Source of the DNA: Candidatus Eisenbacteria bacterium
Lineage (GTDB): Bacteria; Eisenbacteria; RBG-16-71-46; JAFGJU01
Reading direction: 5' to 3'
Assembly (NCBI GenBank): GCA_026388185.1
Contig: JAPLKG010000008.1
Span: forward strand, 310,001 to 374,000
DNA: 64,000 nucleotides
Shown one piece after another: positions 1 to 64,000 of this stretch. The notes under the pieces are model-generated. The model had not been told where the DNA came from. It was given only the letters and a program-made list of their open reading frames with translations, and searched no databases. The position numbers and the translations under genes are program-made. How positions within the stretch are numbered: the stretch's first letter is position 1; each line of letters begins with the position of its first letter.

Positions 1-1
1 T

Positions 2-736
2 TCATCGCACGCCTTGCTAGAATTCATGGGCAAGCTGCGCGGCGTGATGAACTACAAACATTCTTCCTTTGATAGCGACGAGACGTTGGACCTGCACTGG
101 TCTGAGCTCTACGTGTTGAATCCGCAGTTGGAAACGGACGTCCGCATGAAGCTCAAGGTTGCTTCCGAGTCGCACGTGTCCGATTTTTTCGCCACTCGTT
201 GGATCGTCTCGGGGCTTGGATTACCGCTCACGGTGAGCGGCTATTTTGATATGTTGAACGAGGAGTTCTGGCTTCACAACGAGCCGAATGTGATCCTTTG
301 GGTGGACGAGTATGACGAGGCCCTGAACGAATGGAATCTCAGGGGTGGGGCGTCATACAAGATTGGAGAGAAAGGGCAGGCGGGAATGGAGGTACGTCTC
401 AATAGAGGAAAGTTGGAGAACCGACTCCCCATTGAGGAAGGATACCGGAATTTCCGCACCCTGGATGTCAGAGGTGGCGGTGAGTATCGCCTCCTGAGAT
501 GGCTCGCTCTCAGGGCCGGATATTCCCGAGCTAAAGAAGAGAGAAGCATAGGAGTGCCCGAATACGATTTCAATTCGAACACGCTCTCTGTGGGTGCTGG
601 GTGCTTCCTGAGAAAAGATAGCCTGAGTCTCGACGCCGCTTTCGTCAACAAGGTGACCAGGCCGGAACAGGACATCGGTGACGGGAGAGAGACCAGGGAT
701 CAAAGCTTTACACTGTACGGTCGGTTCCTCTTCTAG
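2..736 (+). CDS. outer-membrane beta-barrel protein, 3' part
   Basis: The frame is open from the left edge, so the true start lies outside the window; a TTG at 14 and an ATG at 26 are internal options. The visible 240 residues alternate polar and hydrophobic residues in short strands (for example around residues 130-230) and end in a terminal Phe (GRFLF), as expected for a barrel inserted by the BAM machinery. No family is recognised. A tldD gene follows 15 bases later, so the two may be co-transcribed, although they share no obvious function. It is probably an envelope porin-like protein; its substrate is unknown. Confidence 0.6.
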   Translation, partial: SSHALLEFMGKLRGVMNYKHSSFDSDETLDLHWSELYVLNPQLETDVRMKLKVASESHVSDFFATRWIVSGLGLPLTVSGYFDMLNEEFWLHNEPNVILWVDEYDEALNEWNLRGGASYKIGEKGQAGMEVRLNRGKLENRLPIEEGYRNFRTLDVRGGGEYRLLRWLALRAGYSRAKEERSIGVPEYDFNSNTLSVGAGCFLRKDSLSLDAAFVNKVTRPEQDIGDGRETRDQSFTLYGRFLF

Positions 737-751
737 GGGAGATGAGAAGGA

Positions 752-2194
752 ATGAAAGATCTCGCCCTTCTCGCCATGGACGTCGCCAAGGCTGGTGGAG
801 CCAGCTACGGTGACATCCGAATGATCGAGACGAAAGTGGAGAACGTCTCCACAAAGAACGGCAAAGTCGGCTCTTACGAAGCCATAGAGGACATCGGGTT
901 CGGAGTGCGCGTCATTGCGTCTGGTTCGTGGGGCTTCGCCAGCAGCGACGACCTTTCGAGAGAATCTGTCCAGGCGACCGCCAGGCGGGCCATAGAGACT
1001 GCCCTTGCCAGCTCAAAGCTCAAGGAACAGGAGACTGTGCTGATTCCCGAGGGCGCGCACGTGGGCAGGTGGAGTACGCCCTGCAAGATCGATCCTTTCA
1101 ATGTGCCTCTCGACCAAAAACTGTCATTCTTATTTCAGGTGGACGAGGGCTTGAGGCGGGTCAAGGGGCTCACGATTGCGGAGTGTTCCCTCGGTTTCTT
1201 GCGCGAGAAGCAGATCTACGCCAGCACGGAAGGCTCTTACATAGAGCAAGAGCTTCTTCATTCCGGTGGCGGGATGGTGGCTTTTGCGGTGGGGCAGGGA
1301 GACGTCCAGCGTCGCTCTTTCCCTTCAAGTGAGGGCCATTACGCTTCGGGTGGATACGAGATTGTGGAGGGACTGAACCTTCTCGAGAACTGTGAACGTG
1401 TTGGTCGGGAGGCGGTCGCTCTTCTTTCCGCCGACGAGTGTCCTTCCGGAAAGAAAGACATCATTCTCGACGGTGCGCAATTGTGCCTCCAGATTCATGA
1501 GTCCGTGGGGCACCCCTCTGAACTTGATAGAGTGCTGGGCACGGAGGCCAATTACGCCGGTACCAGCTATCTCAGTCTTGATAAGCACAAGAAGCTCCAG
1601 CTTGGCTCTGAGCACGTGACCATCGTTGCCGATTCCACGCTGCCTGGTGGGCTTGCCACCGCAGGCTTTGACGACGAGGGCGTTGCGGCGCAGAAGTGGG
1701 AGCTTGTTTCGAAGGGTCGTTTTGTGGGCTACCTCACTTCCCGGGAGTTTGCGGCCGTATGCGGTGACGATAGGAGCAGAGGCTGCATGAGAGCTGACGG
1801 TTGGAACAGGATTCCACTCGTCAGAATGACGAACATCGGCCTTGCTCCCGGTAACTGGGACCTTGAGGATTTGATCGCGGACACCAAAGACGGCATCTTC
1901 ATGCTCACCAACAAGAGCTGGAGCATCGACCAGATGCGCTACAACTTCCAGTTCTCCACCGAGATTGCCTGGGAGATCAAAAACGGGAAGCGGGGACGCA
2001 TGCTGAAGAATCCCAATTACCAGGGGATAAGCACGGAGTTTTGGTCTTCCTGCGACGCGGTGTGCAAGCAATCGCAATGGATTCCTTGGGGAATCGTCAA
2101 TTGTGGCAAGGGGCAGCCAGGCCAGATAGCGCGGATGACGCACGGTGCTGCGCCTGCAAGATTCAGAAACGTGAATGTTGGAGTCACCAAGTAG
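752..2194 (+). CDS. tldD: TldD-family metalloprotease
   Basis: 480 residues, full length for TldD. The family HExxxH zinc motif is present (HESVGHPSELDR, about residues 250-261), followed by the usual glycine-rich region and the C-terminal motif with conserved Cys residues. The start ATG has a purine-rich ribosome site (GGGGAGATGAGAAGG) just upstream. TldD works with TldE/PmbA as a cytoplasmic heterodimeric protease acting on unfolded peptides, microcin precursors and CcdA-type antitoxins (family knowledge). The partner gene begins within its stop codon, so the two are translationally coupled. Confidence 0.93.
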   Translation: MKDLALLAMDVAKAGGASYGDIRMIETKVENVSTKNGKVGSYEAIEDIGFGVRVIASGSWGFASSDDLSRESVQATARRAIETALASSKLKEQETVLIPEGAHVGRWSTPCKIDPFNVPLDQKLSFLFQVDEGLRRVKGLTIAECSLGFLREKQIYASTEGSYIEQELLHSGGGMVAFAVGQGDVQRRSFPSSEGHYASGGYEIVEGLNLLENCERVGREAVALLSADECPSGKKDIILDGAQLCLQIHESVGHPSELDRVLGTEANYAGTSYLSLDKHKKLQLGSEHVTIVADSTLPGGLATAGFDDEGVAAQKWELVSKGRFVGYLTSREFAAVCGDDRSRGCMRADGWNRIPLVRMTNIGLAPGNWDLEDLIADTKDGIFMLTNKSWSIDQMRYNFQFSTEIAWEIKNGKRGRMLKNPNYQGISTEFWSSCDAVCKQSQWIPWGIVNCGKGQPGQIARMTHGAAPARFRNVNVGVTK

Positions 2195-3543
2195 TGGATG
2201 GAGCCAAGGCGGAGGCCATACTCAAGAAAGCCCTCGGGTTTTCCCGTGCGGACGAGTCTGAAGTCTTCATTGGCGGGGGCAGCTATTCTCTCACTCGATT
2301 TGCCAACAGCATTATCCACCAGAACGTAAATGAGACGCGTTACCAGCTATCGGTGAGGAGCGTGTTCGGCAAGAAGACAGGGCGCGCAGTCACGAACAGG
2401 TTCAGTGACGATGACCTCGCCTCCATTGTGAAGAAGTCCGAAGCCGTGGCACGGGTTCAACCTGACATACCCGAACTTCTTCCCGTACCAGGACCGCAAT
2501 CGTACCAGCGTGTAGAGGCCTTCGACGCAGAAACGGCGTCCTTCTCGCCCGACGCGCGGGCAGAGGCCGTGAAGAAAGCGGTGGAGATCTGCAAGAAAAG
2601 CGGGTTTCAGGCCGCCGGCTATTTTTCCACGGCCTGCGGTTCCATAGGTAGCTACGGCGAGATTTCTCCTCTCGCCATCGCCAACTCCAACGGGCTGTTC
2701 GCGCATCACTGCGGGACAGAGGCCTCCTTCAGCATTACCGCCATGGCGGATGATAGTTCCGGCTGGGCACAGGCGACCTCGTGGAAGGTGTCAGACATAG
2801 ACGCGGTGGAGCTTGCGTCCGTCGCCGTTGAGAAGGCAAAGCGCAGCAGGAATCCAAGGGCAATCGAGCCGGGCAAGTACACAGTTATTCTTGAACCCGC
2901 GGCCGTCGCAGAGCTTCTTGGATACATGGCCTGGGTGGGTTTCGGGGCACTCCAGGTGCAAGAACACAGAAGCTTCATGTCGGACAAGATTGGACAGCCT
3001 CTTTTCGGACCGAACGTCACGATCTACGACGACGTATACAACGACCTGTTGAGGGGGCGTCCTTTCGATTACGAGGGCGTGCCCGTGCGGAAGGTCGCCA
3101 TAGCTGAGAACGGCGTCATAAAGGGGCCCATCTATGACCGGATGACCGCCGCCAAGGAGAATAGGCAGAGCACGGGACACGGTTTGCCTGTACCCAATAC
3201 GCTGGGCCCGCAATCTGCTTCCGTAGTTATGGACGCCGCGAAGCCTGTGACTCTTGCAGAGCTACAGAGCGCAGCAGATAACTGCATACTTGTCACACGG
3301 TTCTGGTACGTGAACGTGGTGGACCCCATGAAGGTGATCCTGACCGGTATGACCAGGGATGGCACCTTTCTCATTGAGAAGGGAAAGATTGCGAGCGGCA
3401 TCCGGAATTTTAGATTCAACCAGAACGTGATAGAATTGCTCAACAACATCAAGGCCATGTCGGCTCCGATTCGGTCTGGAATGTGTGTGGTGCCGGGCCT
3501 CTTGGTGACTGAGTTTAATTTCTCAAGCGGGACGGAGTTCTGA
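2194..3543 (+). CDS. pmbA: TldE/PmbA-family protease subunit
   Basis: About 449 residues. The start is taken as the GTG that overlaps the tldD stop (TAGTG), with GGAG about ten bases upstream; longer upstream reading of this frame lies inside tldD and is not coding. The sequence shows the PmbA/TldE pattern but lacks HExxxH, consistent with the non-metal-binding partner subunit. The C-terminal region (MTRDGTFLIEKGKI and following residues) is typical of the family. It is expected to form the TldD-TldE dimer in the cytoplasm. The gene is followed by about 400 bases without a gene. Confidence 0.9.
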   Translation: MDGAKAEAILKKALGFSRADESEVFIGGGSYSLTRFANSIIHQNVNETRYQLSVRSVFGKKTGRAVTNRFSDDDLASIVKKSEAVARVQPDIPELLPVPGPQSYQRVEAFDAETASFSPDARAEAVKKAVEICKKSGFQAAGYFSTACGSIGSYGEISPLAIANSNGLFAHHCGTEASFSITAMADDSSGWAQATSWKVSDIDAVELASVAVEKAKRSRNPRAIEPGKYTVILEPAAVAELLGYMAWVGFGALQVQEHRSFMSDKIGQPLFGPNVTIYDDVYNDLLRGRPFDYEGVPVRKVAIAENGVIKGPIYDRMTAAKENRQSTGHGLPVPNTLGPQSASVVMDAAKPVTLAELQSAADNCILVTRFWYVNVVDPMKVILTGMTRDGTFLIEKGKIASGIRNFRFNQNVIELLNNIKAMSAPIRSGMCVVPGLLVTEFNFSSGTEF

Positions 3544-3952
3544 GACGAAGAGAATTTGCTACCTTCGTCATCTCTGGTGTGGTTATCTAGTAACCACCAA
3601 AGCCGCTTGATGTGCAATGTGCTTGCGTTTCAAGCCGGGATTGTGGTGACACCGGTTTCAGACGGGAGTAGGCTCGCGAGGAGGGACGCAAGGGCCGTTT
3701 TTTTGCAGCCCAGTAACTGGTTGCAACGACTAGTATTAGAGAGTACGAAGAGGTAAGAGGATAAGCTCCGGCGTGGCACAGTTTGTGCTCAAGACCTCTG
3801 CGAGAGAGTCTTTTCGCACTTTGTCAGTTTCACCCTCTTGCGCATAAGTCGTTTGCATGGGGTCGGGGCTCGCGCTCACGTCAAGAAGAAACCATTCAGG
3901 TTGTTCCAGTCTGTCGAATGTTGCGCGGCTGTAAGGAAAGGAGTGCGTGGAG
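3544..3952. other. intergenic region upstream of TonB receptor gene
   Basis: About 410 bases with no convincing gene; short ORFs here show no recognisable product and no ribosome sites. A small inverted repeat (GTGGTTA/TAACCAC, near 3577-3596) lacks a T run. The segment probably carries the promoter of the envelope genes that follow, but no consensus pair of boxes stands out. The ribosome site AAGGAAAGGAG (3933-3943) belongs to the next gene. Confidence 0.5.
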
Positions 3953-6640
3953 ATGCGCCGTTGTCACAAGCTCTTAGTTCTGAGCCTGATGTGCGTCTTC
4001 GTTGTTTCAAGCCCTTCAATCAGCTTGGCCCAGGGCTCAGGGAAGATCGCAGGCAAAGTGGTGGACGCGGCTACAGGCCAGCCCCTTGCCTTCGCGAGCG
4101 TGGTTGTGCTCGGAACCACCCTGGGTGCGACGGCCCTTAGTGACGGCTCTTTCGTGATCAACAAGGTGCCAGTCGGAGTCCACTCCGTCAGGGCAATGAT
4201 GATGGGCTACGACACTGCGACCAGGGCCGATCTCTCCGTCGATGCCGACAGGACCAGCTCGGTAGAGTTTTCGCTACATTCGAAGGTAGCCGCAACACTT
4301 GACGAGATCAGGGTGAAGGGGCAGCGAGAGCAGATAGATTTCAAGAGTTCGTCAACGAAGCACGTGGTGGAAGCCAAGGAACTCACCCAACTGCCCGTCG
4401 ACTCCTTCCAGGAAGCCATCGCCTTGCGGTCAGGGATAGTGGCACAGGGAGGAGAGCTGCACTTTAGGGGCGGCCGTACGAGTGAAGTCCTCTACATGGT
4501 CGACGGTATACCCGTTCGTGACCCTCTTGTCGGGGGGGCGGTTGACCTCGCCACCATGGCGATGTCCGAGTCCGAAATCCTGGTCGGCGGACTTGATGCC
4601 CAGTACGGCAACGCCCAGTCCGGCATTGTAAACGTGTCGACAAGAGAAGGCGGGAGCACTTTCTCGGGGGAGATGCGCTTTCTCACCGATGACTACGGAG
4701 CCAAGGACAAGACCTACGACAACTTCGATAGGATCAGCGTGGGTTTTGGCGGCCCGTTCTTCGTGAAGGACATGACTTACTTCATGTCCTACGACGGCAC
4801 TTTCACCGATACCTATTTGAAGACTTCCGAGCTCCGATCTCGTTACAGGCTGTTGGACTTCATCTCGCTGGGTAACAGGCAGAATAATGAGTCCAAGTTC
4901 CAGGGCAAGTTGGCATACAACATCTCGAGCAACCACAAGCTGACTGCCGAGTACGTCCAGAACTACCAACTTTGGGACAGCTACCTGCACATGTGGAGCA
5001 GAGACGGCTACGTGCAGACTATGCCCGACACCGCGACGAGCGGCGAGATCAAGACGCTATATGGAGATTGGTCATGGTACAAGGTTGATTCGACCTACGT
5101 TGCTTACAACCCTGCCGAGCACACGCCCGACAACCTTAATGAATTCCGCCAGCTCAAGTTGGTCTGGAAGCAGAAGATAAGACCGAATCTCTTCTACACG
5201 GCTAAGGTCAGTCGCCATTCGTACTATTTTGTCTCGAGCGTTCTTGGCAAGAAACCCTGGGAATACTCTATTCGCTATCCTCAATATTGGTACAACTGGA
5301 TAGAGGGCACGGTGGAACCCTTCTACGTAACCCACGGTGACTTTCCCGCTTACACGGAGAGGGCCACGACCGTGTGGACCTCGGTGGGTGATGTCACTGC
5401 GACGCACAGAGGGCACACGCTGCAGTCGGGATACGAAGCGACGTACAACGACATGAGACTCCTATCTATTCGTTATCCTGAGCAGACCAACGCCCAAGGT
5501 TTGTACGGGGCACTGAGGAGCGACTACCATTACTACAACCCCGAAGGAGCATTCTACGTCCAGGACAAGTGGGAACACGAGGGCATGGTGCTCAACATAG
5601 GGCTCCGGTATGACGTTTTCTCAGTGGGAGATCAGATAGACGCCTCCGAGATCACGGACAGGGTCAAGGATCAGATCAGCCCCAGGATCGGGATCGCGTA
5701 TCCGATTTCTGATAGGGACGTTCTTAGTTTCCACTACGGCCGTTACTACCAGATTCCGAACAGACAATACATCTTCGAGGACAGGGCAAGCACGAGTGCG
5801 GTCATCACCAGAGGTAACCCGGACCTCACGAACGAAACGACCGTTTCTTATCAGGCCGCCGTTCAGCACATGTTCACAAGCACGGTGTTCGGGCAGTTTT
5901 CCGTCTACTACAAGGACATCTTTGGATTGCTTTCCGCCCAAGAAAGGGTTGTGGCGGACAGTCCGCAGCCGGTGTACGTATATGTGAATCAGGACTACGC
6001 TTCCAGTAGAGGTTTCGAGCTTACCCTCAGAAAACGTTTCAGTTACAACTTCGCAGGAGAGCTTTCATACACGTACGGGCTTGCCACCGGTGTGGCGTCT
6101 GATCCCGACGCGCAGACGAGAACGCCGTTCCTCTATCTGCCGATCGCAGAGCAACCGCTCGACTGGGACCAGAGGCATACTGTGAGCGCACAGCTCCAAG
6201 TGAGTGTGCCTGAAGAGTGGAGCGTCAGCTTCGTTTGGAGATACGGCACGGGGTTCCCGTATACGCCTGTCAGCAGAGACCAGAGGGTGCAGGATCCCTC
6301 TTTGGTCAATTCCAAGAGACTTCCCAGCTCGACCACTCTGGACATGCAGGCCGACAAGACTTACAGACTTTGGGGGCAGCACCTTACGGTATTTATGCAA
6401 GCCATGAATCTGCTTGACGCCAAGAACATTGCAGATCTGGCACCGACGAACTGGCCCGTCTCGCCATATAGCGACACGGACGACTACATAATCTACTACA
6501 CGGAGACCGGAAGAGCCGGCGGAGCGTATAACGCAGGAGACGTCAACGGTGATGGTCTGGACGATTATTACCCCGTCAACGATCCTCGCGTGTGGGACGA
6601 AGGCACTTCTGTGAGGATAGGCGTAGGGATTCAGTTTTAG
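3953..6640 (+). CDS. TonB-dependent receptor with carboxypeptidase-regulatory-like domain
   Basis: About 895 residues. The ATG at 3953 is preferred over a GTG at 3947 because AAGGAAAGGAG lies nine bases before it. A signal peptide (RRCHKLLVLSLMCVFVVSS, ending near SLAQG) is followed by a carboxypeptidase-regulatory-like beta domain (GKIAGKVVDAATGQPLAFASV), a TonB plug (GGRTSEVLYMVDGIPVRDP, then SGIVNVSTREGG) and a long beta-barrel rich in aromatic residues with a terminal Phe. Members import siderophores, vitamins or glycans across the outer membrane using TonB energy; the substrate cannot be read here. Near the C-terminus is an Asp/Gly-rich calcium-type segment (GDVNGDGLDDYYPVND). A secreted protein and a PorV-like protein follow. 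Confidence 0.9.
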   Translation: MRRCHKLLVLSLMCVFVVSSPSISLAQGSGKIAGKVVDAATGQPLAFASVVVLGTTLGATALSDGSFVINKVPVGVHSVRAMMMGYDTATRADLSVDADRTSSVEFSLHSKVAATLDEIRVKGQREQIDFKSSSTKHVVEAKELTQLPVDSFQEAIALRSGIVAQGGELHFRGGRTSEVLYMVDGIPVRDPLVGGAVDLATMAMSESEILVGGLDAQYGNAQSGIVNVSTREGGSTFSGEMRFLTDDYGAKDKTYDNFDRISVGFGGPFFVKDMTYFMSYDGTFTDTYLKTSELRSRYRLLDFISLGNRQNNESKFQGKLAYNISSNHKLTAEYVQNYQLWDSYLHMWSRDGYVQTMPDTATSGEIKTLYGDWSWYKVDSTYVAYNPAEHTPDNLNEFRQLKLVWKQKIRPNLFYTAKVSRHSYYFVSSVLGKKPWEYSIRYPQYWYNWIEGTVEPFYVTHGDFPAYTERATTVWTSVGDVTATHRGHTLQSGYEATYNDMRLLSIRYPEQTNAQGLYGALRSDYHYYNPEGAFYVQDKWEHEGMVLNIGLRYDVFSVGDQIDASEITDRVKDQISPRIGIAYPISDRDVLSFHYGRYYQIPNRQYIFEDRASTSAVITRGNPDLTNETTVSYQAAVQHMFTSTVFGQFSVYYKDIFGLLSAQERVVADSPQPVYVYVNQDYASSRGFELTLRKRFSYNFAGELSYTYGLATGVASDPDAQTRTPFLYLPIAEQPLDWDQRHTVSAQLQVSVPEEWSVSFVWRYGTGFPYTPVSRDQRVQDPSLVNSKRLPSSTTLDMQADKTYRLWGQHLTVFMQAMNLLDAKNIADLAPTNWPVSPYSDTDDYIIYYTETGRAGGAYNAGDVNGDGLDDYYPVNDPRVWDEGTSVRIGVGIQF

Positions 6641-6687
6641 AGAGTTGGCTCTTGTGCACCTTCTAAGAGTCTGATGGAGGTCAGGAA

Positions 6688-9150
6688 ATGAGTTTCGTCA
6701 AGCGGGTGATGCCGCCGAGCTTCTTCGTCGTCTGTGGGTTGGTGGTGGGTGTGATGCTGGCTGCCAACCCTTGCCTTGCCCGGGGGCCTATGGACGATCC
6801 TTTTGAAGGTGTTCCCGGTGCGCAAGGAATCTACTGCTTAAGGCCTCCCAACGTCTACACACACGACGTTGGAAAGGTGACGCTCCAGGTCACAAACCTT
6901 GGCTTTTTCGGCAATCCTTACATCGAGGCCATCTCGATGGGTTGGCGGGGTGGAGAGTATCTTTACGTGGCAGGGTTGTGGATAGGGGCAATGGACGAAG
7001 ACAATGTTCCTCACGTGTCCACGGCCGCGTATCAGGCGGAATTCAGACCCAGCATGAACACTCTTGACCACATTTACGTCTCCTACGAAGGCATGCCTGG
7101 CGGCAAGAGGTATGGACTCGGGAATAGCAGCGGTGACGACGACGGCGATGGGAAGGTTGACGAAGATTTCCAGGACGGTTATGACAACGACGGCGACGGC
7201 AAGATTGACGAGGACTTCGGGGCCATCGGCCAGCAGATGTTCTCGTGCGTATACAGAGATGACACTCCGGAGGCCAGGGCCTCTTACACCGAGCACGTGC
7301 CCTGGGGGCTCAAGGTGGAGCAAAGGAGTTTTGGTTGGGCCGTGAGCGGTTCCAACGAATTCATAGGTGTAGACTACAACATCTATCATGATGGTTCCGA
7401 CGTCATGCGCAACGTCTACGTAGGCTTCTTCGTGGACGCGGACGCCGGGCCGAAGGGTCAGGAAAATCCCGGTTACTGGACAGACGATCTGGCCGGATAC
7501 GCCGACACTCTTGTGCAGATATACGACGCCACGCAAATTGCGGGATGCGAGACTGACACTATTCGGATTCAAGTTGCATACATATGGGACGTTCCGGACA
7601 ACGGCACGACTGCAAAGGGTGGGGACGTGGATGGAGCCGTAGGTGTTATGTTTCTCGGCCACAAGACCGATCGCACCGGCGTAACCGCTCCCGAGTCGGT
7701 CAAGGTCGCCACTGTCCGATGGTTCAGTTCGACGGCGCCTTACCCGGAAGGCGACCCCGGAACCGACCCTGAGCGATACGACCTCATGGCCAGCCGTCGG
7801 ATTCCGAGTCGAAACGCCACCACTCCAAACGACTACAGATTCCTGCTCTGCGCCGGGCCTTTCCCGGTTGTTTCGCCGGGAGATGTTCTTCCCTTCCAGG
7901 TGGCCTTCGTGGTCGGCAAGGGCTTTGACGGAATGCTGGAGAACGCGATAGCGGCTCAGAGAATTTACAACGGCCAGTACTACAGCATGGACCCCAGCGC
8001 TACGTGGGGCTGGAACGGCAAGGAATCGCTGGTCAAGTGCGAAGGGGTGGGGTGCTACCAGTGCGTGGATGATGATTGCGACTCGCTCACTTCCTGCGTG
8101 ATCATAAAGACGGGACAACAGGTCGCCGCCGATCTGGATTGCGACCTTTGCACCGGCGTCGCTGGCAAGGAAAGCCTTGTCCACTGGGTGGGTTCCACCG
8201 CGCCGCCGCCCCCTATTTGGAATGACGATCCTACTCTCTGGAATGATGATCCAACCGATGATCCTGTTCCGCCCGCTGCTACGGCGTCGATGGTTGGCCC
8301 TGCCGGCGACAAGAAAGTCGTGCTGCAATGGGACAACTCGAGTGAGATAGTGCCCGATCCTCTTTCTGCAAAGCTGAGGTTTGAGGGATACAGAATCTGG
8401 AAGGCCGCAAACTGGAAGCGGCCCGTGGGCGAAGTGGGTCCTTCCACCGACCTGTGGATGTTGATGGGAGACTTTGCGTATCATCCTATTGACAGTCTGG
8501 GCGCGAATTCTCCCAAGTATCTGGGCAACACCAGGGAATGGGGTGAGAACATCGCGTACGTCATCTGCGACACGTCTCTTGCATATTATGACTCGGACAC
8601 ACTCGCACTTCCTGGAGAGGAGGGTGAGGAACCGGACACCGTGATAGTGCATCACTATCCGGTGGGCAGGTACACGTTCACTGACCCCAATGTGATCAAC
8701 GGGATGATCTACTTCTACAGCATTACGCCGTATGCGAAATGGTTTGACACTGCTTCGCAGGAGTGGATTGAGATTCAGACTCAGCCTGCTGCCACCGAGA
8801 ACATTGCCATAATTCCGAGGGCAAACGCCCAGGACAAGCTTGGAAAGGTCACGGTAGTGCCGAATCCGTACGTGGGAGCCGCGGCGTGGGATCTGACCCC
8901 CAGCGACACTGACCCGACCGGCACCAAGATAGGCTTTTTCGGCCTGCCGAAGTGCAAGAGCACTCTTCGCATTTTCAGCCTATCGGGTGATCTGATCAGA
9001 GAGATGGCTCACGACGGTTCTGACGGCAACGGGACAATCTACTGGAACATGGTCACGAGAAACGGGCAGGACGTGGTGAGTGGAGTCTACCTGTTCTCCG
9101 TGGAGAGTGATTGGGGAACGTACGTAGGGAAATTCGTTATAATCAGATAG
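6688..9150 (+). CDS. large secreted protein with Ca-binding repeats and FlgD/T9SS-like C-terminal domain
   Basis: 820 residues, starting at an ATG preceded by GGAGGTCAGG. A signal peptide (hydrophobic to about residue 30, cleavage near CLARG) precedes a long extracellular region. Around residues 145-180 are Asp-rich type-3-thrombospondin or EF-like calcium loops (DDDGDGKVDEDF, DNDGDGKIDEDF). A short Cys-rich stretch (residues about 450-485) may be disulfide bonded. The C-terminus (VVPNPYVGAA, then LRIFSLSGDLIREM and SGVYLFSVES) matches the FlgD-Ig/T9SS type A module common in FCB bacteria, which directs or anchors proteins at the cell surface. It lies between a TonB receptor and a PorV-like gene, which supports a surface-protein module. 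The function is not recognised. Confidence 0.8.
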   Translation: MSFVKRVMPPSFFVVCGLVVGVMLAANPCLARGPMDDPFEGVPGAQGIYCLRPPNVYTHDVGKVTLQVTNLGFFGNPYIEAISMGWRGGEYLYVAGLWIGAMDEDNVPHVSTAAYQAEFRPSMNTLDHIYVSYEGMPGGKRYGLGNSSGDDDGDGKVDEDFQDGYDNDGDGKIDEDFGAIGQQMFSCVYRDDTPEARASYTEHVPWGLKVEQRSFGWAVSGSNEFIGVDYNIYHDGSDVMRNVYVGFFVDADAGPKGQENPGYWTDDLAGYADTLVQIYDATQIAGCETDTIRIQVAYIWDVPDNGTTAKGGDVDGAVGVMFLGHKTDRTGVTAPESVKVATVRWFSSTAPYPEGDPGTDPERYDLMASRRIPSRNATTPNDYRFLLCAGPFPVVSPGDVLPFQVAFVVGKGFDGMLENAIAAQRIYNGQYYSMDPSATWGWNGKESLVKCEGVGCYQCVDDDCDSLTSCVIIKTGQQVAADLDCDLCTGVAGKESLVHWVGSTAPPPPIWNDDPTLWNDDPTDDPVPPAATASMVGPAGDKKVVLQWDNSSEIVPDPLSAKLRFEGYRIWKAANWKRPVGEVGPSTDLWMLMGDFAYHPIDSLGANSPKYLGNTREWGENIAYVICDTSLAYYDSDTLALPGEEGEEPDTVIVHHYPVGRYTFTDPNVINGMIYFYSITPYAKWFDTASQEWIEIQTQPAATENIAIIPRANAQDKLGKVTVVPNPYVGAAAWDLTPSDTDPTGTKIGFFGLPKCKSTLRIFSLSGDLIREMAHDGSDGNGTIYWNMVTRNGQDVVSGVYLFSVESDWGTYVGKFVIIR

Positions 9151-9190
9151 TCGGATCTGACGGTACCTGACAAAAGGAGGAGGTAAAGCC

Positions 9191-10126
9191 GTGAAAAGGC
9201 TTGCGACAATTGCTCTCTTACTACTGTTCATTCCTGCAACGTGTCTGGGCGCTGCCATATTCGAGAAAGTCGGAACCGTGGGCGGGCAATTTCTCAAGCT
9301 TGGGATAGGTGCCAGAGCTGCCGGAATGGGAGGAGCATACGTGTCGGTTGCAGATGATGCGACGGCCGTCTTCTGGAACCCTGCGGGTATAGCCCGCATT
9401 ACGGGCAACGAGGTGTCGATCAACCACATGGTGATGCCTGCTGGCATAGCGTTCGACCAGCTTACGTACGTGTTCTCGTTAGGCTTCATCCCGGGCGCTT
9501 TTGCGGTCAATGCAAGGGCTCTAACGATGGACGACATGCCCCGCACCACGGTTTTCTATCCCGGCGGCGACGGTACCTACTTCGACGCAGGTGACATGGC
9601 GTTCGGGCTTTCCTATGGGCGTTCACTGACCGACAAGTTCTCCGCGGGTGCGACCTTGAACGTGGTGAGGTCGGGTCTTGACGAGTATTCGGCTCAATCA
9701 AACACGATTGACTTTGGGACCATATACGACACCGGTTTCAGATCCATAAGGATTGGCATGTGCATCTCCAACACCGGCTCGGAAATGAAGTTCATTGACA
9801 GGGGCGTGAAGATGCCGGTGATATTCCGGGTTGGCATGTCCATGAGTGTTTTCCAGAACGGACCGCATTCCATACTCTCCGCCGCGGAGTTCTCGCATCC
9901 GCCCGATAACGCCGAGAGGGCGAACTGGGGAGCCGAGTATTCTTTCCAGGACTTCTTCTTTGCGCGCGCGGGGTACAATTTCAACTACGACAGTGACGGC
10001 GTTGCGTTCGGTGCAGGCTTCAAGTTTCCGGTGAGCGGAACTGCTGTCGCAAGGCTTGATTATGCATACACCGACTGGCAAACCCTTGGTGGACTTCACA
10101 GGGTTTCCATGGAGCTGTCCTTCTAG
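9191..10126 (+). CDS. PorV/PorQ-family outer-membrane protein
   Basis: 311 residues, starting at GTG 9191 behind AGGAGGAGGTAAAG. A signal peptide is followed by the characteristic family opening (GQFLKLGIGARAAGMGGAY, then ADDATAVFWNPAGIA), a FadL-like 14-strand barrel pattern, and a terminal Phe (RVSMELSF). In Bacteroidetes PorV/PorQ proteins help the type IX system move and modify C-terminal-signal proteins; in candidate FCB phyla homologues are widespread and often of unknown role. The preceding gene encodes a protein with a T9SS-like C-terminal module, consistent with a functional pair (inference). A strong terminator follows. Confidence 0.88.
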   Translation: MKRLATIALLLLFIPATCLGAAIFEKVGTVGGQFLKLGIGARAAGMGGAYVSVADDATAVFWNPAGIARITGNEVSINHMVMPAGIAFDQLTYVFSLGFIPGAFAVNARALTMDDMPRTTVFYPGGDGTYFDAGDMAFGLSYGRSLTDKFSAGATLNVVRSGLDEYSAQSNTIDFGTIYDTGFRSIRIGMCISNTGSEMKFIDRGVKMPVIFRVGMSMSVFQNGPHSILSAAEFSHPPDNAERANWGAEYSFQDFFFARAGYNFNYDSDGVAFGAGFKFPVSGTAVARLDYAYTDWQTLGGLHRVSMELSF

Positions 10127-10148
10127 TTGACGTCTTCTTTTGTCAGGT

Positions 10149-10190
10149 AATGGAATGGGTGTCGTATCCAGCGACACCTATTCCATTTTC
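10149..10190 (+). terminator. Rho-independent terminator
   Basis: An inverted repeat of 14 base pairs with one G-T wobble (TGGAATGGGTGTCG at 10151-10164 and its partner at 10172-10185) encloses a seven-base loop. It extends by two A-T pairs into a following TTTT run. It lies 23 bases after the PorV-like gene and closes the envelope block. Confidence 0.88.
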
Positions 10191-10213
10191 CGGGCTGAAA
10201 GGTAGCCAGTACC

Positions 10214-11713
10214 GTGATGGCGTCTCTGTCTGCAAGAACTCTTGTCCTGGCATTGGTGGTCTCAGCCTCTTGCGCTGTCGTAACGCCACTTAGTGCCGGA
10301 GGTTTTCCCGTTGAGGGCACGGGAGACATCGAGTTCCAGGCGGACTGTGCCAGCTTTCTTGGACCCGACGGTACGGTTGAAGAGGAATTCTATGTCAGGG
10401 TGCAGAGCGAGCAGCTCAACTTCGAGAGAAGAGGCAAGAAGAATGAAGCTCACGTGCTTCTGACAGTGACTTTCGTCAACGAGTTGGGAGACGCCTACGA
10501 GATCAAGAGCCGGGAGTTCACCCCCGATCTGGAGGACAAGCCTGCGCGGGATGACTCCAATCTCTTCATGGTGCGTTACCCGATAACTCCCGCCGCAAAA
10601 AAGGTCCTAATCACGCTCGAAGATTTGAGGGCGCGCAGGCGGGGCATTTTCTACCTGTTCACCAAGGAAAGAAGGAAGGGAATCGCTGAGGCTGACGTCG
10701 AGGTTTCTGTACCCCTTTCCGGGACTCTCTCCATGAGCGACATCCAATTTGCGCGCTCCGTCAGTCCCAGTCAGTCGCAGAGTTCCGGATCCTTCGCGAA
10801 GAGCGGGCTTGACGTGATTCCGAATCCTACAAGAAGCTACGGTCTCCGAAGGGGAACGCTGTTTGCCTATTTTGAGGTCTACGATCAGACAGAATTCGCC
10901 CTCGAGAGGGGCAGAGTCTTCTACGACGTCGTGACGTCCATTCTGGACGTTAACAGGGAAACAGCGCTCTCAGACACCCAGAAAATCGTGTCGTCTTCTC
11001 GGCAATGGGTGCACACGATAGCCTTGGACGTCTCAAAATTGCCGACCGGAAGCTACTGGTTCAGGACCGAAGTCTGCCAGCAAGAAGGACTGAATAGAAT
11101 TCTGCGTCAGAGCCAATTCAATGTGCTCTGGCAGGACGCTTCCTGGCAGAGGAACGACAGCTACGTCCTCGATGAAGCCAGTCTCTTTCTTACCAACGGG
11201 CAGTACAAGGCGTTCAAGCGCATGAATGCCGGAGAGAGAGAAGGATTCCTCGACGGATTCTGGAGACGCCTGGACCCCACGCCCGGAACCGCGACAAATG
11301 AGGTCAGGGAGGAGTTCGATCGAAGGGTAGCCTACGCAAACGCCCAGTTTTCCTTCTTCACCAAGGGCATGCTGTCCGACCGCGGGCGGATCTACGTGAG
11401 ATACGGAGAGCCGGACCTCATCGACAAGCAAGTCGTGCCGACGGCGGGAGACGCGGCAGATATTCTCCTGGATGCCACCCTGAGCACGGAACAGGAAAAT
11501 CTGGACCGCAGAGGAATAACGCCGAGGCTTGTCGGAAATGACAAGAGATCGTACGAAGTGTGGATATACAACATGAAGGGGAGGCCCCTGTTCTCGGGAC
11601 AGGATCAGATGATGACGCAGTCGCTCGGGTTGAAGTTCGTATTTGTTGACGACACAGGCGCTGGGAACTACGTGCTTGACTACAGCAGCGACCGCAGCAA
11701 CAAGTACCGCTAG
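10214..11713 (+). CDS. GWxTD domain-containing secreted protein
   Basis: 499 residues. GTG 10214 (or ATG 10217) follows GAAAGG with about 11 bases spacing. A signal peptide (LVLALVVSASCAVVTPLSAGG) precedes beta-rich regions. The C-terminal third matches the GWxTD family (RIYVRYGEPDLIDKQ, RSYEVWIYNMKG, KFVFVDDTGAGNYVL), a module of unknown function frequent in Acidobacteria, Eisenbacteria and related lineages. The segment LFLTNGQYKAFKRMNAGERE before it is also typical. The gene stands after a terminator, so it is probably a separate unit. Its role is unknown, and the periplasmic or surface location is inferred from the leader. Confidence 0.82.
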   Translation: MMASLSARTLVLALVVSASCAVVTPLSAGGFPVEGTGDIEFQADCASFLGPDGTVEEEFYVRVQSEQLNFERRGKKNEAHVLLTVTFVNELGDAYEIKSREFTPDLEDKPARDDSNLFMVRYPITPAAKKVLITLEDLRARRRGIFYLFTKERRKGIAEADVEVSVPLSGTLSMSDIQFARSVSPSQSQSSGSFAKSGLDVIPNPTRSYGLRRGTLFAYFEVYDQTEFALERGRVFYDVVTSILDVNRETALSDTQKIVSSSRQWVHTIALDVSKLPTGSYWFRTEVCQQEGLNRILRQSQFNVLWQDASWQRNDSYVLDEASLFLTNGQYKAFKRMNAGEREGFLDGFWRRLDPTPGTATNEVREEFDRRVAYANAQFSFFTKGMLSDRGRIYVRYGEPDLIDKQVVPTAGDAADILLDATLSTEQENLDRRGITPRLVGNDKRSYEVWIYNMKGRPLFSGQDQMMTQSLGLKFVFVDDTGAGNYVLDYSSDRSNKYR

Positions 11714-11784
11714 CTTTTTGTCGCAGAAACGGGCTCCGCATCTCCCGGTGGTACTCCGCATTCCTGCGGCGCGCGGGTTTTCGC

Positions 11785-11814
11785 TTGACATTCCATGCCC
11801 GCCTCTCTTATACA
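11785..11814 (+). promoter_or_regulatory. sigma70-type promoter of the glycolytic cluster
   Basis: A perfect -35 TTGACA (11785-11790) is followed after 18 bases by TATACA (11809-11814). It lies about 65 bases upstream of the first phosphofructokinase start and after the GWxTD stop, the right place to drive the glycolytic genes. Confidence 0.6.
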
Positions 11815-11879
11815 TATTTCACCAATCTTGTGAGAACGGACGTCTTTTCCGTGTGGTTTTCTATTCGGTGGAGGTCAAA

Positions 11880-12917
11880 GTGAGGATTGCAATCCTGACC
11901 GGTGGTGGTGATTGTCCCGGTCTCAACGCTGTCATAAGGGCTGTGGTCAGGAGGACGTTTCAAAGCTACGGAGGTCAAGTTCTGGGCATAAGTGACGGGT
12001 GGGCGGGACTAATTGAGGGAAGGCTTTCCCCGCTGGACATGCGCGCAGTTTCTGGGATTCTTCCCAAAGGCGGGACTATACTGGGCACGTCCAGAACGAA
12101 TCCGTTCAAGGTGGAACAAGGTGTGGAGAGGATCAGGGAAAATCTGGCGAAATTCGGCATCGAGGCCTTGATCGTGGTTGGAGGGGAAGACACCCTGGGC
12201 GTGGCCACCACACTTTTCGAAATGGGTTTCAAGATCGTCGGCGTACCGAAGACAATCGACAATGACCTCTCCGGGACGGACTACACCTTCGGATTTGACA
12301 CGGCCGTGAACGTCGCCACTGAGGCCATAGACAGGCTCCACACCACTGCCGAATCCCACAACCGCGTCATGGTGGTGGAAGTCATGGGCAGGCACACGGG
12401 TTGGATAGCAGTGGAGGCCGGCATGGCAGGTGGGGCCGATGTCGTGCTGATACCCGAGATTCCCATCAGCGTGGACGAGGTCTGTAAGCTCATCGTGCAG
12501 CGTCATCAGAAAGGGAAGGACTTCAGTATCGTTGTCGTGGCGGAGGGCGCCAAATTCCAGGACAAGGACATCTCTCGCATGATTGTGCAGGACGAAAAGG
12601 TGGACGCCTTCGGTCATGTTCGTCTGGGCGGAATCGGTGCCATTCTGGCTCGTGCGATAGAGGAGAAGATAGGGTTCGAAACCAGGTACACGGTGCTGGG
12701 ACACATACAGAGGGGAGGCACCCCGACGGCGTTCGACAGGGTCCTCGGGACTCGATTCGGCGTGGCCGCCGCCGACCTCGTGGCGAAGGGGGATTTCGGC
12801 AAGATGGTCAGCCTTCAGGGCAACAAGATCAGGGCCGTGGACCTCAAGGAAGCGATCGGCAAACTGAAGACGGTCGACATGGAGCTCTACGAGATGGCAA
12901 CCATCTTCTTTGGTTAG
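11880..12917 (+). CDS. 6-phosphofructokinase, predicted PPi-dependent
   Basis: 345 residues from GTG 11880, chosen because GGAGG lies five bases upstream and the protein then starts VRIAILTGGGDCPGLNA, the family N-terminus; the frame remains open upstream but is not PFK-like. It phosphorylates fructose 6-phosphate. The donor-selecting residues read GGEDTLG (Asp where ATP enzymes have Gly) and PKTIDND (Lys where classical ATP enzymes have Gly), the pattern of pyrophosphate-dependent enzymes of the actinobacterial type. MGRHTGW and GGTPTAFDR substrate motifs are intact. A second PFK with the ATP-type GGDG motif lies 2.2 kb downstream. Confidence 0.88.
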   Translation: MRIAILTGGGDCPGLNAVIRAVVRRTFQSYGGQVLGISDGWAGLIEGRLSPLDMRAVSGILPKGGTILGTSRTNPFKVEQGVERIRENLAKFGIEALIVVGGEDTLGVATTLFEMGFKIVGVPKTIDNDLSGTDYTFGFDTAVNVATEAIDRLHTTAESHNRVMVVEVMGRHTGWIAVEAGMAGGADVVLIPEIPISVDEVCKLIVQRHQKGKDFSIVVVAEGAKFQDKDISRMIVQDEKVDAFGHVRLGGIGAILARAIEEKIGFETRYTVLGHIQRGGTPTAFDRVLGTRFGVAAADLVAKGDFGKMVSLQGNKIRAVDLKEAIGKLKTVDMELYEMATIFFG

Positions 12918-12991
12918 ACGAAGCGGAGTGGACGGGTTTTTCGGGCCGCAATCGGGAAGTTACGACGACACGAAAAGCGAGGTATGGAAAA

Positions 12992-13921
12992 GTGACATTG
13001 GTGACCAATCGCGAGCTGCTGCAGAGAGCAACCAAAGAAGGTTACGCAGTCGGAGCCTTCAACACTAACAATCTGGAATTCCTTCAGGCCGTCACCTCAG
13101 CGGCAAGTGAAGAGAACTCACCAGTGATAGTCGCAATCTCCGAGGGGGCGCTCAAGTATGCGGGATTCGGCATGATTGTGACAATGGTGAGAGAGATTGC
13201 CACGAGACTGCCCGTGCCCGTTTCGCTTCATCTTGATCACGGCAAGGATGCTGCCGTTATCAAGGAATGCGTCGAGGGCGGATTCACGTCGGTCATGGTA
13301 GACGCCTCGGACAAGGAATTCGACGAGAACGTCCGGATTACGAGGAGTGTCGTTGAGCTTGCAAGACCCAGGGGTGTTTCCGTCGAGGCCGAGTTGGGCA
13401 GGCTTTCAGGCATAGAGGAGGGGATTTCGGTGACCGAGAGAGAAGCATTTCTGACCGACCCTTCCCAGGCGGCCGAGTTTGTCAAGAGAACGGGTGTAGA
13501 CTCTCTGGCGGTGGCCGTGGGTACGTCGCACGGTGCTTACAAATTCAAAGGAGAGTCCGTCTTGGTGATTGAGAGGATACGCGAGATAAGGGATGCGACG
13601 GGTGGTTTACCGCTCGTTCTTCACGGCGCCTCCGGTGTGAGTCAGGAGCTTGTTGCGAAAGCGACACGCTATGGAGCAAGTCTGGGAAGGCCCGCGGGTG
13701 TTCCGGATGACAGCATCAGAGAAGCAATAAGACTGGGCGTGGGCAAGGTGAACATAGACACAGACATGAGGCTTGCGTTCATGGCCTCGCTGAGGGAGAC
13801 CTTGTCGACCAAGACTAGCGAGTTCGATCCTCGTAAGATACTGGGTCCGGCCAGAGATTCCGTCAAAGAGGTGGTAAAGGGGAAGATGAGGCTCTTTGGG
13901 AGCAGCAATAGGATTTCTTGA
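12992..13921 (+). CDS. fba: class II fructose-bisphosphate aldolase
   Basis: 309 residues from GTG 12992 with GAGG nine bases upstream. Zinc and substrate motifs of the class II family are present: HLDHGKD, EAELG, VGTSHGAYKF and LHGASGV, then KVNIDTDMR, which binds the substrate phosphate. It cleaves fructose 1,6-bisphosphate to GAP and DHAP. Between SGVSQELV and GVGKVN there is a short insertion (residues about 222-240) as in shorter ketose-bisphosphate aldolases. It sits between phosphofructokinase and pyruvate kinase in a same-strand cluster, so a glycolytic role is well supported over tagatose-bisphosphate use. Confidence 0.92.
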   Translation: MTLVTNRELLQRATKEGYAVGAFNTNNLEFLQAVTSAASEENSPVIVAISEGALKYAGFGMIVTMVREIATRLPVPVSLHLDHGKDAAVIKECVEGGFTSVMVDASDKEFDENVRITRSVVELARPRGVSVEAELGRLSGIEEGISVTEREAFLTDPSQAAEFVKRTGVDSLAVAVGTSHGAYKFKGESVLVIERIREIRDATGGLPLVLHGASGVSQELVAKATRYGASLGRPAGVPDDSIREAIRLGVGKVNIDTDMRLAFMASLRETLSTKTSEFDPRKILGPARDSVKEVVKGKMRLFGSSNRIS

Positions 13922-14076
13922 CGACGTTCGCCGGGCTCGAAGGGCCTTGTCGGCATTCTCGGCAACTCCTCCCACCTTTCAGGGGTGAACATCACGCCCC
14001 GTCATCGCCTGCAGCGGCTCAGTGGCAGATTCTACTCCGATCTGCGCACGCCCTTTCACTCTCGGTGGAAACCGCG

Positions 14077-15105
14077 ATGGGAAAATCAAGAATAATCTGC
14101 ACCTTGGGGCCTTCCAGCCAGGACGCGTCCACGCTCGGCGCCATGATGCGAGCGGGGATGGCCGTGGCCAGGCTCAATTTCTCTCACGGCACTCATCGCG
14201 AGCACCAATCTCGACTGGACCTCGTGAGGAGACTAAGCGAGAAACACGGCCGGGACGTGAGGATACTTCAGGATCTCCAGGGTTACAGAATAAGGATCGG
14301 CAAGTTTAAGGGCCGAAAATGGATTGTGCTGAAGGCGGGACAAATAGTTTTTCTGACCAACAAAAGCGAATTGACGGGCCGGGATATCGTGCCTTTCGAC
14401 TACAGGGGTTCGCTGGCCGACATCAAGACAGGTAGTTCAATATACGTTGACGACGGCAACATAGCGTTGAAGGTCCGGACTAAGACCAAGGACTACATTC
14501 GGGCGGAGGTGATCGTTCCGGGAGTGCTCAAGGAGAACAAAGGCGTCAACATCCCGGAAGTCAATCTGCGATTCAAGGGGCTCACGGACAAAGACAGAAC
14601 GGACCTCGAATTCGGCGTCAGGAACAGAGTCGACTTCGTCGCCCAGTCGTTTGTGAGCGGCAAAGAGGACATTCTTTGTCTGAGAAGCGTCCTACGTGAG
14701 AGCCGAGCCGATTGCCGAGTGATCGCAAAGATCGAGAATCGCAGGGGGATAGACAACATAGACGAGATACTGAGTGTGTCCGACGGCATCATGATAGCCC
14801 GCGGAGATATGGGGGTCTCTTTGCCGATATTCCAAATTCCTGTGCTCCAAAAGATGATTATCAGAAAGTGCAAACAAAGAAGAAAATTCGCCGTCACGGC
14901 CACTCAGATGCTTGAAAGCATGACGGAGCACCTGAGGCCCACTCGCGCAGAAGTGAGCGACGTGGCCAACGCGATGATAGACGGCTCGGATTACCTCATG
15001 CTCTCTGCAGAAACGGCCGTCGGCAAGCACCCCGTGGAGGCCGTTGAGATGATGACCGAGATTATCGATTTCACGACGCGTTCTCTCGGAAAACTCCATT
15101 CTTGA
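14077..15105 (+). CDS. pyk: pyruvate kinase, short form lacking the C-terminal domain
   Basis: 342 residues from ATG 14077 (GGTGGA upstream), which gives the family start MGKSRIICTLGPSS; open frame further upstream is not pyruvate-kinase-like. Converts phosphoenolpyruvate plus ADP to pyruvate plus ATP. Catalytic motifs are intact: ARLNFSHG, LQDLQGYRIR, the B-domain, AKIENRRG, ARGDMGVSLP, ATQMLESM and PTRAEVSDVANA. The protein ends soon after LSAETAVGKHPVEAVEMM, so the roughly 120-residue C-terminal allosteric domain of normal (about 470 residue) enzymes is absent. The LQDLQGYRIR motif replaces the common LQDLxGPKIR. No frameshifted C-domain is seen downstream, where the next gene begins within 53 bases. 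Confidence 0.9.
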   Translation: MGKSRIICTLGPSSQDASTLGAMMRAGMAVARLNFSHGTHREHQSRLDLVRRLSEKHGRDVRILQDLQGYRIRIGKFKGRKWIVLKAGQIVFLTNKSELTGRDIVPFDYRGSLADIKTGSSIYVDDGNIALKVRTKTKDYIRAEVIVPGVLKENKGVNIPEVNLRFKGLTDKDRTDLEFGVRNRVDFVAQSFVSGKEDILCLRSVLRESRADCRVIAKIENRRGIDNIDEILSVSDGIMIARGDMGVSLPIFQIPVLQKMIIRKCKQRRKFAVTATQMLESMTEHLRPTRAEVSDVANAMIDGSDYLMLSAETAVGKHPVEAVEMMTEIIDFTTRSLGKLHS

Positions 15106-15157
15106 GAGACTCGTCGAGAGGCAAGGTGCGAGGAGCCTGGAGCGCAGGTAGAACAAC

Positions 15158-16261
15158 ATGAAGAAGACGGCACAACCGAAGAAACGAATTGCAGTTCTCA
15201 CCGGCGGAGGAGATTGCCCCGGCATAAACGCGGTCATCAGGGCGGTGACGAAGAAGGCGATCGTTGCGTACGGCATGGAAGTCATCGGAATCGAAGATGG
15301 CTACGAAGGAATCATTCACGGCTGGCATAGGAAGCTTACGTACGAAGACGTTTCCGGAATACTTACACTGGGTGGTACGATACTTGGCGCCTCCAAGACG
15401 GCAAACCCATACAAGTACGCTGTGAAGCGAAAAGGCAAGCTGGAGTTCGAGGACGTCTCGCGCGTCGCGATCGACAACCTGCAGAAGCTCGACGTAGCGG
15501 GCCTTGTGTGCATAGGCGGAGATGGAACGCTGGGCATTGCACGCGACCTGTGCGAAGACGGCGTCCGCGTCGTCGGAGTGCCGAAGACGATCGACAACGA
15601 CATCAGGGGGACCGACGTCTGCTTCGGTTTTGACTCCGCGGTGTGGGTCGCCACGGAAGGTATTGACAGGATTCACACGACTGCCCAATCGCATCATCGC
15701 ATAATGATTGTGGAGGTGATGGGGCACAAGGCCGGATGGATTGCCCTTCATTCCGGAGTCGCCGGTGGAGGAGACATCATCCTCATCCCGGAGATTCCGT
15801 ATGACGTTGAAAAGATCGCTTTGAAGATACAGGAACGGCATCACAGACGCAGGAGCTTCACCATCGTGGTCGTGGCCGAGGGGGCAAGGCCAAAGGGAGG
15901 AGACGTCGTAATACAGAGGATGGTCAAGGAAAGCGCCGATCCTGTCCGCCTGGGCGGCGTAGGCTTTGTTCTTGGAGAAAAATTGGAGCGACTCACAGGT
16001 TTCGAAACACGAACCACCGTAATGGGACACGTTCAGAGGGGGGGGAGCCCGACGCCGTTTGACAGGGTACTGGCCACCGAGCTGGGTGCAAGGGCGGTGG
16101 ACATGATAGAGGAAAAAGCCTTCGGCCACATGGTGGGGGTGAAAGGAAATGCGCTCGTCGACGTCCCTTTGGGCGTTGTGACGGGAGGGCCAAGGGTGGT
16201 GCCGCGCAACCAGAGATTGTTAGAGGCGGCGCGCGCCCTGGGGACATATTTCGGCGACTGA
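15158..16261 (+). CDS. 6-phosphofructokinase, predicted ATP-dependent
   Basis: 367 residues starting at ATG 15158 with a short lysine-rich lead, then KRIAVLTGGGDCPGINAVI. The donor motif is GGDGTLG (Gly at the position that is Asp in pyrophosphate enzymes), combined with PKTIDND. This Gly/Lys pair is typical of ATP-using members of the PPi-PFK-like clade (family knowledge). MGHKAGW and GGSPTPFDR are intact. It is clearly paralogous to the PFK at 11880 yet diverged. It lies between pyruvate kinase and glycogen phosphorylase, and probably provides the irreversible ATP-driven step beside a reversible PPi enzyme (inference). Confidence 0.87.
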   Translation: MKKTAQPKKRIAVLTGGGDCPGINAVIRAVTKKAIVAYGMEVIGIEDGYEGIIHGWHRKLTYEDVSGILTLGGTILGASKTANPYKYAVKRKGKLEFEDVSRVAIDNLQKLDVAGLVCIGGDGTLGIARDLCEDGVRVVGVPKTIDNDIRGTDVCFGFDSAVWVATEGIDRIHTTAQSHHRIMIVEVMGHKAGWIALHSGVAGGGDIILIPEIPYDVEKIALKIQERHHRRRSFTIVVVAEGARPKGGDVVIQRMVKESADPVRLGGVGFVLGEKLERLTGFETRTTVMGHVQRGGSPTPFDRVLATELGARAVDMIEEKAFGHMVGVKGNALVDVPLGVVTGGPRVVPRNQRLLEAARALGTYFGD

Positions 16262-16292
16262 TCAGACACGCTGTTCGAACGGAGGCGATGAC

Positions 16293-18011
16293 GTGAATTT
16301 CCGAAAGGAAAAGACGAGGATTGCCTATTTTTCCATGGAGATAGGTCTTGATTCGAAGATACCCACCTACAGCGGAGGTCTGGGGGTCTTGGCCGGGGAC
16401 ACGATAAGATCCTGCGCCGATCTGAACGTGCCCATTATTGCTGTCACCCTTCTGTATCGAGACGGATACTTCCGCCAGAAACTGGACGCGTATGGAAACC
16501 AGGAGGAACTGGCGTCGGAGTGGAATCCAGGGGAACTCCTGGCGCTATTGCCCGTCAAGGTGAGCGTTCAGATAGAGACGAGAACCGTGTCTGTCCAGGC
16601 GTGGGAGTATCTAGTGACGGGTATTGGCGGCCACGTTGTGCCCGTGATTTTCCTGGATGCGGATGTTCCCGAAAACGGAGCGTACGACCGCAGCCTGACG
16701 CATTGCCTCTATGGCGGCGACGACAAGTACAGACTTTGCCAGGAAGTGATATTGGGAGTCGGTGGGGTGAGAATGCTCAAGGAACTCGGATACCACGAGA
16801 TAGTGCGGTACCACATGAATGAAGGTCATTCGAGTCTGCTGACGCTCGAGCTGCTGAACGAGAGAAAGAAATCTGGCGCTGGAAGGAAAAGGGTCGACAA
16901 GATTGACGACACAAGATCCGATTGGGACGTTGACGGAGTGAGGAGGATGTGTGTGTTTACGACCCACACGCCTGTTCCCGCGGGACACGACCAATTCTCT
17001 TATAGTCTTGTGAGTCAGGTGTTTGGCGATTTCATTCCCGTGGACTTCCTGAAGCAAATTGGCGGCGGCGACACGTTCAACATGACTCTTCTGGCCATGA
17101 ATCTGAGCCACTACGAGAATGGCGTTGCAAAGGAGCACGGCAAGGTCTCTCAAGTGCTGTATCCGGGATATCACATCGACTCGATAACCAACGGGATCTA
17201 TTCGGCCAACTGGGTCTGCGACAGCTTCAAGGGGTTGTTCGACAAATACATTCCGGGCTGGAGAAACGACCCGTTCTCTCTGCGTTACGCCCTCAGTATC
17301 CCCAAGGAAGAAATATGGAGCGCTCATCGAGAGGCGAAAAGAGAGCTCATAGACTATACGAACGCCAAGGCAAACGCGGGCATGGATGGCGAAGTTCTGA
17401 CGATCGGCTTCGCGCGCAGGGCGACGGCTTATAAGAGAGCGAATCTCGTCTTCTCTGACGTCGAGAGATTGACGAGTATTGCCGGAACCTCCGGCAGGGT
17501 GCAGTTCATCTTCTCCGGCAAGGCCCACCCCAGAGACATGCAGGGGAAGGAGCTGATCAAGCAGGTGGTTGCCGTGTCCCGGCGACTCGGAGACCAAGTC
17601 AGGGTCGCTTATCTGGAGAACTACGACATGGAATTGGCGAGAATGCTGATTGCCGGAGCAGACCTGTGGCTCAACACGCCTAGAAAACCTGAGGAGGCTT
17701 CCGGAACCTCCGGCATGAAGGCGGCTCACAACGGAGTTCCAAGCCTCAGCATTCTTGACGGCTGGTGGATCGAAGGATGCATCGAGGGTCTCACGGGATG
17801 GTCGATCGGGACGGTCGTGGCTGAGGAGAGCAGCGACGTCGAGGACGCCGGTTATCTGTATGACAGGCTGGAGAAGGTAGTCATTCCCACGTTCTACGGG
17901 AACCGTGACAGGTGGATCGAGATGATGCGGCATTCAATCGCCATCAATGGTTCATTCTTCAACACACACAGGATGGTGCTGCAGTACGTACTGAACGCCT
18001 ACACGTATTGA
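16293..18011 (+). CDS. glgP: alpha-glucan (glycogen) phosphorylase, short GT35 form
   Basis: 572 residues from GTG 16293 with GGAGG about eight bases upstream. It releases glucose 1-phosphate from glycogen or maltodextrin. The N-terminal MEIGLDSKIPTYSGGLGVLAGD, HMNEGHSSL and FTTHTPVPAGHDQF are typical of the short bacterial and archaeal phosphorylases. The C-terminal EEASGTSGMKAAHNG contains the pyridoxal-phosphate lysine. It is much shorter than E. coli GlgP (about 815 residues), consistent with the short family type. Its place after PFK suggests storage glucan feeds glycolysis directly. Confidence 0.9.
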   Translation: MNFRKEKTRIAYFSMEIGLDSKIPTYSGGLGVLAGDTIRSCADLNVPIIAVTLLYRDGYFRQKLDAYGNQEELASEWNPGELLALLPVKVSVQIETRTVSVQAWEYLVTGIGGHVVPVIFLDADVPENGAYDRSLTHCLYGGDDKYRLCQEVILGVGGVRMLKELGYHEIVRYHMNEGHSSLLTLELLNERKKSGAGRKRVDKIDDTRSDWDVDGVRRMCVFTTHTPVPAGHDQFSYSLVSQVFGDFIPVDFLKQIGGGDTFNMTLLAMNLSHYENGVAKEHGKVSQVLYPGYHIDSITNGIYSANWVCDSFKGLFDKYIPGWRNDPFSLRYALSIPKEEIWSAHREAKRELIDYTNAKANAGMDGEVLTIGFARRATAYKRANLVFSDVERLTSIAGTSGRVQFIFSGKAHPRDMQGKELIKQVVAVSRRLGDQVRVAYLENYDMELARMLIAGADLWLNTPRKPEEASGTSGMKAAHNGVPSLSILDGWWIEGCIEGLTGWSIGTVVAEESSDVEDAGYLYDRLEKVVIPTFYGNRDRWIEMMRHSIAINGSFFNTHRMVLQYVLNAYTY

Positions 18012-18121
18012 TGGGCGCTGACAATCGGTGTCGAAGCCCGGTGTCGACGGAACGCACCGCCGCAAGGCCCGAGCAACGTCGAAGACGCGCGTCGGCACGG
18101 CTCCTGCGCCTCACTTTGTGG

Positions 18122-18150
18122 TTCACTTCGAGGGCGTTCTGTGCTAGAGT
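18122..18150 (+). promoter_or_regulatory. candidate promoter of gap-pgk-tpiA
   Basis: TTCACT (18122-18127), a 17-base spacer and TAGAGT (18145-18150), with TG one base upstream of the -10 box (extended -10). It lies in the 178-base gap between glgP and gap. The match is moderate. Confidence 0.35.
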
Positions 18151-18189
18151 TGCCGGCAATAAGTACCCTAGCTAACGGAGGTAAGAGCA

Positions 18190-19194
18190 ATGGCAATCAG
18201 AGTTGGCATTAACGGATTTGGACGGATAGGAAGGCTTGTTCTCAGGTCCGGATACAAGGAAAGCGGCCTCGAATTCGTTGCGGTAAACGACGTGACTGAC
18301 GTAGCCACGATGGCGCATCTGCTCAAGTACGACTCGGTCCACGGGATATTTCCTGACGAGATAAAGAGGGAGGCCGAGACCATCAAAATCGGTTCCAGCG
18401 CCAGCGTGAAGGTATTCTCCGAGAAAGACCCCGCCAATCTACCCTGGAAGTCGCTGGGTGTGGATATTGTGATTGAATCCACGGGCAAGTTCACGGAGAG
18501 GGATCTGGCCGCCAAACACATTTCCGCTGGGGCGAGAAAGGTGATGATTTCCGCGCCGGGAAAGAAGGCCGACGCGACTATTGTGATGGGAGTAAACGAG
18601 AACGTCTACGATCCTTCCAAGCACCACGTTGTTTCCATCGCTTCGTGTACGACGAACTGCCTTGCCCCCGTCGCGAAGGTGCTCAACGACAAATTTCAGA
18701 TTGTTCACGGCCTCATGACGACCATACACGCTTACACGAACGATCAGGTGATTCTTGATTTTCCGCACAAGGATCTGAGAAGGGCCAGGGCGGCGGCCGT
18801 TTCAATGATTCCCACGACGACGGGCGCGGCGAAGGCGATCGGCCTCGTGCTGCCGGAGCTCGAAGGGAAGCTGGACGGCCTGGCAGTGAGGGTGCCCGTG
18901 GTTGACGCCTCTCTGGTGGACCTGGTCGTCGACGTGAAGAAAGCCACGACCGTGGATGAAGTCAGAAACGTCTTCAAGGAAGCCGCGAATGGCGCCATGA
19001 AGCGCTACCTGCAGTACAACGAGGACCCCATCGTCTCTGTTGACATCGTGGGAAATCCGCACAGTTCAATCGTCGACGGACCCCTCTGCTCGGTCATCGG
19101 CGGCACCATGGTCAAGGTTCTGGCCTGGTATGACAACGAGTGGGGTTTCTGTCAGCGTGTGATTGACCTTCTCAGACTCATGATGAAGACCTGA
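18190..19194 (+). CDS. gap: glyceraldehyde-3-phosphate dehydrogenase
   Basis: 334 residues, full length. Start ATG 18190 follows CGGAGGTAAGAGC. The N-terminal Rossmann motif (VGINGFGRIGRLV) binds NAD; the catalytic motif SCTTNCLAPVAK contains the nucleophilic Cys; WYDNEWGFCQR closes the active site. It converts GAP to 1,3-bisphosphoglycerate. Followed by pgk and tpiA in the same direction with short gaps, a classic lower-glycolysis operon. The residue after the first beta strand suggests NAD use, but cofactor preference was not tested. Confidence 0.96.
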   Translation: MAIRVGINGFGRIGRLVLRSGYKESGLEFVAVNDVTDVATMAHLLKYDSVHGIFPDEIKREAETIKIGSSASVKVFSEKDPANLPWKSLGVDIVIESTGKFTERDLAAKHISAGARKVMISAPGKKADATIVMGVNENVYDPSKHHVVSIASCTTNCLAPVAKVLNDKFQIVHGLMTTIHAYTNDQVILDFPHKDLRRARAAAVSMIPTTTGAAKAIGLVLPELEGKLDGLAVRVPVVDASLVDLVVDVKKATTVDEVRNVFKEAANGAMKRYLQYNEDPIVSVDIVGNPHSSIVDGPLCSVIGGTMVKVLAWYDNEWGFCQRVIDLLRLMMKT

Positions 19195-19244
19195 AGAAGG
19201 AAGGGGACCGTCGGAACCGAAGAATCCAGAAAGGGGACTCGGAG

Positions 19245-20447
19245 ATGCTGAGAAAGCTCAGCGTGAGGGATCTTCCTCTCTCGGGAAAGAGAGTACTTAC
19301 CAGAGTCGATTTCAACGTTCCTCTCGACAAAGAGGGGAACATCTCGGATTCGACGCGTATTGAAGCCTCCATGCCTACCATTCGCTACATGGTTGAGAAG
19401 GGCGGGCGAATAGTCCTGATGTCTCATCTCGGCAGACCGAAGGGCAAGGTCGTTGCAGGGATGAGCCTGGCCCCGGTGGCCGATAAGCTCCGGAGTTTTC
19501 TCCGCAAAGACGTTCTGTTCGCAACGGATTGCATAGGCGATCCCGCAATGAAGGCGGCGCTCTCCCTCAAGGACGGAGACGTTGCATTGCTGGAGAATCT
19601 CCGATTCCATCGGGAGGAAGAGGCCAACGACGAAAAATTCTCGCGCGAACTGGCTTCGCTCGGAGAGGTCTACGTCAACGACGCCTTTGGTTCGGCCCAC
19701 AGAGCCCATGCGTCTACGGTCGGTGTGACCAGATACATCAGTCTGTGCGCGGCCGGCTTTCTCATGCAGAAGGAGGTCGAGTATCTGGGAAAACTCCTGG
19801 AAGAGCCCAAGCGACCTTTCGTGGCGGTGTTTGGCGGTGCGAAGGTGTCGGACAAGATCGGCGTCGTTCGGAACCTCGTTGACAAGGTCGACAAGATCCT
19901 CATAGGTGGGGGCATGATGTTCACGTTTCTGGCCGCCAAGGGATTGAAGATCGGGCAATCGATTCTGGAAGAGGAGAGCATTCCCGTTGCCAAAGAGATA
20001 ATGGAGAGAGCCAGGAACAAGTCCGTTGAACTCATCCTGCCCGTTGATTGCGTCGTGTCCCCCTCCGTGAAAGACGCCGCCGAGACCAGGATCGTCCCCG
20101 TTGAAGAAATCCCCGAAGGACTTGCCGGTGTTGACATAGGTCCTCGCACGATAGAGCAATTCAGGGGAGCCCTGGCCGGTGCCAAGACAGTGCTTTGGAA
20201 CGGACCGATGGGCGTTTTCGAAATAGAAGCCTATAGTGCCGGCACGGAGGCCGTGGCTCGCATGCTCGCAGAAGCCACTTCCTCGGGTGCGACCACGATC
20301 GTCGGTGGAGGGGATTCCGCGGCGGCGATTGTCAAGGCCGGCTTGGAGAATAGGGTCTCTCACGTGTCCACCGGTGGTGGGGCTTCTCTTGAGTTTCTTG
20401 AGGGTCTGGAACTCCCCGGGGTGGCCGCCCTCACAGACAAGCGTTGA
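19245..20447 (+). CDS. pgk: phosphoglycerate kinase
   Basis: 400 residues, full length. N-terminal substrate motifs RVDFNVPLD and LMSHLGRPKG, then ENLRFHREEE and NDAFGSAHRAHAS, and the nucleotide-binding C-terminal motifs (GGAKVSDKIGV, LWNGPMGVFE, VGGGDSAAAI, STGGGASLEFLEG). It makes ATP and 3-phosphoglycerate from 1,3-bisphosphoglycerate. The ATG at 19245 follows GGGGACTCGGAG. It is 50 bases after gap and 15 before tpiA. Confidence 0.96.
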   Translation: MLRKLSVRDLPLSGKRVLTRVDFNVPLDKEGNISDSTRIEASMPTIRYMVEKGGRIVLMSHLGRPKGKVVAGMSLAPVADKLRSFLRKDVLFATDCIGDPAMKAALSLKDGDVALLENLRFHREEEANDEKFSRELASLGEVYVNDAFGSAHRAHASTVGVTRYISLCAAGFLMQKEVEYLGKLLEEPKRPFVAVFGGAKVSDKIGVVRNLVDKVDKILIGGGMMFTFLAAKGLKIGQSILEEESIPVAKEIMERARNKSVELILPVDCVVSPSVKDAAETRIVPVEEIPEGLAGVDIGPRTIEQFRGALAGAKTVLWNGPMGVFEIEAYSAGTEAVARMLAEATSSGATTIVGGGDSAAAIVKAGLENRVSHVSTGGGASLEFLEGLELPGVAALTDKR

Positions 20448-20462
20448 CAAAGGAAAGAGGCC

Positions 20463-21215
20463 ATGCGGAAAAAGATCGTAGCAGGCAATTGGAAGATGTA
20501 TAAAACCCCCGGCGAAGCCGTTTCTCTGGTGACACAGATCATCGCGTCCGCTCCTCCTCGTTCGGATCGTGACGTCGTGCTCTGCCCTCCGTTCACGGCT
20601 CTTTCCCGCGTGTCACAACTGCTCAAGGGCTCGCGTATCGAGCTGGGAGCGCAAAACCTGCACTGGGAGAAGGAGGGGGCCTACACCGGAGAGATCTCCG
20701 CGCCGATGCTCAAAGAGCTGGGATGCGAATACGTGATTGTGGGACATTCTGAGCGCAGGCAGTACTTCGGCGATGACGATTCGGTCGTTGCCAAGAAGCT
20801 TGGGGCGGTGCTTGCGGAGGGAATGACGCCCATCCTCTGCGTCGGCGAGAAGCTGGAGGAGAGAGAGGCAGCGAGAACGGAAAGTGTGCTTGAGTCGCAG
20901 ATCAAGGGAGCTCTGGGCGGCTTTGACGCAAGGCAACTCGTGGACCTGGTGGTTGCATACGAACCCGTCTGGGCGATAGGGACGGGTAAGACAGCCACGT
21001 CGGAGATGGCTGTGGGAGCTCATAAATTCATAAGGAAGCTGCTTGACACCATGTTCGGGTCTCCCTTCGCAGAGCAAACCCGAATTCAGTACGGGGGAAG
21101 CGTCAAACCGGAGAACGCTTCCGAACTCCTTGGGGAGTCCGAGATTGACGGAGCACTCGTAGGTGGGGCGAGCCTCAAGGCCGATTCGTTCCTGAGAATC
21201 GTCGCCGCCGGTTGA
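20463..21215 (+). CDS. tpiA: triosephosphate isomerase
   Basis: 250 residues, full length. Key motifs: GNWKMYK (substrate Lys), the electrophilic His in GHSERRQYFG, the catalytic Glu in AYEPVWAIGTGKTA (flexible loop 6), and YGGSVKPEN plus DGALVGGASL for phosphate binding. Interconverts DHAP and GAP. AAAGAGG lies upstream of the ATG at 20463. It is the last gene of the gap-pgk-tpiA unit. Confidence 0.96.
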   Translation: MRKKIVAGNWKMYKTPGEAVSLVTQIIASAPPRSDRDVVLCPPFTALSRVSQLLKGSRIELGAQNLHWEKEGAYTGEISAPMLKELGCEYVIVGHSERRQYFGDDDSVVAKKLGAVLAEGMTPILCVGEKLEEREAARTESVLESQIKGALGGFDARQLVDLVVAYEPVWAIGTGKTATSEMAVGAHKFIRKLLDTMFGSPFAEQTRIQYGGSVKPENASELLGESEIDGALVGGASLKADSFLRIVAAG

Positions 21216-21272
21216 GAGTGCGAGGTGCGATGCGGGCCGGCCGGGGCGACCGCCCGGCGACGGTAAGGCCCG

Positions 21273-21301
21273 TTGACGCGAGGGAGAATTTCTGTTAAAG
21301 T
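21273..21301 (+). promoter_or_regulatory. sigma70-type promoter of secG
   Basis: TTGACG (21273-21278), a 17-base spacer and TAAAGT (21296-21301), with an extended -10 TG. Sixty bases upstream of the secG start. Confidence 0.65.
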
Positions 21302-21360
21302 AAGGTGTTGTTGTAGAATTGGGTTGGCGTACCGTTTTTTGTTCATGATGGGGGTCTGAC

Positions 21361-21906
21361 GTGTTTGCCTTCTTATTGGTTCTTCACTTGCTGATAACCG
21401 CTGCTCTGGTCATTGTCATTCTGCTTCAATCTGGCAAGGGAGGGGGGCTCGCCGGAGCATTTGGGGGGGGAGGCGGCAGCCAGACGATTTTCGGCGGCAG
21501 GGGTGCTGCGACTTTCTTGAGCAGGTCTACCGCCGTGCTGGGCGCCGCGTTCATGCTCACTTCCATGAGCTTGGCCCTGCTGACGACTAGGGGTCCAGTG
21601 AAGCGAGAGCGGAGCGTGATTGAGAACGTCATCAGGAAGGAGAGGGCGTCACAGCCCGCCCAGACACCACAAGGCGGAGTTCCTTCAGGGAGTCTTCCTG
21701 CGGGGAGAGTTCCGCTTGGGCAAACTCCAATCGGCGGTTCTTCTCAGTCGACGTCTCCGGCCGGTACTCAGTCAACCGTGACTCCGGGAACGGGACAAGT
21801 GGCCCCGGGAGCCGGTGTAGTCCCTAGTCAGACGGCGCCTGCTGCCGGGACGACGCAACCGACCCAACAGAAGAAGCCAACCGGAACATCGGCTACCGGA
21901 AAATAG
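21361..21906 (+). CDS. secG: preprotein translocase subunit SecG with long low-complexity tail
   Basis: 181 residues from GTG 21361 (GGGGG upstream). The first about 80 residues are a normal SecG: one transmembrane helix (LHLLITAALVIVILLQSGKG), the Gly-rich GGLAGAFGGGGGSQTIFGGRG loop shortened here, and a second helix (FLSRSTAVLGAAFMLTSMSLALL). SecG assists SecYE protein export. The remaining about 100 residues are a Pro/Thr/Gln/Gly/Ser-rich tail of low complexity, longer than most SecG tails. A tRNA-Leu gene follows, the usual neighbour of secG in many bacteria. Confidence 0.9.
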   Translation: MFAFLLVLHLLITAALVIVILLQSGKGGGLAGAFGGGGGSQTIFGGRGAATFLSRSTAVLGAAFMLTSMSLALLTTRGPVKRERSVIENVIRKERASQPAQTPQGGVPSGSLPAGRVPLGQTPIGGSSQSTSPAGTQSTVTPGTGQVAPGAGVVPSQTAPAAGTTQPTQQKKPTGTSATGK

Positions 21907-21925
21907 ACGCCCTAGCTTCCCACGT

Positions 21926-22010
<85 letters not shown>

Positions 22011-22092
22011 TAAATCCCATAACTGCTTGTCGCCGTGTAAGTTGGCACGACAGACACTTTTCCTTTTCGCATCCCCAATCAACAGTGACCGA

Positions 22093-23112
22093 TCATCGTA
22101 CACGCTCCCACTTCCGCACTGTAACTGAGTCTCTAACAGCGAGCATTTCGTAGATTGAACCGTCTGTCCCTACAATCCAGGGCCCCTTGCCGTAGGTTAA
22201 AGTCGAGCGTTCATACCTCGGGAAGTCAATCACGGCGAGCATTCTTCCATCTGGAGAATATTTGCTTATCCTTTCGGACGAAGCAGTATCTGTGACCACG
22301 AAACTCTGTAGATAGACATTACTCAGACTATCTGTCCCCAAAGAGTCTCCCGGTAACTCTGCCCAGCCTTTGACCAACTTGCCTTCGTCATCAAACAGAA
22401 TCGGGTTCCCTTTTACATCCACCTTGCTGTTGCACCGCGCGAAGGACCGAAAAGGACCTGTGGATGCAAAGATCCCTTCCCGCAAACTCGACAATTGGCT
22501 AGAGTCAGGGAGAACTCTTCCCCTTTCCACGAGCTTTATTGATTTCGTTGCGCGCCAATCGGCTAAATAGACATTCTCATGTTGATCCGACACAATCCCC
22601 GCCGAATTGAACTGCGGATACCCCTCTTCCGAACGGCAGAAACTCCAAGGCACTGCGACTGGCACATTTCTCACTGAATCCACGCCTGCTGCCTTCAAGA
22701 ACACCCTATATCTGTCCTCCGCATCAGAAGTCTCGCAGAGAATGTATATGTCGCCGTTAGGGGGCAGAGTCATGTCCGTGGGAAACAGTAGGTCAACTTG
22801 CCAGGCCACGGCCTTGATCGTGTCCACGAATGCTCCATTATTTCCGTAGACCTTTATGTTTCCTTTCACCCCATCATATATGTAGATGTTCCCATCGGCG
22901 CCCATAGTGAAAAATAGAGCCCCGAGATAATTCCCATCGTATCCGTAGACCTTCTTCAGTCCGAATTCACTCTCCCCGCCACCGTACTGAGCCTGAATGA
23001 GGTTTCGGGGTCTGTAATTCTCGGCCGACAACGCGGTAGCAGGAATGAGCAAGGCCAAACCCAGCAACGCCGCGATCGATACCAGTCTTGTATTGACTCT
23101 CGAACAATCCAT
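22093..23112 (-). CDS. secreted six-bladed beta-propeller-like protein
   Basis: 339 residues from ATG 23112, preferred over an upstream GTG because AGGAGG is eight bases before it. A signal peptide (hydrophobic VSIAALLGLALLIPATALSAE) is followed by repeating blades with pattern (hydrophobic)-DGNIYIYD, NGDIYILCE, ENVYLADW, DGSIYEML, resembling NHL/6-bladed propellers of FCB bacteria. Such proteins are periplasmic or extracellular and bind ligands or peptides. It lies between the tRNA and the first att-like repeat, on the opposite strand to the core genes. The exact function is unknown. Confidence 0.75.
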   Translation of the reverse strand: MDCSRVNTRLVSIAALLGLALLIPATALSAENYRPRNLIQAQYGGGESEFGLKKVYGYDGNYLGALFFTMGADGNIYIYDGVKGNIKVYGNNGAFVDTIKAVAWQVDLLFPTDMTLPPNGDIYILCETSDAEDRYRVFLKAAGVDSVRNVPVAVPWSFCRSEEGYPQFNSAGIVSDQHENVYLADWRATKSIKLVERGRVLPDSSQLSSLREGIFASTGPFRSFARCNSKVDVKGNPILFDDEGKLVKGWAELPGDSLGTDSLSNVYLQSFVVTDTASSERISKYSPDGRMLAVIDFPRYERSTLTYGKGPWIVGTDGSIYEMLAVRDSVTVRKWERVR

Positions 23113-23842
23113 CAGCCACACCTCCTTAACTCGGAGAACTGGCGGATAACACGCACCCTAGCCCAGGATGGTGATCAAGATACAGGTGCTTTACACTAAA
23201 CGCCCAGAGAAGCTCAGGAGCGATTCGGGGGACACCGATACACTATACTCTCCGATTCCTGTGCTTTGGGTCAACGCGTGACACGAGAGCACGGGATCCG
23301 TTCAAAATCCCTGACAGTTTTGCCTGAAGTTGGTCCTGTCGCAACATGGGTGAAATCCCGCTCCCCGCACTGAAAAATCAGTAAGCCCGAATTTGTGATT
23401 CAGCCTCTAAACGCTGCCGTCTCTACTCTGTGCCTCCCTCTAGAAACGCACGTGCTATTTGCAGTTACTGCTTCTCTGGGTCTTCTGCCAACGACTTTCG
23501 GTGAGTGTACAGCTTGGGGTCCTCGGGATGGGAGCCTGACACCGCACCTTCTACTCCGGCCTTCTGGGTTGGTTTTCCGCTCCGATCCGAACATCTCGGC
23601 GCTCCCACTGAAAGAATCTTCCGGATTGCGGGCACAGCGTGCGGTTCTCTTTCCTCGTTCCCGACTCTGTGATAGCATGTAGTTGGGAATCTGTTGTCAC
23701 TGTAGTTGCAGATTATCTCCTAAGATCCCCAACAGGTAGTGCTCTATGGCTGACGGATCCGCATTCACTCCACGGCAGAAGCCCGAGATTCAGGGCGGCA
23801 TGGTCTCCGTCTTCTGTCGGACGCGGGCAAGGGTGTCCGAAA
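23113..23842. other. gene-poor stretch with first island repeat
   Basis: About 730 bases between divergent genes. It contains the repeat ending in a tRNA-Leu 3' fragment (23208-23370). Two overlapping ORFs on opposite strands (23395-23682 and 23400-23678) have no recognisable product, repeats or ribosome sites and are treated as chance. The remainder is probably leader for the large DUF4062-NACHT gene. Confidence 0.5.
23208..23370 (+). repeat. island repeat copy 1 with tRNA-Leu 3' fragment
   Basis: Shares long diverged blocks with the copy at 51142 (AAGCTCAGGAGCGATTCGGG, ATCCGTTCAAAATC, CACCTGAAG-like). It ends GGGTGAAATCCCGCTCCCCG-CAC, which matches the T arm and acceptor of the tRNA-Leu. 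Confidence 0.75.
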
Positions 23843-26800
23843 ATGGCACGTCGTGATTTGACCTTTCGCGTTTTTGTTAGTTCCACTTTCAGCGACCTAA
23901 TTGTCGAACGGAATGCGCTTCATGAGCGCGTATTCCCTAAGCTGCGTGAGTTGTGCCTTCAGCATAGCTGCCGCTTTCAGGCGATTGACCTGCGTTGGGG
24001 TGTGAGCCAAGAAGCGACGCTGGACCAGCAGACCATGAACATCTGCTTGCAGGAGTTGGAGCGCTGCCGATCAATCACCCCCAGACCGAACTTCATGGTG
24101 CTCCTGGGCGACCGTTATGGTTGGCAGCCTTTGCCGCCACAGATCGAAGCCGGAGAGTTTGAAGCAATTCTGGAATGGGTCTCGCCCGAGGAAAAGAAGC
24201 TTCTCCTCTGGGGTGATGATCAACCCAAGGGTTCAAAGGGTTGGTATCGAAAGGATGAGAACGCGGTTCCTGCCGAATACTGTCTCAGGCCACGTGAGCT
24301 CAATGTTCCAGAGAATGTGACTGATAAGGAGAGACGGGGGGCCTTAGACCGAGAGGCCAAGGAATGGGAAGAGACAGAAAGGATGTTGCGGTCAATTCTC
24401 CTTCGGGCTCTGGACCAGCTTGGCTGGCCCGAGGGTGATCCCCGTCGCATCAAGCATGAGTACTCAGCCACGCACCAGGAGATAATAGACGGGGCGTTAC
24501 GTGTGCCAGATGCGCATGAGCACGTGTACTGCTTTTTCAGGGAAATTGAGGGGTTGCCAATAGAGTCAAGCGCAAGAGGTTTTATTGACCTTGACGAGAC
24601 CGGACATCTGGATAGTGATGCGCGTGGGAAGCTACAAAGTCTCAAGCAAAGCATGCGTGATCTCTTGCCCGGCAACGTACGTGAGTACAAGGTGGGATGG
24701 GCTGGACGGGGCGTTACGACAGAGCATTTGAACGAGCTCTGCGATGACGTTTACAGTGGGTTATCGCGCGTGATACTGGAACAGATCCGGACACTTGAGA
24801 AGGTAGATGAGCTGAAAACGGAAATCGAAGAACATGAGTCCTGGGGTAAGGAACGCGCGCGATTTTTCACCGGTCGAACAAGCATCCTACAACGAATAAG
24901 TGATTACCTGAGAGGCACAGATACTCATCCGTTGGCTATCTTCGGTGTGTCTGGTTCTGGCAAGACAGCGCTGATGGCACACGCGGCACAAAAAGCGCGG
25001 GAGATGCTTCCCGGTGCCCGAGTCGTCGTGCGTTTCATAGGTGCTACCCCGGGCTCATCAGACGGGCGTTCCGTGTTGGAAGACGCCTGTCGTCACATAT
25101 ACAGAGTATTCGATTTTGAAGAACAAAAACAGAACCTCCTTATTGACGTGCGAGAGATTGGTGAAGAGGAACATAAGAAACGGCAGCGTATTAAGGACGA
25201 GTATTCCATCCCCACGGAGTTTCAGAAGCTTTGCGTAACTTTCCAGGAGTTCGTTGCGAAGATACCACGGTCAGAGAGCCTAATCCTCTTTCTGGATGCT
25301 TTGGAGCAACTTTCCGAAAGTGACGACGCGAGAAGCCTCTCCTGGTTACCCACTGAACTGCCCCCGAATGTGCGCCTCATTGTTTCATGCCTTGTGGGCA
25401 AGTGTCTCTCAGTGCTCCAGGAAGCGCTGCCCGCTGCAAACCTTGTGGAGTTGGGGTCAATGGAGCCTCAAGAAGGTGAGAGACTCTTGGACCTCTGGCT
25501 CCAAGATGCCCGAAGGACTCTTCAGCCTCGGCAGGGGACAGAGATCTTGGCGAAGTTCCGGAAATGTGCTCTCCCTTTGTATATGAGACTTGCATTTGAG
25601 GAGGTCAGGCTCTGGAAGTCTCATACCGAACAGAAAGAGCTGGGTCTCGACATAGGAGGCGTCATCGGCAACTTATTCCAACGGCTTTCGTCGGATGCGA
25701 ACCACGGGAGAGTGGTGGTTTCGCGCAGCTTGGGATATCTGGCCGCTGCGAAGAACGGCCTCGCCGAAGATGAATTGCTGGACATTCTGTCCCAGGATGA
25801 AGAGGTTGTGGCAGACTTCCTGCGCCGTTCGCCGCGGTCGCCGCGTGTTAAGCAGCTGCCTGTTGCCGTGTGGTCGCGCCTGTACTTCGAGCTCAAACCA
25901 TACTTGACCGAGCGGCGCGCCGATCGGACGTCCCTGCTTGGGTTCTATCATATGCAGGTGCGACAGGTCGTGACGGAAAGATACCTGCAGCGTGAGCGGG
26001 AACAGATAGTCCGGGACGGGCTGATCCAGTACTTTGGCTGTCAGCCTCACCAGCTAGTTGATTCCGCGGGAGGCAAGGCACCCAATGCTCGCAAACTCTC
26101 GGAATTGCCCTTTGCCCTTCGACGGTCATGCAGATGGATTGAGCTATCTGTGCTCTTGACCGACTACGATTTCGTGGAAGCCGAGGTGCAAGCCGGAATG
26201 GTCATCGATCTCGTCGGACACTATGGCGAGATTCTGGCAGCAGGGACGTCGCGGCTGGAAGGGCAGGAGGAGGTACAACTCAGAGCTTGGGCTAACTTCG
26301 TGAGGAGCTCGGCTCACCTGCTACTACGCGGCGATGACCCATTTTTTCAGCTGGCCCTTAACCACGCCGATCGTGGCCCCGTGGTTGCCGCGGCTGAGGA
26401 GAGGGCTAGATATCATCCGGGACCGTGGCTCCGCCTGCTCAACCGACCTGTGCAGGCACAGTACCCGGCATGCTTCCGCACACTGGAAGGCCACACGGAC
26501 GGCGTTAGTGCACTAGCCTTGACGCCGGATGGTCGCAGGATTGTCTCCGGTAGCGCTGATCGAACCTTGCGGCTTTGGGACCTTGAGAGCGGGCAATGCG
26601 TTCGTACCTTAGGAAAAGACATCGAGACGATAGAGTCCCTTGAAGTCTCGCCGGACGGTCGGCGCGTGGTTTCAAGTTGCAGATACAGAACGGTACGCGT
26701 GTGGGATCTCGAAGGTGGACGGTGTTTGCGCACTTACCGCGGGGGGTGGGGAGTGACCGAAAAGGTCACTGTCACTCCGGACGCCCACCTGGCGATATCT

Positions 26801-28609
26801 TACAGGGTGGACAGACGATTGACTAGGTGTGGTGGCCCTTTGAAACTGGACGGCACTTTGCGGGTGTGGGACTTGGATGTGGGTGACTGCGTGCGTAGCC
26901 TGGTTGGGCATCGTGAGCGGGTCCGAGCTGTTGTGGTAAGCGCAGATGGGCAAATCGCGCTCTCGGTCGGAGAGGATGGCATCAGGGTTTGGGCGTTGCG
27001 TACGGGCCAATGCCTGTGGCTCCTGGGGCGGGCCTCGACCTGGGTGGTCGCGATGACGCCGGACGGCCACCGCGCGGTCACGTGCAGCTTTGGGGAAGAG
27101 GCTCTGCGTATCTGGGATCTCAGTAGCGGGAGATCTTTGCAGACGTTCATAGGACAGTCCAGTGTGCGTGCCGTTGCCATCACGCCCGATGGACGGAGGG
27201 TCGTCTCAGTTGGGTTTTTGGACAAGATGTTGCGCGTTTGGGATACAGAAAGCGGCGCGTGTGTGGGCACGATAGGCGCAGCCCCTGACACCACGACTCT
27301 GGCCATCAAACCTGATGGAGGCTTCGCCGTGTCAGGAGGGTGGCGCGGGACAATCAAGGTCTGGGATCTGAGTACCGGTGAGGACGCCCACGTGAATCTA
27401 GGTCATCGCAAGAGCGTTGAGACCGTAGTCGTCACACCAGACGGGCGTATGGGCGTATCCGGGGGCTCAGGGAGTACGCTGCGGATATGGGATTTGGGTA
27501 CAGGTGATTGCGTGCGCGTGATTGAGTGGACAGGGGTAGCAGAAGCAATTGAAGTGACGCCGGACGGGACGCGGTTGGTGTTGTCGGGCGAGAATCGCCT
27601 GAGTCTATGGAATCTCGAAACAGGAGAGTGCATTAAGCGGTTGTCGGGAGACACGAATTGGGCAGACGTGATCGTCGTTACCCCGGACGGAAGGCGTCTT
27701 ATCTCAGGTGGATCCGATGGAGGTGTGAGGGTCTGGGATCTGCACACCGGAGAGCACCTGCAGGTCCTCGAAGGGCACACAGACTGCGTCCGAACCCTGG
27801 TGATCACCCCTGATGGGCGGCAGGTGATTTCCGGCAGCGATGACAAAAGCGTCCGAGTGTGGGATGTCGAAAGCGGCGAATGCGTGCGTGAACTGATAGG
27901 CCACACCGATGCAGTCGAGGCAATCGCCCTGAGTCCAGACGCGGGTCGCCTGGTCTCGGCAGGTGGCTTCGATCTTACGCTACGCGTCTGGAACCTAGAA
28001 AGTGGCGAGTGCTTGCACATACTCCAAGGGCACAAGTATAGAGTCAAAACCGTCGAGGTCACGCCCGACGGAGAGCAGGCAGTCTCTGCCGCACTTGACG
28101 ACACTGTGCGGGTATGGAACCTACAGAGCGGAGAGTGCTTGCATGCATTGGCCGGACATAGAGACAGAATAATCGCAATTGCCGTTAGCCAAGACGGGAG
28201 GCACCTTGTTTCCGGTGGAATGGACGGCACCGTTAGGGTATGGGATTTGGTTGCGGGGAGACAGATTGCCTGCTTCTCCGGCTGGGGGTATGTAAGGGCC
28301 TGCGCCCTGAGCCCGGACTGTCGTCGCATCCTCGCTGGTGGTGAAAGCGCTCTGGTGGGCCATGTTTTCTTGCTTGCGCTCGAGAATGCTGTCCACGATC
28401 CGTTGATCGCTACGGGCTGGCGTTCAACGGTCAACTCACGTCATGTGATGCGTTGCCCACATTGCCGTACTTGGTCCGCGATTTCAGAATCTTACCTCGG
28501 CGCAACGCTAAGGTGCCCCGTTTGCCACCGTCTCATCCGGCTCAACCGCTTCACTATCAGTGGAAACTATCGTCCTATCCAGGCCGCTTGGCGCAGTCGG
28601 CAAACCTAA
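23843..28609 (+). CDS. DUF4062-NACHT-WD40-zinc ribbon STAND protein
   Basis: 1588 residues from ATG 23843; the same frame is open upstream, but the paralogue at 47857 starts at the equivalent Met, and the DUF4062 domain begins at once (RDLTFRVFVSSTFSDLIVER). Domains: DUF4062 (about 5-100), linker (to 350), STAND/NACHT ATPase with P-loop GVSGSGKT (368-375) and Walker B LILFLDALEQL (about 480), helical winged region, 14-15 WD40 repeats (about 875-1510, two propellers' worth), and a C-terminal zinc ribbon (CPHC and CPVC, about 1537-1560). The architecture resembles animal TEP1/NWD proteins and bacterial NACHT defence proteins: WD40 senses, NACHT switches, DUF4062 acts or recruits. The defence role is inferred. 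It lies between island repeats 1 and 2, so it may be the cargo of one element. Confidence 0.85.
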   Translation: MARRDLTFRVFVSSTFSDLIVERNALHERVFPKLRELCLQHSCRFQAIDLRWGVSQEATLDQQTMNICLQELERCRSITPRPNFMVLLGDRYGWQPLPPQIEAGEFEAILEWVSPEEKKLLLWGDDQPKGSKGWYRKDENAVPAEYCLRPRELNVPENVTDKERRGALDREAKEWEETERMLRSILLRALDQLGWPEGDPRRIKHEYSATHQEIIDGALRVPDAHEHVYCFFREIEGLPIESSARGFIDLDETGHLDSDARGKLQSLKQSMRDLLPGNVREYKVGWAGRGVTTEHLNELCDDVYSGLSRVILEQIRTLEKVDELKTEIEEHESWGKERARFFTGRTSILQRISDYLRGTDTHPLAIFGVSGSGKTALMAHAAQKAREMLPGARVVVRFIGATPGSSDGRSVLEDACRHIYRVFDFEEQKQNLLIDVREIGEEEHKKRQRIKDEYSIPTEFQKLCVTFQEFVAKIPRSESLILFLDALEQLSESDDARSLSWLPTELPPNVRLIVSCLVGKCLSVLQEALPAANLVELGSMEPQEGERLLDLWLQDARRTLQPRQGTEILAKFRKCALPLYMRLAFEEVRLWKSHTEQKELGLDIGGVIGNLFQRLSSDANHGRVVVSRSLGYLAAAKNGLAEDELLDILSQDEEVVADFLRRSPRSPRVKQLPVAVWSRLYFELKPYLTERRADRTSLLGFYHMQVRQVVTERYLQREREQIVRDGLIQYFGCQPHQLVDSAGGKAPNARKLSELPFALRRSCRWIELSVLLTDYDFVEAEVQAGMVIDLVGHYGEILAAGTSRLEGQEEVQLRAWANFVRSSAHLLLRGDDPFFQLALNHADRGPVVAAAEERARYHPGPWLRLLNRPVQAQYPACFRTLEGHTDGVSALALTPDGRRIVSGSADRTLRLWDLESGQCVRTLGKDIETIESLEVSPDGRRVVSSCRYRTVRVWDLEGGRCLRTYRGGWGVTEKVTVTPDAHLAISYRVDRRLTRCGGPLKLDGTLRVWDLDVGDCVRSLVGHRERVRAVVVSADGQIALSVGEDGIRVWALRTGQCLWLLGRASTWVVAMTPDGHRAVTCSFGEEALRIWDLSSGRSLQTFIGQSSVRAVAITPDGRRVVSVGFLDKMLRVWDTESGACVGTIGAAPDTTTLAIKPDGGFAVSGGWRGTIKVWDLSTGEDAHVNLGHRKSVETVVVTPDGRMGVSGGSGSTLRIWDLGTGDCVRVIEWTGVAEAIEVTPDGTRLVLSGENRLSLWNLETGECIKRLSGDTNWADVIVVTPDGRRLISGGSDGGVRVWDLHTGEHLQVLEGHTDCVRTLVITPDGRQVISGSDDKSVRVWDVESGECVRELIGHTDAVEAIALSPDAGRLVSAGGFDLTLRVWNLESGECLHILQGHKYRVKTVEVTPDGEQAVSAALDDTVRVWNLQSGECLHALAGHRDRIIAIAVSQDGRHLVSGGMDGTVRVWDLVAGRQIACFSGWGYVRACALSPDCRRILAGGESALVGHVFLLALENAVHDPLIATGWRSTVNSRHVMRCPHCRTWSAISESYLGATLRCPVCHRLIRLNRFTISGNYRPIQAAWRSRQT

Positions 28610-28937
28610 TGCGGCTACGCCCAATAGGATTGAGGACCTAACTGGAAGGCCAACTGTAAATACGATTACGACTCAGCGCTCGCCAGACCGCCACATCATT
28701 TCCTGACTCTCAGTTTTCTCTCACCCTGTGCGACGAGGCCACGGGATCCGTCCAGAATCCCCGACAGTCTTGCCTGTAGTCGCTCTCGTCGCAATATGGG
28801 TGGAATCCCGCTCCCCGCACCAGCCGCTTTGCGACTGTAGGTGGATCCCAATATCCCTAACGGTTTATGAAGAAACCCCTGAGGCATAAGAGATGAACAC
28901 CCTAACAGTTCGCCAGGGTTGTGGCATTGCTCAACCC
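28610..28937. other. intergenic stretch with second island repeat
   Basis: About 330 bases between convergent genes. It holds repeat copy 2 (28701-28836). No gene and no clear terminator is seen. Confidence 0.5.
28701..28836 (+). repeat. island repeat copy 2 with tRNA-Leu 3' fragment
   Basis: Shorter copy beginning near TTTTCTCTCACC. It contains ACGGGATCCGTCCAGAATCC and ends TCCCGCTCCCCGCACCA (28806-28822). Fourteen further bases (CCGCTTTGCGACT) are shared with copy 3, showing the two junctions have the same downstream flank. Confidence 0.75.
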
Positions 28938-31427
28938 CTATGTCTGCCGGCGGATATCGAGTCCAACCTTAGCTAGGAACTCTGGTATATTGCGCACCGT
29001 CTCTCTATCCCACTTCTTGACGTCTTCAGAGAGTTTGGTCCAAGGCACAAGATAAGGACTGATCTTCTTGGTCACATCCCTCTCTTGACCTAATTTCCAG
29101 CCTTTCGAAAGCCTCTCGACATTCCACCGAGCATGTTCCATCTCAGCCATAAGTTCGACCTCATCGCTAGTGAACGTCATTACCGCAATATTGCGATCAG
29201 TAACTCGGTGCACTGTGCAGCCAATCCGCTGCAGTTTCTCAAAAACGTGATCGGCCTGCTGCAGGTTAGAATCTCTAAGATCGCTCGCCAACTTTCCCCA
29301 ATCTGCCATGGCCGGATCCTGGCCCGCCATGCTATCACAGCGAACTCGACGGTAGTTCTCGTGGATTGCCTTTGCGATGTTCTCGCGAATTGTGCGCTCC
29401 ACGGCTTGGCTTCTGGAGCCGATGAATGTTCGTGCGGTCATCGTATCCACAGGCAGAGGGAGTAGTGAACTTGCGGTTCTCCATTCATCGTCTACCGGCA
29501 ATCTCGCTGCTTCACCGCCACTGCCTTCTACAATGCCAACGACCGCACCAAGAGCTAACGCTATTCTGTACTCCGCCGCAGCTATGCTACCGCCGCCGAT
29601 GCCAAGCACCTTGACGCTCGACGGTTTGATATCCGATGTCACAATGTCAGTCCAATACTGTAGAGCCTCAAGCGGACTGTATCCCGTCCCATCTGAGTGA
29701 CGCATCTCCACCGGTGATTTGTCGCTGAGAATACCCGGTGACTCGTCCGCCGGGACGTACCCGATCATTGTGATACCAGTGCCATGCTCTTTGTAGATAT
29801 CCACAAGTGCAGGCTCTCCTCCGTCTGCGTTGAGACGTGAAACAACGGTTCCGTTGAAACCCCGAAACGCATCGAGCAGAAGTTGACGATAGCCCTGGGT
29901 CTCCTGCTCAGAGCCGGAGTTGACTCCGCCAACCAGTACGATGACAGGGCCTGTAATCGTACTGGCAGCCTTCGAGGCTAGAGCCTTGAGTCTTTCCAGG
30001 GATTCCTTTGAGGGAAACTTAATTGCCTGCCCGAGCAGAAGGAGTCTTCTTGCCCACTCGTACCCCTGCAGCTTGTCCCCGAAAACCGCGAGCCTATCCA
30101 GAGAACGAAGCGAAGTCTCTATCATGAATGCCGCCGTGCTTAGCTGCACGGCTCGGGCATAAGCGGCTAGACTTTCGTAGGGCATCCCAAGCAGCAGGTA
30201 GAACTTCCCAATGTCATAGAAAGCCCAAGGTAGGTTCATACCCACATCGGCTTGATCGTGGCATCTGGCAATCGCACTGTCTATCGCAGGACGTAGCAAT
30301 CCCACCATTGCAACGTCTGCGCGACGCAAGAGCTCACATTCAAGATAGTTTCCCAGAGGATACGGATCAGACGGGTCAAGTTCAAAGGCCTGGCGGTACA
30401 GTTCACGCGCCTTCTCGTCATCAATCCCTTTCCACGTGCCCGCCAACGAAGCCAGAGCATCGGGGTCTTTGTTGGGTGGCGCGGCAGCCGCCTCAAGATA
30501 TTTCTGTCCGTTGCGGTATTCATCACTACCCGGGTTTGCCTTATGTAACTTGCACATTGCCATTCCAAGGTCTCTGAGGATTGCATGGTTTCCCGATTCG
30601 GCATATCTCTTGAGCACGCTTATTGCCTTTTCAAAGTCATCGAGGGTGATGGCTAGCTTCCCGATACGAGCAGCAAGGTCGGCGTTACCCGCATCATGTT
30701 CCAGGATGATCTCGAGAAGGTCGATCTCCTCGCGCATTGTTTCCTTAGTCATGTAAGCCCCGTAAGTGGCAGAGTAGCGTTGAAGAGCCGACTGGATTCT
30801 TGCAAATGAATTGTCGGTTTGCTCGAGCATGCCGGCCAGCGCCGATAGCTCTCGCTGCCACTTTTCGGGAATCTTGAAGGCGCCCTTGTAGGCTCTGTCA
30901 TGAGTGAAAACCGCCCAGGCGTGTTCAAGTATCGTCTTTACCTGTATCTCCGCTTTGAGGCCGAGAGTCTCTTCCGGGATTTCAACGTCCACGTCCCCGG
31001 TCGGAAAGACACCCGGCCTCAATCGAACCACGTAGTGGACGGAACGATAACCAAATTCAGCAGGCTTGAGCCGTTGTGCTACGTCGATAGTATTCTCCCA
31101 GTCAATGTCAAAGTGCCGTTCAATGAACTCACAGACGGCCCTGACTTCGGCAAGCGTGGGGAGTATCACTCTAGCGCCGCACAAGTCCGTTATCTGATTG
31201 ACAGGATCCCTGTACTTGTTCTTCTTCCGCTGGATCTTTTCCCCAAAGCTAGCGACTGACTTTGGTCGTGTCTGTACGATGGCTAGCGGCGCGTACTTCT
31301 TCGCGGCTTTCTCGAGCACCACTTGGAGCATGTTAGCGTACTTCTGGTAGCGCCCATGTATAGATTTGTATTTCTCTATCTGACTTTTGGCCCATTCCTC
31401 TTCTTTAGATTTGGTGCTTTCTTCCAT
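28938..31427 (-). CDS. RelA/SpoT-TPR-SLOG-RyR multidomain protein
   Basis: 829 residues from ATG 31427 (GAGGAACG upstream). Domains: short coiled coil, RelA/SpoT nucleotidyltransferase (about 50-210, with DLCGARVIL, GYRSVHYVV and EIQVKTILEHAWA), TPR-like helices (about 235-470), a Rossmannoid SLOG/LSDAT-type domain (about 493-655; VIVLVGGVNSG and LGIGGGSIAAAEYRIAL), and a C-terminal RyR domain (about 705-822; MEHARWNVERLSKGWKLG, PYLVPWTKLSEDVKKWDR). SLOG and RyR domains are described as nucleotide-ligand sensing parts of bacterial conflict systems; the RelA/SpoT part suggests the protein makes a (p)ppGpp-like nucleotide. No hydrolase (HD) domain is seen. A NUDIX gene lies 93 bases upstream on the same strand, a likely operon mate. 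Confidence 0.85.
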   Translation of the reverse strand: MEESTKSKEEEWAKSQIEKYKSIHGRYQKYANMLQVVLEKAAKKYAPLAIVQTRPKSVASFGEKIQRKKNKYRDPVNQITDLCGARVILPTLAEVRAVCEFIERHFDIDWENTIDVAQRLKPAEFGYRSVHYVVRLRPGVFPTGDVDVEIPEETLGLKAEIQVKTILEHAWAVFTHDRAYKGAFKIPEKWQRELSALAGMLEQTDNSFARIQSALQRYSATYGAYMTKETMREEIDLLEIILEHDAGNADLAARIGKLAITLDDFEKAISVLKRYAESGNHAILRDLGMAMCKLHKANPGSDEYRNGQKYLEAAAAPPNKDPDALASLAGTWKGIDDEKARELYRQAFELDPSDPYPLGNYLECELLRRADVAMVGLLRPAIDSAIARCHDQADVGMNLPWAFYDIGKFYLLLGMPYESLAAYARAVQLSTAAFMIETSLRSLDRLAVFGDKLQGYEWARRLLLLGQAIKFPSKESLERLKALASKAASTITGPVIVLVGGVNSGSEQETQGYRQLLLDAFRGFNGTVVSRLNADGGEPALVDIYKEHGTGITMIGYVPADESPGILSDKSPVEMRHSDGTGYSPLEALQYWTDIVTSDIKPSSVKVLGIGGGSIAAAEYRIALALGAVVGIVEGSGGEAARLPVDDEWRTASSLLPLPVDTMTARTFIGSRSQAVERTIRENIAKAIHENYRRVRCDSMAGQDPAMADWGKLASDLRDSNLQQADHVFEKLQRIGCTVHRVTDRNIAVMTFTSDEVELMAEMEHARWNVERLSKGWKLGQERDVTKKISPYLVPWTKLSEDVKKWDRETVRNIPEFLAKVGLDIRRQT

Positions 31428-31520
31428 CTGAACGTTCCTCGTGGTTTCGGTGCTTTCCGATGACTATCTATAATCGGAGAAAATGGTTTTCGATCTTACT
31501 GCTGCCATCTTGGGAAACGG

Positions 31521-31934
31521 TCAACTTTCCTCGGCTTGAATGTAGTTCTTAGCAAACACTCTGAATTGATCCACCAGATCCATGTCCGCAAGATCATGAG
31601 GATCGACCCAGATGTATTCGTCGTGCTCGCTGCTAAGGCGGACCTCGCCGGATTCTACAATACCTTCTAGAATCAAGTATGCAACTCTAGTCGTAGGCGA
31701 CTCGTACTCGGACGCTCCCAGAACACGTTGAAGTGAAACCCGCAGGCCGGTCTCCTCGGCAACCTCGCGCAGCAGCCCCTGTTCAAAGCTCTCCCCACTG
31801 TCAACTTTACCGCCGGGTAGGTCCCACCTCCCAGGGCTTCCCCTGGAACTCAACGAACGCTTGAGGAGCAGACAGCGTCCGTTGTTATCACGAAGCAGGA
31901 CCTTGGCAGACAACCTAATCGGTCTTGATGACAT
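31521..31934 (-). CDS. NUDIX hydrolase
   Basis: 137 residues from ATG 31934 (GGGAG seven bases upstream); the frame extends 29 codons further but without family similarity. The Nudix box GX5EX7REUXEEXGU is complete (GKVDSGESFEQGLL then REVAEETGLRV). The family cleaves nucleoside diphosphates linked to other groups, including damaged dNTPs, NAD, ADP-ribose and (p)ppGpp. It is transcribed just ahead of the RelA/SpoT-SLOG-RyR gene, so it may degrade or process the nucleotide made by that protein; this is inference from position. Confidence 0.85.
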   Translation of the reverse strand: MSSRPIRLSAKVLLRDNNGRCLLLKRSLSSRGSPGRWDLPGGKVDSGESFEQGLLREVAEETGLRVSLQRVLGASEYESPTTRVAYLILEGIVESGEVRLSSEHDEYIWVDPHDLADMDLVDQFRVFAKNYIQAEES

Positions 31935-32213
31935 TACGTGCTCCCAATTGGTGACTGAAATCCGTTTATTGGATTCCGGGTCCTCAGAGGCGTAAGTTGC
32001 GATACAAGGACTGCTCAGCACATCGGCCCGGACCGTTGCATCCAGCTTCTCAAGCCGGAAGGATTAGCACTATTCTTCGTTCTCAACGATAATGGCCCTG
32101 CTTTCGGACAGGGAAGCAGGTTAAGAGAATACTCTACCACTCCCGCGAACTGTTGGCCAGCCGTCTTCTTTCCTTATAGGTACTCGTGCGCACATTAACG
32201 CTCTCTTCGCTAC

Positions 32214-32363
32214 TCATTGCATGGCCTGCAGACAGGATTTCCAGTTCTTCTCAATCATCTTGGTACTAGGGTGGTTGGGTCCCAGGATCTCTTCAGCTAT
32301 TCCCAGGGCATGTTTGTATAGAGGCTCGGCCTCGGGATAGTTACCCTGGGCATAATAGAGCAG
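32214..32363 (-). pseudogene. C-terminal fragment of a TPR protein, cut by IS
   Basis: Reading the minus strand from the IS edge gives 49 codons and a stop. They include YYAQGNYPEAEPLYKHALGI and LGPNHPSTKMIEKN, which form a kinesin-light-chain-type (TPR_12) repeat. Such repeats usually sit at the C-terminus of NB-ARC/NACHT or TIR proteins. No matching upstream half is visible beyond the IS at 33350, so the rest was deleted. Confidence 0.7.
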
Positions 32364-33350
32364 GGACCTCCCCCCACAAAAATGATCCACTCATAATGTG
32401 AGTTTTCTGGCAAGATCTCTGTTTCTGGAAGGGGGTTTCGTCCATGAGGAAGTCGAAGTTCAGCGAGGAACAGGTTGCGTTTGCGTTGCGGCAGGCGGAG
32501 ACGGGCACGCGGGTGGCGGAGGTCTGCCGGAAGGTGGGGATCAGTGAGCAGACGTTCTTTCGATGGAAGAAGAAGTACGGAGGGCTTGGAGTTTCGGAGC
32601 TCAGGCGTCTGAAGCAGCTCGAGGAGGAGAACCGTCGGCTCAAGCGCATGGTGGCGGACCTGAGCCTGGATAAGCAGATGCTTCAGGATGTGCTGTCAAG
32701 AAAGCTCTAAGGCCAGCCCAGAAGCGTGAGCGCGTGGAGCATCTGCAAGAGGCGTATTGGGTGAGCGAACGGCGGGCATGCGATGTGGTGGTGATATGGC
32801 GATCGTCACATCGGTACTGTTCGCACGGGAGAGACGACGGAGCCTTGCGGATGCGGATCCGGGAGATCGCAGAGACGCGGTTTCGGGCGTTAACGATAGT
32901 CGATAATTATAGTCGGGAGTGCCTGGCGATTGAAGCCGGTCAAAACATCACGGGAGCGGAAGTCGTCGCCGTCGTGCGGCGGCTCGTGAAGGAACGGGGC
33001 GTTCCTGATCGCATACAATGCGACAAGGGGAGTGAGTTTATTTCTAAGGTTTTGGATAAGTGGGCCTATGAGCATGGAGTCACGATGGATTTCTCGAGAC
33101 CCGGCAAGCCCGGTGACAACGCGATGATCCAGTCGTTCAATGGAACGTTTCGGGATGAATGCCTGAATGTGAATTGGTTCTTGTCAATGGAGGATGTTCG
33201 AGAAAGAATAGAGAGGTGGCGCGAGGAGTATAACATGTTTCGACCTCATAGCTCGCTCGGTGATTTGACGCCACGGCAGTTCGCCGAGCAGTTCGCTGTG
33301 AGCTCGCAAGGTCAGAAAACTCTACTTTTGGCTGGACGGGGTAAGGTCAG
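32364..33350 (+). mobile_element. degenerate IS3-family insertion sequence
   Basis: Contains orfA and a damaged orfB. The ends show imperfect inverted repeats: GACCT and CCCC blocks followed by AGTTTTCTG on the left (32365-32413), and their complement on the right (33313-33349). No clear target duplication is seen. At under 1 kb it is about 200 bases shorter than usual IS3 elements, matching the deletion within orfB. Confidence 0.65.
32444..32710 (+). CDS. IS3-family transposase OrfA
   Basis: 88 residues with an N-terminal helix-turn-helix (FSEEQVAFALRQAETGTRVA, then VCRKVGISEQTFFRWKKKYG) and a C-terminal leucine-zipper-like segment (LKQLEEENRRLKRMVADL). It appears intact. It should bind the terminal repeats and fuse to OrfB by a -1 frameshift near the end (AAGAAAG, about 32698). 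The frame of orfB is -1 relative to orfA, as usual for the family. Confidence 0.85.
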   Translation: MRKSKFSEEQVAFALRQAETGTRVAEVCRKVGISEQTFFRWKKKYGGLGVSELRRLKQLEEENRRLKRMVADLSLDKQMLQDVLSRKL

Positions 33351-33360
33351 AATGGGTTGA
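32734..33360 (+). pseudogene. IS3-family transposase OrfB, internally deleted and catalytically dead
   Basis: The N-terminal region (WVSERRACDVVVIWRSSHRY, then MRIREIAETR) jumps straight into RALTIVDNYSRECLAIEAG. About 70 residues usually between these blocks, including the first catalytic Asp (WSMDFV-type motif), are missing. The second Asp is present but in QCDKGSEF instead of DNGSEF, and the catalytic Glu is Gln (DNAMIQSFNG instead of IESFNG). The frame stays open, but the DDE triad is destroyed, so the element cannot transpose by itself. Confidence 0.85.
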
Positions 33361-33432
33361 ACCCAGTGGCTTGCGACGCAAGCGATATCGTAACAGAGGG
33401 CCTGGCACTCTTGCCTCGCTCGGGCGACGGCA

Positions 33433-34536
33433 CTACTCCCGTTTAAGCTCCCTCTTCCAAATCATGTCGAGAAATCTGTCAAGTAGTCCAGATGAAACGA
33501 AAAGATTCACAGCTTTAGTAGTTTCGTGGGCGAGATTACCCCAGAGTGCTACCCGCCTGTCTCCCTGGTCCATGGAATGCTGAACGGTTATTCTCTCCTT
33601 ACTGACTGGGTCTCTTGGGAGCGCTTTAACAATATCCGCGGTCAATTTGTTGCTGACCGGCCCCCCGATGGCAATGAGCGGACATCTCATGAATTCCTGT
33701 TCTGCGAGCAGCCCCACGTCCGTGACCACACAGGCAAACTCCATTTTCTCGGGACTGCCTTTGCGATTGATTTCGTTCCTCAGCTCTGTTGCGTCTTCTC
33801 CATCGTGTATCTGTGGAAGGATCATGGCGCCTACAACTATCAATATGCTCTTCCTCCAATCCGGCCGCCTCTCCCGAAGCAGTTCACCAACGTTCACTGT
33901 CCAGCCCGGATGCTTGTAGAGGGGATCTATCCCATGGATGTCGCATAGAAGATCCCGTGCCTCGGGAATCTGAAGGTGCTTCCAGTATTCCATGGCCCTC
34001 GCAAATGCCACTACTAGCCCCGCTTCTGCGGGGGAGTGAGCCATCGAATCCTGACCAGCATGAGATGCTGAAGTAATCTCTTGTGACCCAGCCGGCCGAA
34101 CCCCCAACTCAAGCAACCCTCTTTCTATGCGAGGAAGAATGGCCAGCACACCCTCTGGTGGGATTCTGATTGAGACGGCAGCCCCCAGACACTGCGCCAG
34201 GTCAGGCTTGCGTTCCTGAAGCTCAGCGTGAGTGATGTCGCGAAGGACGGGAATAAAAGGCTTACCCTGTTCATAAGCTCTGACAACTTCGTTCGTGGTG
34301 TGGGAAGCACGGGCACGAAGGAAATCCTGGGAGATTACCACCAGAACAACTCTGGCCTGATCGATTGCCTCTCGCACCTGAGTTAGGTAAGTAACCCCGG
34401 GAAGGGCGTCACGTTCGTAATACCAGGTCGTATAGCCTGCTTTCTCCAGTCCCTCAGCAAGTTGCTTTACTACGTCGGAGTTTTTCTCAACGTAACTGAC
34501 GAAAATATCAGCCTTGCGGAGTCTCGAATTCGACAT
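33433..34536 (-). CDS. TIR domain protein with uncharacterised C-terminal domain
   Basis: 367 residues from ATG 34536 (GTGAGG eight bases upstream). Residues about 9-140 are a TIR_2 domain (ADIFVSYVEKNSD, GYTTWYYERDALPG, VVLVVISQDFL), with Glu83 at the usual NADase catalytic position. The C-terminal about 210 residues contain a Rossmann-like run (SILIVVGAMILPQI, CVVTDVGLLAEQEF, CPLIAIGGPVSNKLTADI) that I cannot assign; it may sense a ligand. TIR domains in bacterial immunity cleave NAD or make cyclic ADP-ribose signals when activated. A SLOG-4TM gene lies upstream on the same strand, 248 bases away. Confidence 0.78.
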   Translation of the reverse strand: MSNSRLRKADIFVSYVEKNSDVVKQLAEGLEKAGYTTWYYERDALPGVTYLTQVREAIDQARVVLVVISQDFLRARASHTTNEVVRAYEQGKPFIPVLRDITHAELQERKPDLAQCLGAAVSIRIPPEGVLAILPRIERGLLELGVRPAGSQEITSASHAGQDSMAHSPAEAGLVVAFARAMEYWKHLQIPEARDLLCDIHGIDPLYKHPGWTVNVGELLRERRPDWRKSILIVVGAMILPQIHDGEDATELRNEINRKGSPEKMEFACVVTDVGLLAEQEFMRCPLIAIGGPVSNKLTADIVKALPRDPVSKERITVQHSMDQGDRRVALWGNLAHETTKAVNLFVSSGLLDRFLDMIWKRELKRE

Positions 34537-34784
34537 TGGCTTAGCCTCACCCTGAATAGGTGTCTATACACCACATGAAATCTACATAGCGCTCAAGTCC
34601 GTGTCAACCTGTTGAAACGGTGGAAAGCGCTGGAGCGCTCTTTGACAATACCAAAGTTGCATCATCTCACTGACTCTTTCCTTCACTCTGATGAGGCCAG
34701 TAGTGGAGCTCACAAATGCGTTGTAGCTTCCACAACCTGCTCGGGATGTAACTAGCTCGGCTGCTAGGCTTCGAACAACGATCG

Positions 34785-36482
34785 CTATGGCCGAAGCACT
34801 TGAAACCTGAATATCACCCGCCAGTCCTGGTTTTCCAGAAGCATCAGCTCGTTGGCTTCTTCCAGGGAACCGACGAGCGTCTCCCTGTCTTCTGATTGCT
34901 CTATTCGCCCCGTAATTCTGGTCAAGTGGTCGACCATGTGTCTATATCGCTCCGAGTTTCGTAAGTACTCGCGGTGAATACGAATGCTTGCGATAGCAGC
35001 GCCAGCCGCCGGCAGAACTATAGCCCAGGACGCCAAGATATTCGTAAGAGTAGCAAGCTCTGGTCTCCAGTTGGCTTCGAGCCTGCCCGCATGGACGATT
35101 GCGACCACTAGCGTCAACGCGAACACCATCGCTCCGGCACTGGCAAGCCGAGTGTGCTTTGCCCTCTGCCTCACGCTTTTGCTCTTATAGAAAGAGATTT
35201 GGTCTTCTATCCATGCCGCCAGCAAGAAGTTTCTAAGATTCTCGAATGAGACTGTGGGGCTCGGGTCTCCCTTGGGCCGTGCGTCCCAAATCGACGCAAA
35301 TGCCTTAACCATCCAGTCATCTGGCCTGTACGATAGGCTCAGGGGTGGTGGTGCAGTTTTGGGAGGCTCGCATTCTATGCCTGCCACCCACAAAAAAATA
35401 GCGGCACGCAGACGCTCTGCCACAAATCTATAATCAATCCATTTGCGATGCCACTCACGCCGCCAGGAAAGCGCCAGTAACACGAGAATGGCCGCAATCT
35501 CACCAACCTCAACCCAAAGTAGGGCAGGGCGAAGCGGAAATAGAAGCGCTTGAACTGTCACTGTTGCCACTGCAGCTGCCGCCAGAAGGTAGATTGCAAC
35601 TCCTGCGTTCACATGGTAGGTCTGGTAGTGAGCGGCCAGGAAATCGGCACGTGCGTATTGAGAGACCATGTTGTCATGTAACGGCTTCAGAACGTCTGGC
35701 GGAAGGGTGTAAGGCGCCCCCGTTCGACCCGGAATGCCGAACTCAGCCTCAACTGCCGACATACTCCTGGTGCTGCCTAAGCGCTCGCCATTATAGGCGT
35801 CCAGATGCCTAAGAGAGTCAAGCGCATGATCCTCGCTTCCCACTCCCTCTGTTTTCTTCTCTTCGTTTATGCGCTCCAGCCTCTCCCTCGTCTTCTTTGT
35901 ATCTCCTATCTCGCCATTCTCCGAATTGATCCAGAATACGGACCGTCCGGTCTTGAGCGCATATTCCACTATCTCCGCCGTGCCCCCTCGGCCTTCCGAG
36001 GGTTTCCCGCTCCAGACGGCAATGAGCACGTCGCAATTGTCGACTACATACTGACCCACCTGCTCATATGCAGCAGGGCGGGGCTCCACAGTCTTGAGGG
36101 CGCGTGGTTCAGGGCTTGCCAGACCAAGAAGGCGCTTGAACTCTTCCTTCGATTCTTGTGTCTCGAAGTCTTGAAGATAGTCTTCCTCAGGTAATGGAAG
36201 TACTACTTCCAGACGGGGTTGCTGGCTGCCATCGGAGACCGGCCACTGCACAATCTCTGTCGCGACCAGGCGGTCGGCACCCTCGGCTAAAGGTGAAAGC
36301 ACCACATAGAGGTGCGGCGTGTGATCCAGAAGCTGGTCGATTCGCCGGAGCACGTCCTTCACTTTCCGGCGAAGAAGTTGCTCATTCGCAAGCTTTCTGT
36401 GGCCTGTTACGCCCATGCGCACAGTTGTGGGAATAAGGAGTTCCTTCCGATCAACTGACGAATCTGTGACCTTGTTTCTCAC
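34785..36482 (-). CDS. SLOG domain fused to 4TM (SLATT-like) membrane region
   Basis: 565 residues from GTG 36482, supported by GGGAGGG seven bases upstream. Residues about 20-225 are a SLOG-type Rossmannoid (RMGVTGHRKL, VVLSPLAEGADRLVA, NCDVLIAVWSGKPSEGRGGT), known from DprA-like and conflict-system nucleotide sensors. The C-terminal half has four predicted membrane helices (about 282-305, 310-328, 448-468, 478-500) separated by a conserved cytoplasmic segment, resembling SLATT-type effectors (SMODS/SLOG-associated). These are thought to form pores once the sensor binds a nucleotide signal (family knowledge). In this island the signal could come from the RelA/SpoT or TIR proteins (inference). 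Confidence 0.8.
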   Translation of the reverse strand: MRNKVTDSSVDRKELLIPTTVRMGVTGHRKLANEQLLRRKVKDVLRRIDQLLDHTPHLYVVLSPLAEGADRLVATEIVQWPVSDGSQQPRLEVVLPLPEEDYLQDFETQESKEEFKRLLGLASPEPRALKTVEPRPAAYEQVGQYVVDNCDVLIAVWSGKPSEGRGGTAEIVEYALKTGRSVFWINSENGEIGDTKKTRERLERINEEKKTEGVGSEDHALDSLRHLDAYNGERLGSTRSMSAVEAEFGIPGRTGAPYTLPPDVLKPLHDNMVSQYARADFLAAHYQTYHVNAGVAIYLLAAAAVATVTVQALLFPLRPALLWVEVGEIAAILVLLALSWRREWHRKWIDYRFVAERLRAAIFLWVAGIECEPPKTAPPPLSLSYRPDDWMVKAFASIWDARPKGDPSPTVSFENLRNFLLAAWIEDQISFYKSKSVRQRAKHTRLASAGAMVFALTLVVAIVHAGRLEANWRPELATLTNILASWAIVLPAAGAAIASIRIHREYLRNSERYRHMVDHLTRITGRIEQSEDRETLVGSLEEANELMLLENQDWRVIFRFQVLRP

Positions 36483-36844
36483 AGATAGGCCCTCCCACAG
36501 TTCTATGCCTCACGTTGTTCAAACCTGTCCAATGTAGTTAGCTTAAGCTGTCTCACATATGCTATCAGACCATGATTCCATTGCATAGGGAGAATCTCGC
36601 GGGCTATTGGTGTCAACGGTTCCGCTTACGCCGGCCTCTCTTGCTTTGCTGGCTGCGGACAATGGTGGAAGGAGCCACGAGCTATGCGATGATTGGGGCT
36701 CAGAGGTACTCGCCTCTTGAGAGGCGGTAGCGGATCACGCAATAGGGCATTTGTTGACGTCATTATCGCATTGTGGTATCTTAGAGTCCTGTGTAGACCG
36801 CAGAGCAAGGCTGCAAACGCTACAGCAGAAAGGAACGGTGGGAA
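36483..36844. other. divergent intergenic region
   Basis: About 360 bases between the SLOG-4TM gene (minus) and a small membrane ORF (plus). Apart from the plus-strand promoter at 36754-36782 I see no feature. Confidence 0.5.
36754..36782 (+). promoter_or_regulatory. sigma70-type promoter of small membrane ORF
   Basis: TTGACG (36754-36759), a 17-base spacer and TATCTT (36777-36782), 62 bases before the TTG start of the 66-residue ORF. Confidence 0.6.
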
Positions 36845-37045
36845 TTGAGAGCATTACTCTGGATAGGTTTGCCGGCACTGGTTGCGATCATTATTGTTGC
36901 CGCCCTCGTCCTCTGGGTTCGAAAGCGCCGGGAGGAAGAGGATCTTGCGAATTTCATCGCGGCGAGAGCGGCAAGAGCAGCGAGCCCAGAGGAAGAGCGC
37001 AGCAGCGCGCCATCATGCACTTCCAGTTCTCCGCTCACTAGGTAA
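36845..37045 (+). CDS. small single-pass membrane protein
   Basis: 66 residues from TTG 36845, with AAAGGA ten bases upstream and a good promoter before it. The N-terminus is one membrane helix (LLWIGLPALVAIIIVAALVLWV), followed by basic residues (RKRREEED) and an Ala/Arg-rich amphipathic tail, giving an N-out, C-in topology. No family is recognised. It sits between two large immunity-like genes transcribed the other way and ends 51 bases before the end of the convergent TIR-NACHT-TPR gene. It could be a small membrane effector or regulator, or a chance ORF; the promoter and topology favour a real gene. Confidence 0.5.
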   Translation: MRALLWIGLPALVAIIIVAALVLWVRKRREEEDLANFIAARAARAASPEEERSSAPSCTSSSPLTR

Positions 37046-37096
37046 GAACCGGATTCATGGCGCCGTAGGGCCTGATGTCGTCGGCCCAGTAAGCTT

Positions 37097-39913
37097 TCAT
37101 CTCGGGAATATGTGCGAGGCGGACTGGCACAGCTTGATGCTCCGACGCGCCAGTTCCTCTCTAGTGGCGGACATGCTAGACGCGACACATAGAGCGTCAG
37201 CCCACACTCGTTCCCCTTGTTCGTGTTGACCGGCATGCCACGCGATGGCACCCTGACCGGTCAGTGCCCGGTACAGCCAAATCCTTATGTCTTTTTCACG
37301 GCAAAGGTCGGCAACGCTCTGATACCACTTTAGCGCCTCTGCCGAATCTCCTTGCACATGCGCAAGCGCTCCCAATTCCATTTCGTATTCAGCAAGCAGT
37401 TCCCCATGCTGCCGCTTTAGTAGCTTGCTGCCGGCCATCTCCAACCATTTGGCTCCTTCCTTGAGATCGCCCCGGACCAGTGCACACCAGCCCAAAGCCA
37501 ATCTTGCCTCTAGAGTATAGTAGAGATCGTGCACGCGTTCGGCCTCACACAAAGCTTCCCGGAAAGCCGCGTCCGTTTGTCCAGGAGTCCAGCCTTCAAG
37601 CAGTGCCCGGTCGTACTCAAGCCAACCGCGGAGCATGAGCAGCCGCGCCTTTTCAAGATGAACCTGCTCCGTTTCACTGAGCTTGGCCGCGAGTTGCAGA
37701 TATGAGTCTGTTTCATCGTATCTGCCGGCAGCTTTGTGGACCGTCGCAATCATGCGCGCGGCGGCAACAATGTGCCGGATATCGTGGGCCTGCCGCGCCT
37801 GTCGTAGGCCCCATGTCGCTTGGCGCATGACCTCCTCGAATTCGTAGCGCGCATAAGCGACTGTGGCCAGTCCAATCAGATTCGCCGCTGCTTCATCGTG
37901 ATGGATCGGCATCCCCCACAGACAAAGACGCAGGGCCTGACAATAGCATCGCTTGGCGCTGACCGTGTCCCCATCGTAGAGATGCAACGAACCCAATTCG
38001 TGCAGTGCTATCGCCCGAATCCGACGCCCTCGCCACCAAGAGGTTCGGGCCAGTGCGTAATTCAATCTCTCGCGCGCCTCTTGGTATTCTCCTCTCAAGC
38101 TGCATATCCTGGCAGCCTGCGTGGCGAGCCCTGCGGCTTGCATCGGACTGTGCTCCGGCTTTTCGAGGTGACGGATCAGGGCGTCGAGACAGTACAGGCC
38201 AGTGTTGCCTTCGCCTTGCTCAACCCAGCGGGTTACGAGGTTCATCTCAGAGTCGAACACGAGATGCCTCAGGTCATGCCACCGCCTTGCCTCAACCAGA
38301 TGCACCGGTAAATGGCGTGTGGCGTAGGGTGACATTGCCTTTGTGTCGGACTCATACTCCTTCCAGCAGGCACTCGCCAGTTGTTGATGCCCGGCCTGCG
38401 TAGAAATCGCGTATTCTAGGCTGTATTTCGCCTCCGTGAGCCAGTCCGCAAGACTGGAGTGAAAGAGTCTGATTCCTTCTTCGCGCCACCTTAGAAACTG
38501 CGCCAGATCGAGCAGGCCACAGCGGACGCCCGGCTCCTCTCCATTGACAGCACTGACCAGGAGTCTCTCGGGAATCGGTTCACGCGCTGCCACGAGGCAA
38601 TTGAGCAGCGGCAATATCTTGAGTTCGTAGGCTTTGATGTCCTTGAACCGTTTCTGGAACAGCGAGTAGTACAGCCCTTTCAGTTCCGGGGGGATTGCCC
38701 CAATGTCCTGATGGCCCAGGCGTCTCTCCGGATCAGTGAGTGCTTCCAGAACCGTGTGGGCATATAGGAAATTGCCTTCAGCCCGTGTCTGCAGGCGAAC
38801 GCATGTCGCCTCCAATTCCGAGTCCGACGAAGCGATCGACTCGATCTGAGAAAGTCTCTGTCGGACGTACGCCGCGACGTCCTCCTGATTTCTCTCTCGT
38901 TCGGCGCTCAGATCGAGGGTCTTGAAGCGGGCCAGGCGGATGAGAATGCTGGATACGGGTCGGGTGGTAACGACGATTCTAAGCCATGCAGGCAGTGTGT
39001 CAGCATGTTCTGCCAACAGGTCAACGATCGTCTCGCCTTCCATGGACGTTGCCTCATCCAGCGAATCCACAACCACTAACCTGGGTCCATCGGGTGCCGG
39101 CATCTTGCGGGTCGGCTCGACGATCAACTCCCGGAAGGCATCATTGGCGTTCGGCCGTCGGGCTTGTGGATAGGCCGGTTCGACTGCGGAATCATAGCCC
39201 TGCAACTCCGAATAGAATTGGGCAACCAGTGATGTCACTAACTCGTATGGATTGAGCGTACGTCTATTTCGGGTTGTGCAAAAGTGGATGCCGATAACAT
39301 GTACAGGCCGCGTTTGACACAACCAGGCAGCAATCGCGCTCTTTCCAGCGCCTGGTTCGCCCACGACAACGAACACTCGATCTGACGCATCATGCAACCA
39401 GTGACTGATTCGTTGTCTCAGCCAATCCCGTCCCACAAAACCGAATCCGTACTGGGCAATCTCAGGCCCGAAGTCAAGTGGGGTCAGACCACTGACGGTC
39501 GGCAGCGCCGGTGGCAACAGGACATCTTCGGCTCCTGCTAGGAATTCGCGCAGGCGACGTAGACCCTCATCATAGTTGCGCGTAAAATCAACCCAGTTCC
39601 GACGAACCAGCGGCAATGTGAACTGAGCATCTGGTGAAACTCGTGCCGGAATCACTGGACGTGGCAACACCAGCGCAAACGCCACTTCATCGCGGCAGAC
39701 GCTATCTTCACGCGTAGCATGTGGCGTCAAGACCGCGACCAGTAGAGACGAATCCAGGATTGCGCGTTCAATGGCAGCGTCCCAAGGCTGGCTGAGCCTG
39801 ATGCCAGACTCATCCCACCACACTACGTAGCCTGTCGTCTCGAGATCGCGTCTCAGCCGTCCGGCAAAAGCCTCACCGTCTGCGTGACCGTAGCTTATGA
39901 ATATCTGCTTCAC
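37097..39913 (-). CDS. TIR-NACHT-TPR STAND protein
   Basis: 938 residues from GTG 39913 (AGGTGG five bases upstream). The frame is open for 49 more codons, but those encode part of a foreign SLOG domain read in the wrong frame. Domains: TIR (about 1-125; KQIFISYGHADGEAF, TTGYVVWWDESGI, with Glu in VCRDEVAFAL), a NACHT/AAA ATPase (P-loop GEPGAGKS, about 185-192; Walker B RLVVVDSLDEA), a helical region, and a C-terminal TPR array (about 560-930). The design is that of bacterial and plant STAND immune receptors: TPR senses, NACHT oligomerises, and TIR consumes NAD (family knowledge). Its upstream SLOG scar shows recombination at this boundary. Confidence 0.85.
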   Translation of the reverse strand: MKQIFISYGHADGEAFAGRLRRDLETTGYVVWWDESGIRLSQPWDAAIERAILDSSLLVAVLTPHATREDSVCRDEVAFALVLPRPVIPARVSPDAQFTLPLVRRNWVDFTRNYDEGLRRLREFLAGAEDVLLPPALPTVSGLTPLDFGPEIAQYGFGFVGRDWLRQRISHWLHDASDRVFVVVGEPGAGKSAIAAWLCQTRPVHVIGIHFCTTRNRRTLNPYELVTSLVAQFYSELQGYDSAVEPAYPQARRPNANDAFRELIVEPTRKMPAPDGPRLVVVDSLDEATSMEGETIVDLLAEHADTLPAWLRIVVTTRPVSSILIRLARFKTLDLSAERERNQEDVAAYVRQRLSQIESIASSDSELEATCVRLQTRAEGNFLYAHTVLEALTDPERRLGHQDIGAIPPELKGLYYSLFQKRFKDIKAYELKILPLLNCLVAAREPIPERLLVSAVNGEEPGVRCGLLDLAQFLRWREEGIRLFHSSLADWLTEAKYSLEYAISTQAGHQQLASACWKEYESDTKAMSPYATRHLPVHLVEARRWHDLRHLVFDSEMNLVTRWVEQGEGNTGLYCLDALIRHLEKPEHSPMQAAGLATQAARICSLRGEYQEARERLNYALARTSWWRGRRIRAIALHELGSLHLYDGDTVSAKRCYCQALRLCLWGMPIHHDEAAANLIGLATVAYARYEFEEVMRQATWGLRQARQAHDIRHIVAAARMIATVHKAAGRYDETDSYLQLAAKLSETEQVHLEKARLLMLRGWLEYDRALLEGWTPGQTDAAFREALCEAERVHDLYYTLEARLALGWCALVRGDLKEGAKWLEMAGSKLLKRQHGELLAEYEMELGALAHVQGDSAEALKWYQSVADLCREKDIRIWLYRALTGQGAIAWHAGQHEQGERVWADALCVASSMSATREELARRSIKLCQSASHIFPR

Positions 39914-40110
39914 TGCCGCCACCTTCGACTGCACCAACGGAAGCGCCGAATGCCAAGGCCATTCTGTACCCCGCTGCGGCGACGCTGCCCCGTTGATACC
40001 CAGAACCTTGACCGTTAATGGAATAATATCAGAGGTCACGGTGTCAATCCAATACTCCATTGGCTTCAGCAGGCTGGATTCCTCCGTGTCTGAGCGGCAG
40101 ATTTTTGGGT
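39905..40110 (-). pseudogene. frameshifted SLOG-domain fragment
   Basis: Minus-strand sequence aligns with the SLOG part of the RelA/SpoT-SLOG-RyR gene (29507-29700). MEYWIDTVTSDI and VKVLGI match one frame; after a one-base deletion near 39985-39995 the next frame reads SVAAAGYRMALAFGASVGAV, matching SIAAAEYRIALALGAVVGIV. On both sides of the indel the DNA alignment is ungapped for 40-60 bases. It is a remnant of a second SLOG gene, fused by recombination to the start of the TIR-NACHT-TPR gene. Confidence 0.8.
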
Positions 40111-40202
40111 ACCACCGGAAAGGCCCTTCCCTGAGCTTAAGAATCGACTAGCCCACGGCAGTTGTAGTTGTGTTGCTGTAGGCACATGATGGATGTCTTC
40201 CA

Positions 40203-40231
40203 TTGTGTTAGCGGTATTCTAGTGATATATT
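40203..40231 (+). promoter_or_regulatory. candidate promoter of DUF4062-TPR gene
   Basis: TTGTGT (40203-40208), a 17-base spacer and TATATT (40226-40231), about 100 bases before the ATG at 40330. Confidence 0.45.
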
Positions 40232-40329
40232 GCAGGATGCGCAGTGTGAACGTAGTTGGTGAAGTGAGTCGGCATCCATCAGCACATCGATTTCATGAGT
40301 CTGTTCTCGTCCTTTCTGGGGAGTAATTC

Positions 40330-42492
40330 ATGGCAATTACTAAGAAGGAAGTGTTCATCAGCTCGAATTTCGACGAGTTTCCTGATTTGAGAAGAGAGCT
40401 GAGGGATCTGATCAACTCCAATCGTATCTTTTCTATGCAAGCAATAGATCTAAATGAAAATCGTGCCATTGGCCGACCCCCCCTCGTAAACAGCATTGAT
40501 GCAGTCAAACGATCAGAAGTCATGGTTCTTCTTGTCGGTGAACAATATGGCGGAATCCCTTCCGGAGAACATCTTAGCTATTGTCACCTTGAGTATCGTG
40601 CTGCTCTCGAGAGCGATTGCGGAAGTGTCATTCTGCCGTATTTTTTTGGCTCTGAACCTGACGGAATGCGAAGAGGCGCGAGCGATCCCAGACTGTCCAC
40701 CTGGCAGAGAGAGATTCTTGACAACCACACAGTTGCATTTTATCAGACCGCGTCTGTGGATTGGCCTGCTGTTGCTCAGTTGATATTCCAGGATGTTCAG
40801 AAAGCGCAGTACGATCTACTAACCGGAACTGATCAGATGGAGGTGGATGCAGCCGATGATACCGACAAGGAGTTCGGAGCTTTGGACCTGGCATCTCTGA
40901 CCGTCGAAGAGTTAGCGTACCTGGAACGGCGATCTGGCGTCGATCCTTCCAATCTAGGAGAAGAAAAACTGAGGAGCAAGATTGATCTTGCCACAATGCC
41001 GGCAAGAGCAGCGGCCTTGGAACAAAGAGCAGAAGCCCTTCGGGCACTCAAGCTCGGAGAACGAAAACTTGCCGTAGAACACCTCCGTCGGGCACTCCAA
41101 CAACGCCCACTAGACATGGAAGTCAATTACTGGCTTTCTCGTCTTCTAGTTTCAACCGGAAGACGAAAGGAGTGCAAGGAAGCTGTGCAGCTTGCACTGC
41201 GCTCCGCAAACCTAGCTACGCATGAAGAGCCCCCGCGTGATGTTCGCGCTGCTGCAGCTTACATAGTAGCATCTCAAGCTGAAGCCAAAATCCGAAATCT
41301 GGAGTCAGCACTGAGATACGCGGAAGCGGCCAATCAGATTGCTCCATGGTTTGCGGCCCCTTATATCCAGCTTGCCTGCGTCTATGCTCTGCAAGACGAT
41401 CTAGACGCGGCCTTCAAATCCGCTGGAGAGGCTTTCAATCGACATCCTGTGAGTATACTGAAGTTAAATCGGGAACCCTTATTCCAACGCGTCTCCCCCC
41501 AGTTTCGGGAGTTCAAGCAAGATCTTCGCGGGAAACTGCAGGCGAAATTGAGAGCTATTCTAGACGCAGAGCTACAGATACTCTCAAGCTTGTCCTTGGA
41601 TCCAGATGCTGAGGTTAGAAAATCTGAGGTCGGCAGTGTCATGGCCAGACTGGGCTCCATGACAATTATGGATTTGGTACATCAAGGGAGATCGTCGGGA
41701 AAGAACTGCCTCCGTTGGCTTCAGGGTGAGCTCGTAGAGATACGAACTATGCGGGAGCAAGATGCAAAGCGTGACACCATGAGGCGAGCGGATCTTCTTG
41801 CACTCGAAGATCAGTGGACGCAGGAGCATCCTCTCCCAGAAGTCGACCCAAAGGAAGCCAAACCGTACTATATCGTTCTAACGACCATTGTGCTTTCGAT
41901 TGTAGGTCTATTTGTTGGCATTGGGTTCGGGAAGGCAATGCTATTCGTCGTGCTCTCTCTCTTGGGCATTGCGAATGACATTCGCAGGATTCTTCAACGG
42001 AAGGGCAAGAAGCGGCTTGCAGAGGAAGAAAGAAACTCGCTGCTGGCACGCCATAAAAGCAAAGTGGAGGCAGAGAGACGTGACAGGCAGCAAGAAATCG
42101 AGAACGAGAAAGCCGAACATCGCCGGCGAATATCTGTGTTTGAAGATAACGTGCGCCTTTTTGAAACGACCGTTGTCAGGTGGAACATGTTCAGCCCCAG
42201 CGTTGGAAACAAAGGCGCGAAGCAGGGAGACATAATCAGAGTTAGTGTCCTGGAGCCTGAGCGCGCCGACAAACCCGTAACAGATTCACAGTTGCTTCCT
42301 CCGGATCTGCTCGGCTCCGCTCTTATGCCCTGGTTCGCGAAGACTCCAAAGGCTGAGGTGAGCTCGAGCAGGGAGACCTCCGAGGTCCCGAGTGCCGCTG
42401 CAGAGCCGCAATATCAACTCTTTCGTATTTTAAGCGCGACCCGCGACAAGGTTGCAGCAGCAAGATGGGCTGTGTACCAAAGCAAGGACTGA
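40330..42492 (+). CDS. DUF4062-TPR protein with two membrane helices
   Basis: 720 residues, ATG 40330 with GGGGAG eight bases upstream. DUF4062 (about 2-110; KEVFISSNFDEFPDLRREL, SEVMVLLVGEQYGGI), then a linker, TPR-like helices (about 235-400), a helical region, two adjacent membrane segments (about 513-535 and 538-556) and a charged coiled coil (about 560-620) before a soluble tail. There is no NACHT ATPase, so this is a different DUF4062 architecture from the 23843 gene. It is probably anchored to the inner membrane with both ends in the cytoplasm. An HAD phosphatase gene follows after 50 bases, likely an operon. Function is unknown; a stress or defence role is inferred from context. Confidence 0.75.
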   Translation: MAITKKEVFISSNFDEFPDLRRELRDLINSNRIFSMQAIDLNENRAIGRPPLVNSIDAVKRSEVMVLLVGEQYGGIPSGEHLSYCHLEYRAALESDCGSVILPYFFGSEPDGMRRGASDPRLSTWQREILDNHTVAFYQTASVDWPAVAQLIFQDVQKAQYDLLTGTDQMEVDAADDTDKEFGALDLASLTVEELAYLERRSGVDPSNLGEEKLRSKIDLATMPARAAALEQRAEALRALKLGERKLAVEHLRRALQQRPLDMEVNYWLSRLLVSTGRRKECKEAVQLALRSANLATHEEPPRDVRAAAAYIVASQAEAKIRNLESALRYAEAANQIAPWFAAPYIQLACVYALQDDLDAAFKSAGEAFNRHPVSILKLNREPLFQRVSPQFREFKQDLRGKLQAKLRAILDAELQILSSLSLDPDAEVRKSEVGSVMARLGSMTIMDLVHQGRSSGKNCLRWLQGELVEIRTMREQDAKRDTMRRADLLALEDQWTQEHPLPEVDPKEAKPYYIVLTTIVLSIVGLFVGIGFGKAMLFVVLSLLGIANDIRRILQRKGKKRLAEEERNSLLARHKSKVEAERRDRQQEIENEKAEHRRRISVFEDNVRLFETTVVRWNMFSPSVGNKGAKQGDIIRVSVLEPERADKPVTDSQLLPPDLLGSALMPWFAKTPKAEVSSSRETSEVPSAAAEPQYQLFRILSATRDKVAAARWAVYQSKD

Positions 42493-42542
42493 CACTCGTA
42501 TCCCCCTCTTGCCAAAGACATAAAGCATTCGGGGTGTGAAGA

Positions 42543-43097
42543 ATGGACCCACTACTTCTGATACTTGATTTGGATAATACCCTGATCTGCACGTGCGAGA
42601 AGCCGCTTTCGAGGCCAGCAGATTTCACCTTCGGCGAATACCACATGTATAAGCGTCCTGGCCTAGAGGCATTTCTTGAAGCCTGTCGAGGACAGTTTAG
42701 GGTAGCCGTTTGGACGTCTGCTACGTCCTCTTACGCTGGGTGTGTCATCAGTCACCTATTTCCGCCCGGCTACGACCTTGAGTTTCTATGGACGAGAGAG
42801 AGATGTACACCCAGGTATAATGCCGAGACTCGCGAGCTAGAGTATCTCAAGGACTTGAAGAAGGTGCGTCGTAGCGGCTATCGCCTCGAAAGGGTATTGA
42901 TTGTAGACGACAGCCCTGGTGTTCTGCAGCGGAGCTATAGTAACGTGATATCGATCAGGCCCTTTACAGGTTCTGCCGATGATGCGGAGCTTGAGTACTT
43001 GCTGCCCTACCTTGACAGGCTATCACATCTTGAGAATGTACGCGTTGCCGAGAAGCGAAGCTGGAGGGGACTGATGAGAGGGCCAGGTTCCACCTAG
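42543..43097 (+). CDS. HAD phosphatase of the FCP1/NIF (NLI-interacting factor) type
   Basis: 184 residues from ATG 42543. The HAD nucleophile motif LDLDNTL is near the N-terminus (about residues 8-14), the Ser/Thr motif in VAVWTSATSS, and the last acidic motif in VLIVDDSPG. The pattern KRPGLEAFLE and the overall length match the NIF/FCP1 class, better known as eukaryotic Ser phosphatases, with scattered bacterial homologues. It lies 50 bases after the DUF4062-TPR-2TM gene, so it may dephosphorylate that protein or its signal (inference). Confidence 0.82.
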   Translation: MDPLLLILDLDNTLICTCEKPLSRPADFTFGEYHMYKRPGLEAFLEACRGQFRVAVWTSATSSYAGCVISHLFPPGYDLEFLWTRERCTPRYNAETRELEYLKDLKKVRRSGYRLERVLIVDDSPGVLQRSYSNVISIRPFTGSADDAELEYLLPYLDRLSHLENVRVAEKRSWRGLMRGPGST

Positions 43098-43130
43098 CCT
43101 TGCATCAACCTAACCGTGCTTTCACGATCC

Positions 43131-45317
43131 TCATTCTCGGGTATCCTGACCCCCGTCGCGCATGAATAGAAGTACCCAATCGTCGAAATGCTTACTGGCA
43201 AGCTCAGGAGGTGGCGGAACAAGGTTTGGGGAGACCAATGGCACAGGGTCGATGAAATCCAGCCCTCGGGTTGATAGGGCACATCTCCACTCCATCTCCA
43301 CCCACTTGGATGCCTTGGCATGGCTCGACCAGAAAAGGTAGAAGATATCCTGGGCCGGAATGACATTCACTAGCTCTTTCGCCCAGTACTGGCCAGATCG
43401 AAGTTCCACCGAGTCCACCCAAACCTTGAGCTCGGTTGATGTTTTCTGCATCCCTTGGAGGCGTGCGCCAACTGCCTTCTTATCCTGGCTGGCGTAGCAG
43501 ACGAATGCTTTGCGATGCCTTTTCTCACTCGAAGCAAGAACCTCCTCCGTCTTCGTGCTGCCAGGGCTGCCCACTTCTACGACAAACGACAACCGTGCGA
43601 TTTCTAACCCAGCGACACGAATTGAAGCAGTCCCTTGCTTTTCGCCAAGCGATACGCCTTCGGGGGCACTCGCAAGGAACGTCGCATTACCCATGCTCCC
43701 AACCCACAGGATGGTATCCTCCGGGTTAGGAATGATGAACCCTTCCAAGTTCAGCACCACCGTTAGCACAGTACCTCTTGAGATCAGAGCGGGACCCTTT
43801 GTGCGAAAACGGACCGGCTTTCCCTCCGCTTGCGCCTGCGCTCGCTTGAGAAGCAGTTCACGCTGTTTCTCAAGGTGAGCCCATATGTCGATGACAAACT
43901 TAGCTCCTCTCGCAACGACGGGCGGCGATGTCACTGAAAAATGTACTTGGTCAAGGGTCTCCTTAGGAGCTCCCGGTGAGCCTCGACGAAACAAGGTTCT
44001 CAGATATCCTGCTGGTTCGCGTCTAGGCCAAACGGAAGGCTGCCTGCCTTCTTGTCTGGTGTCCCCCTGGCCTGAGAGGATATGCTGCACAGCTTTGAGA
44101 TTTCTCTCAATGGCCTTGTCCTTGGGCTCCAAGCTCCGTGCGTCTTGCAGCAAACGGGCAGCCCCTCGCATGTCCCCCCTGCGCACCGCGTCGTATGCTA
44201 TCTGATTGAGACAAACTGCCCTGAGACGGCTCACTCCGCTAGATTGGACGAAGTCCCGTGCCACCATATCGACTTCAGCCACAGCCCCCTCAAAATCCTT
44301 GCACCTGAATCTAGAGAAAGCCTCTCGGAGAGCTTTCTCGTTACGGACGTGCGTCATACCTTGCTCGATTTCGTCGCAACCAGGTTTGCATTGAGATGCT
44401 TGGTGCAGTTGCTTGTCCGCTTCGTCAAACTCTTCACGTTCGATGGCTCGGAAAGCGAGGAAGCAATGAGATAACCCAAGCAACAGATGGTATCGGGGAG
44501 AAGCTTTCAACGATTGGCTTAGCCCGCATGCTTCTCGAAGAGCGACCTCAGCTTCCTTTTCAGAGCATTGAGCGGCGGAGTGAAGCCTGGAGGAAATCTC
44601 CGCCCATACTAATTGGGGAGTGGATGTTTCGGATGGAGCAGCGCTCATCATAGGCAGTCCAAAGAAACACCCGGCCCGGCGATCGCCACGAAAGTAGCGA
44701 TCAGTCAATAGCCTAACAATCTGACTCACGAGAGTTAGTTTCCTATTGACGTCTCTCCAACGCGAAAAGTCGAATTGTTCCCAGGCAGCCAGGCCCACGG
44801 GTTCTAGTTCTGCGAGTGTCTGCCTGATATCTTCGAGCAGGGGCTCATGCTTGAACCGTTCCAAAACGGCCCTCGTAGTCTCTGCAATCCGCTTGAACTC
44901 TTCGTAGCTTGGTCGAAACAGCCCTTGTCGAGCCAGCGCAGCACCATCCATCAGCTCAAGGCCTGATAACACGCCCTCGACATGAAGGGCAACAAATTCC
45001 ACAATGCTCTGCAGTTCGGTTGAAGAAAAAGACCCTGACGGATCGTTCACAGAGACTGGAACCAAGGGAAGGCGACGGTCGTCAGGGCGTTCCATTCTCA
45101 GAGCTGCAAGATCACCATCCGAAGTTTCCGTCGTAAGAGCAACAAGCAAGCAACAATCTGCGCTATCTTCTCGTCTGGTTGCATCACGGCTGGCGCCAAG
45201 TGAACCTTGGCGAAGAACAAGCTGGCTTGGGATGCCTCGGTCTTCTAAGGCTGAAGACATCCGCTGAGCGACTTGTCCATGGACTTGGCGATAGCTGATA
45301 AGAACCCATTTCCTCAT
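43131..45317 (-). CDS. TPR protein with degenerate N-terminal TIR-like and C-terminal TIR domains
   Basis: 728 residues from ATG 45317 (AAGGTG upstream). The N-terminus (KWVLISYRQVHGQVA, then CCLLVALTTE) resembles a TIR-like or related fold but is poorly conserved. TPR-like helices follow (about 250-420), then a beta-sandwich segment (about 455-590; VHFSVTSPPVVARGAKFVID, LEGFIIPNPEDTILWVG) often found beside bacterial TIR domains, and a C-terminal TIR_2 domain (about 600-725; KAFVCYASQDKKAVG, ELKVWVDSVELRSG). Glu in SKWVEMEWRCAL sits at the NADase catalytic position. It is probably an NAD-acting immune effector with its own sensor; this is inference. Confidence 0.72.
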   Translation of the reverse strand: MRKWVLISYRQVHGQVAQRMSSALEDRGIPSQLVLRQGSLGASRDATRREDSADCCLLVALTTETSDGDLAALRMERPDDRRLPLVPVSVNDPSGSFSSTELQSIVEFVALHVEGVLSGLELMDGAALARQGLFRPSYEEFKRIAETTRAVLERFKHEPLLEDIRQTLAELEPVGLAAWEQFDFSRWRDVNRKLTLVSQIVRLLTDRYFRGDRRAGCFFGLPMMSAAPSETSTPQLVWAEISSRLHSAAQCSEKEAEVALREACGLSQSLKASPRYHLLLGLSHCFLAFRAIEREEFDEADKQLHQASQCKPGCDEIEQGMTHVRNEKALREAFSRFRCKDFEGAVAEVDMVARDFVQSSGVSRLRAVCLNQIAYDAVRRGDMRGAARLLQDARSLEPKDKAIERNLKAVQHILSGQGDTRQEGRQPSVWPRREPAGYLRTLFRRGSPGAPKETLDQVHFSVTSPPVVARGAKFVIDIWAHLEKQRELLLKRAQAQAEGKPVRFRTKGPALISRGTVLTVVLNLEGFIIPNPEDTILWVGSMGNATFLASAPEGVSLGEKQGTASIRVAGLEIARLSFVVEVGSPGSTKTEEVLASSEKRHRKAFVCYASQDKKAVGARLQGMQKTSTELKVWVDSVELRSGQYWAKELVNVIPAQDIFYLFWSSHAKASKWVEMEWRCALSTRGLDFIDPVPLVSPNLVPPPPELASKHFDDWVLLFMRDGGQDTRE

Positions 45318-45398
45318 GAAATCACCTTGGTTCGCCTGGGGGTTAACCCAGGACTATTTCAGATAGGCAATCAGTGACGTAGCATCTTAGGACGTGGT

Positions 45399-46346
45399 TC
45401 ACAGCAGTTCCCATCGCGTGAAGTCGGTCAAGAGCATCATGCTTTCATCTATCGGGACATACTTGCCGGCTTCTTCCTTAACAAACTTCGGAATCTCTAG
45501 CTGCACAATAGCATTAGTCAAACGCGAGGAGATTTCCTTGTCTGCAATCTTGCGACTGATGCTGTCAGTACAGTCTTTGATTATTCTCTCTGCCATGAAT
45601 TGCAGCGCGTATGCCGCTCTGAATGCCGGTCTAACGTACCGACCGCATATCAAGTGAGTCACAGGTGCTATGACCAGTGCGTTATCCTTGTTCAAGTCGG
45701 TCCAGAACTTGCAGTCGCATTTGTGATACATTGAAGATGCGAACGCATAGGCGCAGATTGTCCCGTCGGGGACCTCCTCGCTAGTGCGCTTCTTGAGTAG
45801 CTTCAAATCAGTGACGCGTAACAAGACGTCGTATTCATACTCCATCTTCTTCCAGTCGTGCATCCTCTCACAAATCTTCTGTAGAAAATCATCTTCAGCT
45901 TGAATGTTGCTCAGAAAAGCCTTCAAGTTCTCTGCGAAGTCAAGAGAACCCGGGATACTATTCTCGTAGGAAATGTATCGGAAAACACTAATGTCAAACG
46001 GAAATGTCTCATCGCAAGTGGACTCCCTAACCATAATCAATCGGGACTTGTCTTTTACTGCAGCCGCTACGCCGAGTTCGAAGAAGACATTGGGGTTATA
46101 TTCCGTAACGTCAGCTATTATGACCGCGGCTCGCTGAATGTGGTCCCATATGTCGGCATGTATGATGCCAGGCTGCTGGATGTCCTTCGCGTGGACCGCC
46201 TTGAATCCACATTGTCTTACTATGGCATCAACTGCCTTTCTTATACCCTCGTATTTTGCCTTGAATGGCGAAAGGACGAAGCAGAGTTTTGGGTCCATCC
46301 GAACCTGTCGCTCAAAGAAATCTCTTGGATAGATGACGCTGCTCAT
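45399..46346 (-). CDS. nucleoside 2-deoxyribosyltransferase-like (TIR-like) protein
   Basis: 315 residues from ATG 46346, chosen for GGAGGTGA ten bases upstream instead of an ATG 18 codons earlier. The N-terminal domain (about 15-135; LCFVLSPFKAKYEGIRKAVD, IIHADIWDHIQRAAVIIADV, NPNVFFELGVAAAV) has the deoxyribosyltransferase/TIR-like fold with its conserved Glu. The C-terminal about 180 residues include several Cys (CDCKFWTD) and are not recognised. Such domains bind or cleave nucleosides or NAD and occur in defence islands. It is likely another nucleotide-acting component of the island (inference). Confidence 0.68.
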   Translation of the reverse strand: MSSVIYPRDFFERQVRMDPKLCFVLSPFKAKYEGIRKAVDAIVRQCGFKAVHAKDIQQPGIIHADIWDHIQRAAVIIADVTEYNPNVFFELGVAAAVKDKSRLIMVRESTCDETFPFDISVFRYISYENSIPGSLDFAENLKAFLSNIQAEDDFLQKICERMHDWKKMEYEYDVLLRVTDLKLLKKRTSEEVPDGTICAYAFASSMYHKCDCKFWTDLNKDNALVIAPVTHLICGRYVRPAFRAAYALQFMAERIIKDCTDSISRKIADKEISSRLTNAIVQLEIPKFVKEEAGKYVPIDESMMLLTDFTRWELL

Positions 46347-46920
46347 ATCACGTTCACCTCCTTCTGCGTTGGGAAAGATTGGTGTCGCGCGTAAGGGCAT
46401 CTATGCCGTAGCCTGCTCGCTAACAGCAATGTAATCACGGAACGTGGACGCTTCGCCGTCATCAAAGCCATCCAGAACTTGTCAGGAAGTCTTCAGTTCC
46501 CAGTAGGACGGGATACGAGACCCCATAGCTCACGATGAGACTATACAGGATACGTTCCCCTAAATCAATGCCATCTGTCTAGCTATGTGACACAAGAGAA
46601 GAATCGCACCGCGCGTCGGTGTACAGCAGCGAACGGACGATGCCATACGGAACCGCACGAAGCAGGCCGTGGGGTGATCCGTCGCAACAGCACCCCTGAA
46701 TTGCCCCGCCAATCAACACCCTTTATCGGCGCGCTCTCTGGCGCGCGTTCCAGGTCGCCTTCCGCCGGGCTCCGAACACTTTTAGGCAGACGGTGACATC
46801 AGGAGGAGCAACGCGATTAGGGGCGCGATATTGATGATAGTGATAGCAATCGCTGCTTCTTTGTAGCATAGTTGTCGGTCGTGGAATCTCTGCAGGTAGA
46901 CGAGGAGTTAAGGCCCCATT
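46347..46920. other. gene-poor stretch
   Basis: About 570 bases. No recognisable gene, repeat or promoter. A short GC-rich inverted repeat near 46731-46746 (GCGCGC arms) is the only structure seen. Confidence 0.45.
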
Positions 46921-47814
46921 ATGACTGCCCAATCAGATTCCCTCACTGATACATTAGGCAGGCAGCGGGATCCGGAACCGCCTTTGCACATACCGGTGCC
47001 ATCACCATCCATCCTTCTCTATGTACTTCTCCTGTCGCTTGCGGTCGTGTTGCTCTTCGCTGCCCTTACTTCTGGTACACAAGACTGGCCGAGTTTCTTT
47101 CTAAACCTTGCGAGTGAAATTGTAGGCGCGATCATTATCCTGGTCGTCGTGGAGCGCCGGTTCCGATCAAGCGAGCTCCGCGTTATCCAGCGCGCCCCCC
47201 AGACGACTAAGCTCTATCTTGCGACGCTCTTGTCCAGGGATGTGCGTCAGACAGTCGGTTACGTGCGAGTTCTATCCGCCCAGATGGACGCTGTGTGGAA
47301 GCCACACCATCTGCTGCGTCCCCAGATTGAAGCCACTCTGGCTGCCAAAATTCCGGAGGGATTTGTCCTGATCGGCCAGGCTGGCACTGGAAAGACCACC
47401 CTCCTTCATCGTTTGGTCCGGGGCCAGGCAGCAGATGTGATGAGAGAGCCGAGGAAGGCAAGGATTCCAGTACTCGTCTCTGTTCTTCGCTGGAGCGAGG
47501 GCGACGCTAAAGATGCGCTATTTGAGGCCATGCAGAGTTTCTATCCCGTTTCGGTGAGGACTTTCCAGCGCGTGGTGCAAAAGGGGAAGTTGCTTTGCAT
47601 CTTCGATGGCATTGACGAGGCGATTCAACCGCCCGAACGTGTACAGGCAGTCAGAGAATTTCATCTTCAATATCCGGGAAATGCTGTAATACTCTCCTGT
47701 CGCAACTGTCCAGATGAGCTCCTGGGAGACTTGAACCTGCCACGCCTGCAAATACCACCGCTCACAAAAGAGGAAGTGGAAAGGATACTTGAACTGAGAA
47801 AGCGGTTCTCCTAG
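46921..47814 (+). CDS. membrane-anchored NACHT ATPase, probably truncated
   Basis: 297 residues from ATG 46921. Two N-terminal membrane helices (about 30-51 and 59-78) precede a NACHT domain with P-loop GQAGTGKT (152-159) and Walker B LLCIFDGIDEA (about 226-236). The frame stops soon after the conserved ILSCRNCP and LPRLQIPPLTKEEVERIL block. The winged-helix part and any sensor repeats expected of the family are missing. The next gene begins 43 bases on and belongs to a different family, so the 3' part was probably lost at a recombination joint. Alternatively it is a short regulator. Confidence 0.65.
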   Translation: MTAQSDSLTDTLGRQRDPEPPLHIPVPSPSILLYVLLLSLAVVLLFAALTSGTQDWPSFFLNLASEIVGAIIILVVVERRFRSSELRVIQRAPQTTKLYLATLLSRDVRQTVGYVRVLSAQMDAVWKPHHLLRPQIEATLAAKIPEGFVLIGQAGTGKTTLLHRLVRGQAADVMREPRKARIPVLVSVLRWSEGDAKDALFEAMQSFYPVSVRTFQRVVQKGKLLCIFDGIDEAIQPPERVQAVREFHLQYPGNAVILSCRNCPDELLGDLNLPRLQIPPLTKEEVERILELRKRFS

Positions 47815-47856
47815 GCCGGTGTGGTCGGATTGTCGAACAGAGAAGGAATCTCGCAG

Positions 47857-50800
47857 ATGGTGCCTCGTGACTTGACCTTCCGGGTCTTTGTCAGCTCGAC
47901 GTTCAGCGATCTAATCGCCGAGCGGAATGCGCTTCATGAGCTCGTATTCCCCAAGCTGCGTGAGTTGTGCCTTCAGCATGGCTGCCGCTTTCAGGCGATT
48001 GATCTGCGCTGGACCAGCAGACGATGAACATCTGCCTCAAGGAGCTGGAGCGCTCACAATCGGTTACCCCTCGGCGCAACTTCATGGTCCTCCTGGGCGA
48101 CCGCTATGGCTGGCAGCCGCTACCGCCGCAGATTGAAGCCGGAGAGTTTGAGGCAATTCTGAAGAAGGTTTCGCTCCAGGATAGGGAACTTCTCCTCTGG
48201 GATGATAAACAATCAAATGGCCCGAGAGGCTGGTATCGGAAGGATGAAAACGCCGTTCCGACCGAATACTGCCTCAGACCGCGTGAGATCAGGGTTCTAG
48301 AGAATGCTACTGATGAAGAGAGACGGGAGGCCTTAAACCAGGAGGCCATGGAATGGGAAGAGACAGAAAGGGTGTTAAGGTCAATTCTTCTTCGGGCTCT
48401 GGACCAGCTTCACTGGCCCGAGGCTGACTCCCGCCGCATAAAGCACGAGTACTCAGCCACTCACCAAGAGATAATAAACGGGGCATTACGTGTGTCAGAT
48501 GCGCAGGAGCATGTCTACTGCTTTTTCAGAGAGATCGAGGATTTACCCGAGGGCTCAAGCGCAAGGGATTCTATCGACCTTGACCAGGCTGGACATCTGG
48601 ATAGTGGGTCGCGCCAGCATCCTAGAACGGATAAGTAATCACCTGAGAAGCAAAGATACTCATCCATTAGTCATCTTCGGTGTGTCTGGTTCTGGTAAGA
48701 CAGCCCTAATGGCGCATGCAGCGCAAAGGGCGCGGGAGGCGCTTCCCAATGCCCGGCTTTTTGTTCGCTTTGTAGGTGCTACTCCGGGCTCATCTGACGG
48801 GCGTGCCCTGCTGGAAAACCTCTGTCATCACATATATGAAGTGTTCGACTTCGACGGGCAAAAACGAAACCTCCTCATTGGTATAAAAGAGACTGGCAAG
48901 GAGGAACAGAGGAGACGACAGCGTATCGAGGAGGAGTATTCGATCCCCACGGAGTTTCAGAAGCTGTCTGTGACCTTCCGAAATTTCCTTGCAAAGATAC
49001 CATCCTCAGAGAAACTAATTCTTTTTCTGGATGCTTTGGATCAACTTTCTGACAGTGACCATGCCCGAAGCCTGTACTGGTTGCCTACGGAATTACCCCA
49101 GAATGTGCGCCTCATCGTTTCCTGCCTGGCTGGCGAGTGTCTCTCCGTGCTCCAGAAAAAGCTGCCTGCTGCAAACTTTGTGGAGTTGTGGCCAATGGAG
49201 CCTGAGGAAAGTGAGAAACTCCTGAACCTCTGGCTCCAAGAAGCTGACAGGACCCTTCAGTCTCCGCAGCGGGCCGAGGTCCTGGCTAAGTCTCGGCAAT
49301 GTGGTCTACCTTTGTATCTAAAGCTAGCTTTTGAGGAAGCCAGCCGCTGGAAGTCTCATACCGAAAAAATAGAGCTCAGTCCTGACATATCAGGCGTCAT
49401 CCGCGACCTATTCCAACGGCTGTCCTCGGATGTCAACCATGGCGGGGTGATGGTGTCGCGCAGCCTGGGATACCTGGCCGCAGCCAAGAACGGCCTGACC
49501 GAAGATGAGCTCCTGGACATCCTGTCGCAGGATGAAGAGGTTATCGCCGATTTCCTGCGCCGCTCGCCACGGTCACCGGGAGTCAAACATCTACCCGTGG
49601 CTGTCTGGTCGCGCCTTTACTTCGACCTGGAACCGTATCTCACGGAACGCAGTGCTGACGGGGCATGTTTGATGACTTTCTATCATCTCCAGTTTAGCAA
49701 GGTCGTGGCGGAAGAGTTCCTAGCGGGCCAGGTTAGGGTTCACCGGCATGAAGCGCTGGCAGGTTATTTTGGACACCAACCTTTGTGGATCGAGAAGGAG
49801 GCTCAAGAGAATGTCAATCTACGCAAAATGTCCGAGTTGCCCTACCAGCAGACGCATGGCAAGTTGTGGAACGAAATAGAGAAGACCCTATGTGACCTCC
49901 ACTTCATCGAGGCTAAATGCGCGGCGGGAATGACGTACGACTTGATCGGTGACTACGGCGCCGCCCTGGACGCCCTGCCCGAGGCTCAGGGGCAGAAGCG
50001 GAAAGAGCTCGAACACGAGGCACGGGTCAATAGATATACCGGAGACCTAATTGCCTTTGCCCGGCGAGAGATTTCTTCTCTTGATATCATCCCGTCCGTT
50101 GAGCTGTGGACCGATGAGATGATAAGAAAAGATACTGAAAGGATTGTCCATAACCCGACCCGTCTCGACCGGATTCAAGCCTTTCTGCAATTTGCGAACT
50201 CCGAATGCCATGGCTTGGTGAAGTTCGCTTCGCACAGCGGCTTCCGTATCCAGCAGGCTTGCAATTCAGCCGACTCTGGTCCTGTGGGAAGGGCTGCTGA
50301 GAGCGCATTGAATGCAGAAGTTAGCCACTGCCTGCTGCTGCATCACCGGTCACAGCGCTTCAGGCATAACCCGCACCCTGCACTCGTAAGAACACTTGAG
50401 GGTCACTCAGGTGATGTGAATAGCGTGAGCATTACTCCAGACGGGAGGAGAGCAGTTTCCGGCGCTTGGGACAGGACGCTGCGGGTATGGGACTTGGGAA
50501 GTGGACAAGATATCTCCATTTATCAGGCGAGGAGCGTGATAAGGTCAATATCAGGAATCGAAGCAAAGGGAAGTCTTGTGTTTGGTACGGCAACAGGCTA
50601 GGTCATTTTGCTTACAGGCTTTCATCTCGCTGCGGCGTTCCCGATAGTAACCCCGCTTCGGCTCTGGCAGTATGTGGATTGGTCAGGGATGGTGCGGGGC
50701 ATTAAGGAGAGAGAAACCTCACTATTGGAGAAGAAAAAGACTCATGGCTGCTGGGACGATGACATCGCAGTATCATGCCGGTGGTGCGGTCAGCGTTTCC

Positions 50801-50991
50801 CGGTCTCGGTCGAAATCCTCAATGTGATAACTGATATTGCCCAGAATGCTAAACTATCTCCTGACTAGTCTCCTTGCCTTGAGCTTTCCACTGAAGCCTG
50901 GGACGAGCCGCGGCTGCTCTCCGAGTGTTCTCTTTGCCACAAGCCGCTGAAACTTAATCCTTTCGTCGTGGATAACAGGGGGAAGTACTGA
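47857..50991 (+). pseudogene. decayed DUF4062-NACHT-WD40-zinc ribbon gene
   Basis: Paralogue of the 23843 gene. ATG 47857 (AAGGA upstream) starts MVPRDLTFRVFVSSTFSD. A 25-base deletion at about 48007-48013, between two GCTGG repeats still seen in the intact copy, shifts the frame. A second deletion of about 254 bases near 48606 restores it, so DUF4062's second half is out of frame and the linker is lost. The NACHT part (GVSGSGKT, LILFLDALDQL) to a single WD40 repeat (VRTLEGHSGDVNSVSITPDG) is intact. TAG codons at 50599-50601 and 50866-50868 interrupt the end, beyond which zinc-ribbon Cys pairs (CRWC, then CSLC) can still be read to 50991. Confidence 0.88.
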
Positions 50992-51078
50992 TGGCGCAAG
51001 CTGGTGTACCATCCGCGTTCTTGTCAGCACTACCTTCCGGGACATGGGTGGGGAGAGGAAGGAGCTCGTGAAGTTCGT

Positions 51079-51107
51079 CCTTGCACAGCTTTGAAAGCTG
51101 TGCAAGG
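51079..51107. repeat. perfect 29-base palindrome
   Basis: CCTTGCACAGCTTT at 51079-51092 is followed by one G and its exact reverse complement (51094-51107). It could fold as a 12-pair stem with a TTGAA loop. There is no T run, so it is not a standard terminator; it may be a recombination or binding site. Confidence 0.7.
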
Positions 51108-51141
51108 AGTGGGGAGTTGCGCCGCAGGACCAGACGCAGAG

Positions 51142-51319
51142 AGAAGCCTCAGGAGCGATTCGGGCGACACCGATATATTACTCTCCGGCTCTTGTGTTTT
51201 CTCTCACCGCGTGCCGCGAGCGCTGGTGATCCGTTCAAAATCTCCAACAGTCTCACCTGAAGCTGATTCTGTCGCAATATAGGTAGGATGGGGCTCCCCG
51301 CACCAACCGCTTTGCGACT
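51142..51319 (+). repeat. island repeat copy 3 with tRNA-Leu 3' fragment (probable attR)
   Basis: Matches copy 1 over most of its length (AGAAGC-CTCAGGAGCGATTCGGG, GATCCGTTCAAAATC, CACCTGAAG). It ends GGGGCTCCCCGCACCA (to 51305), then CCGCTTTGCGACT, shared with copy 2. Typical chromosomal genes resume immediately after it. Confidence 0.75.
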
Positions 51320-51340
51320 CTTTCCTCGCCTGAAGCCGCT

Positions 51341-53308
51341 TCAGTTCCTCGGCTTATATCGTAAGATCGTCACCGAGCCTTCGTCATAAACCACTTCAAA
51401 GAGGGAATCATTATCGACAAACAACTCGGACTTGAGGTCGAATCCTTTCTTCTCATGCGGACCGAGATACAGGTAATCGATATCGAGTTTGTTCATCACC
51501 GATTCTACCTGTTGAACCGAGTCGGCGTCGAACATCCCCTCAACTTCTCTTATACGTTCCATGGCCGGGCCGGGGCCTACTCCCCATAAGGCGGCCAGCA
51601 TGTAGGTTCCCACGGCCACCGGGCGTTCGGCGAGCGCCGGAATCGGGTTGATGTCGTATTCGTAGTCGCCGTGATACCCCGGAGCGCCTTGAACGACGGC
51701 GTTCATGTCGGTGTGTTTCTGTATCCACCGTAACGCGCTGATCTCGGTTCCGTCGATGCGGTTTTCAAGTCCTCTACTGCCGAAGAAACCACCAAACGCC
51801 TGAATGTCTAGAACGACTGTCGGTATCGCGAGAATCATCAACGTAACGGCGACTTTCTTCGCCCACCCGCGCCCGTTGAGCGCATGGTCCAGCAGGACCA
51901 CTGCTCCAATCAGCAAAACCAATTGTAGCGGCTTACCCGATTTGCGAAGCAGGATATCGCTTTCGACGGTGTGCCGGATGAACAGTCCAAACCCCAGCGC
52001 TATCAGGGCCATCAGCCAGATCCGTTTGGCCGGAAAATCGATCTTCTTGCGCCATATACGCCACCATCCCGCGACACCCAACAAAAACAGCGGACCGTAA
52101 TCCAGCGTGAGGTAGAAGGGGAGCGTTGCAATTACACCCTTCATTGGGCGAAACGACCACATGCCGCCCTGGTTGCCGATCATGTCCATGCCGAACACGT
52201 ACAGCGCGCCCACACATGCCACAATCACGACACCGCCAGTCAAGGCCAGATACGATCTCTTATCCTGAGAGCGGAGCAGGCTCAGGGTCGTGTCGACTGT
52301 GATCCACAAGGCGAGAATCGTGCCCATGAATGACTCACACCCGAACGAGCAGAGCATCAGCATCCCAAGAAAAACGCCTTTCCAGAAAGGTGAGAACTTG
52401 CCGATGGCCTCCGTTTGAATCAAGATCGCCGCGATGGCAAAGACCATCGAGGACACTGCGTGCGGCTCGACGAAGAAATCTCGCATGTAGCTGTGCGACA
52501 GTCCGGAGAATTGCTCGATTCCGGGCCAGATAGATTTCAATTGCGGTACCAGATTGACTATCCCAATCGCATTTCCCAACGCCCGGCCGATGATAAACAA
52601 ATCGATATAGCTGTAGGCCAACAAGATCATGATCAGCCCCGCCTTGGCCGCTCTTCTGGAGACTCCGGTAGCAAGGAACAGGCGCCACAGCAATCCAAAA
52701 ACGGCCAGGATATTGAAACTAACCAGCCAGCCGAGAGAATTGCCAAGATTGTCATTCAGTCCTGTCAGGTGATGGAACGATCCTGGAATGACGTGGAAGA
52801 ACCAGTAGTAGTGCGCGGTGCCTCCCTGATAGTAGATGTTGGTTGGAGGCACGTTCTTGGCTAACTCTGCGCTGACAGCCAGATGATTGAAATAGTCATT
52901 AACATAGAGGGTTGTGAAAACGCGGTCGTTTCCATCCGGCCTTCCTACCCGGGACAGCACCAGAATGGTGATAGTAACAGCCGCCAGTCCGCACAGCCAC
53001 GCGAACCGGTTTTCCGCCCACACAGCCCTGGCAGCAAGGGATCTCGAACACACGGTTGGCTTGATGAGAAGTGTCAGCCAGCTGAGAGGGAATAGAGCCG
53101 GCGCAATCCACGGAGACAAGTGCAGATGCAACATCATCGTCTGAGTGAGGATGGCAGTCGCATACCCGAGCACGTACCCGAACAACAGGGCATTGGTGCT
53201 AGTGCTGATCACGCCACGTCGAAGCATGTGAATGGCGACGACCAGCCCCGGACTCACCAGAGCGCCAAAATAGAGAGCGAAGACTATGCCGCTTAGTCGC
53301 AGATCCAA
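51341..53308 (-). CDS. polytopic membrane protein, GT-C/mannosyltransferase-like
   Basis: 655 residues with about a dozen membrane helices through residue 500 and a soluble C-terminal domain (ALRWIQKHTDMNAVVQGAPG, LDIDYLYLGPHEKKGFD). The loop after the early helices carries DYFNHLAVSAELAKN and HYYWFFHVIPGSFHH, acidic and His residues in the position where GT-C transferases bind lipid-linked sugars. Similar architecture occurs in DUF2298-type predicted membrane transferases. The acceptor is unknown. It is the first gene outside the island and lies near an adenylating enzyme and an O-antigen-ligase-like gene, so cell-surface glycan work is plausible (inference). Confidence 0.6.
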   Translation of the reverse strand: MDLRLSGIVFALYFGALVSPGLVVAIHMLRRGVISTSTNALLFGYVLGYATAILTQTMMLHLHLSPWIAPALFPLSWLTLLIKPTVCSRSLAARAVWAENRFAWLCGLAAVTITILVLSRVGRPDGNDRVFTTLYVNDYFNHLAVSAELAKNVPPTNIYYQGGTAHYYWFFHVIPGSFHHLTGLNDNLGNSLGWLVSFNILAVFGLLWRLFLATGVSRRAAKAGLIMILLAYSYIDLFIIGRALGNAIGIVNLVPQLKSIWPGIEQFSGLSHSYMRDFFVEPHAVSSMVFAIAAILIQTEAIGKFSPFWKGVFLGMLMLCSFGCESFMGTILALWITVDTTLSLLRSQDKRSYLALTGGVVIVACVGALYVFGMDMIGNQGGMWSFRPMKGVIATLPFYLTLDYGPLFLLGVAGWWRIWRKKIDFPAKRIWLMALIALGFGLFIRHTVESDILLRKSGKPLQLVLLIGAVVLLDHALNGRGWAKKVAVTLMILAIPTVVLDIQAFGGFFGSRGLENRIDGTEISALRWIQKHTDMNAVVQGAPGYHGDYEYDINPIPALAERPVAVGTYMLAALWGVGPGPAMERIREVEGMFDADSVQQVESVMNKLDIDYLYLGPHEKKGFDLKSELFVDNDSLFEVVYDEGSVTILRYKPRN

Positions 53309-53456
53309 ACTGTTGGATACTCCACTACTGTTACCGTGTGCTTTTGATCATGCTCGGATGATGCTGCTCATTGAACTATGCAGTGAAATATGCAGCGTCG
53401 TCCTCTGACGGAGGGGCAAGGCGCAGTAATGACCCGCCACCGTCTATGGCCTGCGT

Positions 53457-54788
53457 TCAGAGAGAAACTGGCAGCTTCTGAATGACGAAACTGAATTTCC
53501 CGTTCTTGTCTTTCGGTATTTCGTCGACGTAATCAAACAGGATGACCGTGTCTTTTCCGAGGCGCTTGCCCGCCTCTGTTCTGATGGTATTCTCGATGCT
53601 CCGCGTGTAGCCCGCCTGTCTTTCAATGCGGACAACCAACTCGCCGATCTTGGATTGCTCCAGTTGCGCGTTGGAGACGTGGTCCGCGTTCTTGAACAGA
53701 TGATCCAACCGTCCCACCCAACGCCCGTCTCGGGTGAGGACATATTGGTCGAACGGGCGACCTATGATGGCGTCCAGCATGATCCCGGGCCGTCCGCAGT
53801 CACACGTCTGATTCTTGCTGAGAACGACGCGATCTCTTGTGTCGTAGTTTATCAACGGAAAACACGTGTTGGTGAAGTTTGTCGCCACAAGGCTACCTTC
53901 CTCGCCCGGTGCGACGTCACGACCTTCCTTGTCAACCACCCTGACTGCACTGTGGAGCGGCTGGGTATGCAGTCTGCCGAGGTCACACTCTGTGATGTGG
54001 CCGCAACACTCGGTATTCCCGTACCAGACGTGCACCTTGCAGGAAAACGCCTCTTCGATGGCAGTTCTTTGAAAGTCCAACAGCGTCTCGGAGGCACTCA
54101 TGATCATCTTCGGAGCAAATCCGAGCACACACCGGTTTTCTCTGATGTGTTTCGCCACGAGGTAGATGCTGGAAGGATATCCGTGAATCAGGGCGGGCTT
54201 GAATTGTGACAGCTTCTCCACGTAGTATTTCAGGTTTTCTCTGGAAAGATGGTAGGAAGAGAAAATCAACTGATTCTCGTAACGATTGAGCACCCAGAAG
54301 GGCGGCTTCTTGCGGTCAATGTAAACGACTTTGTGACCTGCGAAGGTCGCAATTCTGTCTCCCTGCTTAACGTTTCTCATGCCTCTGTATGCCCACCAAA
54401 AGGCATATTCATGCTGGTACACCCTCTGGTTGTAGGGCACCGCCAGCGACCGGCCCGTGGTTCCGCTCGTCCTCACGACCTTGTAGGGGGACTCGAGAAG
54501 CAAGGCATCATAATTCTCCAGAACCTGAGCTCTTGCAATGATCGGCAGCCCGTTGAGCGAGAGGTCTTCCGGGATATGATATAGAGGTATCTTGCCCTTC
54601 AACGACTTGAGGAACTGCTCCAGTTCCTCCTTTGCGCGGTTTTCCTGTTGCTCCTTTGTGGACGACAGCAGGTAGTCAAACTGCGTCCTGAAATATCTGC
54701 CGTACTTCTTGTAGTGCTTGGTCGCCGCCACTGCGGAAACGGAGAGTTCCTTTCCAAACTGAGGCAATAGGTTATAGAATCTGTTCAT
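53457..54788 (-). CDS. PaaK/CapK-like adenylate-forming enzyme
   Basis: 443 residues from ATG 54788 (a TTG seven codons upstream is possible). The AMP-binding motif VRTSGTTGRSLAVPYN, then IMSASETLLDF, VWYGNTECCGHI (Tyr-Gly-Asn-Thr-Glu in the adenylation core) and NYDTRDRVVLS place it in the phenylacetate-CoA ligase/CapK group of the ANL superfamily. A Cys pair (QTCDCGRPG) follows, as in many family members. It activates a carboxylic acid with ATP; the substrate is unknown. CapK-like members occur in capsule and polysaccharide loci. Confidence 0.85.
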   Translation of the reverse strand: MNRFYNLLPQFGKELSVSAVAATKHYKKYGRYFRTQFDYLLSSTKEQQENRAKEELEQFLKSLKGKIPLYHIPEDLSLNGLPIIARAQVLENYDALLLESPYKVVRTSGTTGRSLAVPYNQRVYQHEYAFWWAYRGMRNVKQGDRIATFAGHKVVYIDRKKPPFWVLNRYENQLIFSSYHLSRENLKYYVEKLSQFKPALIHGYPSSIYLVAKHIRENRCVLGFAPKMIMSASETLLDFQRTAIEEAFSCKVHVWYGNTECCGHITECDLGRLHTQPLHSAVRVVDKEGRDVAPGEEGSLVATNFTNTCFPLINYDTRDRVVLSKNQTCDCGRPGIMLDAIIGRPFDQYVLTRDGRWVGRLDHLFKNADHVSNAQLEQSKIGELVVRIERQAGYTRSIENTIRTEAGKRLGKDTVILFDYVDEIPKDKNGKFSFVIQKLPVSL

Positions 54789-54832
54789 GTTCCGACGTGC
54801 CCCGTTCAATTGGCGACGAACTTCTTCCCCGC

Positions 54833-55162
54833 TCAGCGAGGAATCAGCCGGTCAAGACGGATCTCTTCCCAATCCTGTTCTGTCTCGGACCATTTGAAAA
54901 GCTGCACTCTCTGGACCTTCTCGGTGGGCGAATAGACGTACTCAGTGGAATGGGCGCTCCCGATTCTCTTTGAGTAATGCGTCTTTTTGTCGAGCACGAG
55001 AGGTTTTGACGTTCTCTCAAGCTTCATCTTGCCTTCCGGTCCGGAAAAGATGACGGTCTCGATCTTGGTCTTGCCGTCCGAGCCAGTGACGCTCTTCTTT
55101 TCGGAGACCTTCAGCTTGAGCTCGATTCGATTGACGAGTTCTTCCCATCTTTCGTCGTCCAT
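54833..55162 (-). CDS. small conserved-looking hypothetical protein
   Basis: 109 residues from ATG 55162 with GGGAGTGAGG just upstream and a consensus promoter behind it. The soluble sequence is rich in Lys/Glu beta strands (RIELKLKVSEKKS, KIETVIFSGPEGKMKLERTS) and ends WEEIRLDRLIPR. No signal peptide or known domain is recognised. The gap to the CapK-like gene is 44 bases, so both may share one transcript. Confidence 0.7.
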   Translation of the reverse strand: MDDERWEELVNRIELKLKVSEKKSVTGSDGKTKIETVIFSGPEGKMKLERTSKPLVLDKKTHYSKRIGSAHSTEYVYSPTEKVQRVQLFKWSETEQDWEEIRLDRLIPR

Positions 55163-55199
55163 GCCTCACTCCCTGCCAGAATCGACGTTACAGCACGCC

Positions 55200-55228
55200 A
55201 TTATATTGAAAACCTACCGGCACTTCAA
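55200..55228 (-). promoter_or_regulatory. sigma70-type promoter, minus strand
   Basis: Read on the minus strand: TTGAAG (55228-55223), a 17-base spacer and TATAAT (55205-55200), 38 bases before the start of the 109-residue gene. Confidence 0.65.
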
Positions 55229-55309
55229 GAAGAGATGTGACCGCCGCCTGAGCAAGGCACAACCGTCCAAGCACGGCGGGGGCGCAATTGGGCCGATACC
55301 TGTGACCCG

Positions 55310-55338
55310 TTGACGTAACGTGCCGTGCAATATATAAT
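55310..55338 (+). promoter_or_regulatory. strong sigma70 promoter of M16 protease operon
   Basis: TTGACG (55310-55315), exactly 17 bases, then perfect TATAAT (55333-55338); 36 bases before the ATG at 55375, whose ribosome site is AAGGAGG. Confidence 0.75.
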
Positions 55339-55374
55339 GCCACGGTCACGTCTTGGGCAAGGAGGAATCAAGAG

Positions 55375-56811
55375 ATGTTCAAACCGGGGAGCCTTTCCAG
55401 CCTGGAGTGTTTTTCCGTCTCAAAGAGTGCCCTTTCCGGAAGGAGTGTTCTTGCCGTTCGGTCGAGGAAGCTTCTACATTCCGACCTCGCTCGGTTGATG
55501 GTGATCGCCGCTCTTGCAGTCATCGTCTTCGCGATCTCACCGTTTTACTGCGTGGCAAAGAGCGTCGACCTTGCCGTCCAGCGGGATAGTCTGGAGAACG
55601 GGCTTCAGATTCTGCTCTTGAGAGAGCCGACCGTGCCTGCGGTCAGCTACTACACCTGCTACAGGGTTGGTTCGCGAAACGAGAGGCCCGGCATCACGGG
55701 TATCTCGCACTTCGTGGAACACATGATGTTCAACGGCGCAAAGCGCTACGGTCCCAAGGAATTCGACGAGATTCTCGAGTCAAACGGCGGTACGTCCAAC
55801 GCGTACACGACGAACGACGTGACCTTCTACTTCGAGGACGTTCCGAGCGATAAGATAGAGCTCGCCGTTGATCTCGACTCGGACAGAATGGAGAATCTTG
55901 CGTTCGCACCCTCTTCTGTTGACGCCGAGCTCGGCGTTGTCAGGGAAGAACGGCGGGTGAGCACGGACAACGACGTGGCCGGCGAGATGGAGGAAGAACT
56001 GTACGCCGCCGCATTCAAGGCAAGTCCCTATCAATGGCCCGTAGTAGGCTGGATGGGAGACTTGATGAGAATCACCAGGCAGGATGCAGTCGAGTACTTC
56101 AAGTCTTACTATGCGCCGAACAATGCGACAATAGTCGTCGTGGGCGACTTTGATCCGAAGGAGACGCTCTCCCTGATAAGAAGATACTATGCCAATATTC
56201 CGCCGGGGCCTCCCGTCCAAGAGCCGGTGGATTCCGAGGAAGAACAGATCGGGGAGAGGCGCATAAGAGTGGAGAAGGAGGCCCAACTGCCTGCCGTGAT
56301 GGTCGGGTATCACGTTTCGTCCGTTGAGAGTCAGGACGCGTTTACGCTCGATGTTCTCCAGGCGATCCTGACCAAGGGGGAGAGTTCCAGGCTTTACAGG
56401 AGACTTGTGGATGAGGAACAGATGGCTCTCTCCGTGAGCGCCTCGTATAACTGGTCGATAGATCCGGGGCTTTTCTATTTCCACGTGGAAATGAAACCCG
56501 AACGCAGGCCGGAGGAGGCGGAGGCGGTTCTGTACGAGGAATTGCTGAGGCTCTGCAAGGAACCCGTGAGCGAAAGGGAATTGAAGAAAGCGAAGAACTT
56601 GTTGAAGGCCGGTCTCTTCAGATGGCTCAAGACAAACAACGGCAAGGCCGACGCAATTGGCGTCTTCGAGGTCGTGTTCGGAGACTGGAGGGAGTTGGGA
56701 GCGGCCACCGACATTTACGAGGCCATCAATGCCAAGGACGTTCAGCGTGTCGCTGAGAAGTACTTCGGCGAGAAGAACCGCACGGTGGTCACGCTCGTGC
56801 CGGCGGCGTGA
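55375..56811 (+). CDS. M16 zinc metalloprotease, catalytic subunit
   Basis: 478 residues from ATG 55375, nine bases after AAGGAGG. A hydrophobic segment at about residues 40-62 (LARLMVIAALAVIVFAI) acts as a late signal or anchor. The inverted zinc motif HFVEHMMFNG (HxxEH) and the distal Glu in ELGVVREERRV are complete, as in the pitrilysin/processing-peptidase family. It should degrade small peptides in the periplasm. The next gene encodes a second M16 protein without the zinc motif, the usual active/inactive pair. Confidence 0.92.
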   Translation: MFKPGSLSSLECFSVSKSALSGRSVLAVRSRKLLHSDLARLMVIAALAVIVFAISPFYCVAKSVDLAVQRDSLENGLQILLLREPTVPAVSYYTCYRVGSRNERPGITGISHFVEHMMFNGAKRYGPKEFDEILESNGGTSNAYTTNDVTFYFEDVPSDKIELAVDLDSDRMENLAFAPSSVDAELGVVREERRVSTDNDVAGEMEEELYAAAFKASPYQWPVVGWMGDLMRITRQDAVEYFKSYYAPNNATIVVVGDFDPKETLSLIRRYYANIPPGPPVQEPVDSEEEQIGERRIRVEKEAQLPAVMVGYHVSSVESQDAFTLDVLQAILTKGESSRLYRRLVDEEQMALSVSASYNWSIDPGLFYFHVEMKPERRPEEAEAVLYEELLRLCKEPVSERELKKAKNLLKAGLFRWLKTNNGKADAIGVFEVVFGDWRELGAATDIYEAINAKDVQRVAEKYFGEKNRTVVTLVPAA

Positions 56812-56825
56812 GACGGAGGAGAACC

Positions 56826-58253
56826 ATGTTTGCAGGAGTTTGTAGAAGACTCGCGATCCTTGTCTTAGTCTTGAGTTTCTTGACTTCTTCGTGCGCACTT
56901 TGTCTTGCCGCCGACAGACCCTTCAACCTGCCTCGCACAGAAAGGAAGGTGCTCTCAAACGGCCTGGTTGTGATTCTCATGGAAAAGCGGGACCTGCCTC
57001 TCATCGATTTTCAGCTCCTCATTCCAACGGGCTCCGCTGATGACCCACGTAACAAGGAAGGGCTCGCGAGTCTGACGGCGTCACTCCTCAGGAAGGGCGC
57101 GAAGGGACGGACGGCCCGGGAGATCGCCGACCAAGTGGATTTCCTCGGAGCCGAGCTGTCGATTGACACCAAAGAGGACAGGACGGTACTCTCGCTTGAA
57201 GTCATGAGCGACGATGCGGCCTTCGCGACGGGACTCCTGGCGGACATGGTCAGGAATCCTTCGTTCGTTCAGGAGGAATTCGACAAGGAAAAACAGAACG
57301 TGCTCGCGTCCTTGGAGAGTGACAAAGACGATCTTCCAAGATACGCCAGCACGGGATTCAGACGATTCCTGCTGCAGGGCCATCCCTACGCTCATCCTGC
57401 CGACGGTTACAGCGAGTCCGTGGCCCGCATTGAGAGATCCGACGTGGAAGAATTTCACGGGCAGGCCTTCACTCCGAAAGGCGCCATTCTTGCGGTCGTA
57501 GGAGACTTTGGCGCGGGAGAAGTGTTTCGACTCATAAGAAGAGACTTCTCCCCCTGGAAGGCCGGCGCCCGCGTGGTCAAGAGGACTCTTGTCGAGCCTC
57601 CCGTAAGGATTGAGGGCAGGAGAATATGCTTGGTTGACAAGCGCGACGCCACGCAGACACAACTTAGAATTGGGAATGTCGCGTTCGCCCGCAATAGCGC
57701 AGATTATTTTCCTGGTCTCGTCAGCAACGCTATTCTGGGCGGGGTGTTCTCCTCCAGGTTGATGACGGAAGTTCGGGTAAACAGGGGGCTCACTTATTCC
57801 ATTTTCAGTCGCTTCATTCCCATGAAGGAAGGTGGGGTCTTTTCGATCAATACGTTCACGAAGACAGAGACGGTCGGAGAGGCAGTGAGCGTAATTCTGG
57901 AGGAGATGGACAGAATTGTTTCTGGTGGAGTGAATGAGGAAGAGCTTGAGAAGGTAAAGAGCTTCTTGAGGGGCCAATTTCCTCTTTCGCTCGAAGCACC
58001 CGAAGAAATGGCCGATCTTCTTCTGGAGGTGGAGTTCTACGGGCTGCCCGCCGACTATGCAGCCCGATTCAGGCAGAATGTGGACTCGGTAACGTCACAG
58101 AACGTAACCGAGATGGCTCGTCGTTACTTCGAGACGACCGACCTGGCTTTCCTGGCTCTGGGAAACGTGTCGGAGATTTCGCCTCAGCTTCAAACCGTAG
58201 GAAAGACGCAGACCCTGGACATGGATTGGAAACCGCTGGGCGCAACACAGTAA
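56826..58253 (+). CDS. M16 protease homologue lacking the zinc motif
   Basis: 475 residues from ATG 56826, five bases after GGAGGAGA; an in-frame GTG at 56808 lies within the preceding gene's stop. A signal peptide (LAILVLVLSFLTSSCALCLA) is present. Where the active partner has HxxEH this protein has GLASLTASLLRKGAKG, so it cannot bind zinc; it keeps the R/Y substrate motif region (VNRGLTYSIFSRF). Such subunits bind substrate and pair with the catalytic one. Translationally coupled to it. Confidence 0.88.
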   Translation: MFAGVCRRLAILVLVLSFLTSSCALCLAADRPFNLPRTERKVLSNGLVVILMEKRDLPLIDFQLLIPTGSADDPRNKEGLASLTASLLRKGAKGRTAREIADQVDFLGAELSIDTKEDRTVLSLEVMSDDAAFATGLLADMVRNPSFVQEEFDKEKQNVLASLESDKDDLPRYASTGFRRFLLQGHPYAHPADGYSESVARIERSDVEEFHGQAFTPKGAILAVVGDFGAGEVFRLIRRDFSPWKAGARVVKRTLVEPPVRIEGRRICLVDKRDATQTQLRIGNVAFARNSADYFPGLVSNAILGGVFSSRLMTEVRVNRGLTYSIFSRFIPMKEGGVFSINTFTKTETVGEAVSVILEEMDRIVSGGVNEEELEKVKSFLRGQFPLSLEAPEEMADLLLEVEFYGLPADYAARFRQNVDSVTSQNVTEMARRYFETTDLAFLALGNVSEISPQLQTVGKTQTLDMDWKPLGATQ

Positions 58254-58350
58254 ACGCCCGGCCCTGTACGGTCTTCACTGGTCCGAGGCTTGGAATGCGA
58301 ACCGTCGCCTTTCTGCCTTGGACTGCGGATCCTGAAAGGAGCTGGTCCTG

Positions 58351-58599
58351 ATGAAGCTCAAGGTGTTGCCCTTCGCTCTGGCCGCCGGCATCGTCTCTGG
58401 TGTCGCCTGTTTTCTGACAACGCTTTTTGTTCACGCTCAGGGTGGTGGGGGTCACATGTATCTGATGCACAGAATGTGGCCCGGCTACTGCGTTTCGGTA
58501 GGAGGCGCGTTCCTCGGACTCGTATACGGCTTCGTATACGGGTTTGCGATCGCTGGAGTCCTGGTCTGGCTCTACAACGCCATGGCTGGCACCAAGTGA
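58351..58599 (+). CDS. small membrane protein
   Basis: 82 residues from ATG 58351 with AAAGGAG upstream. Two membrane helices (LPFALAAGIVSGVACFLTTL and VGGAFLGLVYGFVYGFAIAGV) are joined by a Gly/His/Met-rich loop (GGGGHMYLMHRMWPGY). Such proteins are often labelled holin-like, but no lysis genes are nearby. The His/Met loop could bind metal. No function is assigned. Confidence 0.7.
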   Translation: MKLKVLPFALAAGIVSGVACFLTTLFVHAQGGGGHMYLMHRMWPGYCVSVGGAFLGLVYGFVYGFAIAGVLVWLYNAMAGTK

Positions 58600-58901
58600 C
58601 AGGAAGAGAGATGCCGTGTTGACGATCGCTGCAACGCACGGTAATGGAGCCTCGTCGCGCCGCGCTTGAGGGACCGGAATCTCCTCAGAAAACACTTTTG
58701 GTGCCCAGGCTAACTTGCCTAATGCGAGCACGTTACGACACTGGAACTTTCACGTGAGTGTGGGTGTATCTCACTGTTGGATGGGGATGTCTGCCGTTCT
58801 CGTTGACCGGCCTGCAATTCGGTTCTCTTCCGGTTCCGTTTTCCGCTGGGTCGTGGCATCTGGTGGGCAGGTTAGGGACGGTTTCGGCGGACACCCCTCA
58901 A
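58600..58901. other. intergenic stretch, convergent genes
   Basis: About 300 bases between the small membrane protein and the minus-strand O-antigen-ligase-like gene. No gene, repeat or clear terminator was recognised. Confidence 0.45.
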
Positions 58902-60347
58902 TTATTTCTGCGCCGGTGCTGCTACGTCGGTCCGAAGGCCGGCCTCTTTCACCAGCACGTTTCTTGTCGCCACAATTAGTCCGAACACGTACCAAATAAA
59001 GAGCGGGTAATTGGAAGAGCTCGAGTAGTCGTCGACTGTCTCGTGTATCGTGAAAACGACAAGGAACGTCTGAAGCACGACCATCAGACCCATCAAGGAT
59101 TTGTTTGAGCTCACCAGCCGAAGAGCTCCCGAGGAAGTCCTGAACAGGGACACCATAAGCCATATGAATCCGCCCAGCCCCAGCAGTCCGATGGTGTAGA
59201 AGTAGAGAAGGTACTGGCAGTGAGGGTTCTCGCTTCCCAACGCGATGAAGCCTCTCGACAACGACACGACAGGGCCGTGGCCGATGAACGGGTGCTCCAA
59301 GGATCTGGCGAAGACCTCGCGCATGACCGCGGCACGCTGAACGTGACTTCCACCCTTGTGCTCAAGCTCACCGAACCTCTCCCAGATGTTGGGCACTAAG
59401 CCCGCGGAGGAAAGCACTTGGTGGGCTATGAGGAAGACGACCACGCAAAGAAGTATGGCGGCTATGATCTTGCCCCTATGAAAGGCCACGTTACTTCTCC
59501 ACACGAGGAACGCGAGTCCCAGCGCACCCGCTATGATGGCGCCGCGCATGGCCGTACTAACGAGTATCGTAAGGAATGCCGCGAAAAATAGAACCATAAG
59601 GACGCGCAGAAAACGCGATCTCTCTCGGCCGAACAACAGCGCTCCGATCAATAGATAGAAGACGGAATACTGTGATAGAACGCTGACGTTGCTGAAAGCC
59701 GAGCCCGCCCTCACGATGTCTACGCCACTGGATGGGCCGCGCGTCGTCAGGAAGTACGGGAGCAGTTGCCTGCCGGGGTGAGAGATCTCGTACAGGCCGA
59801 GGAGAGCGATGATTCCTGCTCCAATTGCCCCGGCGAATAGCAGGCGTAGCACGGCGGCAGTGTCGGTGGTGAGATTCACGATGAGGTAATAGATCATCAC
59901 CGAAGTAAAGAACACGCTGAGCCCTCGCAAGTTCGCGCCGTACGTGCCGTGCGGCACGTTTATCAAGGAGAGCATGTACGCCGCGGCCATGACAAGAATG
60001 GGTAGGTCAAGCGGGGTTCTCACCGAAAGTCTCTTCCCTGCGATAACCTGCTGGGCCGCCCAGGCGGAAAAGAGAATCAACATGAATACCGTGTTGCTCG
60101 TGCCAATCGATAGGCGAGCGGGAAAGAGAAAAATGACGACAAAAGCAGCGATTGCACGCGAGGGCTTTACTAGAATTGCGGCGGCGGCGATGAAGAAGCC
60201 GGCGAGTATCTCTATTGTTCGATGGTGTGGGTGCATTATGACTGCACCGAGCAAGAATCCCAGCCCCGTAGGCAATATGATCTTGAGCAACGTGTGGCCG
60301 CTGGGGAAGTTCGTCTTGACCCTTTCCAGGTAAGTCGCTACGGACAT
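58902..60347 (-). CDS. O-antigen ligase/polymerase-like membrane protein
   Basis: 481 residues from ATG 60347, with about 11 membrane helices. The large periplasmic loop late in the protein (about 320-375; REVFARSLEHPFIGHGPVVS and HCQYLLYFYTIGLLGLG) carries the GxGP and His pattern of the Wzy_C/WaaL family. It polymerises or transfers lipid-linked glycans at the outer face of the inner membrane. It is an isolated gene, so ligase and polymerase cannot be told apart. The envelope-polysaccharide role agrees with the membrane transferase-like gene at 51341. Confidence 0.82.
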   Translation of the reverse strand: MSVATYLERVKTNFPSGHTLLKIILPTGLGFLLGAVIMHPHHRTIEILAGFFIAAAAILVKPSRAIAAFVVIFLFPARLSIGTSNTVFMLILFSAWAAQQVIAGKRLSVRTPLDLPILVMAAAYMLSLINVPHGTYGANLRGLSVFFTSVMIYYLIVNLTTDTAAVLRLLFAGAIGAGIIALLGLYEISHPGRQLLPYFLTTRGPSSGVDIVRAGSAFSNVSVLSQYSVFYLLIGALLFGRERSRFLRVLMVLFFAAFLTILVSTAMRGAIIAGALGLAFLVWRSNVAFHRGKIIAAILLCVVVFLIAHQVLSSAGLVPNIWERFGELEHKGGSHVQRAAVMREVFARSLEHPFIGHGPVVSLSRGFIALGSENPHCQYLLYFYTIGLLGLGGFIWLMVSLFRTSSGALRLVSSNKSLMGLMVVLQTFLVVFTIHETVDDYSSSSNYPLFIWYVFGLIVATRNVLVKEAGLRTDVAAPAQK

Positions 60348-60780
60348 CCTGTTTTCTCCCGACTCGACCCCACCATTTCCTCAGACGCTTCGAGCGGCTG
60401 TTGGCAGACAGTAGCACAACGTAGTCTCACTTGATTGACACCCACCATTCCATTCATTATACTACACCGGTGGCTTTCTTGGATCTTAAGTCCGTGCACG
60501 TTGCTTTGTAGATAGCAAGTGTCGTGCCACAATCACGCCACTTTATCGCGGTAAGTGCTTCAATCCCTTCATGAAAGAGCGTCAATCGTCCGGTAAGCGG
60601 TTTCCGTCGTCGAGATCGTTCGTCTGCGTCTGTGTTCTTGCCGCTGCGCTCAGAATTGGTCTGGTTCCTGTGGTCAAAACGAGCTTTCCCTCACCCGGCT
60701 CGGAATCGGGTTGCTGACGATGACCGCGATGGTTCGCCTGCGCTACCGGGCCGGCGATTTCGCACGAGATGGGTGCATGA
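60348..60780. other. divergent intergenic region with long dcd leader
   Basis: About 430 bases. After a consensus promoter (60436-60464) about 310 bases precede dcd. A 48-codon ORF at 60571-60717 has a hydrophobic core but no ribosome site and is not called. The leader may carry regulatory structure; I could not recognise a riboswitch class. Confidence 0.45.
60436..60464 (+). promoter_or_regulatory. consensus sigma70 promoter upstream of dcd
   Basis: Perfect TTGACA (60436-60441), 17-base spacer, TATACT (60459-60464). On the opposite strand the same spot reads TATAAT (60464-60459 region), possibly part of a weaker divergent promoter for the O-antigen-ligase-like gene. Confidence 0.72.
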
Positions 60781-61344
60781 ATGGCCGTCAAGTCTGACAA
60801 GTGGATAAGGAAAATGGCGTTGGAGAACGCCATGATAGTCCCGTTTGAGGAAAGGCGGGTCGCCGGGGGAGTTGTCTCGTTCGGGCTTTCCTCCTACGGC
60901 TACGACTTGAGAATAGCGGACGAATTCAAGATCTTCGCCGGCACAAACGGCGCCATGGTTGACCCCAAGGACATTGATCCGCGCTCCTTTGTTGATTTCA
61001 GGGGGGACGTTTGTGTCATTCCTCCCAACTCGTTTGTTCTGGGAAGGACCGTTGAGTATTTGAGGATACCCAGAAACGTGTTGACCATCTGCCTCGGCAA
61101 GTCCACTTATGCTCGTTGTGGAATAATAGTGAATGTCACTCCGTTGGAACCGGAGTGGGAAGGGCACGTGACCTTGGGGATCTCCAACACGGCTCACTTA
61201 CCGGCCAGAGTCTACGCCAACGAGGGCATAGCTCAAGTGGTTTTCTTGGAAAGCGATGAGATTTGCGAGCGTTCCTATGCCGACAAAGGCGGAGCTTACC
61301 AGAGGCAAATCGGAGTGACGCCTCCCAGAGTCTCCGATCGATAG
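60781..61344 (+). CDS. dcd: dCTP deaminase
   Basis: 187 residues from ATG 60781. Conserved motifs: [30 protein letters not shown], the phosphate-binding [12 protein letters not shown] and [15 protein letters not shown] with the catalytic Glu, and the C-terminal [10 protein letters not shown]. Deaminates dCTP to dUTP, feeding dTMP synthesis. With ThyX two genes downstream it outlines a dcd-based thymidylate route. The gap to nadA is 33 bases, so they are probably one operon. Confidence 0.93.
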
Positions 61345-61377
61345 ACGGCCGGATTTGCGGCCTGGAGGCAGGCGATA

Positions 61378-62466
61378 ATGGAAGAAACCGGCAGCATCAT
61401 CCCGGAAAAGTACTTGAGTCTTTCCGTCGAAGAAACCGCCGGGCGGATCACGCGACGCAGGAAGGAGCTCGGACACAACCTCGTAATCCTGGCTCATCAC
61501 TACCAGAGGAAGGAGCTGGTCGATCTCTCCGATTTCAGGGGAGATTCGTACGGGCTTTCCAGGCGAGCCGCCCAACAGGAAGCAGAGTTCATTGTCTTTT
61601 GCGGCGTCCATTTCATGGCCGAGAGTGCCGACATACTCACCCGGGACGACCAGAAAATCTATCTTCCCAACATGGCCGCAGGCTGCCCGATGGCGGAGAT
61701 GGCCCAAATCGGAGACGTGGAAAACGCGTGGGAAGGCCTGGAAGAAATCCTGGGTCCGAATCTTGTGTCTCCGATCGTGTATGTGAATTCGAACGCCGAG
61801 CTCAAGGCCTTCTGCGGCAAGAGGGGCGGCGCAGTCTGTACGTCTTCGAACGCGAGGGCGCTGATCGAGTGGGGCTTGAGGCAGAGGGAGAAGGTGCTCT
61901 TCTTCCCGGACGAGCACCTGGGCCGAAACACGGCGAAGCGCTTGGGAATCGCGCCTGGTGAGATTGCGCTCTGGGACCCCGACCTGCCGCTGGGGGGCAA
62001 CACCGCCGAGCAGATAATGAATGCGCGCATCTTTCTCTGGAAGGGTTATTGCCACGTGCACACGTGGTTTTCCACCGAACACGTCACAGCAGTGCGCGAA
62101 GCGTATCCTCAGGCGAAGATAGTCGTTCACCCCGAATGCCGGCAAGAAGTCGTGGACATGGTGGACGGATGTGGGTCCACCGAGTTTATCGTGAACTATG
62201 TCAGTTCCGCGCCGAAGGGATCGGTCGTAGTCGTCGGAACCGAAATAAATCTCGTGAACAGACTCGCCTCAGAGAATCCTGACAAAGTAGTGTTTGAACT
62301 CGCAAGGTCTCTCTGTCCGAACATGTTCAGGATAAACTCGAGGAACCTTCTGTGGACTCTCGAGTCCCTCAACGAAGTCAATCGCGTCAGGGTCGATCCT
62401 TCGTTGAAGGCGGACGCGAGGGTCGCGTTGGAGAGAATGCTGAGAATTTCAGAAACCAGGAAGTGA
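61378..62466 (+). CDS. nadA: quinolinate synthase NadA
   Basis: 362 residues from ATG 61378. It makes quinolinate from iminoaspartate and DHAP in NAD biosynthesis. The three cluster-type Cys are seen in FCGVHFMAE, VCTSSNA and RSLCPNMFRIN regions, with substrate motifs LAHHYQRKEL, GDSYGLSRRA, HPECRQEVVDM and GTEINLVNRL. A [4Fe-4S] enzyme, cytoplasmic. No nadB or nadC is present in the window. Followed by thyX after seven bases. Confidence 0.94.
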   Translation: MEETGSIIPEKYLSLSVEETAGRITRRRKELGHNLVILAHHYQRKELVDLSDFRGDSYGLSRRAAQQEAEFIVFCGVHFMAESADILTRDDQKIYLPNMAAGCPMAEMAQIGDVENAWEGLEEILGPNLVSPIVYVNSNAELKAFCGKRGGAVCTSSNARALIEWGLRQREKVLFFPDEHLGRNTAKRLGIAPGEIALWDPDLPLGGNTAEQIMNARIFLWKGYCHVHTWFSTEHVTAVREAYPQAKIVVHPECRQEVVDMVDGCGSTEFIVNYVSSAPKGSVVVVGTEINLVNRLASENPDKVVFELARSLCPNMFRINSRNLLWTLESLNEVNRVRVDPSLKADARVALERMLRISETRK

Positions 62467-62473
62467 GGCAGAG

Positions 62474-63082
62474 ATGAAGGTCGAGCTCATATCGGCCACT
62501 CCCGATGCGGAACGCGTGATAGAGATTTCCGCACGCACGTGCTATGACACGACGGACAGGATGGCGTCTTCCGACAGGCAGGTGTTCATACGAAAGCTGT
62601 TTGACGCAGGCCACCTTTCCGTTTTCGAGCACGCGAGTGCCACGTTCAGGATACGAGGCATCAGCAGGGCCTGTTCGCACCAGCTCGTGCGGCATAGGCT
62701 TGCGTCGTACTCGCAGAGGAGCCAGAGACACGTGCGCGAGACGCAGGCCTCGTACGTGACGCCTCCGACCGTGGAGCGTGCGGGCGAACGATCGGCCGGT
62801 CTATTCCGCAGCGCCATGGACGCTTCGTGGAAGGCATATTGCGAACTCATGAAAGAAGGAATACCGAGAGAAGACGCCCGCTACGTTCTTCCCAACGCGT
62901 GTACGACAGAGCTTGTCATGAGCGCCAACTTCAGGGAATGGCTTCACGTGCTCAGAGAGAGGTTGGCTTCCGATGCACAGTGGGAAATAAGAGAACTCTG
63001 CCGACTCATCCACGAAAAGCTCAAGGAAATCGCTCCGTCGGTGTTCACGCTCGTCGAACCGGACTCGAAAGAAGTCCAGTGA
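62474..63082 (+). CDS. thyX: flavin-dependent thymidylate synthase ThyX
   Basis: 202 residues from ATG 62474 with GAGG upstream. The ThyX signature RHRxxSxxxxS is present (VRHRLASYSQRSQRH), with the FAD/dUMP-binding VLPNACTTELVMSANFREW and an N-terminal SARTCYDT. It methylates dUMP using FAD and methylene-tetrahydrofolate, independently of ThyA. It is shorter than some ThyX proteins (220-250) but complete in motifs. Last gene of the dcd-nadA-thyX unit. Confidence 0.93.
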   Translation: MKVELISATPDAERVIEISARTCYDTTDRMASSDRQVFIRKLFDAGHLSVFEHASATFRIRGISRACSHQLVRHRLASYSQRSQRHVRETQASYVTPPTVERAGERSAGLFRSAMDASWKAYCELMKEGIPREDARYVLPNACTTELVMSANFREWLHVLRERLASDAQWEIRELCRLIHEKLKEIAPSVFTLVEPDSKEVQ

Positions 63083-63149
63083 CGTTGCACCGGACAGGGG
63101 TCTGTGAGAGCCGATGCCGGGAGAAGCAAGCACAAGAGAGGCTAGGGGT

Positions 63150-64000
63150 ATGAAGAAAGAGTGGTCGTTCCTACTCGGTGGGAAATGGGTCGCTACCGAC
63201 GATATTCTTGAGGTCAGATCTCCGTACGACGGCCTCCTGGTTGCCCGGGTGTCGCGCGCCTCTTCTGTCCACATGGAGGAAGCCGCTTCGCTGGCCGCGA
63301 AAGCCTTCAACGTCACTCGAACGCTGACCTGCCACGAGCGCTCGACGATACTTGAAGCCGTGAGCGCAACGATAGCTCGCAGAGCCGAGGAGCTTGCGAA
63401 CGTGCTGAGTCTCGAGGCCGCAAAGACCATCAGGGACGCCAGAGTGGAGGTCGCTCGCGCGTCGAACACGTTCAAGGTGGCCTCAGAAGAGGCAAAGCGA
63501 ATCGGCGGCGAGTACATCTCCCTGGATTGGATTCAGGGTTCGAGAGGTCGCTTCGGCATTACCAGAAGATTCCCTTTGGGGCCGGTGCTGGGCATAACGC
63601 CCTTCAATTTTCCTCTCAATCTTGTTGCGCACAAGGTCGCACCCGCCATCGCGGCAGGCAATCCGGTCGTCTTGAAGCCTGCGTCTTCCACACCCCTTTG
63701 TTCGTTGGCGCTCGGGGAAATCCTGCTTGAGGCCGGGTTGCCTCCCGAGGCTGTGAGCGTGCTTCCATCCAGGGCCGCTCTCGCCGAAACCATGGTGAGC
63801 GATGAACGCTTCAAGCTTTTCTCCTTCACTGGCAGTGCCGATGTCGGGTGGAGGCTCAAGGGTCTTGCCGGAAAGAAACGAGTCACTCTGGAGCTCGGGG
63901 GTAACGCGGCCGCCATCGTGGACGAAGATGCTCCGATCGAGACGACCTCCGACAAGTGCGTGAGGGGCGCCTTCGCAAACGCCGGGCAGATCTGCATCTC
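63150..64000 (+). CDS. aldehyde dehydrogenase family protein, 5' part
   Basis: 283 codons from ATG 63150 to the window edge; the gene continues outside. Motifs: NAD-site ITPFNFPLNLVAHKVAPAIA, VVLKPASSTPL, FSFTGSADVGWRL, the general-base Glu in LELGGNAAAIV, and the catalytic Cys in NAGQICIS (codon 63993-63995), just before the cut. It oxidises aldehydes to acids with NAD(P); the FNFPLN motif suggests the GAPN/ALDH9-like or succinate/lactaldehyde group, but the substrate cannot be fixed from half a protein. Confidence 0.85.
   Translation, partial: MKKEWSFLLGGKWVATDDILEVRSPYDGLLVARVSRASSVHMEEAASLAAKAFNVTRTLTCHERSTILEAVSATIARRAEELANVLSLEAAKTIRDARVEVARASNTFKVASEEAKRIGGEYISLDWIQGSRGRFGITRRFPLGPVLGITPFNFPLNLVAHKVAPAIAAGNPVVLKPASSTPLCSLALGEILLEAGLPPEAVSVLPSRAALAETMVSDERFKLFSFTGSADVGWRLKGLAGKKRVTLELGGNAAAIVDEDAPIETTSDKCVRGAFANAGQICI

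What the first reader, a model, noticed from the sequence alone, without database searches (positions are those of the whole stretch)
28938..31934. NUDIX plus RelA/SpoT-TPR-SLOG-RyR: a candidate self-contained nucleotide-signalling system
One polypeptide joins a synthetase-type RelA/SpoT domain, TPR helices, a SLOG/LSDAT nucleotide-binding domain and an RyR domain, directly behind a NUDIX hydrolase on the same strand. SLOG and RyR are known as nucleotide-signal sensors in predicted bacterial conflict systems. Here synthesis, sensing and possible removal of an alarmone-like signal would be coded by two genes. I do not know a described system of this exact composition.
Basis: partly seen in the sequence, partly recalled or inferred. 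Interest (0 to 1): 0.8.

Follow-up and report, generated by a model that had tools for sequence, protein, structure and literature searches.

The report
NUDIX-paired, sensor-fused alarmone synthetase cassette
A bacterial protein that joins an apparently intact alarmone-making domain to three domains that look like nucleotide-signal sensors recurs in unrelated bacteria beside its own NUDIX enzyme and TIR immune genes, so it is probably a growth-arrest switch of an anti-phage type of system that has not been described in this form.

Summary
Window 28938-31427 (-) encodes an 829-aa RelA/SpoT synthetase domain, TPR, LSDAT-type SLOG and RyR protein, 93 bp behind an intact NUDIX gene (31521-31934). 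The RyR part is a tandem pair folding like the animal RyR Repeat12 domain. All synthetase residues checked are kept. In the window copy only, the glycine-rich SLOG motif is lost. The same architecture occurs patchily in Chloroflexota, Verrucomicrobiota, Myxococcota and one class relative; Asgard archaea have a form without RyR. A same-strand NUDIX lies beside it in five of the loci found, upstream in three and downstream in two, and is the closest NUDIX to this one in each genome. In a sixth locus only a NUDIX remnant is left. TIR genes lie nearby in most loci and RyR-tailed RCK channel-like genes in four. Recent work shows phage RyR domains bind or cleave TIR-made cADPR, and MutT/NudG-type NUDIX enzymes cut (p)ppGpp. 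Best reading: a TIR-linked alarmone synthetase switched by an ADP-ribose-type signal, with the NUDIX removing the product. 'Self-contained' is too strong. The cassette lies in a tRNA-Leu-associated genomic island. Activity, ligand and phage defence are untested.

The parts
28938..31427 (-). RelA/SpoT synthetase - TPR - SLOG (LSDAT) - tandem RyR protein, 829 aa
30762..31292 (-). RelA/SpoT synthetase domain (aa 46-222); R54, K56, K64, D81, Y127, E160, Q162, H176 kept
29982..30761 (-). TPR array (aa 223-482), partly TPR-S-like; best fold match ASK1 central regulatory region (5ulm, Z 18.2)
29412..29954 (-). SLOG/LSDAT domain (aa 492-672); fold match 1rcu Z 14.2; glycine-rich motif replaced in the window copy
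28941..29411 (-). tandem RyR (Repeat12-like) module (aa 673-829); H765, W768, D807 kept in repeat 2, H689 in repeat 1
31521..31934 (-). NUDIX hydrolase, 137 aa, intact NUDIX box, MutT/NudG/NudI type
33433..34536 (-). TIR-domain protein, same strand upstream; TIR 55% identical to the TIR flanking the homologue in L059
32444..33360 (+). remnant of an IS3-type insertion sequence between the TIR and NUDIX genes
   Evidence: rve domains; split into two ORFs
34785..36482 (-). protein with DUF4231 and SLATT_1 (2TM) regions, possible pore-forming effector
37097..40060 (-). TIR-NACHT/STAND-TPR protein; its start overlaps a decayed piece of a second SLOG copy (39906-40093)
23639..28609 (+). STAND-type protein with DUF4062-like N terminus and WD40-like repeats, flanking the cassette; a diverged second copy of part of it lies at 47852-48906
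   Evidence: domain names read from the sequence, the Pfam scan of this ORF did not complete; true start probably internal to the listed ORF
28696..28820 (+). attachment-site-like direct repeat (copy 2 of 3) ending in the tRNA-Leu 3' sequence; other copies 23246-23370 and 51179-51303; tRNA-Leu at 21926-22010

Best explanation
It is a mobile nucleotide-signalling cassette, most likely an abortive-infection type defence. The C-terminal half (TPR, SLOG, tandem RyR) binds a small nucleotide, most likely an ADP-ribose-type signal made by neighbouring TIR proteins. This releases the N-terminal RelA/SpoT-type domain, which moves pyrophosphate from ATP onto a guanine or adenine nucleotide, making an alarmone that stops growth. 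The paired MutT/NudG-like NUDIX enzyme cleaves the alarmone, setting a threshold and allowing recovery. Shown here: domains, folds, retention of synthetase and NUDIX residues, retention of the RyR His/Trp/Asp residues, recurrent NUDIX linkage. Inferred: pyrophosphokinase activity, ligand, gating, NUDIX substrate, TIR as signal source, defence role.
For: Catalytic residues conserved in the RyR-bearing members, RSD usually the most or near-most conserved domain. Profile closer to RelQ/RelP (RelQ E about 1e-17, best SAS chains 3e-21) than to CapRel (8e-7). NUDIX beside it in window, L005, L006, L030, L031; the linked NUDIX is 66, 59, 42 and 37% identical to the window's, other NUDIX genes in those genomes at most 35% (apart from a truncated second copy in L006); it is the only NUDIX found in the window's genome. 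NUDIX box invariant; NCBIfam hits are NudI/NudG/MutT; E. [quoted passage not shown] RyR: phage RyR-domain proteins bind or cleave 2'/3'cADPR via H, W, H, D (PMC13232231); H, W, D of repeat 2 are kept in all eight members; RyR3 Repeat12 binds adenine nucleotides (PMC12627627). TIR: two of three TIR genes of G1325 and two of five of G047 flank the gene, and the only TIR of G048 lies about 3 kb away. Island with att-like repeats, patchy distribution.
Against: No activity data. The window copy lacks the SLOG glycine motif, so its SLOG may not bind a nucleotide. The RyDEP phosphate-binding His (H100) is not His in seven of eight members. In three Verrucomicrobiota genomes (G048, G569, G534) and two Asgard genomes checked no other RelA/SpoT match was found, so a classical stringent response may be absent there. 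NUDIX was not found at the G007 locus and is a remnant in G1325. TIR genes cluster in defence islands anyway. TIR was not found near the G569 and G049 copies (short contig for G049).
Confidence: 0.45

Rival explanations
1. A truly self-contained alarmone circuit: RSD makes the nucleotide, SLOG/RyR in the same protein sense that product (feedback), NUDIX removes it; TIR genes are incidental island neighbours.
For: NUDIX pairing is the most constant feature; the nucleosidase YgdH binds (p)ppGpp allosterically (PMC5845004; its place in the LOG/SLOG superfamily is from general knowledge).
Against: RyR family evidence points to cADPR/adenine ligands; TIR and RyR-tailed channel-like genes recur.
Confidence: 0.2
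2. A toxSAS-like enzyme that pyrophosphorylates tRNA (or makes (pp)pApp) as a growth-arresting toxin, held off by its own C-terminal half; the NUDIX acts as the antidote.
For: Fold match to CapRel bound to a phage trigger (9erv, Z 12.3) and weak profile matches to CapRel; a fused regulatory half is the CapRel logic.
Against: Sequence is closer to housekeeping RelQ/RelP; no antitoxin-type zinc-finger domain recognised.
Confidence: 0.15
3. A TIR-signal pathway in which the RyR module and NUDIX serve signal removal: RyR cleaves or holds cADPR, NUDIX hydrolyses released ADPR, and the RSD is a secondary output.
For: RyDEP precedent and H/D dyad kept in repeat 2; TIR neighbours.
Against: NUDIX matches MutT/NudG/NudI and no ADP-ribose diphosphatase model was listed; phosphate-binding His missing.
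Confidence: 0.12
4. Ordinary stress-response alarmone synthetase with sensor domains, not a defence system.
For: Asgard forms without RyR sit in varied, partly housekeeping-like neighbourhoods.
Against: Patchy spread over phyla, island setting, TIR/STAND/SLATT neighbours.
Confidence: 0.08

Closest known systems
Small alarmone synthetases RelQ (SAS1) / RelP (SAS2)
   Same: RelA/SpoT synthetase fold and active-site residues; best PDB profile matches, 5ded Z 14.0
   Different: Those are single-domain enzymes; here about 600 further residues of TPR, SLOG and tandem RyR, and a linked NUDIX
CapRel (fused toxSAS anti-phage system)
   Same: One polypeptide with an RSD synthetase domain and a regulatory C-terminal half
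   Different: CapRel senses phage protein through a small zinc-finger-like domain (general knowledge); here nucleotide-sensor-like domains and a NUDIX partner
Thoeris (TIR ThsB plus SLOG effector ThsA)
   Same: TIR genes beside a protein with a SLOG domain
   Different: Output domain is an alarmone synthetase instead of SIR2, Macro or membrane effector; SLOG is LSDAT-like; TIR not present in every locus
RyDEP / RyR Repeat12 family (PMC13232231, PMC12627627)
   Same: Tandem RyR fold with His, Trp and Asp of the ligand pocket kept
   Different: RyDEP is a stand-alone phage anti-defence protein; here it is a host C-terminal module; phosphate-binding His replaced
NUDIX enzymes acting on alarmones: E. 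coli MutT/NudG, Bacillus NahA
   Same: Closest NUDIX models are NudI/NudG/MutT type; box intact
   Different: Those are not linked to a synthetase gene as far as I know; substrate here unknown
LSDAT-SLOG / RyR / TPR-S / SLATT predicted conflict systems (Burroughs, Aravind and co-workers)
   Same: Same domain vocabulary
   Different: An RSD-TPR-SLOG-RyR plus NUDIX composition was not found in the papers I could search; their 2015 NAR paper was not held, so prior mention cannot be excluded
PADLOC candidates PDC-S33 and PDC-S07
   Same: Moderate matches of the RSD (1.4e-20) and NUDIX (2.9e-19) parts
   Different: PDC-S33 model is 349 long and matches only residues 4-192; no TPR/SLOG/RyR match

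Membership tests
RelA/SpoT-type pyrophosphokinase (RSH/SAS synthetase domain) | Fold and sequence family | tested here: met
   Pfam E=2.6e-18; 5ded Z 14.0, 28% id
RelA/SpoT-type pyrophosphokinase (RSH/SAS synthetase domain) | Catalytic and substrate residues (D81, E160, Y127, R54, K56, K64, Q162, H176) | tested here: met
   Alignment with RelQ and homologues
RelA/SpoT-type pyrophosphokinase (RSH/SAS synthetase domain) | ATP-dependent pyrophosphate transfer | not testable with these tools
   needs purified protein
Small alarmone synthetase (SAS) proper | Single-domain protein | tested here: not met
   829 aa with TPR, SLOG, RyR
CapRel / toxSAS | RSD with cis or adjacent antitoxin module; tRNA or ATP pyrophosphorylation | tested here: inconclusive
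   RSD fold matches 9erv; no antitoxin module recognised; activity untested
NUDIX hydrolase | GX5EX7REUXEEXGU box | tested here: met
   kept in all five linked copies
MutT/NudG subfamily of NUDIX | Curated equivalog cut-offs | tested here: not met
   E 1e-10 to 1e-17 but 41-61 bits against cut-offs of 95 and more; a separate subfamily of that type
LSDAT-type SLOG | Pfam LSDAT_prok / SLOG fold | tested here: met
   13 of 15 members match, best 4.4e-9; 1rcu Z 14.2; window copy alone is below cut-off
LSDAT-type SLOG | Glycine-rich nucleotide-binding motif in the window copy | tested here: not met
   VSRLNADGGEPAL where others have SGGTxxGvsG or a close variant
TPR-S | Pfam TPR-S gathering score | tested here: inconclusive
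   window 23.8 bits against 27.6; 11 of 15 members at E<=0.1, best 3.6e-8
RyR Repeat12 / RyDEP family | Tandem RyR fold | tested here: met
   6uhe Z 12.9 over 658-828
RyR Repeat12 / RyDEP family | Ligand residues H75, W78, D117 of RyDEP | tested here: met
   H765, W768, D807 invariant in eight members; correspondence placed by motif, not by structure overlay
RyR Repeat12 / RyDEP family | Phosphate-coordinating H100 | tested here: not met
   Ser at this place in the window; His only in the L031 member
Thoeris | Linked TIR protein | tested here: met
   window, L005, L059, L006 close by; L031 and G007 within about 6 kb
Thoeris | Known ThsA-type effector domain activated by cADPR | tested here: not met
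   RSD in place of SIR2/Macro/TM; activation untested

The most novel reading that the evidence does not exclude
A two-tier nucleotide relay: TIR proteins make a cADPR-type signal, the SLOG/RyR half of this protein reads it and switches on synthesis of a second messenger of the (p)ppNpp type, with a dedicated NUDIX as reset and, in some hosts, an RCK channel-like protein with the same RyR tail as a second effector. This would join ADP-ribose immune signalling to alarmone signalling in one cassette.
Probability: 0.25. Interest if true: 0.85.

Novelty: new variant of a known kind. Interest (0 to 1): 0.62.

Why it matters
If right, an alarmone synthetase would be the output of, or a relay in, TIR/ADP-ribose immunity, linking two nucleotide signal systems that are studied apart, and giving a host-side role to RyR domains, which a 2026 preprint placed on the phage side. 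It also gives a testable answer to what bacterial RyR and LSDAT-SLOG domains bind and how an alarmone is cleared in hosts where no other RelA/SpoT protein was found.

Tried and rejected
Frameshift as the cause of the missing SLOG motif: other frames of the segment give no such motif. Phage or plasmid carriage: only the RSD part (to about residue 300) finds matches there, no full architecture. LMW-phosphatase reading of the ORF between RSD and NUDIX in L030: no Pfam match, so left unassigned. NUDIX as an ADP-ribose diphosphatase: no such model in the NCBIfam list, which does not exclude it. RyR presence as a single clean clade: the tree needs two changes and is poorly resolved. ASK1 as the top fold match (Z 18.2) is a TPR array match and is not used as evidence of function. 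Integrase at 22093-23121: no Pfam match. The organism was not identified.
Full report
Observation. The ORF at 28938-31427 (-) and the NUDIX ORF at 31521-31934 (-) are present as described. Pfam finds RelA_SpoT, TPR repeats and RyR in the window protein and LSDAT_prok only weakly. Scanning 15 homologues makes LSDAT_prok (13 of 15, best 4e-9) and TPR-S (11 of 15, best 4e-8) clear for the family. An AlphaFold model from five sequences (mean pLDDT 75.8) matches, in order, RelQ/Rel synthetases, TPR arrays, the SLOG-fold protein TM1055 (1rcu, Z 14.2, 2.9 A over 156 residues) and the tandem RyR Repeat12 domain of human RyR3 (6uhe, Z 12.9, 3.3 A over 162 residues). The RyR part is therefore a tandem module.

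Active site. Against RelQ and homologues, R54, K56, K64, D81, Y127, E160, Q162 and H176 are kept in the RyR-bearing bacterial members. They are partly lost in variants where a sigma-54-type AAA+ domain (assigned by reading the sequence) precedes the RSD (L034, L033) and in the longer Asgard forms, which shows that loss is possible and that retention here is not trivial. By domain, the RSD is mostly the best conserved. The window SLOG is the exception: it lacks the glycine-rich 'SGGTxxGvsG' motif and is 48% identical to the G047 SLOG, whereas G047 and G1325 are 77% identical to each other there. Other frames do not restore it.

Distribution. Matches at E<=1e-40 (1e-30 in the own phylum) were found in 2 of 47 genomes of the window's phylum, 1 of 400 in the phylum of the Anaerolineae hit, 4 of 387 in that of the Verrucomicrobia hit, 2 of 282 in that of the Polyangiaceae hit, 4 of 298 in the class of the Anaerolineae hit, and 12 of 195 in the phylum of the Lokiarchaeal hit (some are partial proteins or cut by contig ends). 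The Asgard proteins read here have RSD-TPR-SLOG without a recognised RyR. No full-length relative was found among phage, plasmid or IMG/VR records.

NUDIX linkage. A same-strand NUDIX gene sits upstream in the window, L005 and L006 and downstream in L030 and L031. In L030 an unassigned ORF lies between. L006 also has a truncated second copy downstream. In each genome the linked gene is the best NUDIX match to the window's (66, 59, 42, 37% identity; unlinked ones at most 35%), and none passes E 1e-10 in G007, G049 and G050. In L059 a 15-residue piece of the NUDIX C-terminus remains just before the RSD start. NUDIX genes number 1, 9, 12, 8 and 6 in the five genomes with a linked copy. My rough estimate for one falling within some 600 bp on the same strand by chance is 0.0003 to 0.002 per genome. 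The five are not independent if the cassette is inherited as a unit, but the changed order shows that the linkage outlives rearrangement. The NUDIX box is kept in all. Its nearest models are NudI, NudG and MutT. E. coli MutT and NudG turn (p)ppGpp into pGp (PMC5845004), and pGpp is an alarmone in Bacillus whose formation by a NUDIX enzyme I cite from general knowledge (PMC7584652, only its abstract start seen).

Other neighbours. TIR genes flank the RSD gene directly in L059 and lie on both sides of the NUDIX-RSD pair in L005; one lies about 3 kb away in L006, where it is the only TIR match of that genome; in the window a TIR gene lies upstream with an insertion-sequence remnant between. The L059 and window TIR domains are 55% identical. 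A protein with an N-terminal membrane-like part, a TrkA_N/RCK domain and the same RyR tail lies next door in L005, L059, L060 (overlapping the RSD start by 4 bp) and L031. Its model matches RCK domains and RyR Repeat12 (low confidence, mean pLDDT 64). In L059 the RyR domain was not found by Pfam.

What RyR suggests. A May 2026 preprint (PMC13232231) shows that phage RyR-domain proteins cleave or sequester 2'cADPR and 3'cADPR through H75, W78, H100 and D117. RyR3 Repeat12 binds adenine nucleotides in the same kind of cleft (PMC12627627). In repeat 2 of our family the H-x-x-W pair and the Asp (H765, W768, D807 in the window) are invariant in eight members, whereas the H100 position is mostly Ser, Thr or Asn. 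Binding of an ADPR-type signal is therefore plausible, hydrolysis less so. SLOG as a cADPR sensor is established for ThsA (PMC9503650).

Setting. The cassette lies between two of three 125-nt direct repeats (23246, 28696, 51179) that end in the tRNA-Leu 3' sequence, the tRNA being at 21926-22010. Genes of this stretch have lower GC3 (0.55-0.62) than the flanking genes measured (0.64-0.72). A decayed second SLOG piece (39906-40093) and a diverged copy of part of the STAND/WD40 gene show repeated gain and decay. No recombinase was recognised. This is a composite genomic island with defence-type genes.

Mechanism. Best reading: a sensor-gated alarmone synthetase, probably activated by an ADP-ribose-type signal, with the NUDIX as reset. 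Shown: domains, residues, linkages, island. Inferred: catalysis, ligand, gating, NUDIX substrate, defence. In G048, G569 and G534 no second RelA/SpoT match was found. All three have the NUDIX; the three hosts where it is lost or unseen (G1325, G049, G007) also have another RelA/SpoT protein. This fits a need for an alarmone-removing enzyme but the numbers are small, and the two Asgard genomes checked (G050, G1294) have no second RelA/SpoT match, with no NUDIX relative in G050.

Verdict. Observation confirmed; interpretation partly supported. A new variant of known nucleotide-signalling conflict systems; exact composition not found in the searchable literature, with the caveat that the most relevant 2015 survey (10.1093/nar/gkv1267) was not held.

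Noticed in passing
window 23246-23370, 28696-28820, 51179-51303; tRNA-Leu 21926-22010: Three 125-nt direct repeats ending in the tRNA-Leu 3' sequence mark a composite genomic island of about 29 kb built of at least two cassettes; no integrase recognised.
   Followed up: partly
L034 727-4020 and L033 8417-11188: Variants in which a sigma-54-type AAA+ domain precedes the RSD-TPR(-SLOG) part and the synthetase motifs are damaged: possibly the RSD reused as a ligand sensor in a transcription activator.
   Followed up: partly
L005 2692-4488, L009 6222-8024, L011 1765-3627, L012 741-2516, L031 11367-13112, L060 4252-6099: Family of membrane-RCK(TrkA_N)-tandem RyR proteins in Anaerolineae, Methanoperedens and Verrucomicrobiota, often next to DUF4062-STAND or RSD genes; a candidate ligand-gated channel without an obvious potassium filter sequence.
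   Followed up: partly
L008, L062, L063, L064, L065, L066, L067, L068: Asgard archaea (12 of 195 genomes) carry RSD-TPR-SLOG proteins without RyR or NUDIX; in the two genomes checked no other RelA/SpoT match was found.
   Followed up: partly
window 39906-40093: Decayed piece of a second SLOG copy at and before the start of a TIR-NACHT-TPR ORF.
   Followed up: partly
window 23838-25171 and 47852-48906: Two diverged copies (78-86% DNA identity) of part of a STAND/WD40 gene in the island.
   Followed up: no
window 43131-45317 (-): 728-aa protein with a C-terminal TIR domain and unassigned N-terminal part.
   Followed up: no
L030 5664-6038 (-): Unassigned 124-aa ORF between RSD and NUDIX; start resembles low-molecular-weight phosphatases by eye, no Pfam match.
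   Followed up: partly
L006 10518-10862 (+): Truncated second NUDIX copy of the same subfamily on the other side of the RSD gene.
   Followed up: yes
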